Positions 1 to 64,000 of a DNA stretch of 64,000 nucleotides are shown here, one piece after another; position 1 is the first letter of the stretch; each line of letters begins with the position of its first letter. Made by a program: the position numbers and the translations under genes. The stretch is from NCBI GenBank assembly GCA_020726505.1, contig JAHLEZ010000005.1, forward strand, positions 1,426,001-1,490,000, written 5' to 3'. This stretch comes from Leptodontidium sp. MPI-SDFR-AT-0119. Lineage: Eukaryota; Ascomycota; Leotiomycetes; Helotiales; Leptodontidiaceae. The notes beneath the pieces are model-generated. The model saw only the letters and a list, made by a program, of their open reading frames with translations. It did no database searches and was not told where the DNA came from.

Positions 1-1914
1 TGCAGCGATCATGAAGCCAGAGACCTTAGATGCACTATCAAAAGTCGAGAACCCAGCGCCGATAGATCGAAAGAGAGCCGTCATACACATAGTAGTTGCA
101 AATATCAAGGCCCAAAACGTAAAGAAAGAGCCGGCATCTTGTTTTAGAGAAACCATAAAGTATAGCACAATTGAAAAGTGTGATACCTGTATGAGCAATA
201 CTGGAATATCTGCAGCGATTTGTGCGATACAGAAAGCGGCGGGATGATACAAGGCAAAAGCTTTATGTTTGGCTAGAACAGGACGGCCGGAAAAGGAATC
301 GGTAACTTCGGACATAGCGAGAAGACTGTTGAATAGAAGAGCCAGGAAGAGAGCACCAGACTTGATAAAGAGACCAGTCGAGTCGCCGGTGGCATTGTAA
401 AACAGAGAACCGGCGATAAGAGCTTGGGCGAGGGTTGAAGCTTGTTTAATAATGAATGTTGCTTTGTCTCCCCAGAGGATCTGGTATTGTCGAGTGACAC
501 ATGTCTTCACTTGGGTGACGAAGCTGACTGTGAGGGGTGACATTTTTGGCAGACTCTTATGCTTCTCGTATTGGACGCCTTCTTTGAAGTCTTCGGTTTC
601 CTGTTTCGCGATTTCGGTGGTTGGATAGCCATATTGTGCTTCCATCTGAAGAAAACGAGTAGTCAGTACTCATTCGTAAAATCTGGGCTGTTAATAGTAT
701 CTTACCTCAGCTTTGACACCACTCTTCTCATATTGCGCCCGGATATCTTCCGGAGTCCTAGGAAATCTTTTATCAAAGCCGTCTTTGATCATTCTTTCCG
801 TCGGAACTGTTACTCCAGTCAAATAGTCGGCAACGTTGGCTCCATCGCGGCAGACGAAGCCGAGTTCTTCCATAAATCGTCGGGCTTGTTTCATGGGACC
901 GTAGTAGATTTCTTTTCCTTCATCTAGGACTAAGACCTTGTCGAAGAGATTATAGATACCATTTCCAGCTTGGTACAATGTGACGATAGTTGAAAGACCA
1001 AAGATATCCGTCATCGCTCGAATGGCTTTTGTATATCCGAGAGCAGTACTCGCGTCTAGGCCTCGCGTACTGTTATCCCAACAAACAACGCTTCCTCTGG
1101 TAGCTATTGTCTCGACAATGCTTACACGCTTCCGTTCTCCACCGGAAACACCACGAACATACTCGTTTCCGACTTTGGTTTCATGAGTGTGAGAAATACC
1201 CATTGACTGAAGAAGAAAGTCTCGGCTTGTTTTCTGGTACTCGGCACCGTTCTGCATGTCGGAGGGCAGGTTGAATGGGATCTTCATTCGCGTTGCGAAG
1301 TCGATAGTCTGGCCGACGGTAAGGGTTGGGAAGAATAGCTCTTCTTCCGTATTCATCACGATCTGGCCTCGATATTGAGCAGCCTCCTTGTGATCTAGCG
1401 TTCCGAACTTGACGTCCCCATCGACTGCAGCGTATTCCTCTCTTCTGTTGGCCAATATCTTCAACAATGTCGTGCAGCCCGCTCCCGGTCGACCAAGAAC
1501 TAACAACATCTCCCCAGGTTTTACGCATCCGTGAGAATTGTCGATGATTGTTTTCAGTGGAGCTTCCTGTCTTGTTTCCTTGATGTTCCGCGCGATATTG
1601 AACTGCGATCCCACGTTCTCATTGATAGCCGCATCAGCACCTATGCCCTTGACCGTCAAATTCTTCCATGTAACACCCATTTTCCGTTGCTTCACGTGGT
1701 CCTTGTCGGCCTGATCCTGGAATGCCCTAATATCTGGCATCATATGCCAATTCGCCCTTTCCATCTCGCCATTGTCCTCCTCATCCTCGGATTCATAAAC
1801 GCGAGTAGGTCTCCGTTCCAGAAATGAAGAGGCATTAGAGAGCATCCGTAGGAGGGATTTTCCCTGGTCCCCGGGCACGATCGAGGCAAATACCTCTGAT
1901 TCCGTGGCAGCCAT
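1..1914 (-). CDS. PDR-type (ABCG) ABC transporter, N-terminal half, truncated by the window edge
   Basis: Full-size fungal PDR exporters carry two nucleotide-binding and two membrane domains and pump out toxins and metabolites at the plasma membrane. Translation starts at 1914. Exon 1 encodes the first nucleotide-binding domain: Walker [11 protein letters not shown] (residues about 141-150, with the Cys that replaces Lys in PDR proteins), signature VSGGERKRV (about 256-264) and the degenerate Walker [11 protein letters not shown] 60-nt intron (646-705, GTAAGA...TTCAG) leads in frame into exon 2. Exon 2 holds the first transmembrane helices ([20 protein letters not shown], the [14 protein letters not shown] loop) and runs off the window at base 1. 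The second half of the gene is not visible. It lies at the edge of the peptide cluster, so export or self-protection is an inference from position. The family call is secure; the substrate is unknown. Confidence 0.93.
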
Positions 1915-3223
1915 GCTGAATCCTCAACGCACGCAGTCAAAGTTCGTAAAGATGAAATTGATGAAGTGACTTGAATCGTCCGAGTGATTGATAAATGGAT
2001 GAAAATCTCGCAATATAAGATAAGAAACTGAATATCCCAACACAGCAATTGAAATCAAAGCAGCAGATCAACCAATCTTCAAGTAAATATAACACGGCCT
2101 CTTTGTGCGTTTCGGCCTCTTGTGCCTTCGGACCAATTATCAGGAGGTTCAAAGTGCGATGCCCTCCGATTACCTACATTACGACCCCGTCCTGGTAAAG
2201 CAACCAATAATGTAAGAAGGATCATTATGATCTTAGCCCCACTCGCACATTCGTCATACCGTTAAAGCTTTGTATCTGCTTACGTTTGTGCTGTTCTGTC
2301 AAAAATAGAAGAGAAGGGACCGGTATCTCACGGAGATCTGGTCATGAGCAGACTCCGACATGTTAATCCGTCTAATCAAGTCTTCCTAAGGGTCCAGGCC
2401 CTTGGGATCGGTGAGAGGGAAAGATGAGTCGAGATTGAGCATGAACTGCAGAGTTACTGCTTTTGGCCTTGGCATGTGTAGAGTTGTGGTGCCAAGCGTT
2501 TAGTAATTAACCCGGGGCCAATCGGAGTATTTTCATGCTCCAAGAGAAATAAGGCGCGACCGCAGAATAAGCTTCGAGGATCTTCCGGTAGATGCTCCGG
2601 AACTATAAGCATTCAAGACATTGGTATGGAGCATATGTCGTCACCCCGCAGCCAAGCTGGCTGGTGGCATCTCAATGGCGGTCAGCCTTGCGGAGCATCG
2701 CGAGGACAACTTCACAGGATTTAGGCCCATTTGCCAGTTTGTCAACTGCTCGGTCAGAACGCCGGCAGTGAGTTACTGGGACCAACCATTTGGTTTCCTG
2801 TAAAGCGCGGGCAAGACTTAGATCGGGCTGAACGGGGCAGACCACAATTTTCTGGTTGCTTTCGGGCCTTGCATGATTAGCAGCCATTATACGGTACGAT
2901 GATGGACGAGAGAATGGCCGACATGGCACAGATGTAAGGCCACTTCGGCGGTGCTACAGTTCCCGTCTGTCGCCGATGTCATCTTTAGCAAGCCTCAAGA
3001 AAAGTCGGTGATTGATAGCGGGCAGCCACCTGAGGATTATCAGACTACCATGGAAGATCGAACAAACAGGGTCCGCTTCAATATGTTCTAGAAAATGGGG
3101 AAATGGTCCGATTAACCACAAGATTATATATTTCTCTGCCTTCGCTCCCTTTGGCAATTGTGGAAAAGAAAGCATTCATCGAAATTTCTCAGTGCCCTAT
3201 AACTTGTTTCCCTGTCACCATCA
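1915..3223. promoter_or_regulatory. Divergent intergenic region between ABC transporter and bZIP gene
   Basis: About 1.3 kb without a convincing gene. It separates two genes that read away from each other, so it must hold both promoters. Short reading frames inside have no recognisable domain. Confidence 0.5.
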
Positions 3224-3802
3224 ATGGATATGTTAGACAGAAACATGGAGCGTTGTTGGTACCGCATCGATTTGAACACAATCCCTCAGCTGCAACACGA
3301 AGCGGGTCTTGATACTTGCAAAGGCTTCATAGATTGGGCTGATCTTGACGACACCGCTTTGCACTCGAATATGATACCGACAGCGCCGTACCCTCAGTCA
3401 TTTGATCCGAACATCAGTACCCCAGCAAGTACAGAGCAGCCAAGCGAGTGTTCCGCACTCTCAAGCCCCAGTTTGCCCGAAGCTCTTCCATGCCCAAAAG
3501 AAAGGGTGCGCCGACCCCTTTCTGTCATTCTCTTTCTAGGGTATTCTGACTTTCTATCTTAGCGACGAGCCCAGAACCGCGATTCGCAAAGATCTTATCG
3601 CCGTCGGCAGGCGTGCTATATCCGTACGCTCGAACAGGAGCTGGAGGAAACTCGCGCCAAGAATGAGAAGTTGCGGAAATGCATTGAGCGAGTCAAGGAA
3701 GCGTTTTGTGAGGTGCAGAAGGAAGACTGGGCTGCAGACTGCTTTGATAGTTGTATTGAGAGCTTGTTAAGCGGGGATGAAAAGAAACGGATACGGAATT
3801 AA
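3224..3802 (+). CDS. bZIP transcription factor (173 aa), candidate cluster regulator
   Basis: Two exons (3224-3505 and 3563-3802) flank a 57-nt intron with a GTGCGC donor and a CTTAG acceptor. The join is exactly in frame and creates the DNA-binding basic region. Residues 95-109 read RRAQNRDSQRSYRRR, with the bZIP invariant N99-x7-R107. A short zipper follows with heptad positions L117, T124, L131 and V138. The N-terminal 94 residues are acidic and rich in Ser/Pro, as in an activation region. The protein is short, which is common for pathway-specific fungal bZIPs. It sits between the exporter and a Zn2Cys6 regulator at the left edge of the peptide cluster. Control of that cluster is inferred from position only. 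Confidence 0.85.
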
Positions 3803-3940
3803 TGTACGCTTAATGTACGAAGTAATGTTCCAGGGCAATGCAAGTGACAGGGACTTAGCGTCTAAGGAGTTTGGGGAATTCAATTTTGGTTTATTTCATG
3901 CCAAACATATATACATTCATGGGTAAAAAGTTATTCAACC

Positions 3941-6217
3941 TTAGAAACTTTGCGGAATCGACCCCATACTTGAGAGATTTCCCCACAGCTCCCAGTCGGT
4001 AAAGTCCATCTCAGTGAACGAATTGATATCGAAATCTTGTTGGACTTCGGCGGTGAAATCCTCAGGTGTTATAGATAGAAACCTGAACCATCCTGAATGC
4101 AGTGCACCTTGCATCCGTTTCAAGATCTGGTCGATGTCAGTGCTTGTAAGGGGTCCCGAAAATCGCTCTGACAGCTTTTTGAACGAAGCTAAAATATGGA
4201 GTTAGATAGCTGCACCCGTCCGTTCCAGGTCGCGATTGCTTACTAATGAGGAAGCGCGGTAAATTCCAAATGGTTGCAAACTGCTCGAGAAAAAGGAGAA
4301 GCAGATCTTTGTGACTTTGGAGTCTTGCTTGAAGCTCTGGTTCAAGGTTTGCCACATCCTGAGAATGCAAATATATTATCATAAGGGCCTGCGAGATAAT
4401 GAAGCAGATGGCTGGATCGACTGATAGACACTGTTGTGCGTCCCATTCCCTGACAACTAACACCATATCGTCGCAATATTCGAGGGTTCTCCGCCAACAA
4501 TCCAACCACTCCGACTCGTTTTCTTGCAGATGTACATGGAATAATAGCAAGAAACGAGAAGCATGCAGGTGTAGGATAGAAATGAGCCGAGCGTGATGCT
4601 CAGTATTTGATTCATTAAGCAAGACATCACGGGCCAAATTGAAATAACGTGTAGGCAGAGACAGTCGAATGGCGGAGAGATCATTTTTGAGAGCGTCAAA
4701 GCGCGATCGTAAGCGTTCAGAAGGGTTTTGTCTCCAGAGCCGAGAAAGCCTTGCAGCTCCCCTAAGCATAGTTGTCGTTACTATGTGTATATTGAAGTTG
4801 AAATTGCCACCGCGAGAAATGATATCCCTGCTCGTCTTCCAGAGCAACTCTGTCTCAGCGGGTAGAAAGATTGGCTCCTCAGAGATGAATTGTCTGTCGG
4901 CTGTTTGGGAATTCTGTACTAGCCCCGTTTTGACACTGTCAAGTTCCACCACGAAAGGTGTTGCTGCTGTAATGTTGCAATATGAATCTAGGCAGTATAT
5001 GCACCACCAAAGACTCCTCCATTCCTCAAGTTCCTCATCGCTTATAAGATTTACATCGAATAGTGGACATTGATCTTGATTATCAAGCTGATGCAGCCCA
5101 CATTGATATGCCTTGCGCGTGAGCTGGCCAACTCTTAACCACGCATTTTGCCCCGGATGTTGGTGGAATTCATAGAATGCGAGCAAGCATGCTTGTTGAA
5201 GTTTCCCCAGGGATACTAAGCTATTTGAGATTTCTTCATCGGCGATTTTGGTCGACGTTACAAGAGATCGTAAACAATTCTCCAAGCTAGGGTTGGCCCA
5301 GACGCTTGTGAGCCCTTGAATCTTTGCAGAGATTCCAAGTATCGTAAGAAGTAGACTACGGCTAATGCACCCACGCTCGTATCGCTGTAGGAACGGGCGT
5401 CTCCGGAGCAAGGGTATTGATGGGTGAATGTATGTGAAGAAACTTTCGAGCCTGCTCGCACGCGAGTTGAGTTACAAATACTTATCGTACTTAAGAGCTT
5501 GGCGGATTATACATACAGTTGAAGTTCCTGGCAGGGTTGAAGTTGTGGATCTACTGGACTTTGATTCCTTTCCTGCCAAGTGCTTGCTGCGGCAGAATGG
5601 GCAGTATCAGATCGGGTCCCTCCTACAGTTGACAACGACGCCGTCGATTCGGTAAAGATGCGTTGCGGGAATAATTCTTCAAATAAAGTGAAAGGTTTTT
5701 GTGCTTCAGTTGAGGCAACACCGGCTGATAATTGAGGCTCCCGTCGTGACACTTCAGAGCGCACCTGATTAGCAAGCTTCCGACAAATAGAATGCCGCCG
5801 TCCACTGACCAGCAGTTGATTGAGAGGCAATGGCAGCCGATGTTTTTCGGCGGGAACCTTTGGCGGGCCCCGGTCTTCTTCTTGTAGAAGAGTAAACACA
5901 GGGCGTGTCTTCCACAACACAGCGAGAGCATGCTGGCTTTCGTAGATTGCCTGTATTCTTCTCTGTTAGAGATGAGAATGGGATCTCGTTCAGGTTACAC
6001 TCGCGTACACTTGACTTTCTTCCTAAGCCAAGTTAGCCAACCTATTATAATCTCGGGAGTCATTCCGGAAAACCAACAGCATGCATCTGTCACAGACTCG
6101 ACTGCTGGAAAGTTGGGGCTGTGGTTGTGGCATGATGGGCGGATTGATCGGGTGATTGGCCCACTGCGCGTCGCCAGGGACTGGCGGAGAACCCTCGGAA
6201 AAATTGAGGTTCGACAT
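3941..6217 (-). CDS. Zn2Cys6 fungal-type transcription factor (658 aa)
   Basis: Six exons join in frame: 6217-6078, 6022-6001, 5960-5810, 5724-5517, 5451-4244 and 4188-3941. Two introns interrupt the zinc cluster itself. The spliced cluster is C42-x2-C45-x6-C52-x12-C65-x2-C68-x6-C75 (CDRCMLKKVKC and CSRCVVEDTPC), a textbook binuclear cluster, which strongly supports this model. Residues FFTYIHPSIPLL and later WRSLWWCIYCLDSYC mark the fungal_trans regulatory domain. The C-terminus is acidic (DFDINSFTEMDFTDWELW), as in an activation domain. Intron 2 (5961-6000) is only 40 nt and intron 1 has an unusual GTTGGT donor, so those two boundaries deserve RNA checks. The gene converges on the bZIP gene with 138 bp between stops. 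It is a plausible second regulator of the peptide cluster. Confidence 0.85.
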
Positions 6218-7165
6218 CCGGAACGTTTGACCCCTAAACTCTGATGCAACATGCCCCGCGCAATGGGAACTTCGTGGTCGTGGTCAAAAAGGAATGGGGC
6301 GCTGTGTAGTCGTTGGGGAGTTGAGGAGTTGATCATCTTTGACGGTGTAGATGGTCCGTGCCACAAGCGGCGCGCGCCGGGCGGGGAAGGAATGAATGGT
6401 CGGGTTTCCAGAGATAGGACGGCAAGGACATCTCCTCGCGCCCAAACCGAATTTTTAGAAATAACTTAATAACGAAGCACCGCAGCGACCTGTAAATAAC
6501 GCCAATCGATCGGGCGTATCTTATTATATTATCTGATCGTAGGATACGTGCCCTTTCGAATTATTAGTCGCGATGCACGCTTAAACATAATAATTAACGC
6601 GATTTTTAGAATTACCTCATAGAAACTATACGTTTACTATTATAATAAACAACACTAGAATCACTTAAAAATAATATAAAAAAGCTTGAATCGAAGTTGA
6701 TTCCTTTTACTACTACTACGGACTATTTGCAGGTGTTCCTAATATACCTACATAAAGACATCGGTCTCAAGGGCAATAAAGATAACCTCAACCTGCGCGC
6801 CCCGTCTATTGAAGAGGGCGCTGCGGACATATTTAAACGCGTAGGCTCTTGATCAAGGTGAGCCTCCACATACCTGCAGAGAGCATTGTTGTACTTGTCT
6901 TGGTCTAAATCCGTAAATTCGAGGGAATAACAAAGCGAACCAAACGAAACACAAGATTTCCGTGAAATAATGCTCCGTTAACCCGCAGTAAACTCCTCGT
7001 TTCCAAGTGCTGTAGCATTGCCTCGAGAACTGAACTTTTTTCAAAGAAGATGCATTAAGTCCGAGTAAAAATGGAAATCAAGCAAATTTAAAGACAAAGG
7101 TTTTAAGTATGGAAAATGCGATTCTTGGAATGAATATGAGTTCAAGACCTGGAAGTTGATTTTAT
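6218..7165. other. Gene-free stretch with AT-rich block (about 6450-6800)
   Basis: No supportable gene. About 6450-6800 is markedly AT-rich with runs such as TTATTATATTATC and AATAATATAAAAAAG, unlike the GC-balanced flanks. This resembles a relic of repeat-induced point mutation, but no source element is recognisable by eye. Confidence 0.45.
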
Positions 7166-9437
7166 TCAAGCGAACAAAAAGGTGTGCAGGCAAGCAACGC
7201 ACCCTACGCAAGCCGAAAATAGCGTCAAGAGCATCACAAAACTTCTCAAATCACCCAGAACCATCCTCTGTCTCTCAACAGTGACACCAACTACCGTCTT
7301 ACTCAACTCCTTTCCCCTCCATCCCTCCCTCCTCGCACACGGCCTTACCGGGTTCGGCACACATCGCCCCTTATCATCCTCCACAACAAAGTAGTCCTGC
7401 ACCAATGTCTTTCCCTCTAGATATAGCATCCGCAGCCTGTCACTACAGAGGCCCAGATTCCACGTGTAGCACGCGCCCTCAAGCGGAAACGGCGGGGACT
7501 CGCCCGAGTGCTCCCAATGTGTGTACATGTGTGGGGTGTTATACCCGGAGGCTGGAACGGTTCCGGAAGCGATGTCGAGCCCGGTTATGGCACGTTGGAA
7601 GATTGTTTGTGACAGTTGGGGTTGTTGCAGCCCTACGTTGTGGCTGGCGGAGTACACCCGGATGAAAGATAGGTTACCTGCCTGCCGAACTTGGGCGCCC
7701 ACGGGGTACCCTGGGAGTGAGATGTCGGCAATGCCAGCGGAGGAGAAGACGTGGGAATGACTAAAGGGGATGGCGTGCGAGACGGCTTCGCCGCCGAGCC
7801 CTGTGTGAGAATAGTTAGCATCCTATTACTGATGGTGAGGGTCTATACGTTATTTCTTACAGTTGCAGGCAAAGTCTCGATCTCCGTACACCATGGTCAC
7901 GGGCACTCCAGCGTCCATTATGCTTGCGAGAGCCTCGAGAGATCCCCCTTTGACGTTATCACCTGTCAAGGAGAACGCCTGGGCAACCACAGGTGCGTTC
8001 GCGGAAAAGTTCACGGGAACACCGAGGGCGTCTTGGACGTGTTTCTGGTTCAGGTACCCAAGATATGTCTCAGAGAGGGGATTAGCAAGGAGATTTTCTG
8101 GGTACGCGATATCGAAATAGCTTCTACCCGTGGCGACGCTGGCGACATGCTTGCCGCAGTACTGGTTGGCGTCACGACAAACGTCGTCTACATTGCTTGC
8201 GACGCTTAGGTTGCGATCAGCAGCTGTAGAAGCATTTCGGCAGGCTTGGATCTTTGCGAGGCATCCATCGCTTTTCTTGAAGTTATGTATAGCTGTCAGG
8301 TAACCCGCCTGGTCCGTGAGGGGGGCGCTGTAGTTGTTCTTGAGCGCCATTTCAGGGTAGTAAGGAAGTTGGGTGGGACCATCGATACATGCGTTGGTCA
8401 TGCCCAAAATTCCGATGGTCAGTGGGATAAACTGCTCTCGGTCCAGCCTGCCTTGGCTGTGACGTGTATTTTGAGCCAATGTGTATTGGATGAGTTTTGG
8501 GACGAAATGGCCGCCATACGAAGACGTCCAGAAATTTATCTAGATGTTGTGAGAAAGCGCTTCCTTAAAAAGTTTGCTCGTTATGATCGTACCCTGTTAT
8601 TCGAAGACTCTCTTTTGCCGAACTTCTGCATCCACACTTGGAGGAAGAACCATGTGCTGCGAGCCACCACTTGCGTGCTGTTCGCGGTGTTGCGCGGATT
8701 ATGACTTGAAAAGAATCCTCGTCGCGATCCAGACGCGAGTCCCGCTGGGGCCTCTCTTGAATTCCTGTCCAACACCAGATTGTCATCGGCATCAAGGACG
8801 CCGGGTTCAGCGAAATCGTAGCTGAAGCCTTGAATCAGGTCAATGCCAACTCTCTGCAAAGTGGAAGAGATTGCTTACCTGTTTGTACGGGCTGGTCAAT
8901 ATAAAGGATGTCTGAATGTTCATTCCAAGAGAATCGATTGTTAGAGGTGCTGTTACTGTCCGAATTGACTCTGCACGGTCCGTTTTCACGGAACAAGGAC
9001 ATTACTGCAAAGGAGATGAGTTACGATCTTAAAGCCACAAACATGTCGCAAGTCTTACAACTGGAAGCACCTGGCCCGCCCATAACTGCGGATGGTAAGC
9101 GCACAATCCATGTCTCTTCGTTGATACACTCACAATATACTGTCAGTGGTGCATCAGTCCTCTTCTTCCGGTTCTGGAAGTACCAGAAGAAGATGTTGAC
9201 GGGGTAATCCTGAGTTGAATCGATGCCATACTCCTTCAGAACTCCAGACTGTAGCCGAATGTATCCAGAATGGCTCTCTACACCCGGCGTTTCCTCACAC
9301 AGTGAGGCCGGCTTTGAGTCGACACGGATGTCGTCTCGAAGTCGCAGGGAGAGTGTCAGGACAGGACTCAGGTTGAATAGAATCCAAAGGAAACCAGAAA
9401 CTAGTCCATACACCGAAGAGCAAGGCATGACAGTCAT
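7166..9437 (-). CDS. Serine carboxypeptidase-like protein (peptidase S10, 668 aa) with C-terminal membrane segment
   Basis: Six exons (9437-9134, 9085-9059, 9004-8879, 8828-8593, 8539-7861, 7800-7166) keep frame at every junction. A hydrophobic N-terminus (about residues 9-33) acts as signal or anchor. S10 landmarks in order are SGYIRL, oxyanion segment MGGPGASS (103-110), GFSYD, the nucleophile segment TSSYGGHF (Ser238), GDRDFACN (Asp453) and SASHNVGLQQP (His511). So the catalytic triad is intact. Two substrate-carboxylate residues usual in this family are changed: the Asn of NGGPG is Met103, and the Glu of GESYGG is Ser237. The tail (FVMLLTLFSACVGCVACLHTF) looks like a transmembrane helix, a layout like the Golgi carboxypeptidase Kex1. 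It may trim the residues left after Kex2 cleavage of the neighbouring precursor; that role is inferred. Confidence 0.9.
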
Positions 9438-10087
9438 GGTGATGCTATTGCCCGTCAATGAAAGATGAACAATATACACCCAAAATGCGCATATGCTTCG
9501 GGGGGCCGCCGCAGCTCAGCCAGCACGGCGTAGTGACGAGCAGCTAGCGTCCACCCTGCTTTTCGTCCTTCAAGGATGTCCAGCGGGCGGTGACCCTCCC
9601 TCGTCCCTCCTTGATACGAAGTACAGTAGCTGGTAAGCGCGTGTGCGTTAGCGTCTTGGCGAGAGTCAAGCCTTAATTAATGCTTGTAATGTGCATATGA
9701 TGTGTACTTGCACACTTTCTGTTTCTTTCTTATTCACATGTCTGGTCCCAACGGTGCATGTGGGTGGGTGTGGGTGCTGCCGGCCTGGTCTTACTGTACT
9801 GTAATTCGGCAATCAGCCCACCAGGATTGAAATCCCCACACGACAAGCCAACGCAACGCCTTACCCACCTAGGTAGGTATCTATTAACTCATCAGGCTCC
9901 AATGTTTTTGCAGTTGGCCTGGCCCTTTTACTGCCAAAGGGTCGTCGACGAGCTGCAACTCGCCGCTTCCACTTTGATTGCGTGAGTGAGTGAGCCTTGA
10001 GTGTTGCTCGTTAGGTCTTCCTTCACAGTTCGTGCTGGTACACAGCAATTTGTACACCCACCCACCTACCTACCTGAGCAGCCCAAA
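9438..10087. promoter_or_regulatory. Bidirectional promoter region, carboxypeptidase / UstYa-like A
   Basis: A 650-bp gene-free interval between two divergent genes. No defined operator could be recognised. A pyrimidine-rich stretch (TTTCTGTTTCTTTCTTATTC) lies near 9718. Confidence 0.5.
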
Positions 10088-10981
10088 ATGGACAGCTATC
10101 GCCCATCCGAGTCTGAATCGCGACAAGAAGCATCCGAGAAACTGTTGTCCGGCTCCAGCTCTCAGAATGATTTCAGCGACCATGTCGAACCAAGACGCGC
10201 ACGAAGAAGGCAGTGGTGTTCGCGATGGTTCATTGCACTTCCCGGATTCCTTGCCTTCCTTACCATTTACTCCCTGGCCTTGGTATCTATTGTGAAGGAC
10301 TCGGTCTGTCTGACCGAGTCTCATTCAGCCGGGCAACTCATCTACAGTGCGTGAGACTGAGTACAACTACGTGTGTAAGGGCACTTGCTGATTGAGACCA
10401 GCACCTGTAAGGGATGCCATCGTCAAAGAAAAGAAGACCATCGATGTCTCGGTCCTGCACGGAAATCCCTTGAAAGGACCACCCAGCCCGGAACTCGACG
10501 AGGCATGGAGCCGACTTCTGATGAATGCCAACGTACGTGTATCCGCAGAGGATCTCGAGAAGGCAGGAGTCGAGTCCATTCCGCTGAATGATGGCTCTGG
10601 CAAGTATTACGCGATCCTGGATGTGTACCATCAATTACACTGCCTTAAGTACATTCGCCATTACATGTACAAGGTGAGAGTACACCCGCCGACTCGTTTC
10701 GCTTCTGTAGCTAACATGCCAAATAGGATATTTACGACGACGTTCAGTCATGGACTCCAACTCACGTGGATCACTGCATTGATAGTATTCGGCAGAACCT
10801 GATGTGCAACGCGGACACGGCGATGATGGGGTTTCGGTGGGTGAATGATAGTCTCGAGCCTAAGCCAAACTTTCGTGGCCAGCATGAGTGTGTGAATTGG
10901 GAGAGTATCGAAGAATGGGCCTCTGAGCGGTCATTCAACCCAGATGACCAGGCGAATTTGCGCCACCCGAGCGCTGCATAG
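10088..10981 (+). CDS. UstYa-like oxidase A (DUF3328, 261 aa)
   Basis: UstYa-family proteins catalyse oxidative cyclisation in dikaritin-type peptide biosynthesis and other oxidative tailoring in fungi. Three exons (10088-10346, 10402-10673, 10727-10981) join in frame. A short polar N-terminus is followed by one transmembrane helix (WFIALPGFLAFLTIYSLALVSIV). The lumenal domain has the family segment GPPSPELDEAW, then the two hallmark motifs HQLHC (163-167) and HVDHC (190-194), then CIDSIRQNLMCNAD. The family metal or cofactor site is attributed to these HxxHC motifs. It is divergent from the carboxypeptidase gene and converges on UstYa-like B with 60 bp between stops. Which ring, if any, it forms cannot be told from sequence. 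Confidence 0.93.
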
Positions 10982-11041
10982 CAATGTATACGTTAGACAA
11001 TGGTGAAGAAACAATGCATGGTATTTGTGGCATATATTCAT

Positions 11042-11843
11042 CTATTCTGCTTCCTCGTCCTCAGGCGCGACCACGGGTCGGTGTTGACTCGCCCACTCAA
11101 ATACATCGCGGTAATCTTTACAAACATGATAGTGCCCATCTATGAACTCCTTGGGCCCGCTCATGGGCACTAGTGTCGTGTCAATATTGCACATAATCGT
11201 CTGCCGGATCTGATCGATACAATGCACAACATGCGCCCATGGCTCGCTCTGGTTCTTCTGCGCTTGAGATTGAAAGACTGAGGTTCGAATCTTGGCCAAA
11301 CAGTGCAAGTTATGATACCCGGCCATGAAAAAGAGGCCATTACCAGGCGTGTCGGGATCGGGCCATGTTTCTGAAAGGCCATGCGCTTCACGGTCGGATT
11401 TGCTAACCGATACCAAGCCATTGCCAGCTTCATATTGCATGTCAGTCAACACACTCGGTAGAACTACAGCGATCTGTAACGTACAAGGAAAGAGATCTCT
11501 CCAAAGAGAGTCTGCTTGCGGCTTCTTCGCGCCAATATCGCCATAGGTCGTGTCTTGAAACACTGCGGTATGAATAGTCTTGTGAGGCGGATCTGGACAA
11601 ATATCTTAGCAAGTCGGGCGTATGTCTAGGAGGGCCAGCCTTCGTACACTCATCGATACCCACGGGTCTTGGTGGTATAGACCATAGCGTCAATATCCAG
11701 CCCACATTACTGATCAGCAAGAGCACGAAGACGCCCGTCTGCAGGAGAAAAGGCACATTGTGTTGACGACCTTGAGGAGCCGGCGGCCATTCGGATTCAC
11801 TACTTTTCTCCGAGTCTGACTCTGGCAGTTGGCTGTACTTCAT
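11042..11843 (-). CDS. UstYa-like oxidase B (DUF3328, 225 aa)
   Basis: Three exons (11843-11660, 11592-11485, 11427-11042) are joined through GTATCG and GTACGT donors and restore the family segment WRDLFPSGNGLVSVS. One transmembrane helix lies near the N-terminus (VPFLLQTGVFVLLLISNVGW). The hallmark motifs are HNLHC (136-140) and HVVHC (163-167), followed by CIDQIRQTIMCNIDTT and the usual C-terminal HVCKDYRDVFEWA. It is the shortest of the six apart from its UstYa core, with a variant AKKPQADSLW in place of PPSxExDxAW. It faces away from the precursor gene across a 1.17-kb promoter interval that holds a tandem duplication, so the two could share control elements. Confidence 0.92.
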
Positions 11844-12244
11844 TTCGTCGAGGAGGGGGCTTTCAGAGCTTTCCTAAACAAAACCTTCAAATTGACTTGC
11901 TGAACTTGTGATATGGGATTGGAAGTAATCCAGGAGGCAAGGCAGAAGGACATAAAACAGCGGGCTTCATTAACCCCCAAACTTGACAGGAGTGTTTTTC
12001 AACAATTACTTCGGGGCCTCCAGTGACGAGGCTACTGTTACAACAATGGGCATCAGCATAACGACAAACAAGCTCTAATCCAATCTAGGAGAACGATCGG
12101 CGCGATTGCATGGTTACAGGGAAATCGGTACTAAGTCTGCATCGTATTGAAATCGGACTGGTGTTGCTTACTACCTGTGTCACTTTCTGAGAACGAAATT
12201 TTCAGACAATAACCCTAAGGCGGCCGCATGAGCTTGGCCTGCGA

Positions 12245-12632
12245 CTCTATCCTCGCGCCTGCATATTACCACTGAGACTGGTGTGACAAATAGAGAGGGC
12301 TAGGGGACGGCACAAACTTGCAGAGAAGCCAGAAGCATGGTAGGTCTTTGCACAACATAGCAAGGTAGGAAACGAACCACCATGATGGACATGGAATGGT
12401 GTTCCATGCCGGAAAAGGCAGGTGATGATATTCTAGCATAAGCTCTATCCTCGCGCCTGCATATTCCTACCAAGAGCGGTGTGAGAAATAAAGAAGGCTA
12501 GGGGACGGTACAAAATTGCAGAGAAGCCCGAACTATAGTAGGCCTTTGCACAACATGGCAAGGTAAGAAACGAACAACCATAAATGGACATGGAATGGTG
12601 TTCTATGCCGGAAAAGGCAGGTGATGATGTTT
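12245..12632. repeat. Imperfect tandem duplication, two units with 198-bp period
   Basis: Copy 1 starts at 12245 and copy 2 at 12443, both with CTCTATCCTCGCGCCTGCAT, and both end near AGGTGATGAT (12420 and 12618). The copies differ by scattered substitutions and small indels, so the duplication is not recent. It lies 385-770 bp upstream of the precursor start codon. Confidence 0.9.
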
Positions 12633-12910
12633 TAGCGGGAGCATATTGCTGACTGCATATAACACATATCTCAGTATCCTTGGACCGAGGATCTCAAGGT
12701 TAAACCAGCTCGTGTTGTCGTAGAGCTGTACAAACAGATGCCGGATCGTCCAATACGCGAATAGAGTAAGTGAGGTGGGAAAAAGGAATCCTTGTTCGCC
12801 AGCGAGCAGTGCCCCATGTCAAATCCGGCCGTTGGTCGAAAGCGACTCATTGTGCTCAATTATGGGAGATTAACTCTCTTTTCGTCTATTGCAACATCAG
12901 TTCGAACTCA

Positions 12911-12920
12911 TCTATATATT
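12911..12920 (+). promoter_or_regulatory. TATA-like box of the precursor gene
   Basis: TCTATATATT lies about 100 bp upstream of the start codon at 13017. It is followed by a C-rich, CT-rich leader ending in CATCAACAATGG, typical of a strongly expressed fungal gene. No transcript start is known. Confidence 0.5.
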
Positions 12921-13016
12921 GGGCCTGAAGCTCGGGGTCATCAGCCGCCCAACCATCTCTAACCCACTTCAATAACCACCATCACTCCTTGACCTCCAAA
13001 GAATCTCTCATCAACA

Positions 13017-13622
13017 ATGGCTTTCAAGAAGTCTGTTTTGCTGGCTCTCGCCATCGCCTGCGCCAACGTCCTCGCTGCCCCTTTGGCCCTTCCGAAAGCT
13101 GCGACCGATGATACACTCGAGACTCTCTCAGAAGCAAGCGCTGCCTACGTCCATGGCTCTTACGGCTACGACAAGCGTGCTGAGGAGACTACCGATGACA
13201 CACTCGAGACTCTCTCGGAAGCAAGCGCCGCCTACGTCCACGGCTCCTACGGCTACGACAAGCGTGCTGAGGAGACTACCGATGATACACTCGAAACTCT
13301 CTCAGAAGCAAGCGCTGCCTACGTCCATGGCTCTTACGGCTACGACAAGCGTGCTGAGGAGACTACTGATGAGACACTCGAGAGTCTCCCAAGTGCAACC
13401 TCTGTTTACGTCCACGGCTCTTACGGCTACGACAAGCGTGCTGAGGAGACTACCGATGACACACTCGAGACTCTCTCAGAAGCAAGCGCCGCCTACGTCC
13501 ATGGCTCTTACGGCTACGACAAGCGTGCTGAGGAGAATACCGATGACACACTCGAGACTCTCTCAGAAGCAAGCGCTGCCTACGTCCATGGTTCTTACGG
13601 CTACGACAAGCGTGACGAATAG
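13017..13622 (+). CDS. Secreted RiPP precursor with six YVHGSYGY core repeats (201 aa)
   Basis: A single exon. Residues 1 to about 20 form a signal peptide (MAFKKSVLLALAIACANVLA). After a short linker come six 29-residue units of the form AEETTDDTLETLSEAS-AA-YVHGSYGY-D-KR. Core copies lie at residues 44-51, 73-80, 102-109, 131-138, 160-167 and 189-196. Each is followed by Asp and a KR dibasic site, the signal for Kex2-type cleavage; the protein ends with DE after the last KR. Unit 4 has a changed spacer (SLPSATSV) but an unchanged YVHGSYGYDKR, which marks the selected segment. The acidic spacer plus Tyr-containing core plus KR pattern is that of ustiloxin- and phomopsin-type precursors, whose cores are shorter. 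Six UstYa-like genes surround it. The product structure is unknown. Fungal mating-pheromone precursors share the KR-repeat layout but not the UstYa context. Confidence 0.93.
   Translation: MAFKKSVLLALAIACANVLAAPLALPKAATDDTLETLSEASAAYVHGSYGYDKRAEETTDDTLETLSEASAAYVHGSYGYDKRAEETTDDTLETLSEASAAYVHGSYGYDKRAEETTDETLESLPSATSVYVHGSYGYDKRAEETTDDTLETLSEASAAYVHGSYGYDKRAEENTDDTLETLSEASAAYVHGSYGYDKRDE
13104..13613 (+). repeat. Coding tandem repeat, 6 units of 87 bp (precursor cores)
   Basis: The period is exactly 87 bp: the TAC codon opening each core falls at 13146, 13233, 13320, 13407, 13494 and 13581. Copies differ mostly at third codon positions (for example CATGGC/CACGGC and TCTTAC/TCCTAC). The exception is unit 4, which carries several amino-acid changes in the spacer only. 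Confidence 0.97.
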
Positions 13623-14190
13623 TTCTGCTAGACGTTGTGCGTGTTATGGTAGTTCTCACTGCGACGGCGAGTGTGAATACAGATTTGGCTCTATGCTCGG
13701 GAGTGGGCAGATGGACTCGTTCGGAACAACAAATTACGAAGGTGGGACGTTGGAACGGACGTTGGTATGACTGAGTGGACTATCAAACTGTTAGGGCTTA
13801 GTTATCATGGGTCCGTAGAACCTGAAACCCTATGTAACTAGAATCAACAGTCCTTACAGAATGCGCTGAATCTGCCTAATTGCCTACTGTGCTTATTATA
13901 AGTAACCACGATGACTTCGTCCATAAAACAAATACTCTGTGATCAGACCTTCTCAGTACGTAAAGTAAGAGGTGGTGGTTGACCGACCACGGGGCCTGTG
14001 ATCTATGGACCAAGGATAAAGTTTAGTCGATAGCAATTGGCATTAGCCGTTCTGTCAAACATACTTTTTAGCGCGCCTGCTAACAGCCACCAAAGCTTGG
14101 TTGCGAAGGTATGCAGGGCAGGGCAGCGGCACGGATCGCTAGCGGGTGCGTCGTGGCCACCGGATGTGGCGGGGCGGGTTGAATGCAAGT

Positions 14191-14742
14191 GAATTCCGAG
14201 TGATGATACACGGACGACCCCCTGTTACTATGAGGACGACCCCCCCCCCCTTGTTTCCTAAGGCGGTGACCTAAAATGTCAGCGGTGAAAAGTGACTTCT
14301 AGCGCCACCTAATTAATCGCGAAATCGCGTATCTTTCTTGACGCGTACATTGTAACACATCGTGATTTGAATAATCATCCTCACAACACACACATATCCA
14401 CGAGAATTCTTCCCTTACCTTTACAGCCATGGATTCTTCCGTTTTGCCTTTGTCATTACCTCCCACTAGTTTTTATGAGTCTTTCGATGCACTTTTGGTA
14501 GCGTTCCGGACGATGATTTTGTTGTAATCCTAGCAACTCAGTATTAGTCTCTCTTTTCCAGTTTTAGCATCAGCACGTAAAATGCATCTTAAAGTACTAT
14601 TACATTGATTTTGGCGGGTGCAACCACTCTAATTTACTGCCGCAGTACTTACGGGGACACCGTGTTTTCTGCCATAAAAACAGGGGGGGGGGGTCGTCCT
14701 CATAGTAACAGGGGGTCGTCCGTGTATCATCACTCTGAATTC
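14191..14742. mobile_element. Inverted-repeat element flanked by GAATTC, with poly-C/poly-G inner arms
   Basis: The arms at about 14197-14250 and 14682-14736 are near-perfect inverted copies: GAGTGATGATACACGGACG, then CCCCCTGTTACTATGAGGAC, then a C run against a G run. The arms are flanked on both sides by GAATTC (14191-14196 and 14737-14742), a possible 6-bp target duplication. The about 430-bp interior has no transposase. It is best read as a non-autonomous DNA element of unknown superfamily. Confidence 0.75.
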
Positions 14743-14850
14743 CTAGGAAGCTTATTGTGCGCTAAGATATGTGGAGCGTCAAACCGCTAGCAGCTGCGTG
14801 CCTTTTGCGGCGTAGGTTATGAGGATGTGGTGGGGCAGGTTTAATAATCA

Positions 14851-15057
14851 TGGGATCAGAGACTACCACCTTCCGGTAAGCTGCGCCTTAGGTGGGGCAC
14901 ACCAAAAAGCAAAATCTTAAAAATACGTATAAAATAAGGCCGTGCGTCCCCTCCGAGATCTTGAAATAAGCGATCTTGCTTTTTAGTATATTCTTGCTTT
15001 TTGGTGTGCCCCACCCGAAGGCGTAGCTTTGCCGGAAGGTAGTGGTCTCTGATCCCA
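14851..15057. mobile_element. Short inverted-repeat element (about 207 bp, long arms)
   Basis: The left arm (TGGGATCAGAGACTACCACC, CTTCCGG, AGGTGGGGCACACCAAAAAG) is matched by its reverse complement at the right (GGTGTGCCCCACCCGAAGGC, then CTCTGATCCCA). The arms are about 70 bp, with a short AT-rich loop. It would fold into a long hairpin and resembles a foldback-type MITE. Target duplications are not clear. Confidence 0.7.
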
Positions 15058-15078
15058 CAATTGCTACATGTACTTTCG

Positions 15079-15447
15079 TACGAAAGGGGGTTGACAATGG
15101 GTCTCGTCCCACCGTTATACCTAGCAAGGTTGTTTTTCTAATCAATAGTTTGAAATTCTAGAATTTTCTCTACGGAGGTACAGCTGCTATGTTTTACCCC
15201 CTGTTTTTGCTGGGGACCCCGGCTGCTGTGTACTTTACTTGATCGGGTTGTAAACAAACAAGAGATTTGGTGCGCATAAGCCACGGCGCCGAGTAGTTAC
15301 TACTCTAATAAGGAAAGCTGCACAGCAGCCGGGTTCCCCAGCAAAAACAGGGGGTAAAACATAACAGCTGTACCTCCGTATAGATTTCCCTCAGTAATTA
15401 GGCAAAAGACAAGGCTAGACGAGACCCACTGTCAACCCCCTTCTGTA
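15079..15447. mobile_element. MITE family 1, copy 1 (TA-flanked), interrupted by a family-2 element
   Basis: Terminal inverted repeats TACGAAAGGGGGTTGACA at the left and TGTCAACCCCCTTCTGTA at the right, each extending into GGGTCTCGT/ACGAGACCC. The ends carry TA, as for mariner-type target sites. Total length is 369 bp, but it contains a 210-bp family-2 element. Subtracting that leaves about 159 bp, matching the other two copies (161 and 167 bp). Confidence 0.85.
15171..15380. mobile_element. MITE family 2, copy 1, nested in family-1 copy
   Basis: Ends TACGGAGGTACAGCTGCTAT and (inverted) ATAACAGCTGTACCTCCGTA, extended by matching arms that include TTTTACCCCCTGTTTTTGCT. It carries TA at both ends and no coding capacity. 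The nesting gives the order: family 1 inserted first. Confidence 0.85.
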
Positions 15448-15477
15448 CTAAAGTATATACTTCGAAGTAGTACTGAA

Positions 15478-15660
15478 GTCTCAGGAAGCTTATCGTGGGC
15501 TTACACGAACCAGCTTCGTTACGGTATGCAGACCGGGGAAGCGGCACCCTCGCTAGCAAGTGCGCCTTCTTCGGCGTGGCCGCGTAGCTACGCAGGATGT
15601 GGCGGGGTGATTTGCATACTCGTGAATTCTCAGGAAGCTTTATCGTGGGCTTTATGGACC
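15478..15660. repeat. Degenerate dispersed repeat, third of three copies
   Basis: Segments near 14090-14196, 14743-14840 and 15478-15660 share a diverged motif series: AGGAAGCTTATCGTGGGCTT, GTATGCAG, GCAGCGGCAC or similar, TCGCTAGC, GGATGTGGCGGGG, then GTGAATTC. They look like remnants of one larger repeat that was broken up by the other insertions. Confidence 0.5.
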
Positions 15661-15883
15661 CACCTCCTTGTAGTCAGAGCGGTTGGATTATTGTCCGTCT
15701 GAGGATGTTGTACTACCGTCAGCACCTTCACCGGTTCTTGGTCCAGCACGAGTGCTCGAGTTGTGCTCGAGTTGTCCCTCAATGTTCGGACGTGGCGGAG
15801 CCGAACCTACAATTCCTGGCATCTTTGGACTTTCTCATTTCATTCCACTTGTTACACATCTCAGTTCGTCCTCCACTGGCACA

Positions 15884-16955
15884 ATGTTTTACGCTTTCCG
15901 TGGCTATAACAAGCTCAACACTGATGAAGAGAAGGAGAGCTCAATACGGAGCGCGACAGAAAGCCCTTCACCTTGCGTGTACTGCGTAGGCCATGCCCAA
16001 ACTCGACCTCGGGCTTTGTTCGTGCAATATCTCGGATGGTTCTTGCTACTTGCACTGTCTGCTTTTGTAGTCTTTTCAAACGGAGACTTGAGATCTTCGA
16101 ACATCAAGCGGCTGATAACCCAGACGAGTTCATATTGTGAGTGCCAGTCTAGCTTACATTCATTATCTTCCACTGATAGCTCTGCAGCTCCTATATTGGA
16201 AGATTTGGATCCAGGGCTTCAAGAATTCCGCTTCAACGGTTCCATTCGCTGGCCGTCACCATATCGAGGTCCTCCAAGCAGCGAAGTCGATGCTGCGTGG
16301 AATCGCATTTCAATTGTCCGGCCGCTGGACCTCGATATTTCGAAGGAGGACTTCCATACCATTGGCGTCAACCCAGACACAGCAGCAACAAACGCTCCAG
16401 AGCACGGTGGCGGGTACTTCATGGTGCCGGAGTTCACACATCAGCTTCACTGCGTGGTGAGCATTGGATCGAAACCAAGAGGCGATTAGCCAATATGCTG
16501 ACTGCCGAACAGAACCTGCTTCGTAAAGCGTCATATTTCAAGTATGACTATTATAAAATCCATGACCCTGACTTCGGCGACAAGGAAGAAACATTCAAGG
16601 TTCATCTCGGTAAGCTTTGGTCATGCTGCGCATGATTGTATGGTACAGTTTTGCTAATAGCTTCGACAGATCACTGCGTCGAAATGCTACGCCAATTTGT
16701 GATGTGCCATGCAGATGTCACCATCGTGACTGCTCACGTGAGTTCTTAAAAGAGCAGTTAAAGTGGAACTGGACGCTAACGGCTTCACAGTGGATTGAAC
16801 AACGCAGCAGACCGTGGCCTGATTTCAATACCAAGCATGTGTGTAGGGACTTTGAAAAGGTGCTTGATTGGACAAATAGACACTCAAAGCCCGTAGGGAC
16901 TCCGTTGATCCCCATGAAGCCGGAGGGTGCCATGGCAATGAGTTCGCCGCCATGA
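15884..16955 (+). CDS. UstYa-like oxidase C (DUF3328, 283 aa)
   Basis: Five exons (15884-16136, 16188-16456, 16513-16609, 16670-16737, 16791-16955), all junctions in frame. The start chosen is MFYAFRGYNKLNTD; upstream methionines in the same frame have no family similarity. One transmembrane helix (FVQYLGWFLLLALSAFVVF) precedes the UstYa core: SSYSPILEDL, SPYRGPPSSEVDAAW, then HQLHC (169-173), NLLRK, and HLDHC (205-209) with CVEMLRQFVMCHADVT, and a C-terminal HVCRDFEKVLDW. It has more introns than its five paralogues and is the copy closest in layout to the canonical UstYa domain. Confidence 0.92.
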
Positions 16956-17236
16956 AAGACCATTGGTCAGGGATGTAGTTGAAATTCAGAATTAGCGTTA
17001 CGTGCTTGAAATCTAAAACCTCCCTTTCATTTGCAGTGCACTTTTACTATCGTCAGATTCGAGCAGCATCGTGCCTAGTGTGGAAGCAAAGATAGCGACG
17101 CCACTTCAGAATCCAGCCCATGGCTTTCAAAGACCACGGTTTAGGCAGTTAGAAGTACATGCACTTGATACGAAGTACATGCAGCGTCAGCCAACGGAGG
17201 GGCAATACTGTCGCAACGCTAATTCAAAGATAATGG

Positions 17237-17397
17237 TACGGAAGGGGGTTCCAAGTGGGTCTCATCCACCGTGGTCAGTGGCAGGGCGCTGTTAACCATA
17301 GAATAACGTCGAACGCTCCGATCCTCCCTACAAATTTCTACAAGTAGGGAAAGAAAATACCAGGCTGGACGAGATCCACTTGAAACCCCCTTCCGTA
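17237..17397. mobile_element. MITE family 1, copy 2 (161 bp)
   Basis: Ends TACGGAAGGGGGTTCCAAGT and (inverted) ACTTGAAACCCCCTTCCGTA, followed inward by GGGTCTCATCCA against TGGACGAGATCC. TA at both boundaries. No coding capacity. Confidence 0.85.
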
Positions 17398-18071
17398 CAA
17401 TCAAATGCCATCCCCACTAATGCTTGCTACATACAACAGGGGTCGGCATCAAAGCTGGTGACTGGGGTGTGGCCCGCATATGCACTTGGTGCCCATTTTG
17501 TAAGGTACCTACGGCGCCTTCGGGTATCACCCGCGTCAATCGACGGAGAATTGCGCAATCTGCAGCTAGTTTCCTCACTGCATATCTCGGCAAAACTCGC
17601 AAGCCTTGTCTACACTCACTTCAAGGCACATCGATCGCCTCACTGATTGGGCTGACTTAGGGGGTTTCCACCATTTTTGGCATACGACGGTAAAGCTGTG
17701 TGATAAGGGCCGATACTTTGTAAGCGCTATGATACCACTGACTATTAGCTTAGTTAGGTACTCGTATACTAAGGCGGCAGGTGCAACGAGGTCGCAGTCA
17801 GCACCAGAACCACCTTCTTAGAAGGGCCACATTTGCAATACTAGAGAAATGCACGACTTTTGACACGGTTACATTGGCACCACCGCTCCGTTATATTGGG
17901 CAAGCGTTGCAGACGAAGGATTAAACTAACTCCTTCTGAACCCTGATCATCACGCCGCTGACCAGTCATTCGCGAGATGGAGAGGATGGCTTGACCGCTG
18001 AACGCCATAGCCGAGGTGTCAACATCGGTCCAAAACATCTCAACCCCACGTTCTGATATTCCTGCGTTACA

Positions 18072-18264
18072 TACGGAGGTACAGCGGTTAAGTGTTGTAA
18101 TAGCACTAGCAAGGGTGTAGGTAACTTTGCTGTAAAAAGTAGCAACTAGGTCTGCAAGCAGGGTATGAGTTGGTGAGAGAGAGCCAATGCGCTATTGGGA
18201 TATTACCATTTACAGTAAAGTTCTGACCCCCCTTGCTAGTGCTATTACACGCTGTGCCTCCGTA
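18072..18264. mobile_element. MITE family 2, copy 2 (193 bp)
   Basis: Starts TACGGAGGTACAGCGGTTAA and ends with the inverted GCTGTGCCTCCGTA. The inner arms share GTAATAGCACTAGCAAGGG. It matches the family-2 ends at 15171-15380 but has a different interior. Confidence 0.8.
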
Positions 18265-18625
18265 CAGTCACATGTCTCCAGAGCGCCTAACGCTCAAGGT
18301 GCGGGGCGGCTCACGACATGTCTATTGTAAGCTTACCTTCCAAAGACGGCCGCCATCAGAATTCCATACTGCGATAAGCTCATTGGTAAAAAGACCCCGA
18401 TTGGTGTACACGTTACATCGTGCACAAGAATCCTGTGTCCAGTGACACATCGATACTGACTGCCGTCAGTTCTGCGAAGTACATTCCCCAACTTTCTTTC
18501 GGCAAGCCTGGTCCAGATTTTGGCTTCCAATTCCCAAGGCCTACGCTGCAAGCTTGCGCGCACGTCAACACAACCTGAATACTCGCTGTATCTTTTCGCT
18601 CAACATCTCCATCTTCATCATCATC

Positions 18626-19360
18626 ATGTGTGCTCTCGTCCTCAAGCCCACCAACTTCACTCTCTTTTTCACGCTTCTTCTTTTTATCATCTCACTCTTC
18701 GTCCTTTTCGGGGCCAGCTTTCCAAGCAGCCAAACGTACGGATCCTGGCTGTCACCATCGCCATGCTTCTGCGAACAACCCGGTGCGAGTGGCAACGATG
18801 AGTTGACCAGAACACCCCCCAGTGCCTATCTCCAAGCTTTCCGCATGAGACCCGAGCTCGAAGACATGACAGAAGTCGGAGATGCAATATGGTCAACGAT
18901 ATCCTCGACTAAGCAAGGCGGCTTTCTCTGGGTACGACACAACGAGACGTACAAGACCGGACACGGCGTGAGCATGTTTCATGCCTTACACTGTCTTTCT
19001 ATGATTCGGGACGCTATCAAAGGGTCAAAGAGCGGGGCGGTCGCTCACTCACATGGCTCCAAAAGAGACATTCATGTGGGAAAGAGTGAGGATGAGATGC
19101 ATGTAGGGCACTGTCTCAGCTATGTTGCGCAGTCGTTGCTGTGCTCGGCTGATGGCACGCTGGAGCGTCCGAAAACTTACACAGATGATGCGGGCAACGT
19201 GCTGAGGGACGATGTGGACGGAGAAGACGTTAAACATCAGTGTAGGAGTGCGGGTTACCTCAGAGAGAAGATTGAGCAGACCGAGCAGCGTTCGCTGGAC
19301 TCAATACCAAGGCTGAAAGAGGGGGCAACGATGTGGGATCTCTTTGACGAGCTGAGATAA
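18626..19360 (+). CDS. UstYa-like oxidase D, intronless (DUF3328, 244 aa)
   Basis: A single exon, unlike its five paralogues. An N-terminal transmembrane helix (FTLFFTLLLFIISLFVLFG) is followed by a shortened lumenal domain. The usual PPSxExDxAW segment is reduced to MTEVGDAIWSTI. Hallmark motifs are HALHC (119-123) and HVGHC (159-163), then LSYVAQSLLCSADGTLE. A linker between the two motifs carries many His, Lys and Ser residues. The start at 18626 was chosen because it directly precedes the membrane segment. Divergence and lack of introns suggest a separate subfamily, so its reaction may differ from that of the other five. Confidence 0.88.
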   Translation: MCALVLKPTNFTLFFTLLLFIISLFVLFGASFPSSQTYGSWLSPSPCFCEQPGASGNDELTRTPPSAYLQAFRMRPELEDMTEVGDAIWSTISSTKQGGFLWVRHNETYKTGHGVSMFHALHCLSMIRDAIKGSKSGAVAHSHGSKRDIHVGKSEDEMHVGHCLSYVAQSLLCSADGTLERPKTYTDDAGNVLRDDVDGEDVKHQCRSAGYLREKIEQTEQRSLDSIPRLKEGATMWDLFDELR

Positions 19361-19507
19361 ATGGGTGTTGACAGTAAATAATGGTGAAACCGATACATTT
19401 GCAAAGCCACAGAAAGCTGGTTCTGGGCCAGTGCCAACATGCATTTGTAAATGTACATATAGTCATTCAAATACCACAATAAATTGTTAAGGTCTTAGTC
19501 TTTACCC

Positions 19508-20479
19508 TCAGTATACTCCATCACAATCTACCCCTTCCTCGCATGGCACATGAACCAGCTCAAGCCCCTCCTTTGGTCTCCTAATATATTGCATCAAATG
19601 TTCCACAGAGTTCTCTCTTGCCCATCCCACCACATTATCCCAGTTCTGGCATGCATGCACCGTCCTGAAGTTCGGCTTTGGCATTCGCTCTCCTTTGACC
19701 CAATTGTACGTCAAAATGCTGAGGTCTCCGCTACACATCAACGACTGGCGAATCTGCTCAATACAGTGCTCGCGATGCGCCTGAACCTCCTCCTCCGTGT
19801 GGCCATGGAAGCCTTGATAGTCGGGATACCGATCTGGGTAGAAACTTTGGCGAATAAGATTCTGGCACATAGGCGTGAGTTTGCTGACGGGCAACAGGTA
19901 TTGCAGAGGGAATGAGATTTGGAGGAGCTCGCTTACCAGACAGTGCAGTTTGTGCACAACGTCAAAAGTCGCCACGTACTTGTCCTCAGGCTCGTAGGGT
20001 ACGCGGACTCCTGTCTCCAGAGAGGGATTGACTTGTCGGAAGAGCTTTGCAGAGATGCTAAATGCGCCCATGTCGTCCTCGACGAGGCTTTTCCATGCTT
20101 GGTCTGTTTCGTTGCTGGGAGCTCCGGACCAGGCTGAGGAGAGTGTGAACGTCCGTTGCTGTCTCTGTAAAAGCTTTTCATTAGGCGCTGGACTGAGGTC
20201 AGCCTCCGAGACTTCTAATCTGAGGCGGACATAAAGTGACCTACTTGGAGGGAGCGTATAGTCGGTAGCATCCAAGGCGTTTCTGGTCAACGCCCATGAC
20301 TTGAACATGGTGATCATGAAGATATTCAGAAGCAAGATGGCCACATTGCACGCGAGGAAACACCGCGGCCACAATTGTGGCAGCAAACGAGCGTTCTTCG
20401 AGGCTGATAACTCTTCACCACCGTCGAGGTTGCTCAAGGGCTGGTATGAAGCATTTGTCTCCTTGTTCACGGCCGCCAT
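19508..20479 (-). CDS. UstYa-like oxidase E (DUF3328, 279 aa)
   Basis: Modelled with three exons (20479-20245, 20187-19937, 19861-19508). Both introns are multiples of three (57 and 75 nt), so an unspliced frame also stays open. I place the second intron with confidence, because removal restores HKLHCLNLIRQ; the first rests on its GTAGGT donor and on intron position in paralogues. One transmembrane helix (CFLACNVAILLLNIFMITMF). Core features are WSGAPSNETDQAW, HKLHC (157-161), HREHC (191-195), CIEQIRQSLMCSGDLS and HACQNWDNVVGWA. It ends 147 bp from UstYa-like D, tail to tail. Confidence 0.9.
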   Translation of the reverse strand: MAAVNKETNASYQPLSNLDGGEELSASKNARLLPQLWPRCFLACNVAILLLNIFMITMFKSWALTRNALDATDYTLPPSRSLYVRLRLEVSEADLSPAPNEKLLQRQQRTFTLSSAWSGAPSNETDQAWKSLVEDDMGAFSISAKLFRQVNPSLETGVRVPYEPEDKYVATFDVVHKLHCLVSELLQISFPLQYLLPVSKLTPMCQNLIRQSFYPDRYPDYQGFHGHTEEEVQAHREHCIEQIRQSLMCSGDLSILTYNWVKGERMPKPNFRTVHACQNWDNVVGWARENSVEHLMQYIRRPKEGLELVHVPCEEGVDCDGVY

Positions 20480-21033
20480 TTGCCAATATTCCACAGGCCA
20501 CAATTCAACTGAGGTCTGTATGGCGTGGTTGGGGGAGGATTAATACATCGAGAAATACAAATTACGAAAGGGGGTTGTTAATGGGTCTCGTTTAGCCTTA
20601 TCTCTTGCCTTGATATTTAAGGACATTTATATAAAAATATATATGTATAGAGTTTTAGACTATTAATTAAAAGAATAACCGTATTGCCTTATGAGGATAA
20701 ACGAGACACACTAACAACCCCCCTTAGTACAAACATGGCATTTTCTGACAAGGTATAGTCAAGGGGGGTGGCAGGATTCAAGGCCCCACACCCCCAAACC
20801 CCCCGGAGCAGCTCAAAGCGTCCCGTCATGCATTTCGTTATCACTTAGGTTGTCAGCAACAAACCATGCATCATATGCTCGGCTACACCGCCAGACCAGA
20901 CTAGGAAGCTTGACCACTGGGCCCATGCTATGCTCCTAGTCTTGGCCCCGGGCACGAAGCCATCGCCATCGACTTCGCTGCTTGCTTTACTTCTCTGAGG
21001 GCTGAGGTCTGATAATCTTTCATCAAAATCACC
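20480..21033. promoter_or_regulatory. Divergent interval between UstYa-like E and F
   Basis: 554 bp between two divergent genes, occupied in its middle by MITE family 1 copy 3 with an AT-rich centre (about 20620-20690). No separate gene. Confidence 0.5.
20563..20729. mobile_element. MITE family 1, copy 3 (167 bp)
   Basis: Left end TACGAAAGGGGGTTGTTAAT followed by GGGTCTCGTT; right end ACGAGACACACTAACAACCC followed by CCCTTAGTA. TA at both boundaries. The interior is AT-rich (TATATAAAAATATATATG). It sits in the shared promoter interval of two UstYa-like genes. Confidence 0.85.
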
Positions 21034-22168
21034 ATGGCGTCGAAACCACATGGCTTCTCTCAGCCAGAAACACTCGAGGAAAAGTATCTCGATCATGATG
21101 CCGCTTCTGAAGACCACGACAGCTCTTCCGCCCTCCTATCATCAATCGAAGAAGACGGACGCAGTCTCGAACAAAGTCATCAACAGAGACGTTTTGTTTT
21201 CATTTTGATCGGCCAGGCGGCGTTCTTCATATTTTCTCTTTCCCTGCTAGTGTATTCGTTGTATTTGCAGAAGCAAATGCCTCAAAATTGCACGCGAAAG
21301 ATCTCGTCGCCCTGTGAGTGCATCACCACCTAGTTCAAAAGCCAAACCTGTTCGCAATAATGTCTGACCATCTAGCTCCTGCACTCGAAGCGTTTACCGA
21401 CGATGATTACGAATGGGTCCGCTGGAACACTACGTTGAACACCTTTGGAGAGTTTACCGGCAACTACACGGAGGAGAAAGCCCAAGCATGGTTGGATATC
21501 ACCGCAAGTAAGATTGGTCGAACTCCAGCTCAAGTAGTTCGGGTCACTGCTTTCACAGTGCATAGAAGTACTCATCGTTTCTTTCCCACTAATCTGGCGT
21601 TAGCTCCTGTCATCACTGTGTCCGAGGCCGATATGATCAGCGCTGGTGCTTCCTTGGACTCCGTACGAGTGCCTGAATCTGCCGGAGGCGGCTACCTGGC
21701 TCAGCTCGAGGGGTTCCACGACCTGCATTGCCTTCGCGTACTGTGGTATGATCACCACTCTGAGGAGATCCCAGAGACCAAGAAGTCCAAGCTAGAGAAT
21801 TCACGACACTATGAAGCGCATTACGAGCACTGCATCGACCTTCTACGGCAGAGTCTGATGTGTAATTTTGAGTGAGTTCGCCTTCCTCCAATCATTGCTC
21901 CGAGAAAGATATTGACTGACACACTTACAGTACAAGCTTTGCGACTTTCAATTGGCTCGTGGACATCGACGAACCATTCCCTTATTTTGCGAACCCCAAG
22001 AAATGCCGCAAGTTGGACAAGTTACTGGACTGGACACATGAGCACAAGTTTCATAAGCCAGAGGGCTTTGTTTGGGAGGCTCCTGATGATGCTCACTTAG
22101 TCAGAGTGGTCGACCGTGTTGCGCAATGGGATGAACCTCGAGTGGATAAGGATGGGAACGAGCTGTGA
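21034..22168 (+). CDS. UstYa-like oxidase F (DUF3328, 305 aa)
   Basis: Four exons (21034-21313, 21376-21507, 21604-21871, 21931-22168), in frame throughout. One transmembrane helix (FVFILIGQAAFFIFSLSLLVYSLYL). Splicing restores SPSPALEAF, the start of the family core. Hallmarks are HDLHC (176-180) and HYEHC (210-214), then CIDLLRQSLMCNFDTSF and a C-terminal CRKLDKLLDWTHEH. The core substrate segment is variant: RWNTTLNTFGEFTGNYTEEKAQAW in place of the Pro-rich form. It is the longest of the six. It is divergent from UstYa-like E and lies on the side nearest the GNAT and methyltransferase genes. Confidence 0.92.
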
Positions 22169-23024
22169 AGACTTTGCAGCCTTTGATTTGATCAATAAGT
22201 GGTGTTAACCGAGCGGTTCGGCGACGTAAAATCATGGAGTACAGAGAACCTCTGGGCATGCCATCAAGTAGCCGGGGCACAAATCCGTATGCCCATGTAC
22301 GTAGCAAATGATTTAGGCCGTGTCGGTAGGCTCCATGGACGTGACTTGGTTTCCTGTAATTCACATCCTTCCAGTTCACTTCCGTCTCCATCCAATCCTG
22401 CCTGCTGAATTGCGATAAATTGGCGATTGGGAAAAGAAGCAATTCTCTGCATGCGCGAGAAGAGGCAGAGAGCTTAGTCTTCTCATAGTCACTATGTATC
22501 AGAGTGGGGGCAAATAGCATACCCTCGGGCTTGTCATTTCCTCGTACCAGGAATACGGCAAGTATAATTTTGCCACTAAAACAGTGCGAAGCCTATGAAG
22601 AGCAAATCAATGTGTCCATTCCTTATGATGCGCTATGCATAATCCAAATTATAAAGTGCGCTGGCATCCCAACTCTTCCGACCACAGACACTGCCGCCAT
22701 CCACAGTGGTCTTCCTGTATTCCCCATCTGTTTCACGAAGTACAGGGGTTGGAAACCACACGTAACTCTCGCATTCCATCCTTTTTGTCGGAATATAGGA
22801 TTCACGTAATCACGTAAACAGACATCGCTTATCTCTGCATCGGGATGACTCATCAACGAGTCGTCCTCCCCATATATAGATCCCTCCCTCAGTTTCTAGC
22901 TTGATCCTTAGAGACAACATAACCAGGAATTACCTACACCGTACTCTTGAGTGTGCTGTCTCCCAATCACGTGTGATCTTACGACTTGAGTTACTGATAG
23001 TGACCAACACTTTTTTGTCGCAAG
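22169..23024. other. Intergenic region upstream of the acetyltransferase
   Basis: 856 bp without a supportable gene. It presumably holds the UstYa-like F terminator and the GNAT promoter; no specific site was recognised. Confidence 0.45.
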
Positions 23025-23627
23025 ATGTCTTCTCCAAATCCCAATCTCCGCACTGAAAATCTTACCCTTCGTCCCGCCGTCCCTTCCGATGCCGCCCCCC
23101 TCGCAGCCATTTTTGCCAACCCCCTCAACACCCTACATGAACCGCACAAGCCAAGCAACCCAACGGTAGAAGAATACCAAGGCCGAATCGCCAAATGGGA
23201 GGACCTACGCGCTTGTGGGCGAGCCTACTTTCTCGTCATAACCCGACGCCCAACAACAGAGACGGGATCAGCTTCACCACCTGCGGATGGCGTTATCGGC
23301 TTCGGCGGCATTAACGCCATCTCTACGGATGCTCAGGGTAAGCGAATTGCGGACCTGGGTGTGCTGATTGACAGCTCCGAGTGGAGGAAGGGGTATGGGC
23401 GGGAAGCGTTGCAGGCCACGTTGGACTTTGCATTCCGAAAGGTGGAGGCGGAGGGCGTCGGATGCGAGGAGGCGTATTTTGAGACATTGGCGGTGAATAC
23501 GCCGTTTCAAGGACTGGCTGATGGGATGGGGATGGCGAAGTGGAAGCGGGTGAAGAGTGAGGGAAAGGAGGTTGAATACAGGTTCAGCAAAGAGGATTGG
23601 GAGGGAATGAAGAATGGAAGTGCGTGA
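23025..23627 (+). CDS. GNAT-family N-acetyltransferase (200 aa)
   Basis: A single exon with a clear Kozak-like start (CAAGATGTC). The fold follows the RimJ/RimL-type GNAT pattern: an N-terminal strand LTLRPAVPSDAAPLAAIF, a mid strand YFLVIT, a central VIGFGGIN and the acetyl-CoA-binding motif A (LGVLIDSSEWRKGYGREAL, with the RxxGYG pyrophosphate loop at about residues 124-130). It ends with YFETLAVNTPFQGLADGMGM, the region that packs on the cofactor. GNATs acetylate amines, so N-acetylation of the cyclic peptide or a small cellular amine are both possible. It lies 0.86 kb from the last UstYa-like gene; cluster membership is uncertain. Confidence 0.82.
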   Translation: MSSPNPNLRTENLTLRPAVPSDAAPLAAIFANPLNTLHEPHKPSNPTVEEYQGRIAKWEDLRACGRAYFLVITRRPTTETGSASPPADGVIGFGGINAISTDAQGKRIADLGVLIDSSEWRKGYGREALQATLDFAFRKVEAEGVGCEEAYFETLAVNTPFQGLADGMGMAKWKRVKSEGKEVEYRFSKEDWEGMKNGSA

Positions 23628-24120
23628 ATCGGACCACTGATACGGAGACTTTGATGAAAGTTGAATCAAAGTTACTTGTGATTAATGTTACATATAAGCC
23701 CGTATATAAATGCCTTTTCTAGTCTCTTCTACTTTCGGTAATTGCTTTAATTAAATGAGGTTAATAGAATTATAGATAATGATTCTAGTATACAAAGTAA
23801 AGAAACTTCCTATATATAAGTAGCAGGCTGAGTTATGTGACGATAGAATTAGGTGTTGAGCATAATGGGGAGCCTCAGTATCCTCCTCCCTGTACTGATC
23901 AAAGTGAAATTAAATAGATCACATATCTCGGTCTAGTAGGCCGCACTAACAATCACCTTAATAATCGAATCTCAAAAGTGTAACCCAATCCCTTATCTAT
24001 TGACGTCTATCTTTTCTCTTCGCCCTTGTAGAGAATGCCACATGATAAAACTTTTAATAAAGACTGGCTTTCATCTGCCTATTCAGTCTACGATAAGTGA
24101 CATTTAGAACTGGCACTCTA
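23628..24120. other. AT-rich gene-free stretch
   Basis: About 23650-24050 is AT-rich (TATATATAAGTAGC, AATTAAATGAGGTTAATAGA) with no gene. It may mark the right limit of the core peptide cluster. Confidence 0.4.
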
Positions 24121-24636
24121 CTACTCCTTCGAATCCCTCCATCCGTTCCATCTCTTGAAGTCAGCAGAGTCCAAGTCAAACAAGTCCAGCATCCTGCCGA
24201 CGCTCTGGTCAACCAAACCGTCGATTGAAGCCGGTCTGACATAGTAGGCAGGGACTGGAGGAAAGATAATGGCCCCACTCTGTGTCACAGAGAGCATGTT
24301 CCTGAGATGAATGTCGCTTAACGGGGTGTCCCGTGTCACCAAGACGACCCTGCGACGTTCTTTAAGCATGACATCGGCTGTCCGCGAGATAAGATCCTCG
24401 CATAGTCCCGTGCTGATCGCGGCGAGTGTTTTCATGCTGCAAGGAACGACGATCAGCCCATCCGTGCGGAAGGAGCCACTGGATATTGGCGCTGCCATAT
24501 CGTTGTTGCCATACACATGGTCTGCGAGAGCCCGAAGATTGGATGGTGTATAGTCGGTCTCGTAGTTCATGGTGGCCTCGGCCCATTTGCTCATGATCAG
24601 GTGAGTTTCGACATTGGATGCAAGTAAGCCGAGCAC
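24121..24636 (-). pseudogene. UbiX/PAD1-like flavoprotein, N-terminally truncated
   Basis: The coding similarity is strong over 172 residues: VETHLIMSKWAEATMNYETD, AAPISSGSFRTDGLIVVPCS, MKTLAAISTGLCEDLISRTA, RRVVLVTRDTPLSDIHLRNM, GAIIFPPVPAYYVRP and SVGRMLDLFDL are typical of flavin prenyltransferases that make the prenyl-FMN cofactor of UbiD/Fdc1 decarboxylases. The N-terminal strand and the Gly-rich FMN loop (TGASG-type) are absent. Upstream sequence on this strand is instead the start of the divergent methyltransferase gene. The first in-frame ATG (24594) would give 157 residues, below the family's roughly 200 or more. I read it as a truncated gene; a distant first exon is possible but was not found. 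Confidence 0.7.
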
Positions 24637-24677
24637 GACCCTACTTCAGACAGACTGGCAACTGGCACTGATACGGA

Positions 24678-25809
24678 ATGGCAGAATATGTTTTGCCCAT
24701 GGACGAGGTAGGAGAATATCACTGTGAGGCTGAAGCTTGAGCTAACTCAGAACGATAGGAGGAGAAAGACCGACTTGGTACCGCCCGATGATATTCTCTA
24801 TTCCTGAACGAGCTAGTTTACTGACGCCCTCCAGATTTCCAAACACGCCTAGCATGGCTTTCTTTAGGTAAATGACAGACATTTGCACCATTCATCAAAC
24901 CACATCGAGCCCTCGACGTTGGCTGTGGGACAGGCCTATGGGCAATTGACTTCGGCACGTATTATCCGTATTTCATTCGCGAATTCATCCTCGCCGATTC
25001 GTCTTCGCAAATCTGTTGTAGCTGACGAACACCCCGAAACCCAGGTCCTAGGTGTGGATCTGGCAGCTGTTCAACCAATGTTGTAAGTAGTGATATCCAT
25101 ATCAAGAGCAGGCCATAACTTACCATTTGTATCACCAGCGTTCCTCCAAATCTGCAGTTCGAAGTCGACGACCTGGAGAAAGACTGGAACTTCACGCACA
25201 AGTTTGATTGCATCCACAGCCAATTGGTGATTGGGGCGTTCCAAGACTGGCCAAGATTCATCAAGCAATCTCTCCAGTGAGCCTCCTGTTCTTGCGAGCT
25301 GTTTCCCTCATCTGATTTACTCCTGTTCCAGATTCCTCGAGCCCGGGGGCTATCTCGAAGTCCACGATATAGACTTCGTGATCAAGTGTGATGATGGGAC
25401 ATTACCAGATGATTCAGATCTGATAAGATGGCATACACTGATGCATGAGGGAGCCTCAGCAGCTGGATTCCCCCTAGATGCCATTTCCAAAGTGCCACAG
25501 ATGATGAGAGATGCTGGGTTTGAAGACGTCGTTGCGATCCCGGTGAAATGGCCAATCAATACCTGGCCCAAGGATAGACACCACAAGGAAATTGGGCAAT
25601 GGGCGCCGGAGAACTTCAGTTGGGGATGTCAGAGTATGAGCCTGGCATTTTTTACACGGGCTTTGGGCTGGTCCACTGAGGAAGTCACGGTGTTCACGGC
25701 AAAGGTAAAGAAGGACTTGAGGACCAGGAAGTATCATGCGTATTGGAATTTCTGGATCATTTATGGAAGAAAGCCAGGAGGTGGCCAGTCGCAGGCCGAC
25801 AGGTCATGA
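24678..25809 (+). CDS. LaeA-like class I SAM methyltransferase (about 269 aa)
   Basis: The SAM motif I (ALDVGCGTGLWAIDF) leads into ADEHPETQVLGVDLA, then LQFEVDDLEKDW, FDCIHSQLVIGAFQDW, LEPGGYLEVHDID and a C-terminal NFWIIYGRKP, as in the fungal UMTA/LaeA-like family. Exons from motif I on are firm: about 24879-24954, 25022-25082, 25139-25276 and 25332-25809. The intron after DF begins GCACGT and ends TGTAG, apparently a GC-AG intron. The N-terminus (24678-24707 and 24751-24777, MAEYVLPMDE-NDRRRKTDL) fits the family, but about 18 residues usual before the FAP segment are missing, so the first exons are tentative. LaeA-like enzymes act as regulators or methylate small metabolites; a peptide-tailoring role is inferred from location. 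Confidence 0.75.
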
Positions 25810-26109
25810 TGGCAATGGGAAACTTTGAAGATGCTTGAAGGTCATGCGTGAGGCGCAGGGGAGTGTATTTCTTGGTACAAGCCCTCAGTCGACGACTATT
25901 ATTTTTGTGGGGAGGGAGGAGCTGAAGGATCTAGGATACTCAATACCTGCCGATGCGATCGAGCTGATCTCCCAGTTCATTGATCCAGCTCTGCAGATGG
26001 CAAATGTCTCCTCGTGCAAATAAGCGGTCGAATCCCGACGTACGGCTCATTCACGAAGAATCCCAGACCTGAGCAAACAACGGTGAGTGGTTGTGCCAAA
26101 TTAATCCAT
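25810..26109. other. Spacer with a short open frame of unknown origin
   Basis: 300 bp between two genes. A 62-codon frame at 25835-26023 (+) reads like coding sequence (FVGREELKDLGYSIPADAIE) but I do not recognise a family. It may be the remnant of a lost gene. Confidence 0.3.
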
Positions 26110-28043
26110 TCAATTAAACTCTTTCCCGATAATATTTCCCATCAACTCCGACACGTGTGAGTAATCGATCGGTATATCCACTATACTGACCCCTCTGTAC
26201 GCCAACGCCTCTGTGATCACACGCTCCAGATCCTGGGCTTTTTCGACCCTGAAGCCTTTAGCTCCAAACGACTCTGCAAACTTCACAAAATCTACGCCCC
26301 CAAGATTAACCCCGGAGCTGCGGCCGTATTTTGCCTCTTCCTGGAAAGAAACCATACTGTCATTCGAGTTAGCGGTTGATTTTATGGTTCTTTGGACGTC
26401 TGCAGAGTGCCACTCATTGCTGTTACTGTTGAAAAAAATTTGCTTACTTGTAAGTCCCGTCGTTCCAGATGAAGTGGGTGATATCACATTCTTGCTGCAC
26501 GGCAGTTGAGAGTTCCTGTGAAGTGAACATGAAACCACCATCACCAGATATGCTGACGACTTTCTCTCGTTTCGATGGGTCATTGGGAGACTGGATCAAG
26601 GAAGCTGCGATTGCCCATGGAAGAGCTATGTGAATCGTTAGCATCTATCGCTTCTAGTATATACGGAGGGTGAAGACGGACCAACTCCGAGTGTCTGTTG
26701 GCCATTGGAAACAAGGAAATGGCGTGGTAAGTAGCAGAAGAAATAGCGTGACATGTAAATGTATACCGTGCCCACGTCACAGCATACCACCGTTGTATCC
26801 GAGATGAGCCGTTGAAAGGTTGATACAAAATGCAATGGATGAACCAGCTTGACGTCTGGGGCAGCCGTTGCATAGCTAATATCATTCCAAGAGCGGAACT
26901 CTGCAGACACTTCAGAGCAGATCCGAGGGCTCGCCGTTTCTTTTCGCTCTGCCAGCTGCGAAGTCAAAGCCTCGAGAGTCAATCCAATCCCGCCGATGAG
27001 CTCTATCTCCGGCTGGTAATGATGGGTATAATCACACCCTTTGACGTCCAGGTGGACAATGTTGAGATCGCAATTGACGTTCCAGGAGAAGGGGTCGTAC
27101 TCGGTTGGATCATAGCCCACAGTGAGAACAAGGTCGGACTTGGCGAGGAGCTTATCTCCTGGCTGGTTCCTGAACAACCCAAGCCGTCCGAAAAAAAGAT
27201 GTTCCAGGTCGCGACTAACACAGCCAGCTGCTTGAAATGTTTCCAGTACTGGAATAGGATGCTTCTTGAGGAGCTGGTGGATGACCTCAACCGTTGCGGG
27301 GTCGCTTGCACGCATTCCAAGAAGCAACACTGGAAGTTTTGCAGCGTTAACCATAGCAGCAAGCTTGGATATCAGCTCTGACGGCGCGGCTCCGTAAACG
27401 GGCGGTTTGAAGGCTTTCGTGGGAAAGGCCTTGAATGGGGATGGAAAAGTGCTCATGATGTCGAGGGGAAGAGCAACAGCTGATACGCCTTGGGGGTAAG
27501 ATGCTGCGGTCCTAAAGGCATCCAGTACAATGTCGGCAACCTGGTCCTGGTGATCCACCGATTGGGTCTTTTTTGCTATGGGAGCAATGACTTCCATTAA
27601 GTGCATGCTCTGGTGAGTCCTCGCTGCAGACATGTTCCTGGGAACGGAACCAACCAAAGCGACAACAGGATCTCCTTCAGTGTTGGCTGTGGCCAGGGCA
27701 GTTATCAAGTTTGTACCTCCGGGTCCAGATGTTGCTTAATTTCTGCATCAGCATGACTTGTGATTCCTTGGGTACCTAGAGCTGTGCACCGAGGGTAAAG
27801 AAAGAGACAAGTCTTACCAACACAAACGCCTGGGGAGCCCGTCAAGCGCCCAATAGCAGCTGCAATGAACGCAGCATTCTGCTCATGCCGACATACGATG
27901 AGTTTGATTTCCGAGTGATCCAACAGCTCGTTAAAGAGCGCATCGATCTTGGCGCCGGGGATACCGAAGACCATCTTCACACCAGCATTGATGAGAGACT
28001 CTACCACAATCTCTGCTGGTTTCATCTCTTTGCTCAACGACAT
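26110..28043 (-). CDS. Acetolactate synthase-type ThDP-dependent enzyme (561 aa)
   Basis: Four exons (28043-27818, 27716-26682, 26625-26448, 26356-26110) give a full-length protein of the size of bacterial catabolic acetolactate synthase. The N-terminal pyrimidine domain has the catalytic Glu54 in RHEQNAAF. A central domain follows ([20 protein letters not shown]), then the diphosphate-binding signature [12 protein letters not shown] (GDG at 448-450) running to WNDGTYNMV. No mitochondrial targeting sequence is evident, unlike fungal Ilv2. The closer resemblance is to AlsS-like enzymes that condense two pyruvates, although 2-oxo acid specificity cannot be read from sequence. Possible horizontal origin is a guess based on the AlsS-like length and lack of transit peptide. 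It is the first gene right of the methyltransferase, and its link to the peptide cluster is doubtful. Confidence 0.88.
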
Positions 28044-29157
28044 GGTGATAGTGAGTTGCAATTCAAGTTGAGGGAGATCCAGATGGATGTTCTCCGAATA
28101 ACATGTAGAAGTTGACAAGAGGAGTGATCGATGCTCGGGAATCAGGTCTGCAGAGGCGAGATTAAGTCCGTTCCGCAACAATGGAACTTACGAAAACGTG
28201 GTAACCTGAGTACCCGCCTGAAACCCAGCGAACATGAAAGATATATTGTAGAAAAGTTCAGATTGGGGATGTGGTTGACAGGAAGTTGAGACGAAGCTAA
28301 CTGATTAGTCAGCGCCTGTCTTGTCGTCATTCCGCAGCATCCGATGGATCAAATCTCATTGATCTCTCGCTCTCCTATCCTATCCTGCTCTCTATTCGTA
28401 CAACACAGCAGCCAAATGCAGCAACAGCTTCCATTGGGAAGTTGCTGTGCCCAATGATATGCTGCAGATAAAATAGCAAGCGCCGCGAGAATTGCAAAGA
28501 CCCGGGAAGCACAAAAGAAATGCCCAGGTACGTCCACTACGCAGGCAAAAGTCACTTCGAGTTCATGCCATGCTACAATATGCCATCCTAAATAGCTTCA
28601 ACAAGCCAGCCACACACCACAGTAGCCTGATGCCTTCCACTTTCCATTCACATGTTGGCCGCCTCTTATACTTGGCTTCTTCCTTCACCGGAAAGCAAAG
28701 CAGGAATAGGTGCTTAGCTGCAAAGCCGTACCTAGGTAAAGACCAGGCAGTCCATTCTTTTGTAAACATCGTAGAAGGCTCCCGTCGGCTCCTCACTTCA
28801 CAGGTACCGGACCTAAGGTACCTACCTACCTACCTAGGTACTGTACCTAGGAAACCACCGCACCTCTAGGATCGCTCGGACGGTGGAGCGAGCTGCATTG
28901 TTCTCTATCACGTCCAACAGCATTGGTATCATCACAATCAAAACATAGCCACCCACGCCACAACCCAAAGTTACAGAAGAAGCTGTCATTAATGAGCTAC
29001 CATTCTTTCATGCCAACGCTTAGCCTCCAGTCCTGGTATCAATCGCAATCAGTCATATCCGGCTGCCGTGGCAAAGCCTTTCCACATCATCCACCGATCA
29101 AAGAAAAAGCAACACATAGTAAGAGTCTCCTCCAGTACGGCCGGAGAAAGTCGAGAT
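28044..29157. other. Intergenic region with CCTAGGTA-type motifs
   Basis: 1.1 kb with no supportable gene. It contains palindromic runs TACCTACCTACCTAGGTACT and TACCTAGG near 28815-28855, a motif that recurs at about 31800 and 32020 around the sugar-porter gene. Confidence 0.4.
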
Positions 29158-31415
29158 TTAGACAGCAGATGTCTCGGTCGCGGCATGCTCTGTGTGAACG
29201 GCCTTCTCAGCATGGTGAGTTGCCTTGCCACCAGTGCCCACCATTCCCTGATCTGCGGCCCAGGTGGAGTGTGGAACCCATTTGGCTGAGGTACGTGGAG
29301 TGGTCTCTTCCAGCATACGATCAACCTGCTCGAGTGACAGGCCCTTGGTCTCAGGAACGAGAACATAGGCGTACACAAAGCAGGCAGTGCAAAGAGAACC
29401 CCAGACGAAGAAGACCTTCGAGCCCATGTTTGCCTCACCCTTGTTCTTTCCGACCATGTAGGGTGTGATGACTGCAATGATACAGTTCCAGAGCCAGTTG
29501 CTCGCAGTACTCAAAGCAACGCCGCGGGATCGAATTGGGAGCGGGAAGATCTCGCCGATGAGAACCCACGCACCTGGATGAGTGGTTAGCAATTGTTCGA
29601 CAATGCTTGAGCTGGATGAAGACTTACCAGGGCCCCAGGTGGTCGCGAAGATGAAGATGTAGATGCAGATGAAGGCGATCTGAGCGGAGACGGCACTGTT
29701 GTTATGTTGACTCTCACGACTAGCAGTTACACCGATAATGCTAACGATAAACTCGCAGATCAGCATACCCAAGGCTCCCCAGATCAGAATAGTACGACGA
29801 CCAAATCGCTCAACAATCCAGAAGGAAAGAGGGGTCGAGCAGACATTGACGAGGGTTGTAATCAGACCGATCAAGAAAGGGTTGCTGATCGTACCAAGCT
29901 GTTGGAAGAAGGTGGTGCCGAAATAAAAGATAAAATTGATGCCCGTCCACTGCTGCATCATCTAACATTGGTATTAGTATATCTCTGCCTTGATTGAAGC
30001 CCAGAAATTTCTATATGGAAGGGAGATCTTACCTGGAGGGAAGTACCAAGGATTGTACGGCGGAGATTGGATGAAGAGTTTCGAAGATCACTGGTGAAGC
30101 AAGACATCCATGTTTTGATGTAACCACCTTGAGGAATGACGGACATCTAGTACTCGTGGTTGGCGACGATCTCCGCAAGCTCTTGTTGAATATACTCCGA
30201 TCCTTCTGACTGGCCGCGAAGACGGGTCAAAACACGGGAAGCCATTTCGAGGTTGCCTTTCTTGACATGGTATCGAGGGCTCTCGGGAAGAAGGAACAGA
30301 CCAACTGCGAGGATGACGGCCCAGAGCATCTGCAGTGCGATTGGAATGCGGTATGAGCCTATGGAGAATTAGCTTGGCTTTTGTTGAGATGTGGAGGCCA
30401 GATCTTCAATGGACTTGTCAGAAGTCCTTTGACAATAAATGACAATTTAATCGGCGGAGATGTTTACGACGTACCTGTGTCCAATCGGCCCTGAGTGCCA
30501 TAGTCAACGCACGAGGCCAAGAGAATGCCGATGGTGATGCAAAACTAGTCAAGACTTTAGCATGTATAATTTTCAATATCTCAGGATCAGAACAAAGGAA
30601 CTGATGCCAGCTCCCAGACTGTGGAGGGTTTTAGGGCGAGAAAGGACATACCTGGTATCCGGACACGATAGCTCCTCGGACCTTCTTTGGGGCAATCTCA
30701 CTCATGTACAAGATGATGATGGCACTGACGAAACCGACACCGAAACCTGCAATAAGGCGACCAGCCACCAAAAGACCAAGAGAAGTGGAAGCAGTTTGGA
30801 GAATAACACCAATGATGAAGACGGCGCATCCAGCGATGATAGTTGTACGACGACCAATCCAATCAGCCAGGTCACCAGCAATCAGCGCACCAAAGAATGT
30901 GCCAGCAGAGAGAATCGAGGTGATGAGAGACTTTTTCCAGGCAGGGAGGGTGAAGGCATCTTTTTTGGCTTGAGTTGCACCGGAACCAGGTATGGGGATG
31001 CCAGTGAAGAGGTTGATGAAGCTTTAGGGGAGCACGGAGTCAGTATTGACTTTCCAGGTAGAGGAGATGAGCGCACCACGATGACGCGGGAGATGGGAAG
31101 GCTGTCTAAGGAGGGGAGAAAGCCTCAAATCGCGAGCTCGAGGCAACCTCGAGAGGTAAACTGGGGAAGAGAGGGTTTGGAGGATACTCACTACTTCATG
31201 CCCATAACACCAGAAATGTAACCAGAGTCGAAGCCGAAGAAAATACCCCCGAAAGACGCAAAAGCGCACATGAGGTAAGCCTTCATAGAGACGGGAGCCT
31301 ATTAACACGCTGGGTTAGTACTGCGAGGTTACAGAGCATGCATCAGATAGAAAGTTTAGCGTGGGAGACTGACCTCGATGCGATAAATATCGGCGGTTGC
31401 GATCAAACCAGCCAT
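29158..31415 (-). CDS. MFS sugar porter (hexose transporter-like)
   Basis: A multi-exon gene starting at 31415 (MAGLIATADIYRIE) with at least seven exons; exon edges are approximate except where donors are clear (for example GTCAGT after RIE). The assembled frame shows 12 helices and the sugar-porter signatures: FGFDSGYISGV in helix 1, DWIGRRTTIIAG between helices 2 and 3, PESPRYHVKKG after helix 6, QQWTGINFIFYFGTTFF in helix 7, ERFGRRTIL after helix 8 and the C-terminal PETKGLSLEQVD. This is the layout of high-affinity hexose or quinate porters at the plasma membrane; the substrate cannot be fixed from sequence. The C-terminal cytosolic tail is rich in His, Thr and Ala. Confidence 0.92.
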
Positions 31416-33118
31416 GGCGGCGACTTGCTTCCCAGCAGGAGATTGGTGTGTAGAGGTATGATGGATGGAAGGTGGAAGATAGCTGTCAAGATACGAGCTG
31501 CAGAGCTGGCAGCGACGTGGTGTCGCGGTCAATGGAAAGATCGAAATTGTTGTGGGGTGTTGGGTGTTGAGGAAGCAGAGAATTAGGTTGGAGAAGTCAA
31601 CACAAGGAAAATATATGTATGGGAGGCGGCCGGCCTGATTTCAACAAGCGCCCGCCGTTGCACGCTGTGTCGCCTCGCAAACCAAAACTTCGGGGATGGA
31701 ATTCAATGCACCCAAGGTACAGTAGGTGATGTAGAGGAATTGAGGGAACTAGAGTGAAGTTGGCATAGACCTACTCACAGACGAGAGTAGAGTGGTTGGT
31801 ACCTAGGTACTGTACAGTACCAGGTATGTTCCATGTTATGTTGTACTATACTATGGGGAATCTCCACGTTTCCTAAAGGCCGAGCCTATGGACATCCGAA
31901 GAGTATTCTACCTAAGTATGCACTACCACATTCCTTCTGGAGCAACAGATTGACAACCCAAAACCCACCAATCCCCTTCATGTCACCGTCACCTGTCTCG
32001 GTTGTTTCACTCAGCAGGTAAGGCACCTAGGTACCAACCCACGTAATGCCTGTCTTGTGTTTCTAAGGTAATTCCCAACCAAGGCTCCAAGGTGACGCTC
32101 GATTCAGTTCACTCCGGCTGCCAAATGCCTAGGAGAAGGCACATGGAAGCCTCCCAATGATACGGTTGGTAGGCTATCGGTTGTCCCTTGCTGTTGAAAC
32201 AGTACAACTCGAGCTGTTGGTTGGGTAGCTTCATGAAGTGTTACGTCGTACGACATGCGGAGTAACACGTCAAGGTTGACAGGAGCAAATGGAAAGAAGA
32301 AATGTGCTAATAATTCGTCTAATAGTCTGGTTTCAGTGGTTCCGGTGGTCTCACATTCCCTAACCTGCCAGTCTTGAGTTCTGACAAGGCCTTGGCTAGG
32401 CCTACACTCAGTACCTACTCTCTCTCTTTCGCACTTTCCGTTCATGAGTTGAGCAGTAGGATGAAAACGAGCCCTAGAAGCTTTGGGGATGCACCGATAA
32501 AGAACCGCGCTCCACTACGAATTGACCATGGGCTCAGATCCCCCAGGCCTGTGGGTTCCCAGAAACCTCCACTTACTGGGAAGCTGCTCTACTGGAGCAG
32601 CGATGTACCTCCGGAGAGCATGGGCTTAAATTTCATGCTGGTGTCGGTTTTCTTCCGCAGTCACATGCGTCTTTTGTTTCCCTCATGCTAACCAAACTAC
32701 CTACCTCCCCTCAATGAAAACTTCAGGTGATATGCAAAGGTTTGACCATGCCACCATGCCACCTTGACGAGGCATGGGGACTGCAACCATCAAGCCAACT
32801 GTGGCTGGGGGAAACTTCGCTGACTGAATGGTAGCAACACCTACTCCGCACTTACTGTCTTGGCTCCCGGGGTCATGCAGCTAGTCTTCGGTGCATCGCC
32901 ATGGCTCAATTAGTCCTGAGCTTGTTTACTCGCCTAAGATAGGTAGTCTCGGAAAGCTAATCCGACCTAATATTATTTACATCCTGCGTGCTTGACTTCA
33001 CGTCCATTGCAACTGAGGTATGTACAGTACTTTTACATGGCGTGTGTTCGTTTTATGTTCACGAACTTTATTACATGCAGCAAACCATACGAATCTCAAG
33101 TTTCCTTCCCTTATTTAC
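31416..33118. other. Intergenic region
   Basis: 1.7 kb with no supportable gene. It holds the promoter of the sugar porter and several TACCTAGGTAC palindromes (31800-31825, 32015-32035). Confidence 0.4.
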
Positions 33119-33950
33119 TCAGCAACACTTGTCTTTCTCCATCGCTTCTACCCCGCTGCCAACTTTCTTAAACGCAAAACACAGCACGACGCCCTGACCA
33201 ATTGCAATAACAGTATTATTGAGGCAAGTCCACCCTACAAGGGGATACCATACCTCAAGAACGAAATAGTCGCCTCGAAAGAACTCCCTCATAGTTTGCG
33301 GCACCTGGACCCTGAACCACGGCAATGCCAAAGCCAAAAACGTGACAGCCTGTAACAACAACGTCGCCTGACTCAACGCTGACGGGTCCTGGGCTTCTCT
33401 GGTAGTGCGGGCCTGTAGCGCAAAAGCGGGTAGCAGTTGTGACTGTGATTATAATACAGTATTCGTTGATGGACATGATCGTGGTGAATTGAAGGTTGAG
33501 CCAGTTGTCTTGTGGCTGACACGCTAGCACGGCCCAGAATATACAGAAGCTGGCGTGGAGAGTAAGCAGTGTCACTACCTTATTAGTAGATGGCATGGTA
33601 CTATCCTCCATCGTCTTTGTTGTCATTTTTGGAGTAATCGTCGACAGATCAGTTTAGGAGCCTTTGCGTGCTAGAAGAAGAAATGCCAGGCTGTACGATA
33701 GATGAACTGGTAAGAAAGGCTGGACTTGTGATAGTTAATCAAGAGGATGTACGTACAGAAGTAGTGAGCATACCCACTGCAATATGAGCTGCACCAGGTT
33801 GAGGTAGTCGACGGGTAGCGGTGGCCTGGGTACCACAAGTCCATCTCTCTTGAACGGAGGGCAACCCCAGAGATGGTACATAGTTGCGAGCTGAGCCTGG
33901 GCACAGGGAGCGAGCAACAGGGTGGTGGTGACTGTCAGACTGAGATGCCA
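33119..33950 (-). CDS. Small multi-pass membrane protein, family not recognised (exons unresolved)
   Basis: Three coding-like segments on this strand are separated by apparent introns: a signal-like hydrophobic start with LTVTTTLLLAPCAQAQ and LNLVQLILQWVCSLLLYV (about 33950-33740), a segment with VVTLLTLHASFCIFWAVLA and CIIITVTTA (about 33600-33430), and a last segment with LLLQAVTFLALALP and FAFKKVG ending at 33119. Together they suggest four or five membrane helices. I do not recognise the family, and the start codon and splice sites are uncertain. It stands alone between the sugar porter and the TVP38-like gene. Confidence 0.5.
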
Positions 33951-35717
33951 TTGGAAGAGCGAAGAAAAAGCAGTCCCCTGTGCAATGGGAGATACGACAA
34001 TGGTGTGAGCAGAATTAGAAGACTGCAGTAATCAGTCATTACGCAATAGATCGACTTTTTTGTGGGTGAACAGTAAAATGGGATAGTTGGCATGCAAGGT
34101 CATATTTGCATGCAAAGAACGTCCAAAAGAATCGCCATGATGTAGCGAGGGAGCACCGTGTGAGTGTCCGCGTTACTCGTTAAGCCACAACAGATACAGC
34201 GTGGTGCTGTTCTTCCTCGTCAGTACACTGCAAAACGGAACAGGATAGTATAGGAGTGATTAAATAAGTAGGATGTCGATATCAACTCAGCAGGATAGCG
34301 ACCTGACTGGCTGATGAGATCTGGAAGGGCAAAGGAAAGGAAGGATTTGAGAATCGGCGAAAAACAACTCAATAGTAAGTATTAATCACCTATTAACTCG
34401 CTGTTAACGAAGGGGCGAAGATAGAGGTGGACAACACCCACTATCAGTTACCTGGCCTCATCTCATCTCATCCACCTCACCAGAGGCCCGAACTGAGCTG
34501 AGCACAAGTATATGATTTCCAACGTCTTATATCCTCACATCTCAAGTAAGACCCGAAACGAATGCTGAAACGGATGCCATAGCGACTTGCAGGATACCAG
34601 AGCATGGAAACAAGGCAACAAGGAGACTCCGAGTTTGATTGAATTTCTTGGGAGTCTGCCAAGACCGTGAACTGATGCATGTTTGAAGTGATCGTGAGAT
34701 TGTGCATAGCCCAAAGCTCAAAAGCCTCGTTGTTGGGATAGGCTGTCCCAGATGCGGCACTCCTTGATAATGAGGCGGTAGATTTGTATGTCTATCTCCA
34801 ATCCCGTAGATACGAGGTTGGATTGTATTTGCTGAGTCCGTGTGCTTAAGAGTCTGTCTGGGATCGATTGAATCTTTAATATGCTCAAGTCGTGTGCGGA
34901 TATTTACATGTATCTCTACGTCCAATTACCTCCTGCCATTTTCTTGGATCCTTCCGTTCCAGGTTCTCCAGAGAGATCTGCTGGTAGAGAGGTATTGCGG
35001 TGCGGGGCAAATGCTTCGCAAGGGGTCACTACTCGCGGACAACGTCTCCCCTTCTCGCTTCACAATTCTGAAAATCCGTTGTTGAAAATGGTTCAGCTGA
35101 GCAATTTTGAAGCTTCGTTCATTTGCTCTTCCAAGTCTCGTGGAGCCAGTATTTTATTGTAACTATTTTGCCTGTCGTAAAGTCTGTGTACAGATAGTCG
35201 CCATCAACGAAATTTTGGTCTCGTATAACACAAGCAGAATCCACATCTAAAATATGCATCTGAGTAGCTGACTTTGGAGAAGCATGCTAAGATTACAACG
35301 TCTTCTTTGATAATCTAAAGTACAAGTTCCAAATGGACCGGCTCTCCAGATCAAGCCTCCAAGTAACATCCATCACACGTTAAATCATGGCTAGTCGTTG
35401 GCGAGGCCACCCAAACCAGGGATGTATATCCCGTTTGAACCAAGAGCAACCCCTTCCCGGAAAATAACGCCAAAAACCATTTGTAGAATCCAGTCCACAT
35501 GCTCTTTATCCCATTTCCCCTCTTGTAGACTTGATGCCGACTTCCAAATTCCGCCAGTTTATTCTTCCAGGCAGCCAGTTTATTCGCCCAATTTCCATAA
35601 AACACCACCTGTACAAAATCAAGCACGCCCACCTCCCAAATAAACCCAAGCAAAACTTCCTCATAAATCATTACCACAGCAGGGAGTCCTTGCTGATTCA
35701 GGCAGTCCCAGGATCGA
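33951..35717. other. Intergenic region
   Basis: 1.8 kb in which I see no gene. Short open frames lack any recognisable domain. It covers the promoter of the small membrane protein gene and the 3' region of the TVP38-like gene. Confidence 0.45.
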
Positions 35718-36782
35718 TCAAATAAACGCAGGTTCGGGCTGCTGTGCTCTCCTCTTTTCCTCCAGCCTCGCGGTCTGCTCCTCCATTAAAATGGCCTTAA
35801 GCTTCCGCATCTTCAGGTATATGTAAACCCCCGCCACTATCGTAATCAAAAAGGTGAAGCCCAGTACGATGCCGTTGACCAGGTTATCTTTCTTCTTCTC
35901 TTGCGTCAACAGCACACCAAAGTATACGATGATGATCTGTTTCGGCAGGGTGAGGAAGGTAGCGACTGCAAAATGCCAGAATTTGACATCGCATGTCGAG
36001 AACACGGCGGTGGATAGATGGGAGGGGATGACGGAGAATCGGATGAGGAGGATGATCTGGAAGCGTTGTCAGCACACCGGTCTACTTTCTTTGCGACAGT
36101 TGTCTTCGTACCCAGAAACCACCATCCCGGGTCAATCTCGCGAGCGCGCCGTAATTCAGATTCGTTTTCTCGAGCTTGACGGCCTTTCTTCTGAAGGCAT
36201 ACTTGAATGCATACCAAGTTCCGACTAAGCCGATCAGCATCACTCTCAGCCATACTTTGAGGGGTAACATACTCTCTCCGATAAATGTTCCCGCGGCAAC
36301 AATTGCGAATCCAATCCACAAGCCCCAAACGGCTCCAACAAGGATACCAACTATTTCATGGCCGAACAAGGGCGGGAATGAAATGATGATCAAGATCACG
36401 ACCGGTATTATGAACCCTCCAGGTATGTCCTTTATTTTCACAGAAAGAGGTCGTAATGTCTATCTCCATCAGTTTCTGGCCATCTAGTACTAGTCCAACA
36501 CATACCTCCACAATTTTGTCATGTTTTATCGTGATATACGCAACACCTAGTGTGACCACGATTCCTATTATCCACCACGCTGTAATAGTTAGCATGGGCC
36601 TCTGAACCAAAAGTAGCAGGCCACGAACGTATATATTTCGCCTTCGTAAACGGGTCTTTCCACTTGAAGTCCTTGTACTCGTATTCCATCTCTTCCACCT
36701 TCAATTTCGAGTCCTCCTTCTGTAATATCGACAACTCCATGCCATCGTCGCTCGGCTTCTTTGATCTCCCCATGAGTCCCAT
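35718..36782 (-). CDS. TVP38/TMEM64 family membrane protein (VTT/SNARE-associated domain)
   Basis: TVP38-type proteins are Golgi or endosomal membrane proteins of the DedA/VTT superfamily, linked to vesicle traffic and lipid scrambling. The gene starts at 36782 with a polar, acidic N-terminus, then helix IIGIVVTLGVAYITI, helix PGGFIIPVVILIIISFPPL, and the VTT hallmark FGHEIVGILVGAVWGLWIGF followed by GTFIGE. A second hallmark, RFSVIPSHLSTAVFS, lies in the last third. Introns of 50-75 nt were placed by GTTCGT, GTATGT and GTACGA donors; the last one restores GGFWIILLIRF. The C-terminal tail is charged (LEEKRRAQQPEPAFI). Housekeeping context is likely. Confidence 0.85.
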
Positions 36783-37336
36783 GATTCCTCCTTTTTCAGC
36801 TCCGAAAATAGTATCGTGGATAAAAAGACGGCCTGTTGTTGACTTTGGATTTGGTGCAATCTGGGGCGTAGATCATTGGGGAATTTGGGAGGGGAGTGGA
36901 GCGTGGTGGGCAGGGACGGTATGTATGTAAATGAGAGATGCAGTCGATTTGAAGTGTGGGTTTGAGGAGTGTTTGGTTTCATAAAGTCGGAGATTTCCCT
37001 TTCACTCGCGCCGAAGCTGGCTGGGATGTTATTCTTGGCGGGGTGAGGCATTGTGCCAGCTGTGGCGAAGCGCGTTTCAAATTGCAGCATCGCAAGCCCG
37101 CATCGATTGCTCCATTTGATGAGATCAGATCTTGATGAGCCGCTGTGCCGCGAGAGCGCTTATGGCCTATCATGGGGGCTTCCAAGACTGCTTCGCCCAA
37201 TGTATTTTAAAGAGCTGATGTTTCTACCAGATGAGGCATTCTTTTTGCACGCGTACATTAAATACATCCTACAACAGTTGTTGGGCACGGCAGTGAGAGA
37301 GACAAGCGCCGGCAATGCACTCGAAATGCAGTCAAT
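36783..37336. other. Intergenic region
   Basis: 554 bp with no supportable gene, between the TVP38-like promoter and the cupin stop codon. Confidence 0.4.
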
Positions 37337-38063
37337 CTAAGCTCCACTGGCTCTCTTGACCACTTCAGACATAAAAATATCCCTCCACTCCTCGTCGACA
37401 TCGAGGATGCCTTCGACCCCTTTTTCTTCCAAGACCTTGGTATCCATTACCAGTGTAGCCATAATCTTGGCCTCCTCTGTCTCACTCGCGTTGTCACTGA
37501 TTCGGTGTCGACAACCAACCCCCTCGAAGAACACATCGCCAGGCTATCCTCATACCAATTAGCAACCATTTCATCTCATCATCTGGCTTTTCGACGCTTT
37601 CAAACGAGCCTCAAACGATTGTTTTCAGTTTTCGCAACCCGGTCATGTGATTTGAAAAGGGGGCTCAGGAGTTCGGCTACCGGAAGCAAGTGCCACCACC
37701 AAACAAGCATGCTTGGCCAAAACATGAGGGGAAAGGCGATGGATGACTTACACCAAAAATTGTCATTGGGTTGTTGTTCATTTTGTTGTACACATATCCT
37801 GACACGACGTTGACAGAGACGAAAGCAGTTGGGTGCGTATGTGGCGGTGTTGAGGCGTTGGGGGGGAATGTGACGAGGATGCTAAACAAATTCCCCAGTA
37901 AGTGACAGCTCAAGAGAGCAACGGTATGATATGTTTCTGATGTTACTGTGCTTGGTGCGCCGTATCTCATAATGCTGCTGTTTCACGAATATTGATGTAA
38001 CAAACAAAAGGCCAAGGGACAATTACCTGAGGATGGACTTTCCTGGACAGTTTGGGAGCTCAT
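37337..38063 (-). CDS. Single-domain cupin protein (145 aa)
   Basis: Three exons (38063-38027, 37945-37752, 37543-37337) join in frame. The small beta-barrel domain shows cupin motif 1 as FPPNASTPPHTHPTAFVSVNVVSGYV (HxH present; the usual Glu is replaced) and motif 2 around GVGCRHRISDN. The C-terminus (LVMDTKVLEEKGVEGILDVDEEWRD) is typical of fungal Cupin_2 proteins of unknown activity. The 208-nt intron 37544-37751 is long for this window. The substrate is unknown; loss of the motif-1 Glu leaves a two- or three-His metal site at most. Confidence 0.78.
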
Positions 38064-38861
38064 GTTGGTAAATGGGAGTGATGATGGGATGAGGTCGACT
38101 GGAGATGAAGTCAGTATGCAGTTTTGTAATTGGAGGTGGAGATGGGAATCATGCACGCGTGGGGATTGGGTCTGGGATGTACCTTGGATTATATGTGGGC
38201 TCTATAGCAGGGAGGGATGGTTTTGTGGACATCTTGGATTTTGAAGTGAAGAAAATAGACTTCGACGGAGGTTTATGTAGGTTGATGAAGAGTTGGTCTG
38301 CATTCTATTACTCTCGAGCGCGGGGAAGCGAGGTTTATGTACCTCCGCCACGGAATCACTCGGTCGCACTAAAACACTGGACAAAATCCCGAAGCTGATG
38401 ACTCCAGGCGGTCATTAAATTTCCTCGAAGGCTATGGCTGTGGCTATGGCTCGTTGAACTTCGATCCCGACTTCGAGGTCATTTGTCAAAGAAAATTGGC
38501 TAGTAATCGGGTACTGATGCGGATTTCGTTGGGTGCATGCGGGTATTGAATATCCATCCGATACCCGACGCCAACTTGAGTGCCAGCACATATGGACGCA
38601 GGACATCAATTTTGAGCTACCGCCCAGTGCAGTGATATATTGAAGGATCAACTAAATCTGACATTCTTTCAACACATAATCTGAAACAGTAATTTAAGGT
38701 CGAAAAAGAAAAACATCGCCGCAGAACATCTTGTTGTTCCAAAGTTCTGATGTGGACATTTTTCCAAAGAAATTACAATTTGTTTGCAGAAAGACAGCAG
38801 ATTTCGACTCGTATTCGACATTCTCTCTTATGTCATCCAACATAAACACGATCTCTTTCAT
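38064..38861. other. Intergenic region
   Basis: 798 bp, no gene seen; cupin promoter and 3' region of the Ser/Pro-rich protein gene. Confidence 0.4.
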
Positions 38862-40415
38862 TTAGACCCTTCTCTGGATCTCCTCCCCGCCTAAAAGCAA
38901 CGAAAGAATTGGACCCAACAGGCCTGGAAGCAATCCTGGCTCATCAGTAGGTGCAGGTGTGCTGGCTGGAGCTGTGACATAGATGATAGATGGCAGAGCA
39001 ATCGTTGGAGCTGGGATCACACTGGGTGCTGCGACGCTGGGCGCCGCCACGCTGGGAAGTGCCACAGGTGCGGTGATAGAAGGAATGACCGACGGGATGT
39101 CGCCTGGAACCACTGTTGAAATGATGGTGATGATGCTAACTGATGGTGCGGATGGAAGAGCACTAGACAAGGCAGTAGGTAAAGCCGACGGAGTAGGAAT
39201 CGGCAGAGAAGCTGATGGAGCCGTCACAGGGATACTGGGAACAGCCAAACTGGAAGCAACCAGCAAAGAGACAGACTGCCCGCTCGCAGGTGCACTGGGA
39301 ACCAGACTTGAAACAACTGGCAGTGAAACCGAGGGTAATGAGACGGGGACACTCGGAACAGCCAGACTCGTAGCAACCGGTAATGAAACTGATGGGACCG
39401 ACCCAGGAATGCTCGGAACGGCGACACTCAGAGTAGCAGCGGGAAGAGACACTGACGGTACGCTCACTGGAAGACTAGGAACTGCTGATGTGACAACAGG
39501 CAGAATCGAAGGCAGGAGGGACGGAGGCTCAATCTCTCTTGGAACCACAATCGAGGGGCTGGGGATTAGAGTTGGAGTTGGCTTGATGATCGACGGCAGC
39601 GTGAAGATACCCGTGCCTGCCAATAAGTAAACACCAGTATATATATATATATTTGATATTTCAGCAGCTTGATGAATGACATGAAAGAAAGAATTGCTTC
39701 TTGAGTGCACACGTTATCATGAGAGAGAAGTACGAGGCGCAAGTAAGTAACTTACCGATTGGGATCGGTGGAATTGACAATTTGCCAGCCCCCGTCGGAA
39801 TCGGTGCGAAGGTGAACTTTCCTGTTCCTACTGAAAACGGCGGAACTTTACCAGGGCCCACCGGGGTATATTCTGGAATGCTGAAGCCAGTTCCGGTTGG
39901 GAGTTTGGGAATGCTAAACCCAGTACCAGTGGGTAGCTTAGGTACACTGAATCCAGTTCCGGTAGGTAGCTTGGGTAAGCTGAAACCAGTGCCAGCTAAC
40001 ACTGAGTAAGCATTCTGCGCATCAAAAGTTGCGGGGGAGTAATTTTGAAGACTGACTTGGAAGCTTCAACGTAGTAGGTAGCCTCAGCGAGGCTAAAGTG
40101 TCGTGTTAGCACCAAACACATGGGATCAAAGCTGGGGGGTATACTTGGCTTCGGCAAAGTGGGTGATCCCAATAGAATAATGGGTGATGCTGGGATGGTG
40201 ATCGATGGCGTCCATGTTGGAGTTGGGATTGGGACTGTTGGGAGAGTCAAAGAATTTGGGAATCCGAACGTTGGAAACGAGCTGGGAACTTGGGCTTCTC
40301 GCTTGACTGGGGCCGCTTTCACAAGGCTACTTTCCATTAACACCACTCATTCAGAGAGCCCTTGAACCTACACCGCAACAAGCAGACCCTTGAAAATTAA
40401 GGTGTCGTAATACAT
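38862..40415 (-). CDS. Ser/Pro/Val-rich repetitive secreted or wall protein (exons approximate)
   Basis: The main exon (about 39640-38862) encodes repeats of the type VPSxxxSLPVATSLAVPS with many Ser, Pro and Val. A preceding exon (about 40010-39760) has four copies of LPTGTGFSIPK-like units. A first segment (about 40340-40150) starts VKAAPVKREAQVPSSFPTFG. A short hydrophobic start (MYYDTLIFKGLLVAV at 40415) could be the signal peptide. The AAPxxxREAQV segment matches the neighbouring gene at 41675-42127, so the two are probably tandem relatives. Low-complexity Ser/Pro composition suggests heavy O-glycosylation. The C-terminus is hydrophobic (LLPGLLGPILSLLLGG). No enzymatic domain was recognised. 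Confidence 0.65.
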
Positions 40416-41674
40416 TGTGTTTCGGTCGACGGCAAACGAAGCTACCCAACGTAAGTCTGTCCGTCGCAGAGAAATCAAGAACCGATATTAGCGAGGGAGA
40501 AAGATTGAGGGTCGATTGTTGAACGCCGGATCCAGACCTGATACTTATACAATATCCCCTGTTCTTCCAACGCTGTGATGAAATTTATGTTCGAATTATT
40601 AGTGGCGACTTGGCCACTGCCAGCATTGGCACTGTTTGTCTGCCGCCGACAAGAAGCCTCCTTGACATGCCAGTTTTGATACGCATGGGAAGTATCACCC
40701 AATTCTGAAAATGCCGGTACTTGACATCTGCCTCAGAAAATGGAGCACGGAAGACGTCACTGGCGGGACGTCCCCTCTCTGTTCCTGTTTGCAGATACTA
40801 AAGATTGGACGATATGATGCCCGCAGGCTGCCTCTGCAAGCTAGTCTGCGAAGAAAATACGTCTCTTGGCGAGACTTCCATGGAACTGACGTCTCTTTCC
40901 CATATGTGTTTGATTTAGCCATATGAGGTTTCGATATGGGATTCAAGAGAGTTCGGTGTGGGCAGGAGCAACAGATGAAACGAAGGCGAAAACAAGCATC
41001 AAAGCACGCTATAATCTACAAACTGAAGTAGAATGTTTAGTTGGGACGAACGGGCCTGCCCCTGCAGCTCGTGGCGGAGTGAAAGCCGGTATCGAGCACT
41101 ATATGATCTATTTGATAGCTCCGGCAGATGCTGCATATAGAACTCGGCTAATGCTGAGACTCCCTGGTGGCTTCTAGGAGGAAACGGTCGCCTGCAATAT
41201 TCACGAGGAGAATCTTCACAAGAGCGGTCGTTGTATATCCTGTAGAAATTTGACGGGAGAACGCTGATCTTCGACAAACTCGTCCATGAGTCAAAACAAT
41301 GACGAAATATCAAAAAACTTGGCATGATGAGGGTGAGACTTCGCTGCAGGCAGACTTATCCAGATTATGAAGTTTATCCACGTCCACGAGCACTCTAGTG
41401 GCCCGACCTCTAGACTAAGAAAGGCAAAAATCGGGGATATCATCACCTGCGATTCAATCCTATACAGGAAACTGACATATGAGCCAGGCGCGAGCATAAG
41501 TAAACGAGTGAATTGAATGAGAATAAGGGACGGCACAAAAATACGAGTAAAACAGCTGCCAAGAACGGGAGACCCCCTCGTCTCCAAACAAAATCCCTCG
41601 GATGACACGTTTGAACTTCCTTAAACAGAGCCTCACCCCATTTCAACCCCATATGTCCTTACTTGGTATGTCGA
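40416..41674. other. Intergenic region between two related secreted-protein genes
   Basis: 1.26 kb with no supportable gene. Confidence 0.4.
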
Positions 41675-42127
41675 CTATGCGTAGGTGAGAGTTGGCTTAG
41701 GTCTTTTCGAAGAGATATGAGTCGGCTTGGGGATCGAGACAGTAGGATATGCTGTTTTGGTCGGCTTTGGGATCGAGACAGTGGGCTTGCCTGTCTTGGT
41801 GGACTTAGTTGGCTTTGGGGGCTTAACAGTTGGGGTGACGGTCGGCTTTGGTGGAAACGTAAAGGTAGCAGGAGGCGTAGGGAAGACTATCGTAGAGCGA
41901 GAGAGTGAAGGCTCGAGAACGTTAGTGTTCGTTGGCTTGGGGCTGATGACCGAAAGGCTGAAGGATGGAGGTGGGTAGGCGACCACCTGTGCTTCGCGCT
42001 GTTCGTTTTGGAGTGGAGCTGCGTTTATGAAACTGGAAGTATTAGAGCTCTTCCGTATCAACCGCTTGAAATAGGTGTGTTACCCTGCTGCGAACAGGCC
42101 GGAAATAACGAACGCGAGAAACTGCAT
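41675..42127 (-). CDS. Small Pro/Thr/Lys-rich secreted protein (about 130 aa)
   Basis: Exon 1 (from 42127) encodes a signal peptide, MQFLAFVISGLFAA, and ends at a GTAACA donor. The next exon begins after CATAAACGCAG and restores AAAPLQNEQREAQVVAY. The mature part is repetitive: KPTVTPTVKPPKPTKSTK and two copies of PTVSIPKPT. It ends TLTYA. The junction residues AAP...REAQV are shared with the larger gene at 38862-40415, indicating common ancestry of the N-termini. It is likely a wall-associated or apoplastic protein; no known effector family was recognised. Confidence 0.7.
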
Positions 42128-43492
42128 GATGCTTTTGGTCTTCTGGAAATGGGCTCTGGATATGAGCTTGGAGCTTGAGTACTAGACAATTGTTGGAGTG
42201 AAGTTTGAAGGGAATACTGGGCTCGAGAGCTCGTTCTTATACGTCTCCTTTCAATTGGTGGCGTGCTGCACATCCAGCTATTCCTCCGCAACGAGAAGAT
42301 GCAGAAACGCGGAAGGTTACCCATCATTTCCTATTCCTGGCTCGGTTGGATCTTTGTCTGAAGCTAATGATGGAGTGCTATAACTCTGTTGCGCCACCAC
42401 CAACGCCACTAACAATAGCCCGAGATGAGAAAGGTGAGTCCTCTCTACAACCGGCAGCATGTGTCCTCTGTCTTGCAGATACGAGTGAGATGTTTTCGGA
42501 TAAGCATCCGACTAAATGTAAACAAGACAAGCATATTCTGCTGCCCTTGGGAACACAGGTGTAGTTGGTTCTAGAGAACCTTACAGCTGCCCTGAGATAT
42601 GATGACCTGTCTTTGTGCAGAAATTTGTACAGACCACTCCACTTGAGTACAAAAATCTCCGGCGACAATTGACACATGTCCAGCCCTCCACTTGCGGGGA
42701 AGTGCAACAAGAAAGCTTCAACTCTATTTGCAAAGTGAATTATAGAACTCAGAGGACGTGTAAACAAAGTGCTTCGGTTAAACTCTCGGCAGACGGGACT
42801 GTGCCTCCTTGCACCCACTTCGAGCACCTGCATATTAAGTTACGTACTCGTCAAGAACACCGCCAGGAGAAACACGGTGGTGGTGACTGCAGAAAGGAAG
42901 CCGAAAGCCGAAGCATGGATAAATTCCAGTACCGGCGCGCAAGATATGTGACTGGGAAAACGCAGACGTTGTTGCGTGGCCAATACATTTATCCAAAGTG
43001 TCTGTATCAGGCTGTCCAAAGAGCCGATGTGGAGCATCGGACAGTGTAACTTCTCGATGGAGAATGTTTTCTGAACTCCGGTCAAGACGTTTGACCAGCG
43101 TGCTATCGATTATGTTACTTCTGGCTAGGCAGCTTGGATATAGAGACTCAAGGGAATAAAATATGTAACAACATAAAGGGGCATGCATTAAACTAGACCA
43201 TGAAACACACCTCGGCGAATAACACAGGTATCGACGACTGCAGAAGCAAAGGAAAGTTTCGGATGGAAGACATGAATAATAACAAAAAGTCAAGTCACCA
43301 CTTAGTGCAACGATCGCAACATCATCCAACCGCAGAAATAGCTCTGAAGGAATCTATAATTCAGATAACTTTTTGCGCCCAGCTCATCTCCATGAAACGC
43401 CTTGCATGCATGCATCCAACCCCACGCTACAGATCCAACCCATGTAATACAGATCGCAACTTATGCAATGAATTTACAAACATCACAACCAT
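42128..43492. other. Intergenic region
   Basis: 1.36 kb with no supportable gene; open frames on both strands lack domains and codon structure. Confidence 0.4.
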
Positions 43493-46157
43493 CTACCTTC
43501 CGCCCTCATCGCCTGCAAAATTGACGTACTCATAATCGCCAACCTCCGCCTCGGTTAGGCGCAAGGCCTCGCCCACATCAGCCACAAAATGATCCTTACC
43601 GCCACAGATTTCAACAATACCACTCCTGCGGAAAAGCTCATAGATGGGTGTGCCTTCAGCCGGGCCGCGTGTGAAGAATACGCGGACTCCACGATCTCGA
43701 TATTTGCGGACGATCTCTTGGAGAACCTGTGTTCCAGAGCCATCTAGCCCAGTTACGCCATGGATGTCGAAGATGATGTTCTTATTGTGCTCAGGGGAGC
43801 GAACTCTGGGTAAAGCCGGGTGAGCACTAGTTGTACCATAGAGTTCGAGTCGTCGAAGTCGATTTTTCAAGTCGCCCGTGTTGGCAAATGTCAATGGTTC
43901 GGGAATCTTGACAATCAAGCAGCCTTCGATGAACTCTAGATTCTCTTCCGGATTATCCTCTGCGTTTTCAAAACGGTTTGTACCTGGTATTCTTCCTAGA
44001 ATCTGAATACGAGGGCGGGTGCTGTGCTTGATGACGGAGAGGAGTGAAAGTCCCACACCAATGGCTATTCCTAGAGTCAGGGAATAGAAAATTGTTGCAG
44101 CAAAGATGATGGTCATTAGTCCAAGCTCGGTATATCCTCGTATCTTAATGAAGAACAAGATGTCGTGGGGAGCTTCTTCAATTAGAGACCAAGCTACAAC
44201 TGTAATCATTGAGGATAGGACCGCTTTCTGCTCATAGATCAGTATATAAATGTAAGATCGGGAGAAGATCAACTGACTGGGAGGTAGTGAAATGCTGGCA
44301 ACAGGAACAAGACACAGATGATCGTAATGAAGCTCAAGAAGATGCTACTCATCGGTGTCTTGCCACCCGTGCTTGCATTCACTTTACTTCTTCCGTAGCC
44401 GCCGAAAGCAGGAAGAGCACAAAAGCACCCACCCACAAGATTGGCAACACCCAATGCGACCAGCTCGCGGTTTGGGCTCAATGCAATCCCTTGGATTCCA
44501 TCCTTTCCATCGCCGCCTCCCAGACTCTTGGCCGCCACAGATGACTCAAAAAATCCCAGTAGGGCAATCAAAAAGGAGGTACCCATCGCTTCCTGGATAT
44601 GCTTCATATAGGCAACTCTGAAAGGCCAATGGAAGGGGAACGGATTCCCCGTCCTTGATTTGACTTCACCAAGGATTTCCAGCCCAGAAAGATCCCATCT
44701 TAATTGCCAAGTAAGGACCGCTGACAGCACAACAACAAGGAATCGATCAGGAATATATGCGACCTCAGGGTATCGAGGCTGCAGACGCTTCTTCATTTCT
44801 CTGTGAAAAGTTAGTTCATAAGAATGTGGGCCTGAAACGTGCCAGCTTACCTGAAGACCATAATGATCAGAAAGCTCACGCCTGCAACAGTGGCCGTGAT
44901 CTTGGAAGAATGCTGGATGTTCCCAAATAAGAACCTAAGTTTGTCCACACTGCTACCGTGGCTCACACCACCATGAGCTTCCGCAAGTTCTGCAAGACCC
45001 AGCTCCGGAATCAACTGGTCTACCACAATGACAAATCCAATGGCCGAGATGAATCCTCTGAGGAATGGTCTACTCAGCACACTATCAAGAAATCCAAGCC
45101 GAGTGAGGCCCGCGATGAAAATGGCTGCTCCAGCCATACCGGTTACAACGCCAGCAATTCGTGCATGCATTGCATCATCATATTCCGGAGATTTCCCACT
45201 ATCCACGCTGGACCTGACAACACTTCCCACCAACAAACTGCCAGCTGCCTCCGGGCCTACTACCATCTGTGGACAGCTTCCGAGTATTGCATATATGAGA
45301 GGGTTGAAGACGAAAGAGTATAGACCATTGATCGGCGGGACATGGGCCAGATTCGAGGCATAGGATAGAGCCATAGGGAGATAGAAAGATGCCATGGTAA
45401 GGGCAGCTACAAGATCGCCCTGCAAATGCACCCATCGATATTGTGGAATCCAGGCGAACAATGGAACATAATAGGTCAGGTACCTGAGAAGGCATAGATA
45501 TCAGTAGATGGTATAGAGAGAGTGGATTCCCTTTTGACCCAACCGAACGTACATTGTCCTTGTATTCTTGATTCCATGCCTCTCCGCCAAATAGCTCGTC
45601 GTGCTCATTTTCTTGCTTGCTCGCCCTGGGCCAAACATATTCCCAAAGATCCCTCCGCTCCCTTCTCCAGAGCCTGTTCTCCTCGGCGGTGATCCGCCAA
45701 ATCCATACCCACTATGCCCGCTCCTCACGCTGTCTGCGCGACTCTCCAGTCTTGGGCTGAATGTGCCATGGTTGCAAGGCCCAGTATGTGCGGGCGTCCC
45801 GACCACAAATTCGAACGGCTTCCGCAGCAAGGCTGTTGTCTCGCTCGCCACCTTACTCCCGAAATCGGATGCCCCATGCGGCTGGCCATCAAGACTATGC
45901 TCGTCTGCGTCTGGGTCCGTCTCGAGATGTGTAGGGTAGGTATTCGGGGAAGGCTCTGTGCTGCTCGGGGCTGTCCTACTGCCAGTGGTCGTACCATGTT
46001 GATCTAACCTGTCTTCCGGTGAGCGTGCAAGCGTAACGGAGGCTCGCAGACCGCTCGGGGTATTAGGGGCGTGGTGTTGATGCTGGCCGATTGAAGGGTT
46101 TCGAGAGGAGTTGGCAGATGAGCCTCCAAGAGGGGACGAGGGACGTCGAGAGGACAT
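43493..46157 (-). CDS. SulP-family sulfate/anion transporter with STAS domain
   Basis: Four exons. Donors GTACGT, GTAAGC and GTCAGT restore RTMYLTYYVPLFAWIPQY, FREMKKR and YLPKAVLSSMI. An about 200-residue Ser/Pro/Gly-rich cytosolic N-terminus precedes the SulP transport domain (LQGDLVAALTMASFYLPMAL, the NPLIYAILG segment, GPEAAGSLLVG, and SLGGGDGKDGIQGIALSPNRELVALG). The C-terminus is a STAS domain (IIFDIHGVTGLDGSGTQVLQ) with the typical Asp-Gly-Ser-Gly loop. The long N-terminus and domain order resemble fungal vacuolar or plasma-membrane sulfate permease-like proteins of the SUL/YGR125W type rather than a short assimilatory permease. This is an ordinary transporter gene, likely unrelated to the peptide cluster. 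Confidence 0.93.
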
Positions 46158-47247
46158 GCTGGCTGCCCAATGGTGGTCTACCTACCTATTGGAGGAATGC
46201 ATATATACTTGAAGAATCAATCTGCAGCATGGAGAGAGGTAAGATAAGAAGTGGGATGAGATTCGAGTGGTGGAGTCGTGGAGAGGATAGAGATAAAGTT
46301 CACCGCGCCGCGGTCGTTGTTTTTGTTCTATGAGACGAGACGAGTGCCCTGCTTTTTTCCTACCGAGGCCTGGAGCCGGAGGGTTTAGGGTGGTTAGTAG
46401 TTTGTTTATCAGCACCCAATGGTCGACGTCACTAAAGTACAACATAACTTTCAATTGAGATTTGGATACACAACTCGGAATGATTTGCAAGTAAGTGTAC
46501 AGTAGTGTGGGTGGGCGTTTGTGCAAGTATCCCTCGACACGGCAACTCCTTTACATTATCTATGCAGGATGAATGAATGTGTTTTCAGGCCTCTCCTACC
46601 CCAGCTTGGAGCTTACCTACCTACTTCCCGCGTTATCCCACTTACTAGGTATGCTTCCGTCTGGACCGCCTGGCTGGCCACACAAAAAGCTTATATTTCT
46701 ACAGTTAATTCTGGCCTGGTGTGCCGAGCTTACAAAAGCTCGACATCTGTTCTGGAATGAAGCTGGAATGCCAATAGAATGTCCACGTTCGCAACATTAC
46801 TTACTTTGTCGCCTTGTTCGAGTGCGTCATCGGAGAGTTGGCTGCATATAAACTTGCCTCTATTGGGCCTCGTGGCTGATTGGCAAACGTGGAATAAAAG
46901 CGAGCGCTGTGCTGTGCCTGGAGGGGAGGCTACTACTAAGAGGATATATCGTAGGCTGAAATGAAACATGAAGTCAACAGAAGCAGTCCAAGAGCTACTT
47001 ACTAAATCACGAGTAATTTACAAGAGCTAGAGCTTCAATGCACATTGTAATACAAATTTCACTTTGCCCACTTTTAGTTACTGTTCCTCGAAGAATTGAG
47101 CTTGCTTGGTACATTTTTGATACTGGGTTTGGGTTCAGGTTCAGCGGCAGTCAATTATCATTATGTTATTACTCGATGTTGGGTAGATATATCAAGGTCC
47201 TCGTTCGCTTATTCGTGTCCAAGAAGAAAGGAGAAAATACCAAGAAC
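46158..47247. other. Intergenic region
   Basis: 1.09 kb with no supportable gene; promoter of the SulP gene and 3' region of the HET gene. Confidence 0.4.
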
Positions 47248-49404
47248 TCACAGAAGAAAGACCGTCCTCACCAATGGTTTACAAGCATCCCATCTCGACT
47301 TCAACACAGGCTCGCGTGGCATATCGGTACGCTCAGAAATTCCCCTTTCGTCAGTCTTGATCGCCATCAATATGACTTCTTCGTCATCAGCCTCGGCGCC
47401 ATCAACATAGCTGACATGACCAAGTAGCATGAATTCCATCTGACCTCTCCTCAGGTCCCTGCTTAGAATTGTGCTGCGGATTGCTGTGACTGGTTTGGAC
47501 AATCGATCAGGGCCAAAAGCTACGCATCCACGGCATTGAGGGTCGTGGTATGAGCTGTCGTCTGGGCAAGCCATATCCAAGAAGACTGTGTGTGTTTGGA
47601 ATGCCAAGAGCCTATCCTTCTCTCGCCCAGTGAGAGATAATGGTAGCGGTGGAAGCAAGGATATGGTAATGTCCCCCCTAGGCTTCGATAGTACGGTTTC
47701 AAGCGTCCTCCCAGCTCCGGCATCGTCGAACACCTCTTCATCGACACGGACTCCGGAATTCTCAAGTCTAACATATCGGTCATTCTGGATCCGAAACCAG
47801 CTATTTGCGTTGTAGAAATTCCAATTCCATTCAAGATATATCATGTGCGTGTCATTGCTATGTCGAGCCGGGCTTTGCCATCCAGCCCAAGACCAGCTGG
47901 GAAAGCCGTCTCGACGGCGGCGGCATTCTCCAGAGATGTTTTGGAACATGAGCTCATTGTCAAAGAACTTGATGGGCAGGCCCCAGAAGAACTCGCAGTC
48001 CCAGATCTCGGAAAACATGGCCGAGATTCCTGAGAAGGCGCTCAGAATATCGCTAGGCTCGTCTAGTTCCCTCTTAATATAGGTGTCAAGCACATCGTTG
48101 AACATGGCGAGATGGAAATTGTCATCGAACGGCCAATCTTTAGGGACACTCGGCGAGGGCTTGTAGGGCTTTCGGCGTTCTGCTTGGTCGCATTTGGACT
48201 GTTGTTTTGTTACTGTCACAGCAGGATCGACCTCAAGGACCCTATCTTCCTGCCATTGCACCTGTTCACACTCGAAGTAGACCTGGTTGTCTCTAAAATA
48301 CACCAAGCGTTTTGAGAATAGCTTCTCCTGCAAAGTCGAAGCACATGTATTCCAAACAGAAGGAGAGATCGCGGCATTGAAGTCGCAAAGAACATTGGAC
48401 ATTTGAAGCCCTTGAACAATTTCAACATGTTGTTGGGCATTCCTCGGGGAGACTCCAGGCAGTCCAGCCCAGGAATCCACCCCTCTGGCGCAAACAATTG
48501 TGAGAGCGGCTTGTTCGAAAATACGATGGATTTTAGCAGCATGTGTAGCTTTGTCGTTGGAATCATCTTGACATATGCAAAGGGTATCAACCCAAAGGTA
48601 ACGATATCCGATAAGTTTGCAGAGCTCCATAGCATCCTTGATCGTTGATGGAATATTCGAGTATTGATCCGACAAGCCTCCCTTCTCGAACAATCGCTTG
48701 CTGGTAGTTTCACCGAGCAAAAGTTGAGTGGATTCTGGTCCTCCTCGTACATAGCCTAGAGCGGCATAGGTGAAGCCTTCGTCCATCACCACGCACCTAT
48801 CCTCGGCATCGATGAGCTTCATCCCGAATCTGGTCGATCCTTTCTCTAGGTTCCGAGCACCAGGACTACAGCACCCGCCATGAAGCCGGTCACAATCCCG
48901 AATCCAAGTCATTACTAGTTGCCCATCGAGTATAGAATCGATGCGACGACCTCTCAAGAAGTTGTCGGAGAGAAAAGCTTCAAAGTCCGCACCGGAAGTC
49001 TGAAGCATCTGAATGTAGAGTTTTTGATTGCCGCAATCCCGAATCGCAAGCCGCGGTACATAACGTTTGACGTCCAGCCTTTCGTCATTCCAGTACTCAT
49101 TTCCCTCCCTTTCCAGGCAAATTTGATCCTGTTTGTCGGTGAAGAGATCGAGAGACGTTCGTCTAGCATATCCGCCTGTTGATGCCAGGATGGTCTCCAG
49201 GACGAGTCTGCAAAATGGACACTTGGAGTTTTTCAGTACGCATCTCAGAGGTATGCGCGCAGTCCATTTGACAGGTTCCCGATTCGAGGTCTCGAATAGA
49301 GCTGGGAAGTTGAAAGTGGAGCAAGTTGAGCAGAGTTTGTCTCTCGTTAGTCGAAAAGAGCTAGTTTTCTGACAGAATACATTCGAGAGCCACCTGGGAG
49401 TCAT
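47248..49404 (-). CDS. HET-domain protein (718 aa)
   Basis: A single long exon. HET proteins trigger incompatibility reactions and programmed cell death after non-self recognition. The domain is seen as FTYAALGYVRGG (usual form YxALSYxWG), then IKDAMELCKLIGYRYLWVDT followed by LCICQDD, and IHRIFEQAALTIVCARG. The N-terminus is Cys-rich (CSTCSTF, CPFCRLVLETI), as in many HET proteins with an N-terminal zinc-knuckle-like region. The C-terminal half has the WNTCASTLQEKLFSKRLVYF and FPSWSWAGW segments usual after the HET domain. It sits among accessory genes with no obvious partner. No breaks were noticed. Confidence 0.92.
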   Translation of the reverse strand: MTPRWLSNVFCQKTSSFRLTRDKLCSTCSTFNFPALFETSNREPVKWTARIPLRCVLKNSKCPFCRLVLETILASTGGYARRTSLDLFTDKQDQICLEREGNEYWNDERLDVKRYVPRLAIRDCGNQKLYIQMLQTSGADFEAFLSDNFLRGRRIDSILDGQLVMTWIRDCDRLHGGCCSPGARNLEKGSTRFGMKLIDAEDRCVVMDEGFTYAALGYVRGGPESTQLLLGETTSKRLFEKGGLSDQYSNIPSTIKDAMELCKLIGYRYLWVDTLCICQDDSNDKATHAAKIHRIFEQAALTIVCARGVDSWAGLPGVSPRNAQQHVEIVQGLQMSNVLCDFNAAISPSVWNTCASTLQEKLFSKRLVYFRDNQVYFECEQVQWQEDRVLEVDPAVTVTKQQSKCDQAERRKPYKPSPSVPKDWPFDDNFHLAMFNDVLDTYIKRELDEPSDILSAFSGISAMFSEIWDCEFFWGLPIKFFDNELMFQNISGECRRRRDGFPSWSWAGWQSPARHSNDTHMIYLEWNWNFYNANSWFRIQNDRYVRLENSGVRVDEEVFDDAGAGRTLETVLSKPRGDITISLLPPLPLSLTGREKDRLLAFQTHTVFLDMACPDDSSYHDPQCRGCVAFGPDRLSKPVTAIRSTILSRDLRRGQMEFMLLGHVSYVDGAEADDEEVILMAIKTDERGISERTDMPREPVLKSRWDACKPLVRTVFLL

Positions 49405-50026
49405 TTGGGGCGAGGGCTTCGTTCGCTGGCAACAATCATCTCCTGGAATCGACGACGGCCAGCTCTATAAAGTATCCCAACGATGCAGTCTAAGGTTTTC
49501 AGAAGCTGCGGTTTGTGCGATGCTGTGGGTAAATGTCGAGTTGGTACTCGGTATGGGTTGTGTGTCAGCGAAATATATTAACAACCAATGGCGCAGCACC
49601 TGATCTGAAGAAACCACATCGTGCTAAGCCCTATTGAAGCTTCGTGCTAACCTTTGGTGGGGAGTTGTTTTGCTGAGCGTTGTATTATCTTCTCGAGCTC
49701 TCGGCCGACATGTAGGTATTAAGCCTTCTTCGCAGCAATTTATCTTCGAGAGAGGCACTTTTCGCTTTAGCACTGCCCTCTTCACTTGAGATATCAACAG
49801 AGGCGCTGCGTTGAGTATGATGCAATAACTCTAGATGAAAGGCTCATGTGAGCCTTCATCTTCTGCACAGTGTGCTTCATTCCTTGATTTCTCCTGCAAG
49901 AACACGAGCTCAGGCTGGGTCGAAGGAATTCATAATCCATCAGGAGCGGAGGAGCACACACCGCAATAGAACACCCCAGATTCATATCCAATCATGGTAC
50001 ACTTTCTGGTCTGGAACGCTTCAAGC
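49405..50026. other. Intergenic region
   Basis: 622 bp with no supportable gene; HET gene promoter. Confidence 0.4.
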
Positions 50027-50887
50027 TCATCTGGCCACCATCTGATCTGGCAGTCGAACTTCCGCGGCTAATGCCTGCACAAAGTCCTCCATAATCTTGT
50101 TCATGGCTTGCAATGTCCCTCTCCCTGAACTGCCAAGAATACCACCAGGAAGCGTCCCATGGTAGCCGTAACCCTGCACAATACCCGTGAACTGTACCTC
50201 AGTCAAGCCTCTCAGCTCTCGCAAGCCCCTCATATCCCGTTCCAAGTCCCCTCTCAACTCTCCAATTCTGTCTCTATAATGCTCAAAGCAGACAATCGAA
50301 ACACCAAAGCCCAGTCTCAGTTTCCGTAGTTTATGCATTCGCCCATCTTGGACGCACTTCTCCAGGAATTCCTTACAACGGTACAATCCCATGGGTTCTT
50401 TCCTGTCCGTATTCCAGTCCATCCACCCCGGAGTCTTCAGCTGTATCTCTAGATCCAGATACCGTATATAGCCCAACGTCTTTGGCGGCTCTCTGTACAG
50501 ACTCGATACATATCCAAGCATATGGAATCCCGTAGGATGTATGCGGGCTCTGTAATAAACATGGCCGTACCACTCGTCGCGAACTTCAGCGTAAATTTGT
50601 CGATTAATTAGGAATATGGCTGTGCTGCAGGCGTAGCCATCAGTGCGCAGCGTCTTTGGGGTCCGGTATAGGATATCGCGATAATCATTTGGACAAAGGT
50701 AGCGGAGGATCTGAAGACGGATTTCGAGTGGAAGGGAGAGGAGGGGAAATGTTTGACCAGCGAGGCTGATTGCGGAGGCTTGGTCTGGCGGTGCATCCTC
50801 ATGGGCTGGTACCGCTCTTATCCTGCGTATGAGAGCAGTCAAAGATACGAGAGCTGTCCACGGCAAGACTACCGCATCGAAGAACAT
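50027..50887 (-). CDS. F-box-like / 2EXR-type hypothetical protein (286 aa)
   Basis: A single exon beginning with a hydrophobic segment (MFFDAVVLPWTALVSLTALI). The segment FPLLSLPLEIRLQILRYLC fits the F-box-like or 2EXR motif common in fungal proteins of unknown function, and LINRQIYAEVRDEWYG is the usual follow-on (the 'N-R-x-x-x-E' helix). The remainder is charged and predicted helical. No function beyond possible substrate recognition in ubiquitin ligases can be inferred. Confidence 0.75.
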   Translation of the reverse strand: MFFDAVVLPWTALVSLTALIRRIRAVPAHEDAPPDQASAISLAGQTFPLLSLPLEIRLQILRYLCPNDYRDILYRTPKTLRTDGYACSTAIFLINRQIYAEVRDEWYGHVYYRARIHPTGFHMLGYVSSLYREPPKTLGYIRYLDLEIQLKTPGWMDWNTDRKEPMGLYRCKEFLEKCVQDGRMHKLRKLRLGFGVSIVCFEHYRDRIGELRGDLERDMRGLRELRGLTEVQFTGIVQGYGYHGTLPGGILGSSGRGTLQAMNKIMEDFVQALAAEVRLPDQMVAR

Positions 50888-51922
50888 GGTTGTATATTAT
50901 GTTCAATGCCCATGTAGGAGTTGTCGTTGCGTGAAGCTAGACACTTCGAGATGGAATGTTGCGCAGCCACCAATCTCAGCCTCGAACAGGGATGTTTGGA
51001 ACCCCGCCTGCCGCCACTCCCCCCTTTCTACCTCTTCGCTTACATCAGGTACTGTTTACATGCTTTCTACGAGAATACTGACCCTCACTAAATTTCCAAG
51101 GGAGTCCGTTCAATATTTCTAGAAGGAAAAACGATAGTTATCTACCAAAGAAAATTGTTATTAGAGTAATGAAACTGGGGCTGTAAAGTCTGAAGTGCAA
51201 GCCTATTTTATGGAATTAATCCGGCAAGGAAGCCATCAGCCTCCATCTTCTTTCGCAAAACTAGAGGTACAACAATATCTTCGCCTGATCCTGGCCTTAA
51301 CTCCACCTCGTTGTTCTGATCGATAATTTCATATGATTCCTATTAACTCCTATCGAGCGCAAACCTCCAAGGCATGGATACGATGCCCAAAGCTAGTAGT
51401 ACGCATCAGAGTATTAGGCTCGCTCTTTGGGCTTTAACTCTTTTCGCTCTGTTGTAGTACCTCGCTTTCGTTCATACCGGCACCACGGAATAGCATCATC
51501 ATTGGTTAGGTTTAGCATTTCTTAGTGTAGTAATGCATGTAAGGAATCTGCAAGTTCAGCTCCGGAATGCGCACATGTGGGTTCTTTTCGGTTGTTTCGC
51601 TCAGCTGCCGTTTCGAATCAGAGACGTTGGTCTAAATTCGGTACCAGAATTGGGATTTGAAAGAAATGAGTTGGTATGTAAGATATTCATTACGCGCCAT
51701 TCGCACTTCCTCGAATCGAAGTCAACAGCAATATACTTATCCGGGCGAGAATTCCAGAAAGAGTCCGAGATGGTCTTGTTGTGGTCTACCTGCTGGAAAG
51801 ATTGAAAGAATTGATGACGAGAAATATGCGATGACCTGGCCACCATCGTTGTCCAAATCTCCCCTTCCAGTCTAGTGTAGGCAATTTAGGCTGATCTCGT
51901 TGAGCTAGATTCAATAGAGGAC
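50888..51922. other. Intergenic region
   Basis: About 1 kb with no supportable gene. Confidence 0.4.
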
Positions 51923-52392
51923 CTAGATCTGACTCCACAGCATATGATGAAAAGGATTCATGATTTGATCCCTGTTGATTCTCAGATGATCCATCAGATT
52001 CTCCATTACCGGAAGACATTCTAGGGAGCAAACAGGGTTTTCGCACCTCTCCGGACGGCAAGGCTTCGTACACACACTTCGACATCTTAACGCAAGAACA
52101 TTGCAAGCTTGACTTTGAGACACATCCTCATACAACTGTTTCCATCGAAACCCGCCCCATCGCTGAAATTTTTCTTGCACCAGCATGTTGCAACCATGTT
52201 GCCTTTGAGGAGCTGGTTATCTTTGCAACTGGGGCAGCGCCGTTGGTCACCATCGTAGCTCTCTGCCCATAGTTTGGTACAATTGAAGTGGTAGACTTGG
52301 TAGCAATTAGCGCACGACCACACTGTAGAACTTCGAACAATGTTCTTTGTACATATTGCACATTCATATCTAGAACTGTGAGCTTCACTCAA
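51923..52392 (-). pseudogene. NFX1-like RING/zinc-finger fragment
   Basis: The first segment (52392-52087) has an NFX1-type RING/PHD pattern: YECAICTKNI, VWSCANCYQVYHFNCTKLWA, RRCPSCKDNQ and TCWCKKNF. The following Cys-rich stretch (CRSVCTKPCRPERCENPVC), expected to begin the NFX1 zinc-finger array, is in a different frame, and the array stops after one unit. No start codon precedes the RING segment directly. Full NFX1/FAP1 proteins carry many more fingers over about 1000 residues. I read this as a truncated, frame-shifted remnant, although a missed small intron could explain the frame change. Confidence 0.55.
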
Positions 52393-53350
52393 GGAGTCAA
52401 GCTTGCTGACTTGATTACCTACTTCTTGTTACAAATGTTTCTAAGAATCCTTTGGCTCAGATCTAGCTCATTTAGACCCGAATCTACTATTATCAGGTAT
52501 CCGTTGTCTATGAAATATCATATGAAATCTCTGAAATACCCGGGGCATATAAGGTGCTGACGCTTTCAGCTCCTTGAGAGGAAGCGACTCCATTCATATT
52601 GTGACCGACGTTGAGTTCATCTAATTTCAAACATCCAAATGATGGCATCAAAACCAACTTCCTCGGACAGCAAAAAAGGGTCCATGACATATATGAATAC
52701 CTGAAAACATTACTGAGCAATAGCTTGGATGTTAGCAAAGCCCTATCGTCGTGTTATAGGCTTAGACTACACCACAAGTACTAGAACGAGATCCATCCAT
52801 TGTTCGGGGTGTTAGTGCAATCTCATCACGAGACTAAGCACCGAAACAATCACTTTGACAAACGCTTCAACTTCCGATGGCCGAAATCTGTCAAGAAACA
52901 ATTACCAGTAGAATGAAATGATCGCTAAATGATGTGTATCAGAAAGGCATCCGATACTTTTAGATAAAAGAAGTAGAAGATGTAGGGTCGAGTAACAACG
53001 TCACATGAGCAAGACCCACTGTCTTGCCCTGGATTGACGTTTTCTCCCGTACCCTCAAGAAGTTCTGGAACAATTAAAACACTGATCTAGTTACAAGTGC
53101 ACGATAAAAGACATCCAAATGTGCCGATGGTATCAATGGAGCAGCAGCCCAAGCCTGGTAATTCTGGGAGACTACCACGAGAACCAAGATCTCGATTAGT
53201 CCAGACTGACAGACACACTTGCATGTCTTGGGACCCTTGGCGAAAATAATAGCAAATAAAGGTCGAAGGGCTTTGTAGGAATACCGACGTGAAGTTGATA
53301 TTAATATATAGCCTAGCAGTATGCCAGTATGTGATAAACGATGATGGTTG
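52393..53350. other. Intergenic region
   Basis: 958 bp with no supportable gene. Any N-terminal exon of the NFX1-like remnant would lie here, but none was recognised. Confidence 0.4.
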
Positions 53351-55212
53351 CTAGCGGTCACTGCTTTCCTCCTCCAACGAGTAAACTTCGCACTCCGCAA
53401 TCATCGTTCTTGCAGGAATTGTGACACAAATCGGGAACCCACCATAATCCGGCTCTTCATTCGGCATCATGCAGAGCTTCCCACTTCTAGTCTCGTCCCC
53501 GTTAAGCTTCCTCGCCGTGACAAGCTTGCCGGTCTCACTATGCACCATTTTCTCAGTGAAGTTGAGGATACCAGTGAATGTCGATTTCGGCGACAGGCTC
53601 TTGAATTCGGCCTGAAATCCCCAGCCGATGAGGAGAAACTTAGCACCCCCTTGGTGAATGAGCAACCCAGCACCGGGACCAGGTTTTCCAAAAACGAAAC
53701 AGCGATTGATGGTTACTTCGAAGTTACCAAAACGTGCAACAGTAGCTGGGGATGGATCCCTCCCATCCTCGAACAATTCGTCGAAGAAGAACCCCACCAT
53801 TGACTCGGGTTTCCTCTGAGCGTCTAACACAATATCCTTTACACTGGACAACAGGCCGTAGTGCCTCGTGAATGGGCTTGTCTCGGGCTCCAGAGTGTCA
53901 ATACCAAATGGAGATGCGCAAATTGCTTGGTATGAACCAAATGCCTTCCATATTCGGCGAGCACCGTATTCATCTCTGCGCTGCTCTGGGATGAATAACG
54001 GTTGGTCCAAGTGGCGATACTTGGCACAGGATGAGCTGTAGTCATTCAAGTAGATGTCTGGGGCGATAAAATCGAGATTTGGTGCGAAAGCGTTCCAAAT
54101 GTCGAGAACATTAGTCACCCCTCCGCCAGATGGGTAGTCTCCAGGGTCTCCACCACCACCGACAATCACTGGGAATCCATTTTCGCCATCTGATCCTACG
54201 TAGTTCTGCCAGACGTTCGTGTAGAGTGGGAGCGGATATTCTTTCTTGCCAGCAGCTGCCACTTTGTCAACGTAGACCGCATAGTGATATGCCATGAACA
54301 GTTCATCCGTCTTTTTGCTCGCTCCAAAGACCTCCTCCCAGGTTCCAGAGGTCTTTCCAAGACCCTTGAACACTTGCAAGTTGGCTTTCAAATCGGCGTG
54401 TAGAGTGTCCCATTTCGATGATAGATGCTCAATCAAAGCCGCCGGGACAGGCCCAGCAAAGAGCTTGTCTGCGGTGGAGCTTCCATCTCTAGAATCGCCC
54501 AATAGCCCAATTTCATTCTCAACTTGAACCATTACGACCGTAGAATGCGCTTCATCGACTTTCTTGACATGACGCATCAGGTTTGTGAATGCTCTAGCGT
54601 CAGCGTCTCGAACTTCTTTGTGGAATATCGAGACCACATCTGCGGTTTCCAGGACCCCTCCAGCTTTGCGAAGGTGGGCTCGTGGAAAACGTTTTATGTT
54701 TGTCTTGACCCACGATGGGCAGTATGTTGAGAGTCCTTGAAAAGTCAGTGTAGAACGACGAACTCGAGATTCGACGAAGACCAACCATTCTTGAATGACC
54801 CAAACCACAACAACACAAGATGTAAATTGTTAGCTCTTGCCCCCTCAATGACTCCATCTAGCTCCGAAAAATCGAATTTGCCCTCAACGGGCTCGATATC
54901 CTCTGGTAACAATATTAATATGCAATCTTTATGAACCGTTCTATGACCAAGCAAAAGAATGTTCAGCGCGGAATGAGACATACCCCAAGTAACACAACCT
55001 AGTACAGTGTTGATGTTCATGCCCACGAGCTTCTTCCAAACGGTGTTCATGTATGCAGCTGATGTCATAGACGAGTTCTGCAGCTCTGCTCCAAGCATCA
55101 GAAATGGTTTGCCGTTGACAATGAGCTGCTGCGACTTTTCTATTTTCTCCAAATGAGGAATAGACTTAGAGTGGTTTGCCATATTGGGAGAAAGTGTGTT
55201 CGTAGTTGGCAT
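53351..55212 (-). CDS. GH35-like glycoside hydrolase (beta-galactosidase/DUF5597-type)
   Basis: Three exons from the start at 55212 (an inner ATG at MANHSKS is also possible). Splicing restores TVLGCVTWEDIEPVEGKFDF and LVLLWFGSFKNGLSTYCPSWV. This is a TIM-barrel enzyme: VNGKPFLMLGAEL, the acid/base segment VVMVQVENEIG (Asn-Glu), LYTNVWQNY, LDFIAPDIYLNDY, and the probable nucleophile in PLFIPEQRRDEYGARR. The C-terminal beta domain (GFPICVTIPARTMIAECEVY) matches the DUF5597 region found after such barrels. No signal peptide is evident, so an intracellular enzyme acting on imported galactosides or arabinosides is likely. The next gene upstream on the same strand is a Zn2Cys6 factor that could regulate it. 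Confidence 0.85.
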
Positions 55213-55936
55213 GATGGGATGGCTAAGTACAGCAGCTCTTTGAAGGAAAATTTGCAAACCACAATGGAAAGTTGAAAGATGAGGAGGTCTATCTAAAGAT
55301 TGTTTGAGTAAACCACGATAATATACCTCATGGTGAGCATGTATGTCGCACCAGCTCAAGCCAAGGTGGACCTATCAGATCCGGGGATGAATATGTTCGA
55401 CTGGAACAATTCCGGACTTGCTGGCATCCAAATCCAGCAGCATCCCAATAACATCGCGTTGATTCCACAATCCCACTCTTGAGCCCCAATTAAATATCAT
55501 CCGATTGGCGCGCATGCTGCAATTCCATACAAGCCAGCTGCGGGGCATGCGCGGGGTAAACTTGTCAACGAGGGCTCGTCTTCCGGCCGGGAATGAATCT
55601 ATTCGATTGGCTCAAATGCCGCTGTACTTAGCATTTGAAACCTGAGGCAATTGTCGGAGATGGCCTCCTCAAACTCGGAAGGGGGATGTTATATCGTTTG
55701 CTGTCATCCAAAGATGATGCTCTCGGTGATCCGACTTCTCTGGAGAAGCCTTTCGTCTTCCACGTATATTTGTCGAAGGGGAGCCTCATTGCTCCGAGAC
55801 GTATCTTTCTCATCCAGGTTCAAGGAGTGTTGCAGTAGAAATTTGAGCATCCATTTATCAAATCGATGGGTTCCTTGCTGGCTTGTTCTCAGACACTCAT
55901 TCTGAAAAGTGATCAATCGTTTCATCTAAGAGAAAT
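55213..55936. other. Interval with a detached Zn2Cys6 C-terminal-like segment
   Basis: 724 bp between the glycosidase and the Zn2Cys6 gene. On the minus strand at about 55925-55800 the frame LITFQNECLRTS followed by FDKWMLKFLLQHSL resembles the extreme C-terminus of such regulators, but it follows a stop at 55937 in the neighbouring gene. The rest is promoter sequence of the glycosidase. Confidence 0.45.
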
Positions 55937-57562
55937 TTAGCAAGCTAAATCCATGCTGTGTATTTTGAGGACCAAGTCTTCTACCATTAAGTTGACGCTC
56001 GGCCATATGTCTCTTAGCCTTACTAAGAACTCGAAGTTTGACTCGAGCCTCTGTCGCGCCATTGGTAGCTCTTCGTCATCTCCGAGAAGAAGGGTATGTA
56101 GGAGAACGGAGGAAGAGACAACAGTCATATCTAGGTAGCGAGAAAGTCAGCAATCGGACATCTGTGCTTAGTGGGAAGAGTCTAAGGCACGTCGCCAAAC
56201 GATCTGAAGACGTTCAGCAAGAGAAAAAATTGGGCTTCCCCAATACCTACGTCCTACCACGTTATGAAGTGCCTCGCTGTCTCCTTGCTTGGCAGATGTG
56301 CTGATGAGTTCGCAGAAAGCAATGGCGTGGTATTTACACCTCTCAGTAAAGATTCTCTTCGTCGGAGTTGGGGGCCGCCGTTGGTCGAGATATTGATAAT
56401 ATAGCAAAGTTGCATAGTGATGATAACCAAGATGCAAAGCAACGAAGGCTCGACCGACTCCTTGTTTCTGTTGGAAATTAAGGTTCTCGGAACTGAAACT
56501 CATTTTCGGTGGTAGGTCTCGTTCGAATGATGTGAGCTCCTCAGCCAAGCCAAGGACTCGCGACTCTATTTGGTCCTCTTCCCAGGCCTCATCTTCCACA
56601 AGCATCCGGTTCAAGTCTTGGATATCGCCAAATATTTTAGCCAAAGTAATCATATGGCTCCAAATACCGGGCTTCCAGTTTTCGAGTATTTCAGTAGTGT
56701 TGGTCGGATTCAATTTCCGGAACTGCACCTCGTCCATGGGGAGTTGGGGAGCACCATCACCGAGATGAATTTGTCGAGCCAGGCCCAGGCCGGCACTAGC
56801 CCACCGATCGATCATGTAAAGACTCCACCACACACGTCGATTTATCTCACTTGTGATAACATCATTTGCAGTATTTGTTATTGGAAGCTTCAAGAGTTCT
56901 GCCATACGATTCGCAAGAGCTAGAAGACTGTCAGTCGGTCGAGCCAGCGGGAAAATGGAAAACAAACCAAAGAAGATAGACTCTGAGTCTGGTCGAGAAT
57001 CTGCGAGGCAGATAGTTCCAACAAGAATACATGCCTGTATGTTTTCAACGCAGGCGTGCTCGAGGTCGTCTCGGACCAATTTCCTGGCTGTAGCTGACCA
57101 CACGTGACCCTGCCCCCGAATATCTTGATTCTTCGAGAACCTTGACCAGAGTCAATCTGGAGATCTAACATGACACAGAAGCTGGTTATCGCTAGACACT
57201 CACCTAGCAGATAGTCCAAAAATCGCGAATAGAACCGCTTGGGATAACGTGCCATCTTGAGCCGATCTCCTCAGCGATGGCTCATGGAACATGGTATGCG
57301 GCTTGTCGTGAAGGTAGCTGATGTAGAGATCGACGAGATGCTCTGTGATCTCCTTCGAAGGAAGCTGGTCGGAATGAAGAGTTTGAGGTTCGCGGACCGG
57401 AGTAGGTTGGAGAGTTGTGGTGGAATTTGGGGTCGAAATGACGCGCAGACTTGAACACCGGAGACCGCGTTTGGAGCACTGGGGACAGGCTGATCCGGCT
57501 GTCGATGTGTTGCATTTCCTCTTCCCTTTCCTGCACTGTAGACATGCCGATGCAATTTTCAT
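55937..57562 (-). CDS. Zn2Cys6 transcription factor, second copy (C-terminus possibly broken)
   Basis: It starts at 57562. The zinc cluster in exon 1 is C7-x2-C10-x6-C17-x8-C26-x2-C29-x6-C36 (CLQCRKGKRKC and CPQCSKRGLRC). Splicing after GLSAR resumes at RFSKNQDIRGQGHVWSATAR, and the fungal_trans signature is INRRVWWSLYMIDRWASAGL. A further intron (GTAGGT donor) leads to HMTVVSSSVLLHTLLLGDDE and the last helices, ending IHSMDLAC at a stop. A likely C-terminal continuation lies just beyond this stop. Whether the protein is functional is therefore open. It could regulate the flanking glycosidase or the reductase/P450 group. Confidence 0.82.
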
Positions 57563-58389
57563 CACGTCGCATGGCGTTGATGTATTGAGGTGGAGTGAGA
57601 CGGGGTGTTGATGAATCGATGTTTGGGTCAGGCTTGGGATCGAACTCGGGGAATGAGCATAGTATTCCTCGGCTAAAACAAGCAAATGAAATTACTCTCA
57701 TGATCCGGCGATTGCGGGTATCAAAATATTTCTTAGGTGACTATTCTGACTTCTGTAGGGAAAATCCATAGAGCCAGCTCCTTACACAGAACTACTCTAG
57801 GAGGCTTGGCTCGATCGCAGAAAAGGCTTCCCAGCCAGCACGGTAAGCTAACAGGTATGATCTCCAACTAAAGCCTATCCAAGCCCCTACAATGTAGCGA
57901 GCTACCTATATCCAGGCTACTGGAACTTCAAAAATACTATTTTTCCGGTCCCAAATGCGACGGAGCAGTGATGTATAATTCTGGTCTTCATATTCCAGCC
58001 GTTAAATCTTGCATTATGTGTTACTTGGAACAATGCATTCATGGTGGCTAGTCGCCCTACTGTTTTGCCCGACGGAGCTGAGGCGGGCATCTATCCCGTT
58101 CCCGACGGCATCTTGGAGTTGGTTGGGACTTAACCAAATGTCGGAAACTAAATACCCTGCATCATGAAAATAGCACTCTATGATTTTTTATTCTTAACTT
58201 GGGTGTAGCTCCTTTTGATCCTCGTCATGGCTCTAAACCTATCATTTTTTGCGCACTTCCAGGCTCAGCTGGAAATCTATATATTCCTGCTCGATATACT
58301 CATCAGTTCTTTCAGCAATTCATACCGTGACATAATCAAGTGAACTTCTCTGCTAAAGAACCGTCCATAGAGATATTTCCTTCTTCGGA
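57563..58389. other. Intergenic region
   Basis: 827 bp with no supportable gene, between the divergent Zn2Cys6 gene and the reductase pseudogene. Confidence 0.4.
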
Positions 58390-59260
58390 ATGGCCTCGAT
58401 TTTCCCTCAACACAAAATTGGAGAAAACCTTGTCTCGGCAATGGGTCTTGGATGTATGGGGATGTCGATTTCCCGCTCTTGTGGCTTACTCGATCAGATT
58501 GAATGTGTTAAAGTCCTCACAGCAGCCGCTGATATGAGTATCAATTGTAAAAGACACGGGGTCTGGAGTCTCCTTTGCATAATCCTGTCAGAATTCCTAG
58601 GAATAAGATGCTAACATATGAAAGTCTGGGTGACTAGCAATGCTTACGGGCCCTTTGTCAATGAGAGACTCATTGAACGGTGGTTCGGAGAGACTAGGTG
58701 ACGGAACGAGATCTTTCTGGCTACAAAATTCGGATCCAAGGTCCAGGATACTGAAACCAGAATGCTTGTTTGCAGTAAGCCAGACTATGTCAAGGAAGCT
58801 TGTGCAGGAAGCTTCCACCGCCTGAACATAGACTACATCGATTTGTATCTCCAACAAATGGTTGATACCGATACTCCAATTGAGTAGACGATCCAGGCCA
58901 TGGTCGAACTCAAGGACGATGGAAAGATTCGAAACCTTGGCTTGTCTGAATGCTCTGCCAGAACTCTGGACAGAGCTCATAAGGTACATCCTATTGCAGC
59001 TGTGGAGATAGAATTTTCCCCTTTGCCCTCAAAATAGAATCCCCAAATACTATGTTTTTGAAGACGGCGAGAAAACCCGTCGTCAAATTGTGTCATACTC
59101 GCCACTGTGTACTTGCTCAAGGCGAAGGTAACTAACTAATTACACCCCCGAAATGGAAGATGATAACTGACTGGGAAATTTTTATTCCAATCCCTGGTAC
59201 TAAGCATCTTCGGTACTTGCAAGAGAATGCAGGGCGGTGGGTATCAAGCCCTCCAAGGAG
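58390..59260 (+). pseudogene. Aldo-keto reductase pseudogene
   Basis: Clear AKR similarity: GLGCMGMS, then AYGPFVNERLIERW, EIFLATKFGS, LNIDYIDLYLQQMVDTDTP, VELKDDGKIRNLGLSECSAR, HPIAAVEIEFSP and, near 59185, PIPGTKHLRYLQEN. The frame is broken by in-frame stops after GETR (TGA), after DTPIE (TAG) and after LPSK (TAG), and by at least one later frame change. Catalytic residues are also lost: the Asp of the WDTA motif is changed (WVTS) and the His of the YxQH motif is Gln. Tyr and Lys remain. This is a decayed gene. It lies between the second Zn2Cys6 gene and a P450, so it may be a dead member of a former small cluster. Confidence 0.85.
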
Positions 59261-60744
59261 GGTGATGCAAGAGTCAGAAGGATCATCAAGAGTGTTGGTG
59301 GGTCCAAAGGTGCTCGTTACCCGGATGCTCATCTGGCGATTTGTTTCGGCGACAGCCCTGAAATCGACAGGAAATGAAAAATACTGTCATTAATGCTACT
59401 GCGCGACTCTCCTCTCTCAGCAACAATTCATCAAGGATCCCGCAATGTGATCTCGTTTCCTTGTTACCCTGATCCCCATTCTAGAAACTTTCTCATCGTC
59501 ATCGGCAATGCTACTAAGAACTATCCAGATCAAAAATATGTACAAGACACTTTGTTTTGTTGCTATGAAGCATTAATACCCTATTATCTTCTGCTTCCTT
59601 GTCCAAATTTGCACCTAGTCCCCCCCCCCCCCCCCCCCCCCCCAAACAAGTTCTGTTAAAACACTCGAATTCACCAGGCGTTTAGCCAGCAGTCCTGACT
59701 TAACGATCGGGTATTCATATCCTCCAATCTTGTTTTTATATGAGGTAAGATCTAAAATATTAATCTTTCTGAGAGAGCTGCTTTCCATAAATCTTCTCCC
59801 ACTTGAAAACCCACTCCACTTCTTTGGCCCCAGCTCAAAATAGTTACAGAGGTTGTTTCTCGTCCAGGCTATTCCATAAACACCACAGGCATATTGAAAT
59901 TCCATATATTTTCCAAGACCACCAGAAATCCATCTCGATTTGTTCTCACAATTACACTTCTAAACCAAATAAACATGGGCAAGGCCAGCCGAGTGTGAGC
60001 GAGGTGAAAGGGGAAGCGAAAAATCTCGAGGTCTTGTGTCAAGGAGTAAACGCCCATTTGTTGAACCGTCCATGATCCATCAAAGGGGTATCTAGGCTAC
60101 CAAAAATAAGGGACACTATTACATTTTCAGATGGCCAATAATAAGCACCGGATAATGGCCGTGCGAGTGAGCATGGGAAAGTTCAGACGACATGAAAGCA
60201 TTACACCAAGCAGCAAGTAGTACAGAGTTTCGGAAAGAATATGCGGCCCTAGTTCTGTAGGCTTCCGAATTATTCAGGAACTCTTGTATACTACCAGATC
60301 TGGTGAGATGTCCGCCATAGGACGCAGACGCTATTAGAACCTCCGCACCGGAGTACACTACAGTACATCTAGTGAAAGTAATGACACCATGTGTCATACG
60401 GGTTTGCTGTGGACTAATGCCACCTCATCCATGTTCAAGGCATTGCACATCATAATATATTTGGTACTCGTCCAAATAGAAGGAAGCCCGCGGGACGGTT
60501 CGGGCAGTGGACGAATAATTACTCCTGGAATTTGATCTGTGTGGCACTGAAATACAAGGATCGGGAATTCCGAAAAGAATTCTGGCCTCAACTGACGCCG
60601 TCGAACCTGGAATGTCTTGATCACAGTGAAGTATTTTTCCAAGATAGGGAAAACGTCGTAATCATGTGGCCATGACAATTCCCATCAAATAATCGAACTA
60701 CAAGCCCTTATCAAACAAGTTCAAACCGAATTTGAAGTAGGACC
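59261..60744. other. Gene-free stretch with poly-C tract
   Basis: About 1.5 kb with no supportable gene. A run of about 24 C residues sits near 59620-59643. The 3' part is the P450 promoter. Confidence 0.45.
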
Positions 60745-62450
60745 ATGTTTTTACTGCTCCTAGCAATCATAACAGGCGTTATTGTCGCCGCTCTCCATGC
60801 TCATGCAGCTCATGCCCGACGAAACGATGGCATCCCCACTATTCCTCTGTACACAAATCTCATTTCAATTCTGCGAGGAGAGACTAGGAATGACTTCTAT
60901 GAGGTTGGTTTTCTTTCCAATTCTTCTCGCGGTTTTTCTCTGGATATCGGAGTTTAGAGATGCGTTTCTCCCCGGATCCTTCAATGAAACCCGCTTCAAA
61001 TTTGAGGGTCAAAACTAAGAACACTGCTAACATTTCATAAAGAGGAACCTCAAATGCCACCTACACGGTTCTGGTGTAGTTCGGACGTGGCTTGCAGGGC
61101 ACTGGAGCCTAGTCATCACTGATCCGGACCTTCTGGTGGAAGTATTCAAGAATGAGCAAATCTACTCAAAGGCTGGATTTATCGTCAAAGCGCCAAGAAC
61201 TATGTTCGGTCAACTATTTGGGATCAACATCGGAGACTCTCACGGAGACGAATGGAAGCTTTTTAGGACTTACATGAAGCCAGGGCTTCAGGATAGACCG
61301 GCCGACTATCAAGCGCTAAGCGATATCTCAAATCGATTCATCGATGTGCTGCTATCTGAACAACGTGCACTGCCTCGTGGAGGCTACTTGGCTTGCGATG
61401 ATATTGCTAAGAGATGGTCTATCGATGGGGTTGGGCATCACTTCTTCAACACGGACTTCCAGGCTTTGACAGACTGCAAATCGGTGATTTTGAAATTGTG
61501 GAAATCGGTGCTGAGCTCTAGCCCTACATCACTTCGCTCTACATTTCCAACCCTGGAAGATCTTGACTGGCTATCATTGAGTGGACGCAAAAAACGTGAA
61601 GCTGTGAGAGACTTTCATCAGTATCTCGTGGAGGTATCGGAAAAACACCCCGCCGTCGAGAAAAATTACCTACAAGATGCCCTCAAACAATGCTGTGTCT
61701 CTGAGGGACTTCGAATCGGTTACTTGGATGGGAAGCTGAGCAAATATCAGCTTTCCTGCAATCTGGCCGTGACATTCATAAATGGACACGAGAATATCCT
61801 TTCCTTAACGAAGTCCGCCATGTGGGAACTAGGAAAGCGTCCCGACCTGCAAGCCGCGCTTCGTAGCGAAGTTCTCGCCATTAAACCCAAAACAAAAACA
61901 GAGCTCCACTCCATGCCCTTTCTGGCATCGGTTGTATTTGAGATTGGGCGCCTATACCCTCCCCTGTCGCAGCTCGCAAACCGCATCGCCGTCGAGCCAG
62001 CTCTGCTGGGTGGGAAGTATCCCATTTCGATGGGTCAGTGGATAGGGTGGAACGCCTATGGTGTTCATACCAGCACCGCGATCTGGGGCCCAGACGCCCT
62101 GGAGTTCAAACCAGAGAGGTGGGGATGTGATGTGGAATCAATTGACAAGAAGTTTCGTCGCTGTCAGAGCAATTGCACATATATCACCTGGAACGCCCAT
62201 GCGAGGAAATGTCTTGGAATCTCGTTCGCACTTTTGCAGTGCAAATTAGTACTATGTGAGATGGTGAAAAGAATATCATGGTCTGTTGATCCAGCCTACA
62301 AGTATACCACTCAGCACGTACGTCAATTTGTCCCTATTTCTTCCTGTATTACTACTGTGTTGCTGAGCTAACATTTTCAAGGGCTCTGTACTCTCGCCCA
62401 GGAACGCTCCAATGGTTTTCAAAGAGATCGACAAGGCAAATACTGGCTGA
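60745..62450 (+). CDS. Cytochrome P450, resembling the DIT2/CYP56 group
   Basis: The start at 60745 gives a membrane anchor (MFLLLLAIITGVIVAALHAH) and IPTIPLYTNLISILRGETR. The next exon boundaries (about 60904-61035) are uncertain. From about 61035 the protein is continuous to an intron at 62318 (GTACGT...TTCAAG), ending GSVLSPRNAPMV with the stop at 62450. Marks: WSLVITDPDLLVEVFKNEQI followed by YSKAG, SHGDEWKLFRTYMKPGLQ, I-helix FINGHENI, K-helix E-I-G-R in FEIGRLYPP, FKPERW, and the haem-binding Cys in WNAHARKCLG (a variant of FxxGxRxCxG). The N-terminal signature is like DIT2-type P450s, but the substrate is unknown. Its neighbours are a dead reductase and a sulfotransferase-like gene. 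Confidence 0.82.
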
Positions 62451-62762
62451 GTGGATGGAATTCGTGAATTTGGAGGGGGGTTTAGCTTGATGTCATAAAG
62501 ACACTCGTTGAGTTATTACGTCCATCATCGTTGAAACCCGAATGAACGAAGATTGTCACTTTGCACGTGTTCCAGTAGCCTGTCAGTATCATTTTGCCTC
62601 TAGTAATCGTTTGAAGTTGAATCTGCGTCGACAAAGTTGAAGTCAGGATTAAGAAACATTTTATGAGATTAGTGTACGGAGCGATTGCCTCAGATGAATC
62701 ATGTAGATGGCCAGAAAAATTAACTGTTTTCACCGAACATCACATCGTCCGTCTAATCTCTA
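62451..62762. other. Convergent intergenic region
   Basis: 312 bp between the stops of two convergent genes; nothing recognised. Confidence 0.4.
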
Positions 62763-63649
62763 CTAGTTCTTGCTTCTAACGTGCTCTATCTTCGGCTGCA
62801 CCCCTTCCAGCTTCTCACGCTCCCCAGGCTGACTCAACAGTATTTCCCTGACTTCAAACATTTTCCTCCCGAAGTCCACCCCCCGATTGGCATAAGGGTA
62901 CGCTACATCCTTCGGTATGGGCAGACCCAGGAAATGACATAGAGGGCCCCATCCCTCCCCCAATCCAAGCACAAGAAGCTGCTTCTTCGGAACAACCTCC
63001 TTCACATACTCGATATGGTCCATGTACTGCTGAATCATTGCATCCATGTTCTCATAATTTCTCAGGACTCCTTGCTTAACGACGGACCGTGCCATCAGCC
63101 TCGTCTTCTGCATCCTCTCTGGCCATTTCTCCTCAGGAGCCATAGGCCAGTCTCGAATGGTCATTCCCACCGACTTGTACCAATCTTCTGGGTCCCGCAC
63201 TGTCAAGATGACTTTCGCGTCGGGGTATTTGTGCCAGATATCCTCCCAAAAAGCTGCAGCTGGCCACTAGATGGATCAGGAAGTCAGAACAGGTTCTCAA
63301 ACTAGGTGTTAAAATGGGAGGAGGATGTGGGCATATCATAAACACAACAGAGTCCAATTTCCACTCACGTCGACTGCTGCATCGTAGTTTTTGAAGACTT
63401 CGTCCCAGTCGGGCTTGAAACCCTCGTCATATGCTCTTCTAAAGACCGATGCTTCTTGAGTTGGGTCGAGAATGACTTTTTCCATATGATGGCATGGTAA
63501 CCTGGAGCTCGTAAGATCAGCATAAACCCAAGATAATTTGACGCCTGAGAGGAGTCAAATTGATCATACCCCAGCAAGTCCAGAGCTTCACAAAGACTGA
63601 GGGTTCCTGTCCGGCCATAGCCCGCACCAATAATCTTTAGAGGCGCCAT
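62763..63649 (-). CDS. Sulfotransferase-like P-loop protein (Sulfotransfer_4 type)
   Basis: Three exons starting at 63649. The N-terminus MAPLKIIGAGYGRTGTLSLC carries the 5'-phosphosulfate-binding P-loop (GAGYGRTGT, about residues 8-16), then CEALDLLGLPCHHM after the first intron, DPTQEASVFRRAY, YDAAVDWPAAAFWEDI after the second, the 3'-phosphate segment YPDAKVILTVRDPEDWYKSV, and PLCHFLGLPIP near the end. These are marks of the fungal family often mislabelled as NAD-dependent epimerases. The acceptor is unknown. It is convergent with the P450, and the pair could act together on one small molecule; that is inference. Confidence 0.85.
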
Positions 63650-64000
63650 CAGGTGGTAGAAGTTGAGATGCCGCGGGTACGATGGAAAAGTCAAGAAGAA
63701 TTAAGAATTCGTACCCAGAGTCCTGAGCTTGGCTCTGGTGGTAAGCTTAGAGTCTCCGATATGCTGCTCATAGTCGATGACATGTACATCTTAAGCCAAG
63801 TTTTCCACAACTGTGCTAACTTCCAAGCAATGGCCGATTTCGATGCGAAGGTTCATGCTGTGATTCTCGACGTATGACCGCGCGGTTTGGAGCAGCGGCT
63901 GTGTTCGCCGAGAGAGGAAGTGTAAAGTGCCCATGGCACTGCCTATCGGCTCTCTGAGAGTGGCCGACTGTTTGTCCTTCAAAAGTATGTTGTTTAACAG
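63650..64000. other. Right edge of the window
   Basis: 351 bp upstream of the sulfotransferase-like gene. A minus-strand open frame (63791-63982) has no recognisable domain. Confidence 0.35.

Follow-up and report, generated by a model that had tools for sequence, protein, structure and literature searches.

A Kex2-type precursor with six YVHGSYGYD cores among six UstYa genes: a probable dikaritin-type RiPP cluster in Leptodontidium sp. MPI-SDFR-AT-0119

A gene for a repeat protein that carries the peptide YVHGSYGYD in each of its six units lies in the midst of six UstYa (DUF3328, PF11807) genes in Leptodontidium sp. MPI-SDFR-AT-0119. We estimate a probability of roughly 85% that the locus is a dikaritin-type RiPP cluster, in which UstYa homologues would oxidatively cross-link the core of a Kex2-cut precursor. 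Dikaritins are RiPPs made from Kex2-processed repeat proteins and cyclised by UstYa homologues (PMC10512285), and judged at the sequence level the locus agrees with this published definition: the repeats are separated by KR, the start is signal-like (by eye and by comparison with relatives), UstYa genes are neighbours, and the core contains Tyr. An earlier note on this DNA had read the gene as a RiPP precursor; that reading is strengthened by the six neighbouring UstYa genes, which the note did not contain, while its suggestions about cyclisation, ring number and chemistry stay conditional. The window, that is the whole stretch of 64,000 nucleotides analysed (C45:1426001–1490000), is part of a contig of 3,452,068 bp (C45) in a genome of 77 Mb and 69 contigs. 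To judge from the strain name, the fungus was probably isolated from plant roots. The features are collected in Table 1.

Table 1. Features of the locus, in positions of the window
Feature	Position	Strand	Basis
ABC transporter exon	691..1923	-	PF00005 and PF14510
Fungal transcription factor gene	4137..6283	-	PF04082, E 3.8e-13 on 4140-5471; Zn2Cys6 part by eye
Serine carboxypeptidase S10 gene	7850..9515	-	PF00450, E 7.7e-15 on 7853-8539; extent by eye
UstYa oxidase Y1, ~264 aa, 2 introns, HQLHC + HVDHC	10088..10981	+	PF11807 exons, model, motifs; splice sites uncertain
UstYa oxidase Y2, ~253 aa, 1 intron, HNLHC + HVVHC	11042..11843	-	PF11807, model; intron position uncertain
Precursor gene (Kex2-processed repeat protein, 201 aa, six cores)	13017..13622	+	Sequence; relatives P0002, P0003, P0004
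Signal peptide MAFKKSVLLALAIACANVLAA	13017..13079	+	Boundary by eye; P0003 and P0004 start alike
Core copy 1, YVHGSYGYD-KR	13146..13178	+	Unit comparison
Core copy 2, YVHGSYGYD-KR	13233..13265	+	Unit comparison
Core copy 3, YVHGSYGYD-KR	13320..13352	+	Unit comparison
Core copy 4, YVHGSYGYD-KR; unit with most divergent spacer	13407..13439	+	Unit comparison
Core copy 5, YVHGSYGYD-KR	13494..13526	+	Unit comparison
Core copy 6, YVHGSYGYD-KR	13581..13613	+	Unit comparison
UstYa oxidase Y3, ~300 aa, 3 introns, HQLHC + HLDHC	15884..16955	+	PF11807, model; several splice variants fit
UstYa oxidase Y4, 244 aa, no intron, HALHC + HVGHC	18626..19360	+	PF11807, model, motifs
UstYa oxidase Y5, ~298 aa, HKLHC + HREHC	19508..20479	-	PF11807, E 6.5e-45; one in-frame intron inferred from P0005, P0007, P0008
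UstYa oxidase Y6, ~337 aa, 2 introns, HDLHC + HYEHC	21034..22168	+	PF11807, model, motifs

The precursor ORF is intron-free, runs from ATG to TAG and consists of a signal-peptide-like start followed by six 87-bp units. YVHGSYGYDKR occurs in 6/6 units; in the sixth, DE and the stop codon come next. This architecture, as described earlier, was confirmed by ORF translation, by comparison of the units and by Tandem Repeats Finder, which places an array at 13104–13614 (period 87, 5.9 copies, 90% matches) with a score of 868, against 50–120 for the three other arrays in the window. The recomputed masses, 944.4028 Da for YVHGSYGY and 1059.4298 Da for YVHGSYGYD, also agree with the previous values. 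An overlapping ORF in the +2 frame (13108–13770) is most readily understood as a side effect of units whose length is a multiple of three. A search of the genome gave a single match for the precursor and no second copy. Pfam matches on the precursor (Polbeta, Arg_decarb_HB and Barstar) were rejected; their scores seem to accumulate over the repeats, since for each of them no single stretch lies above threshold. The protein homology search did not return the window precursor in its full form, so the gene may be missing from annotations.

Within the six units, the 11 core codons (YVHGSYGYDKR) show no non-synonymous change and three synonymous variable positions (H, G and S), whereas 8 of the 16 spacer codons compared (positions 1–14, 26 and 27) vary in amino acid. 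Fisher's test gives p = 0.008 for this difference, a value that is too optimistic because the changes are not independent, seven of the eight stemming from unit 4 alone. With unit 4 set aside, amino-acid differences are confined to spacer position 26 and to position 29, which was left out together with position 28 because the stop of unit 6 falls there; position 29 is also variable (T/N). The presence of the same nonapeptide amid different spacers in other fungi is stronger evidence against chance than the codon test.

Such fungi were found by two homology searches. The first, with the precursor, yielded one protein, P0002 (E 6.7e-6), which has three YVHGSYGYD copies in different spacers; the length limits of this search left out two-repeat precursors. 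The second, with the P0002 repeats, yielded P0003 of Xylariaceae sp. FL1272 (E 0.010) and P0004 of Gnomoniopsis sp. IMI 355080 (E 0.026). These E-values are weak, and candidates were chosen by exact core words, so that identical cores are favoured and precursors with altered cores would be missed. P0003 and P0004 are nevertheless taken as orthologues because their full sequences share with P0001 the start MAFK.S, ALP, TDDTL and SAAYVHGSYGYDK. YVHGSYGYD, with Tyr 1, 6 and 8, is present in 13/13 units of the four proteins (6, 3, 2 and 2). It is preceded by A in 12 units and V in one, and followed by K in 10 and D in 3. KR comes directly after the core in 9/13 units; the other four have DKVKR or DKKKR (three units of P0002) and KL (the last unit of P0003). 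The invariance indicates that the ninth residue, Asp, belongs to the conserved block. As to the choice left earlier between a cyclic octapeptide and a nonapeptide with Asp, the conserved block is thus the nonapeptide, while cyclisation retains the standing of a proposal. The idea that the core is peculiar to this genome does not hold, since P0002, P0003 and P0004 carry it unchanged. FL1272 and Gnomoniopsis are Sordariomycetes, and Leptodontidium (Helotiales) and Rutstroemia are Leotiomycetes; an identical core across two fungal classes suggests that the product is strongly constrained and is not a variant of one lineage.

The six UstYa genes, Y1–Y6, occupy 12.1 kb (10088–22168) around the precursor and account for the nine window matches among the 70 exon-level PF11807 matches listed genome-wide, which are scattered over many loci. 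Each gene model contains both HxxHC motifs, in exons that match PF11807 or directly adjoin such exons, although the models were selected for openness and motif content and their splice sites are approximate. The HxxHC pair is a suspected component of the active site (PMC12048977). Hydrophobic N-terminal segments were seen by eye. A degenerate second motif in Y3, HHRDC, was rejected, as it lies in a different reading frame from the motif given by the spliced models. Pairwise identity is only 21–30%, and a recent tandem expansion is therefore not indicated. Six genes so divergent suggest several distinct modifications. Hydroxylation and chlorination, however, are also carried out by DUF3328 proteins, which are found in polyketide and non-ribosomal pathways as well (PMC12048977); the six genes here therefore do not necessarily stand for six cross-links.

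Conservation of the oxidases was followed through Y5. Ten homologues at E ≤ 1e-8 were returned among 717 candidates: four from Botrytis/Botryotinia, two from Rutstroemia, one from Xylariaceae, the host's own model, and two with uninformative names. The Xylariaceae protein, P0007 of FL1272 (GGR57DRAFT_507886), is 70% identical to Y5. It and P0003 (GGR57DRAFT_507883) are each on a contig of 304,690 bp, and from this shared contig size, rather than from reading the DNA, precursor and Y5-type oxidase appear to be linked in FL1272. The cluster thus appears to be conserved between Leotiomycetes and Sordariomycetes, with linkage supported in one other species only, as no Gnomoniopsis protein was among the ten homologues returned. 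For Botrytis and Rutstroemia no precursor was returned although Y5 homologues are present; short repeat genes may lack annotation. Y5 matched no solved structure at E ≤ 1, and an AlphaFold2 model of its homologue P0005 (10 rows) has a mean pLDDT of 45.1, one N-terminal helix alone being confident. The published Leptodontidium sp. MPI-SDFR-AT-0119 model P0010 (181 aa) matches Y5 exactly at residues 2–107 and 109–181 and omits the stretch bearing both HxxHC motifs, which is present and open in the DNA. P0009, P0013 and P0014 (B. cinerea, B. fragariae and B. convoluta) have one HxxHC motif each. Annotation error or decay may explain the motif loss in these four models.

On the upstream side the cluster is flanked by genes with Pfam matches for an S10 carboxypeptidase, a fungal transcription factor and an ABC transporter, and on the downstream side by those for a GNAT acetyltransferase (23.0 kb), a flavoprotein, a TPP enzyme and a sugar transporter. 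Their membership is inferred from position only. The carboxypeptidase is a possible C-terminal trimmer of Kex2 products and the transcription factor a possible cluster regulator; the ABC transporter might serve export or self-protection, its position arguing more weakly for membership. One piece of the carboxypeptidase gene (8584–8874) has no Pfam match in its frame, and the same is true of a piece of the transcription factor gene (5772–6032). In the eight promoter regions, no CGG-triplet pair occurs in five or more regions, and the best shared 8-mer is found in 3/8, with random windows giving 3–5 and hence no enrichment. Several repeats lie between the genes. A MITE-like element of 552 bp with 66-bp inverted ends (95% complementary) is located at 14191–14742, between the precursor and Y3, and has 42 matching pieces genome-wide, itself included. 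Upstream of the precursor, a block of about 190 bp with no evident gene is directly duplicated (12245–12383/12443–12581; 12385–12437/12584–12636), and short related repeats, some inverted, are found between cluster genes (15068–15458, 17233–17401 and 20563–20591). Farther away, the minus strand encodes a HET-domain (heterokaryon incompatibility) protein at 47248–49464. A cytochrome P450 gene (61031–62371) lies about 39 kb beyond Y6, with no evidence of cluster membership.

The comparison with described systems turns on the tyrosinase. Genome-wide, PF00264 gives 44 matches at E ≤ 0.001, and the window contains none of them; the nearest on the same contig (C45:1559781) is about 112 kb from Y6. 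The S41 peptidase PF03572 has three genome matches at this threshold, none in the window or on the contig. The earlier note had likened the design to ustiloxin, phomopsin and asperipin precursors. This is borne out for the precursor itself, but the closest architecture is that of asperipin-2a rather than ustiloxin or phomopsin, because several core Tyr residues are combined with no tyrosinase match in the window. A ustiloxin-like reading was rejected for want of a window tyrosinase; moreover, the core is YVHGSYGYD, not the YxI of the ustiloxin/phomopsin subgroup, and the S41 peptidase of phomopsin-like clusters has no match on the contig. Of the three marks of the asperipin subgroup, a multi-Tyr core, UstYa without tyrosinase and a reductase, the first two are seen in the window.

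Asperipin-2a of Aspergillus flavus (apr) shares with this locus a Kex2-repeat precursor, a multi-Tyr core ending in GY (FYYTGY) and a UstYa homologue, and in the account of the apr cluster in PMC6514808 no tyrosinase is among its four genes. AprY, the sole UstY homologue of apr, is essential for asperipin-2a, in which both rings are tyrosine ethers, and sequential oxidative macrocyclisation has been proposed for it (PMC6514808). The apr cluster differs in having a single UstYa gene, as against six here, and a hexapeptide core; it includes a reductase, aprR. As far as the description in PMC10512285 goes, no transcription factor lies around the apr precursor gene, and asperipin-2a repeats are typically 8 aa (PMC7329392), compared with 29 aa here. 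The phomopsin cluster (phom) is similar in its repeat precursor and several DUF3328 genes, five in number (PMC7329392), whereas its core is YVIP and such clusters carry a tyrosinase, a methyltransferase and S41 peptidases (PMC6514808). The ustiloxin B cluster (ust) has likewise a signal peptide, KR-flanked repeats, UstYa homologues and a transcription factor (ustR), but its core is YAIG in 16 repeats, it has two UstYa genes and it requires the tyrosinase UstQ; the first ustiloxin intermediate requires UstQ, UstYa and UstYb (PMC6514808). UstY-type genes are also found in the Parmeliaceae clans R1 and R2, with GNAT genes near the UstY gene in R2 as here, yet no conserved repeat precursor was found in either clan (PMC12048977).

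Besides the window, 11 UstYa loci of the genome (C23:3588, C68:2322, C31:376–396, C26:545, C8:1172, C69:2733, C34:2794, C45:1554, C4:1636, C3:1450 and C68:297 kb) were screened for open frames of at least 50 aa with a 6-residue word at least three times and at least two dibasic sites; the screen would miss intron-split or two-repeat precursors, and about 20 further UstYa loci lie outside it. One of the 11 has a clear repeat precursor. There, at C4:1641424–1642247, two reading frames show LGNYY(E)-type repeats separated by dibasic sites. UstYa matches (C4:1636490–1640489) and a tyrosinase (C4:1635175) are nearby, and the locus is probably another dikaritin-type cluster. A repeat at locus L018, found on both strands, looks by eye unlike a precursor, as it lacks a signal-like start. 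Rightward of the cluster, about 106–112 kb from Y6, UstYa matches accompany the tyrosinase mentioned above (C45:1545000–1564800), and no repeat precursor was detected there by the screen.

For the YVHGSYGYD locus, a route by analogy with ustiloxin, phomopsin and asperipin-2a can be proposed. The putative signal peptide would send the precursor into the secretory pathway, where Kex2 cleavage after each KR would give repeat peptides ending in YVHGSYGYD-KR. A Kex1/S10-type carboxypeptidase, possibly that encoded at 7.85–9.5 kb, would remove KR and perhaps Asp, and the oxidases Y1–Y6 would cross-link the tyrosine side chains of the core into one or more rings. The released product would be YVHGSYGY or YVHGSYGYD minus 2.016 Da per link. 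For 0–3 links, the computed [M+H]+ values are 945.41, 943.39, 941.38 and 939.36 for the octapeptide, and 1060.44, 1058.42, 1056.41 and 1054.39 for the nonapeptide.

In another reading, the precursor and some UstYa genes form the RiPP cluster while others, such as Y4 and Y6, serve a second pathway or have decayed. We regard this as a tentative though reasonable option, in keeping with the low identity among Y1–Y6, the spread of the 70 UstYa matches over many genome loci and the inverted-repeat elements between the precursor and Y4, and with conservation having been examined for Y5 only. On the other hand, an open gene model containing both motifs can be built for each of the six, albeit by a choice of models made to this end, and the phomopsin cluster has five DUF3328 genes (PMC7329392). 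Alternatively, the cluster could be silent or its product no longer made, as might be thought from P0010 and from the transposon-type repeats within the cluster. This is hardly probable, given that the precursor and the UstYa genes are readable as open, that the core changes are synonymous only, and that the stretch absent from P0010 is present and open in the DNA.

It is also conceivable that the repeats release a linear secreted signal or pheromone-like peptide, and that the UstYa genes serve another product. DUF3328 genes accompany 22% of fungal genes for Kex2-processed repeat proteins (KEPs), about 78% of KEPs (6120/7878) thus having no such neighbour, and mating factors are linear (PMC7329392); an identical core across classes could suit a signal as well. 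However, among 443 KEPs regarded as putative mating factors or pheromones (227 + 216), just 3 are near DUF3328 genes (PMC7329392), the other 440 having none nearby, while here six UstYa genes surround the precursor and a Y5 homologue is apparently linked in FL1272. Three Tyr residues in the core also speak against a linear product; Tyr is found in 65.6% of the repeat sequences of DUF3328-accompanied KEPs versus 38.2% otherwise (PMC7329392). In fungal alpha-pheromone precursors, repeated XA/XP dipeptides separate the Kex2 site from the peptide; here, by eye, there is no run of them after KR, but EASAA precedes 5/6 cores. A linear peptide is quite unlikely overall, and a dikaritin-type RiPP cluster is the preferred reading.

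The earlier note did not recognise the core among described dikaritins, and this was upheld by a full-text search of 5.39 million papers, without supplements, that gave no match for YVHGSYGY or HGSYGY. The cores of the epichloecyclins and victorin differ from YVHGSYGY. Epichloecyclins (GigA) and victorin are counted among the dikaritins, a class with only five reported members at the close of 2022 (PMC10512285). SYGY is absent from the main texts of two KEP surveys (PMC7329392 and PMC6339444), one of which distinguished 838 types of such precursors in fungi (PMC7329392). In two types represented in Botrytis and Rutstroemia, members have DUF3328 neighbours: 57/64 in G-3 and 16/35 in G-5 (PMC7329392). 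The supplements of these surveys, which lie outside the search, may list the family, so what is probably undescribed is the product family of YVHGSYGYD; the gene family need not be unlisted.

A bolder proposal, speculative and rather doubtful as a whole, is that YVHGSYGYD founds a conserved dikaritin subfamily of Leotiomycetes and Sordariomycetes. The six different UstYa proteins would join Tyr1, Tyr6 and Tyr8 through several links, perhaps with a Tyr–His link among them, and the resulting peptide, compact, polycyclic and possibly metal-binding, would act as a conserved signal or interaction molecule and not as a lineage-specific toxin. With six UstYa genes, three Tyr residues in each core and no tyrosinase match in the window, the locus offers a good system for assigning one reaction to each UstYa gene, and the occurrence of an unchanged core in distant fungi suggests that its function is constrained.
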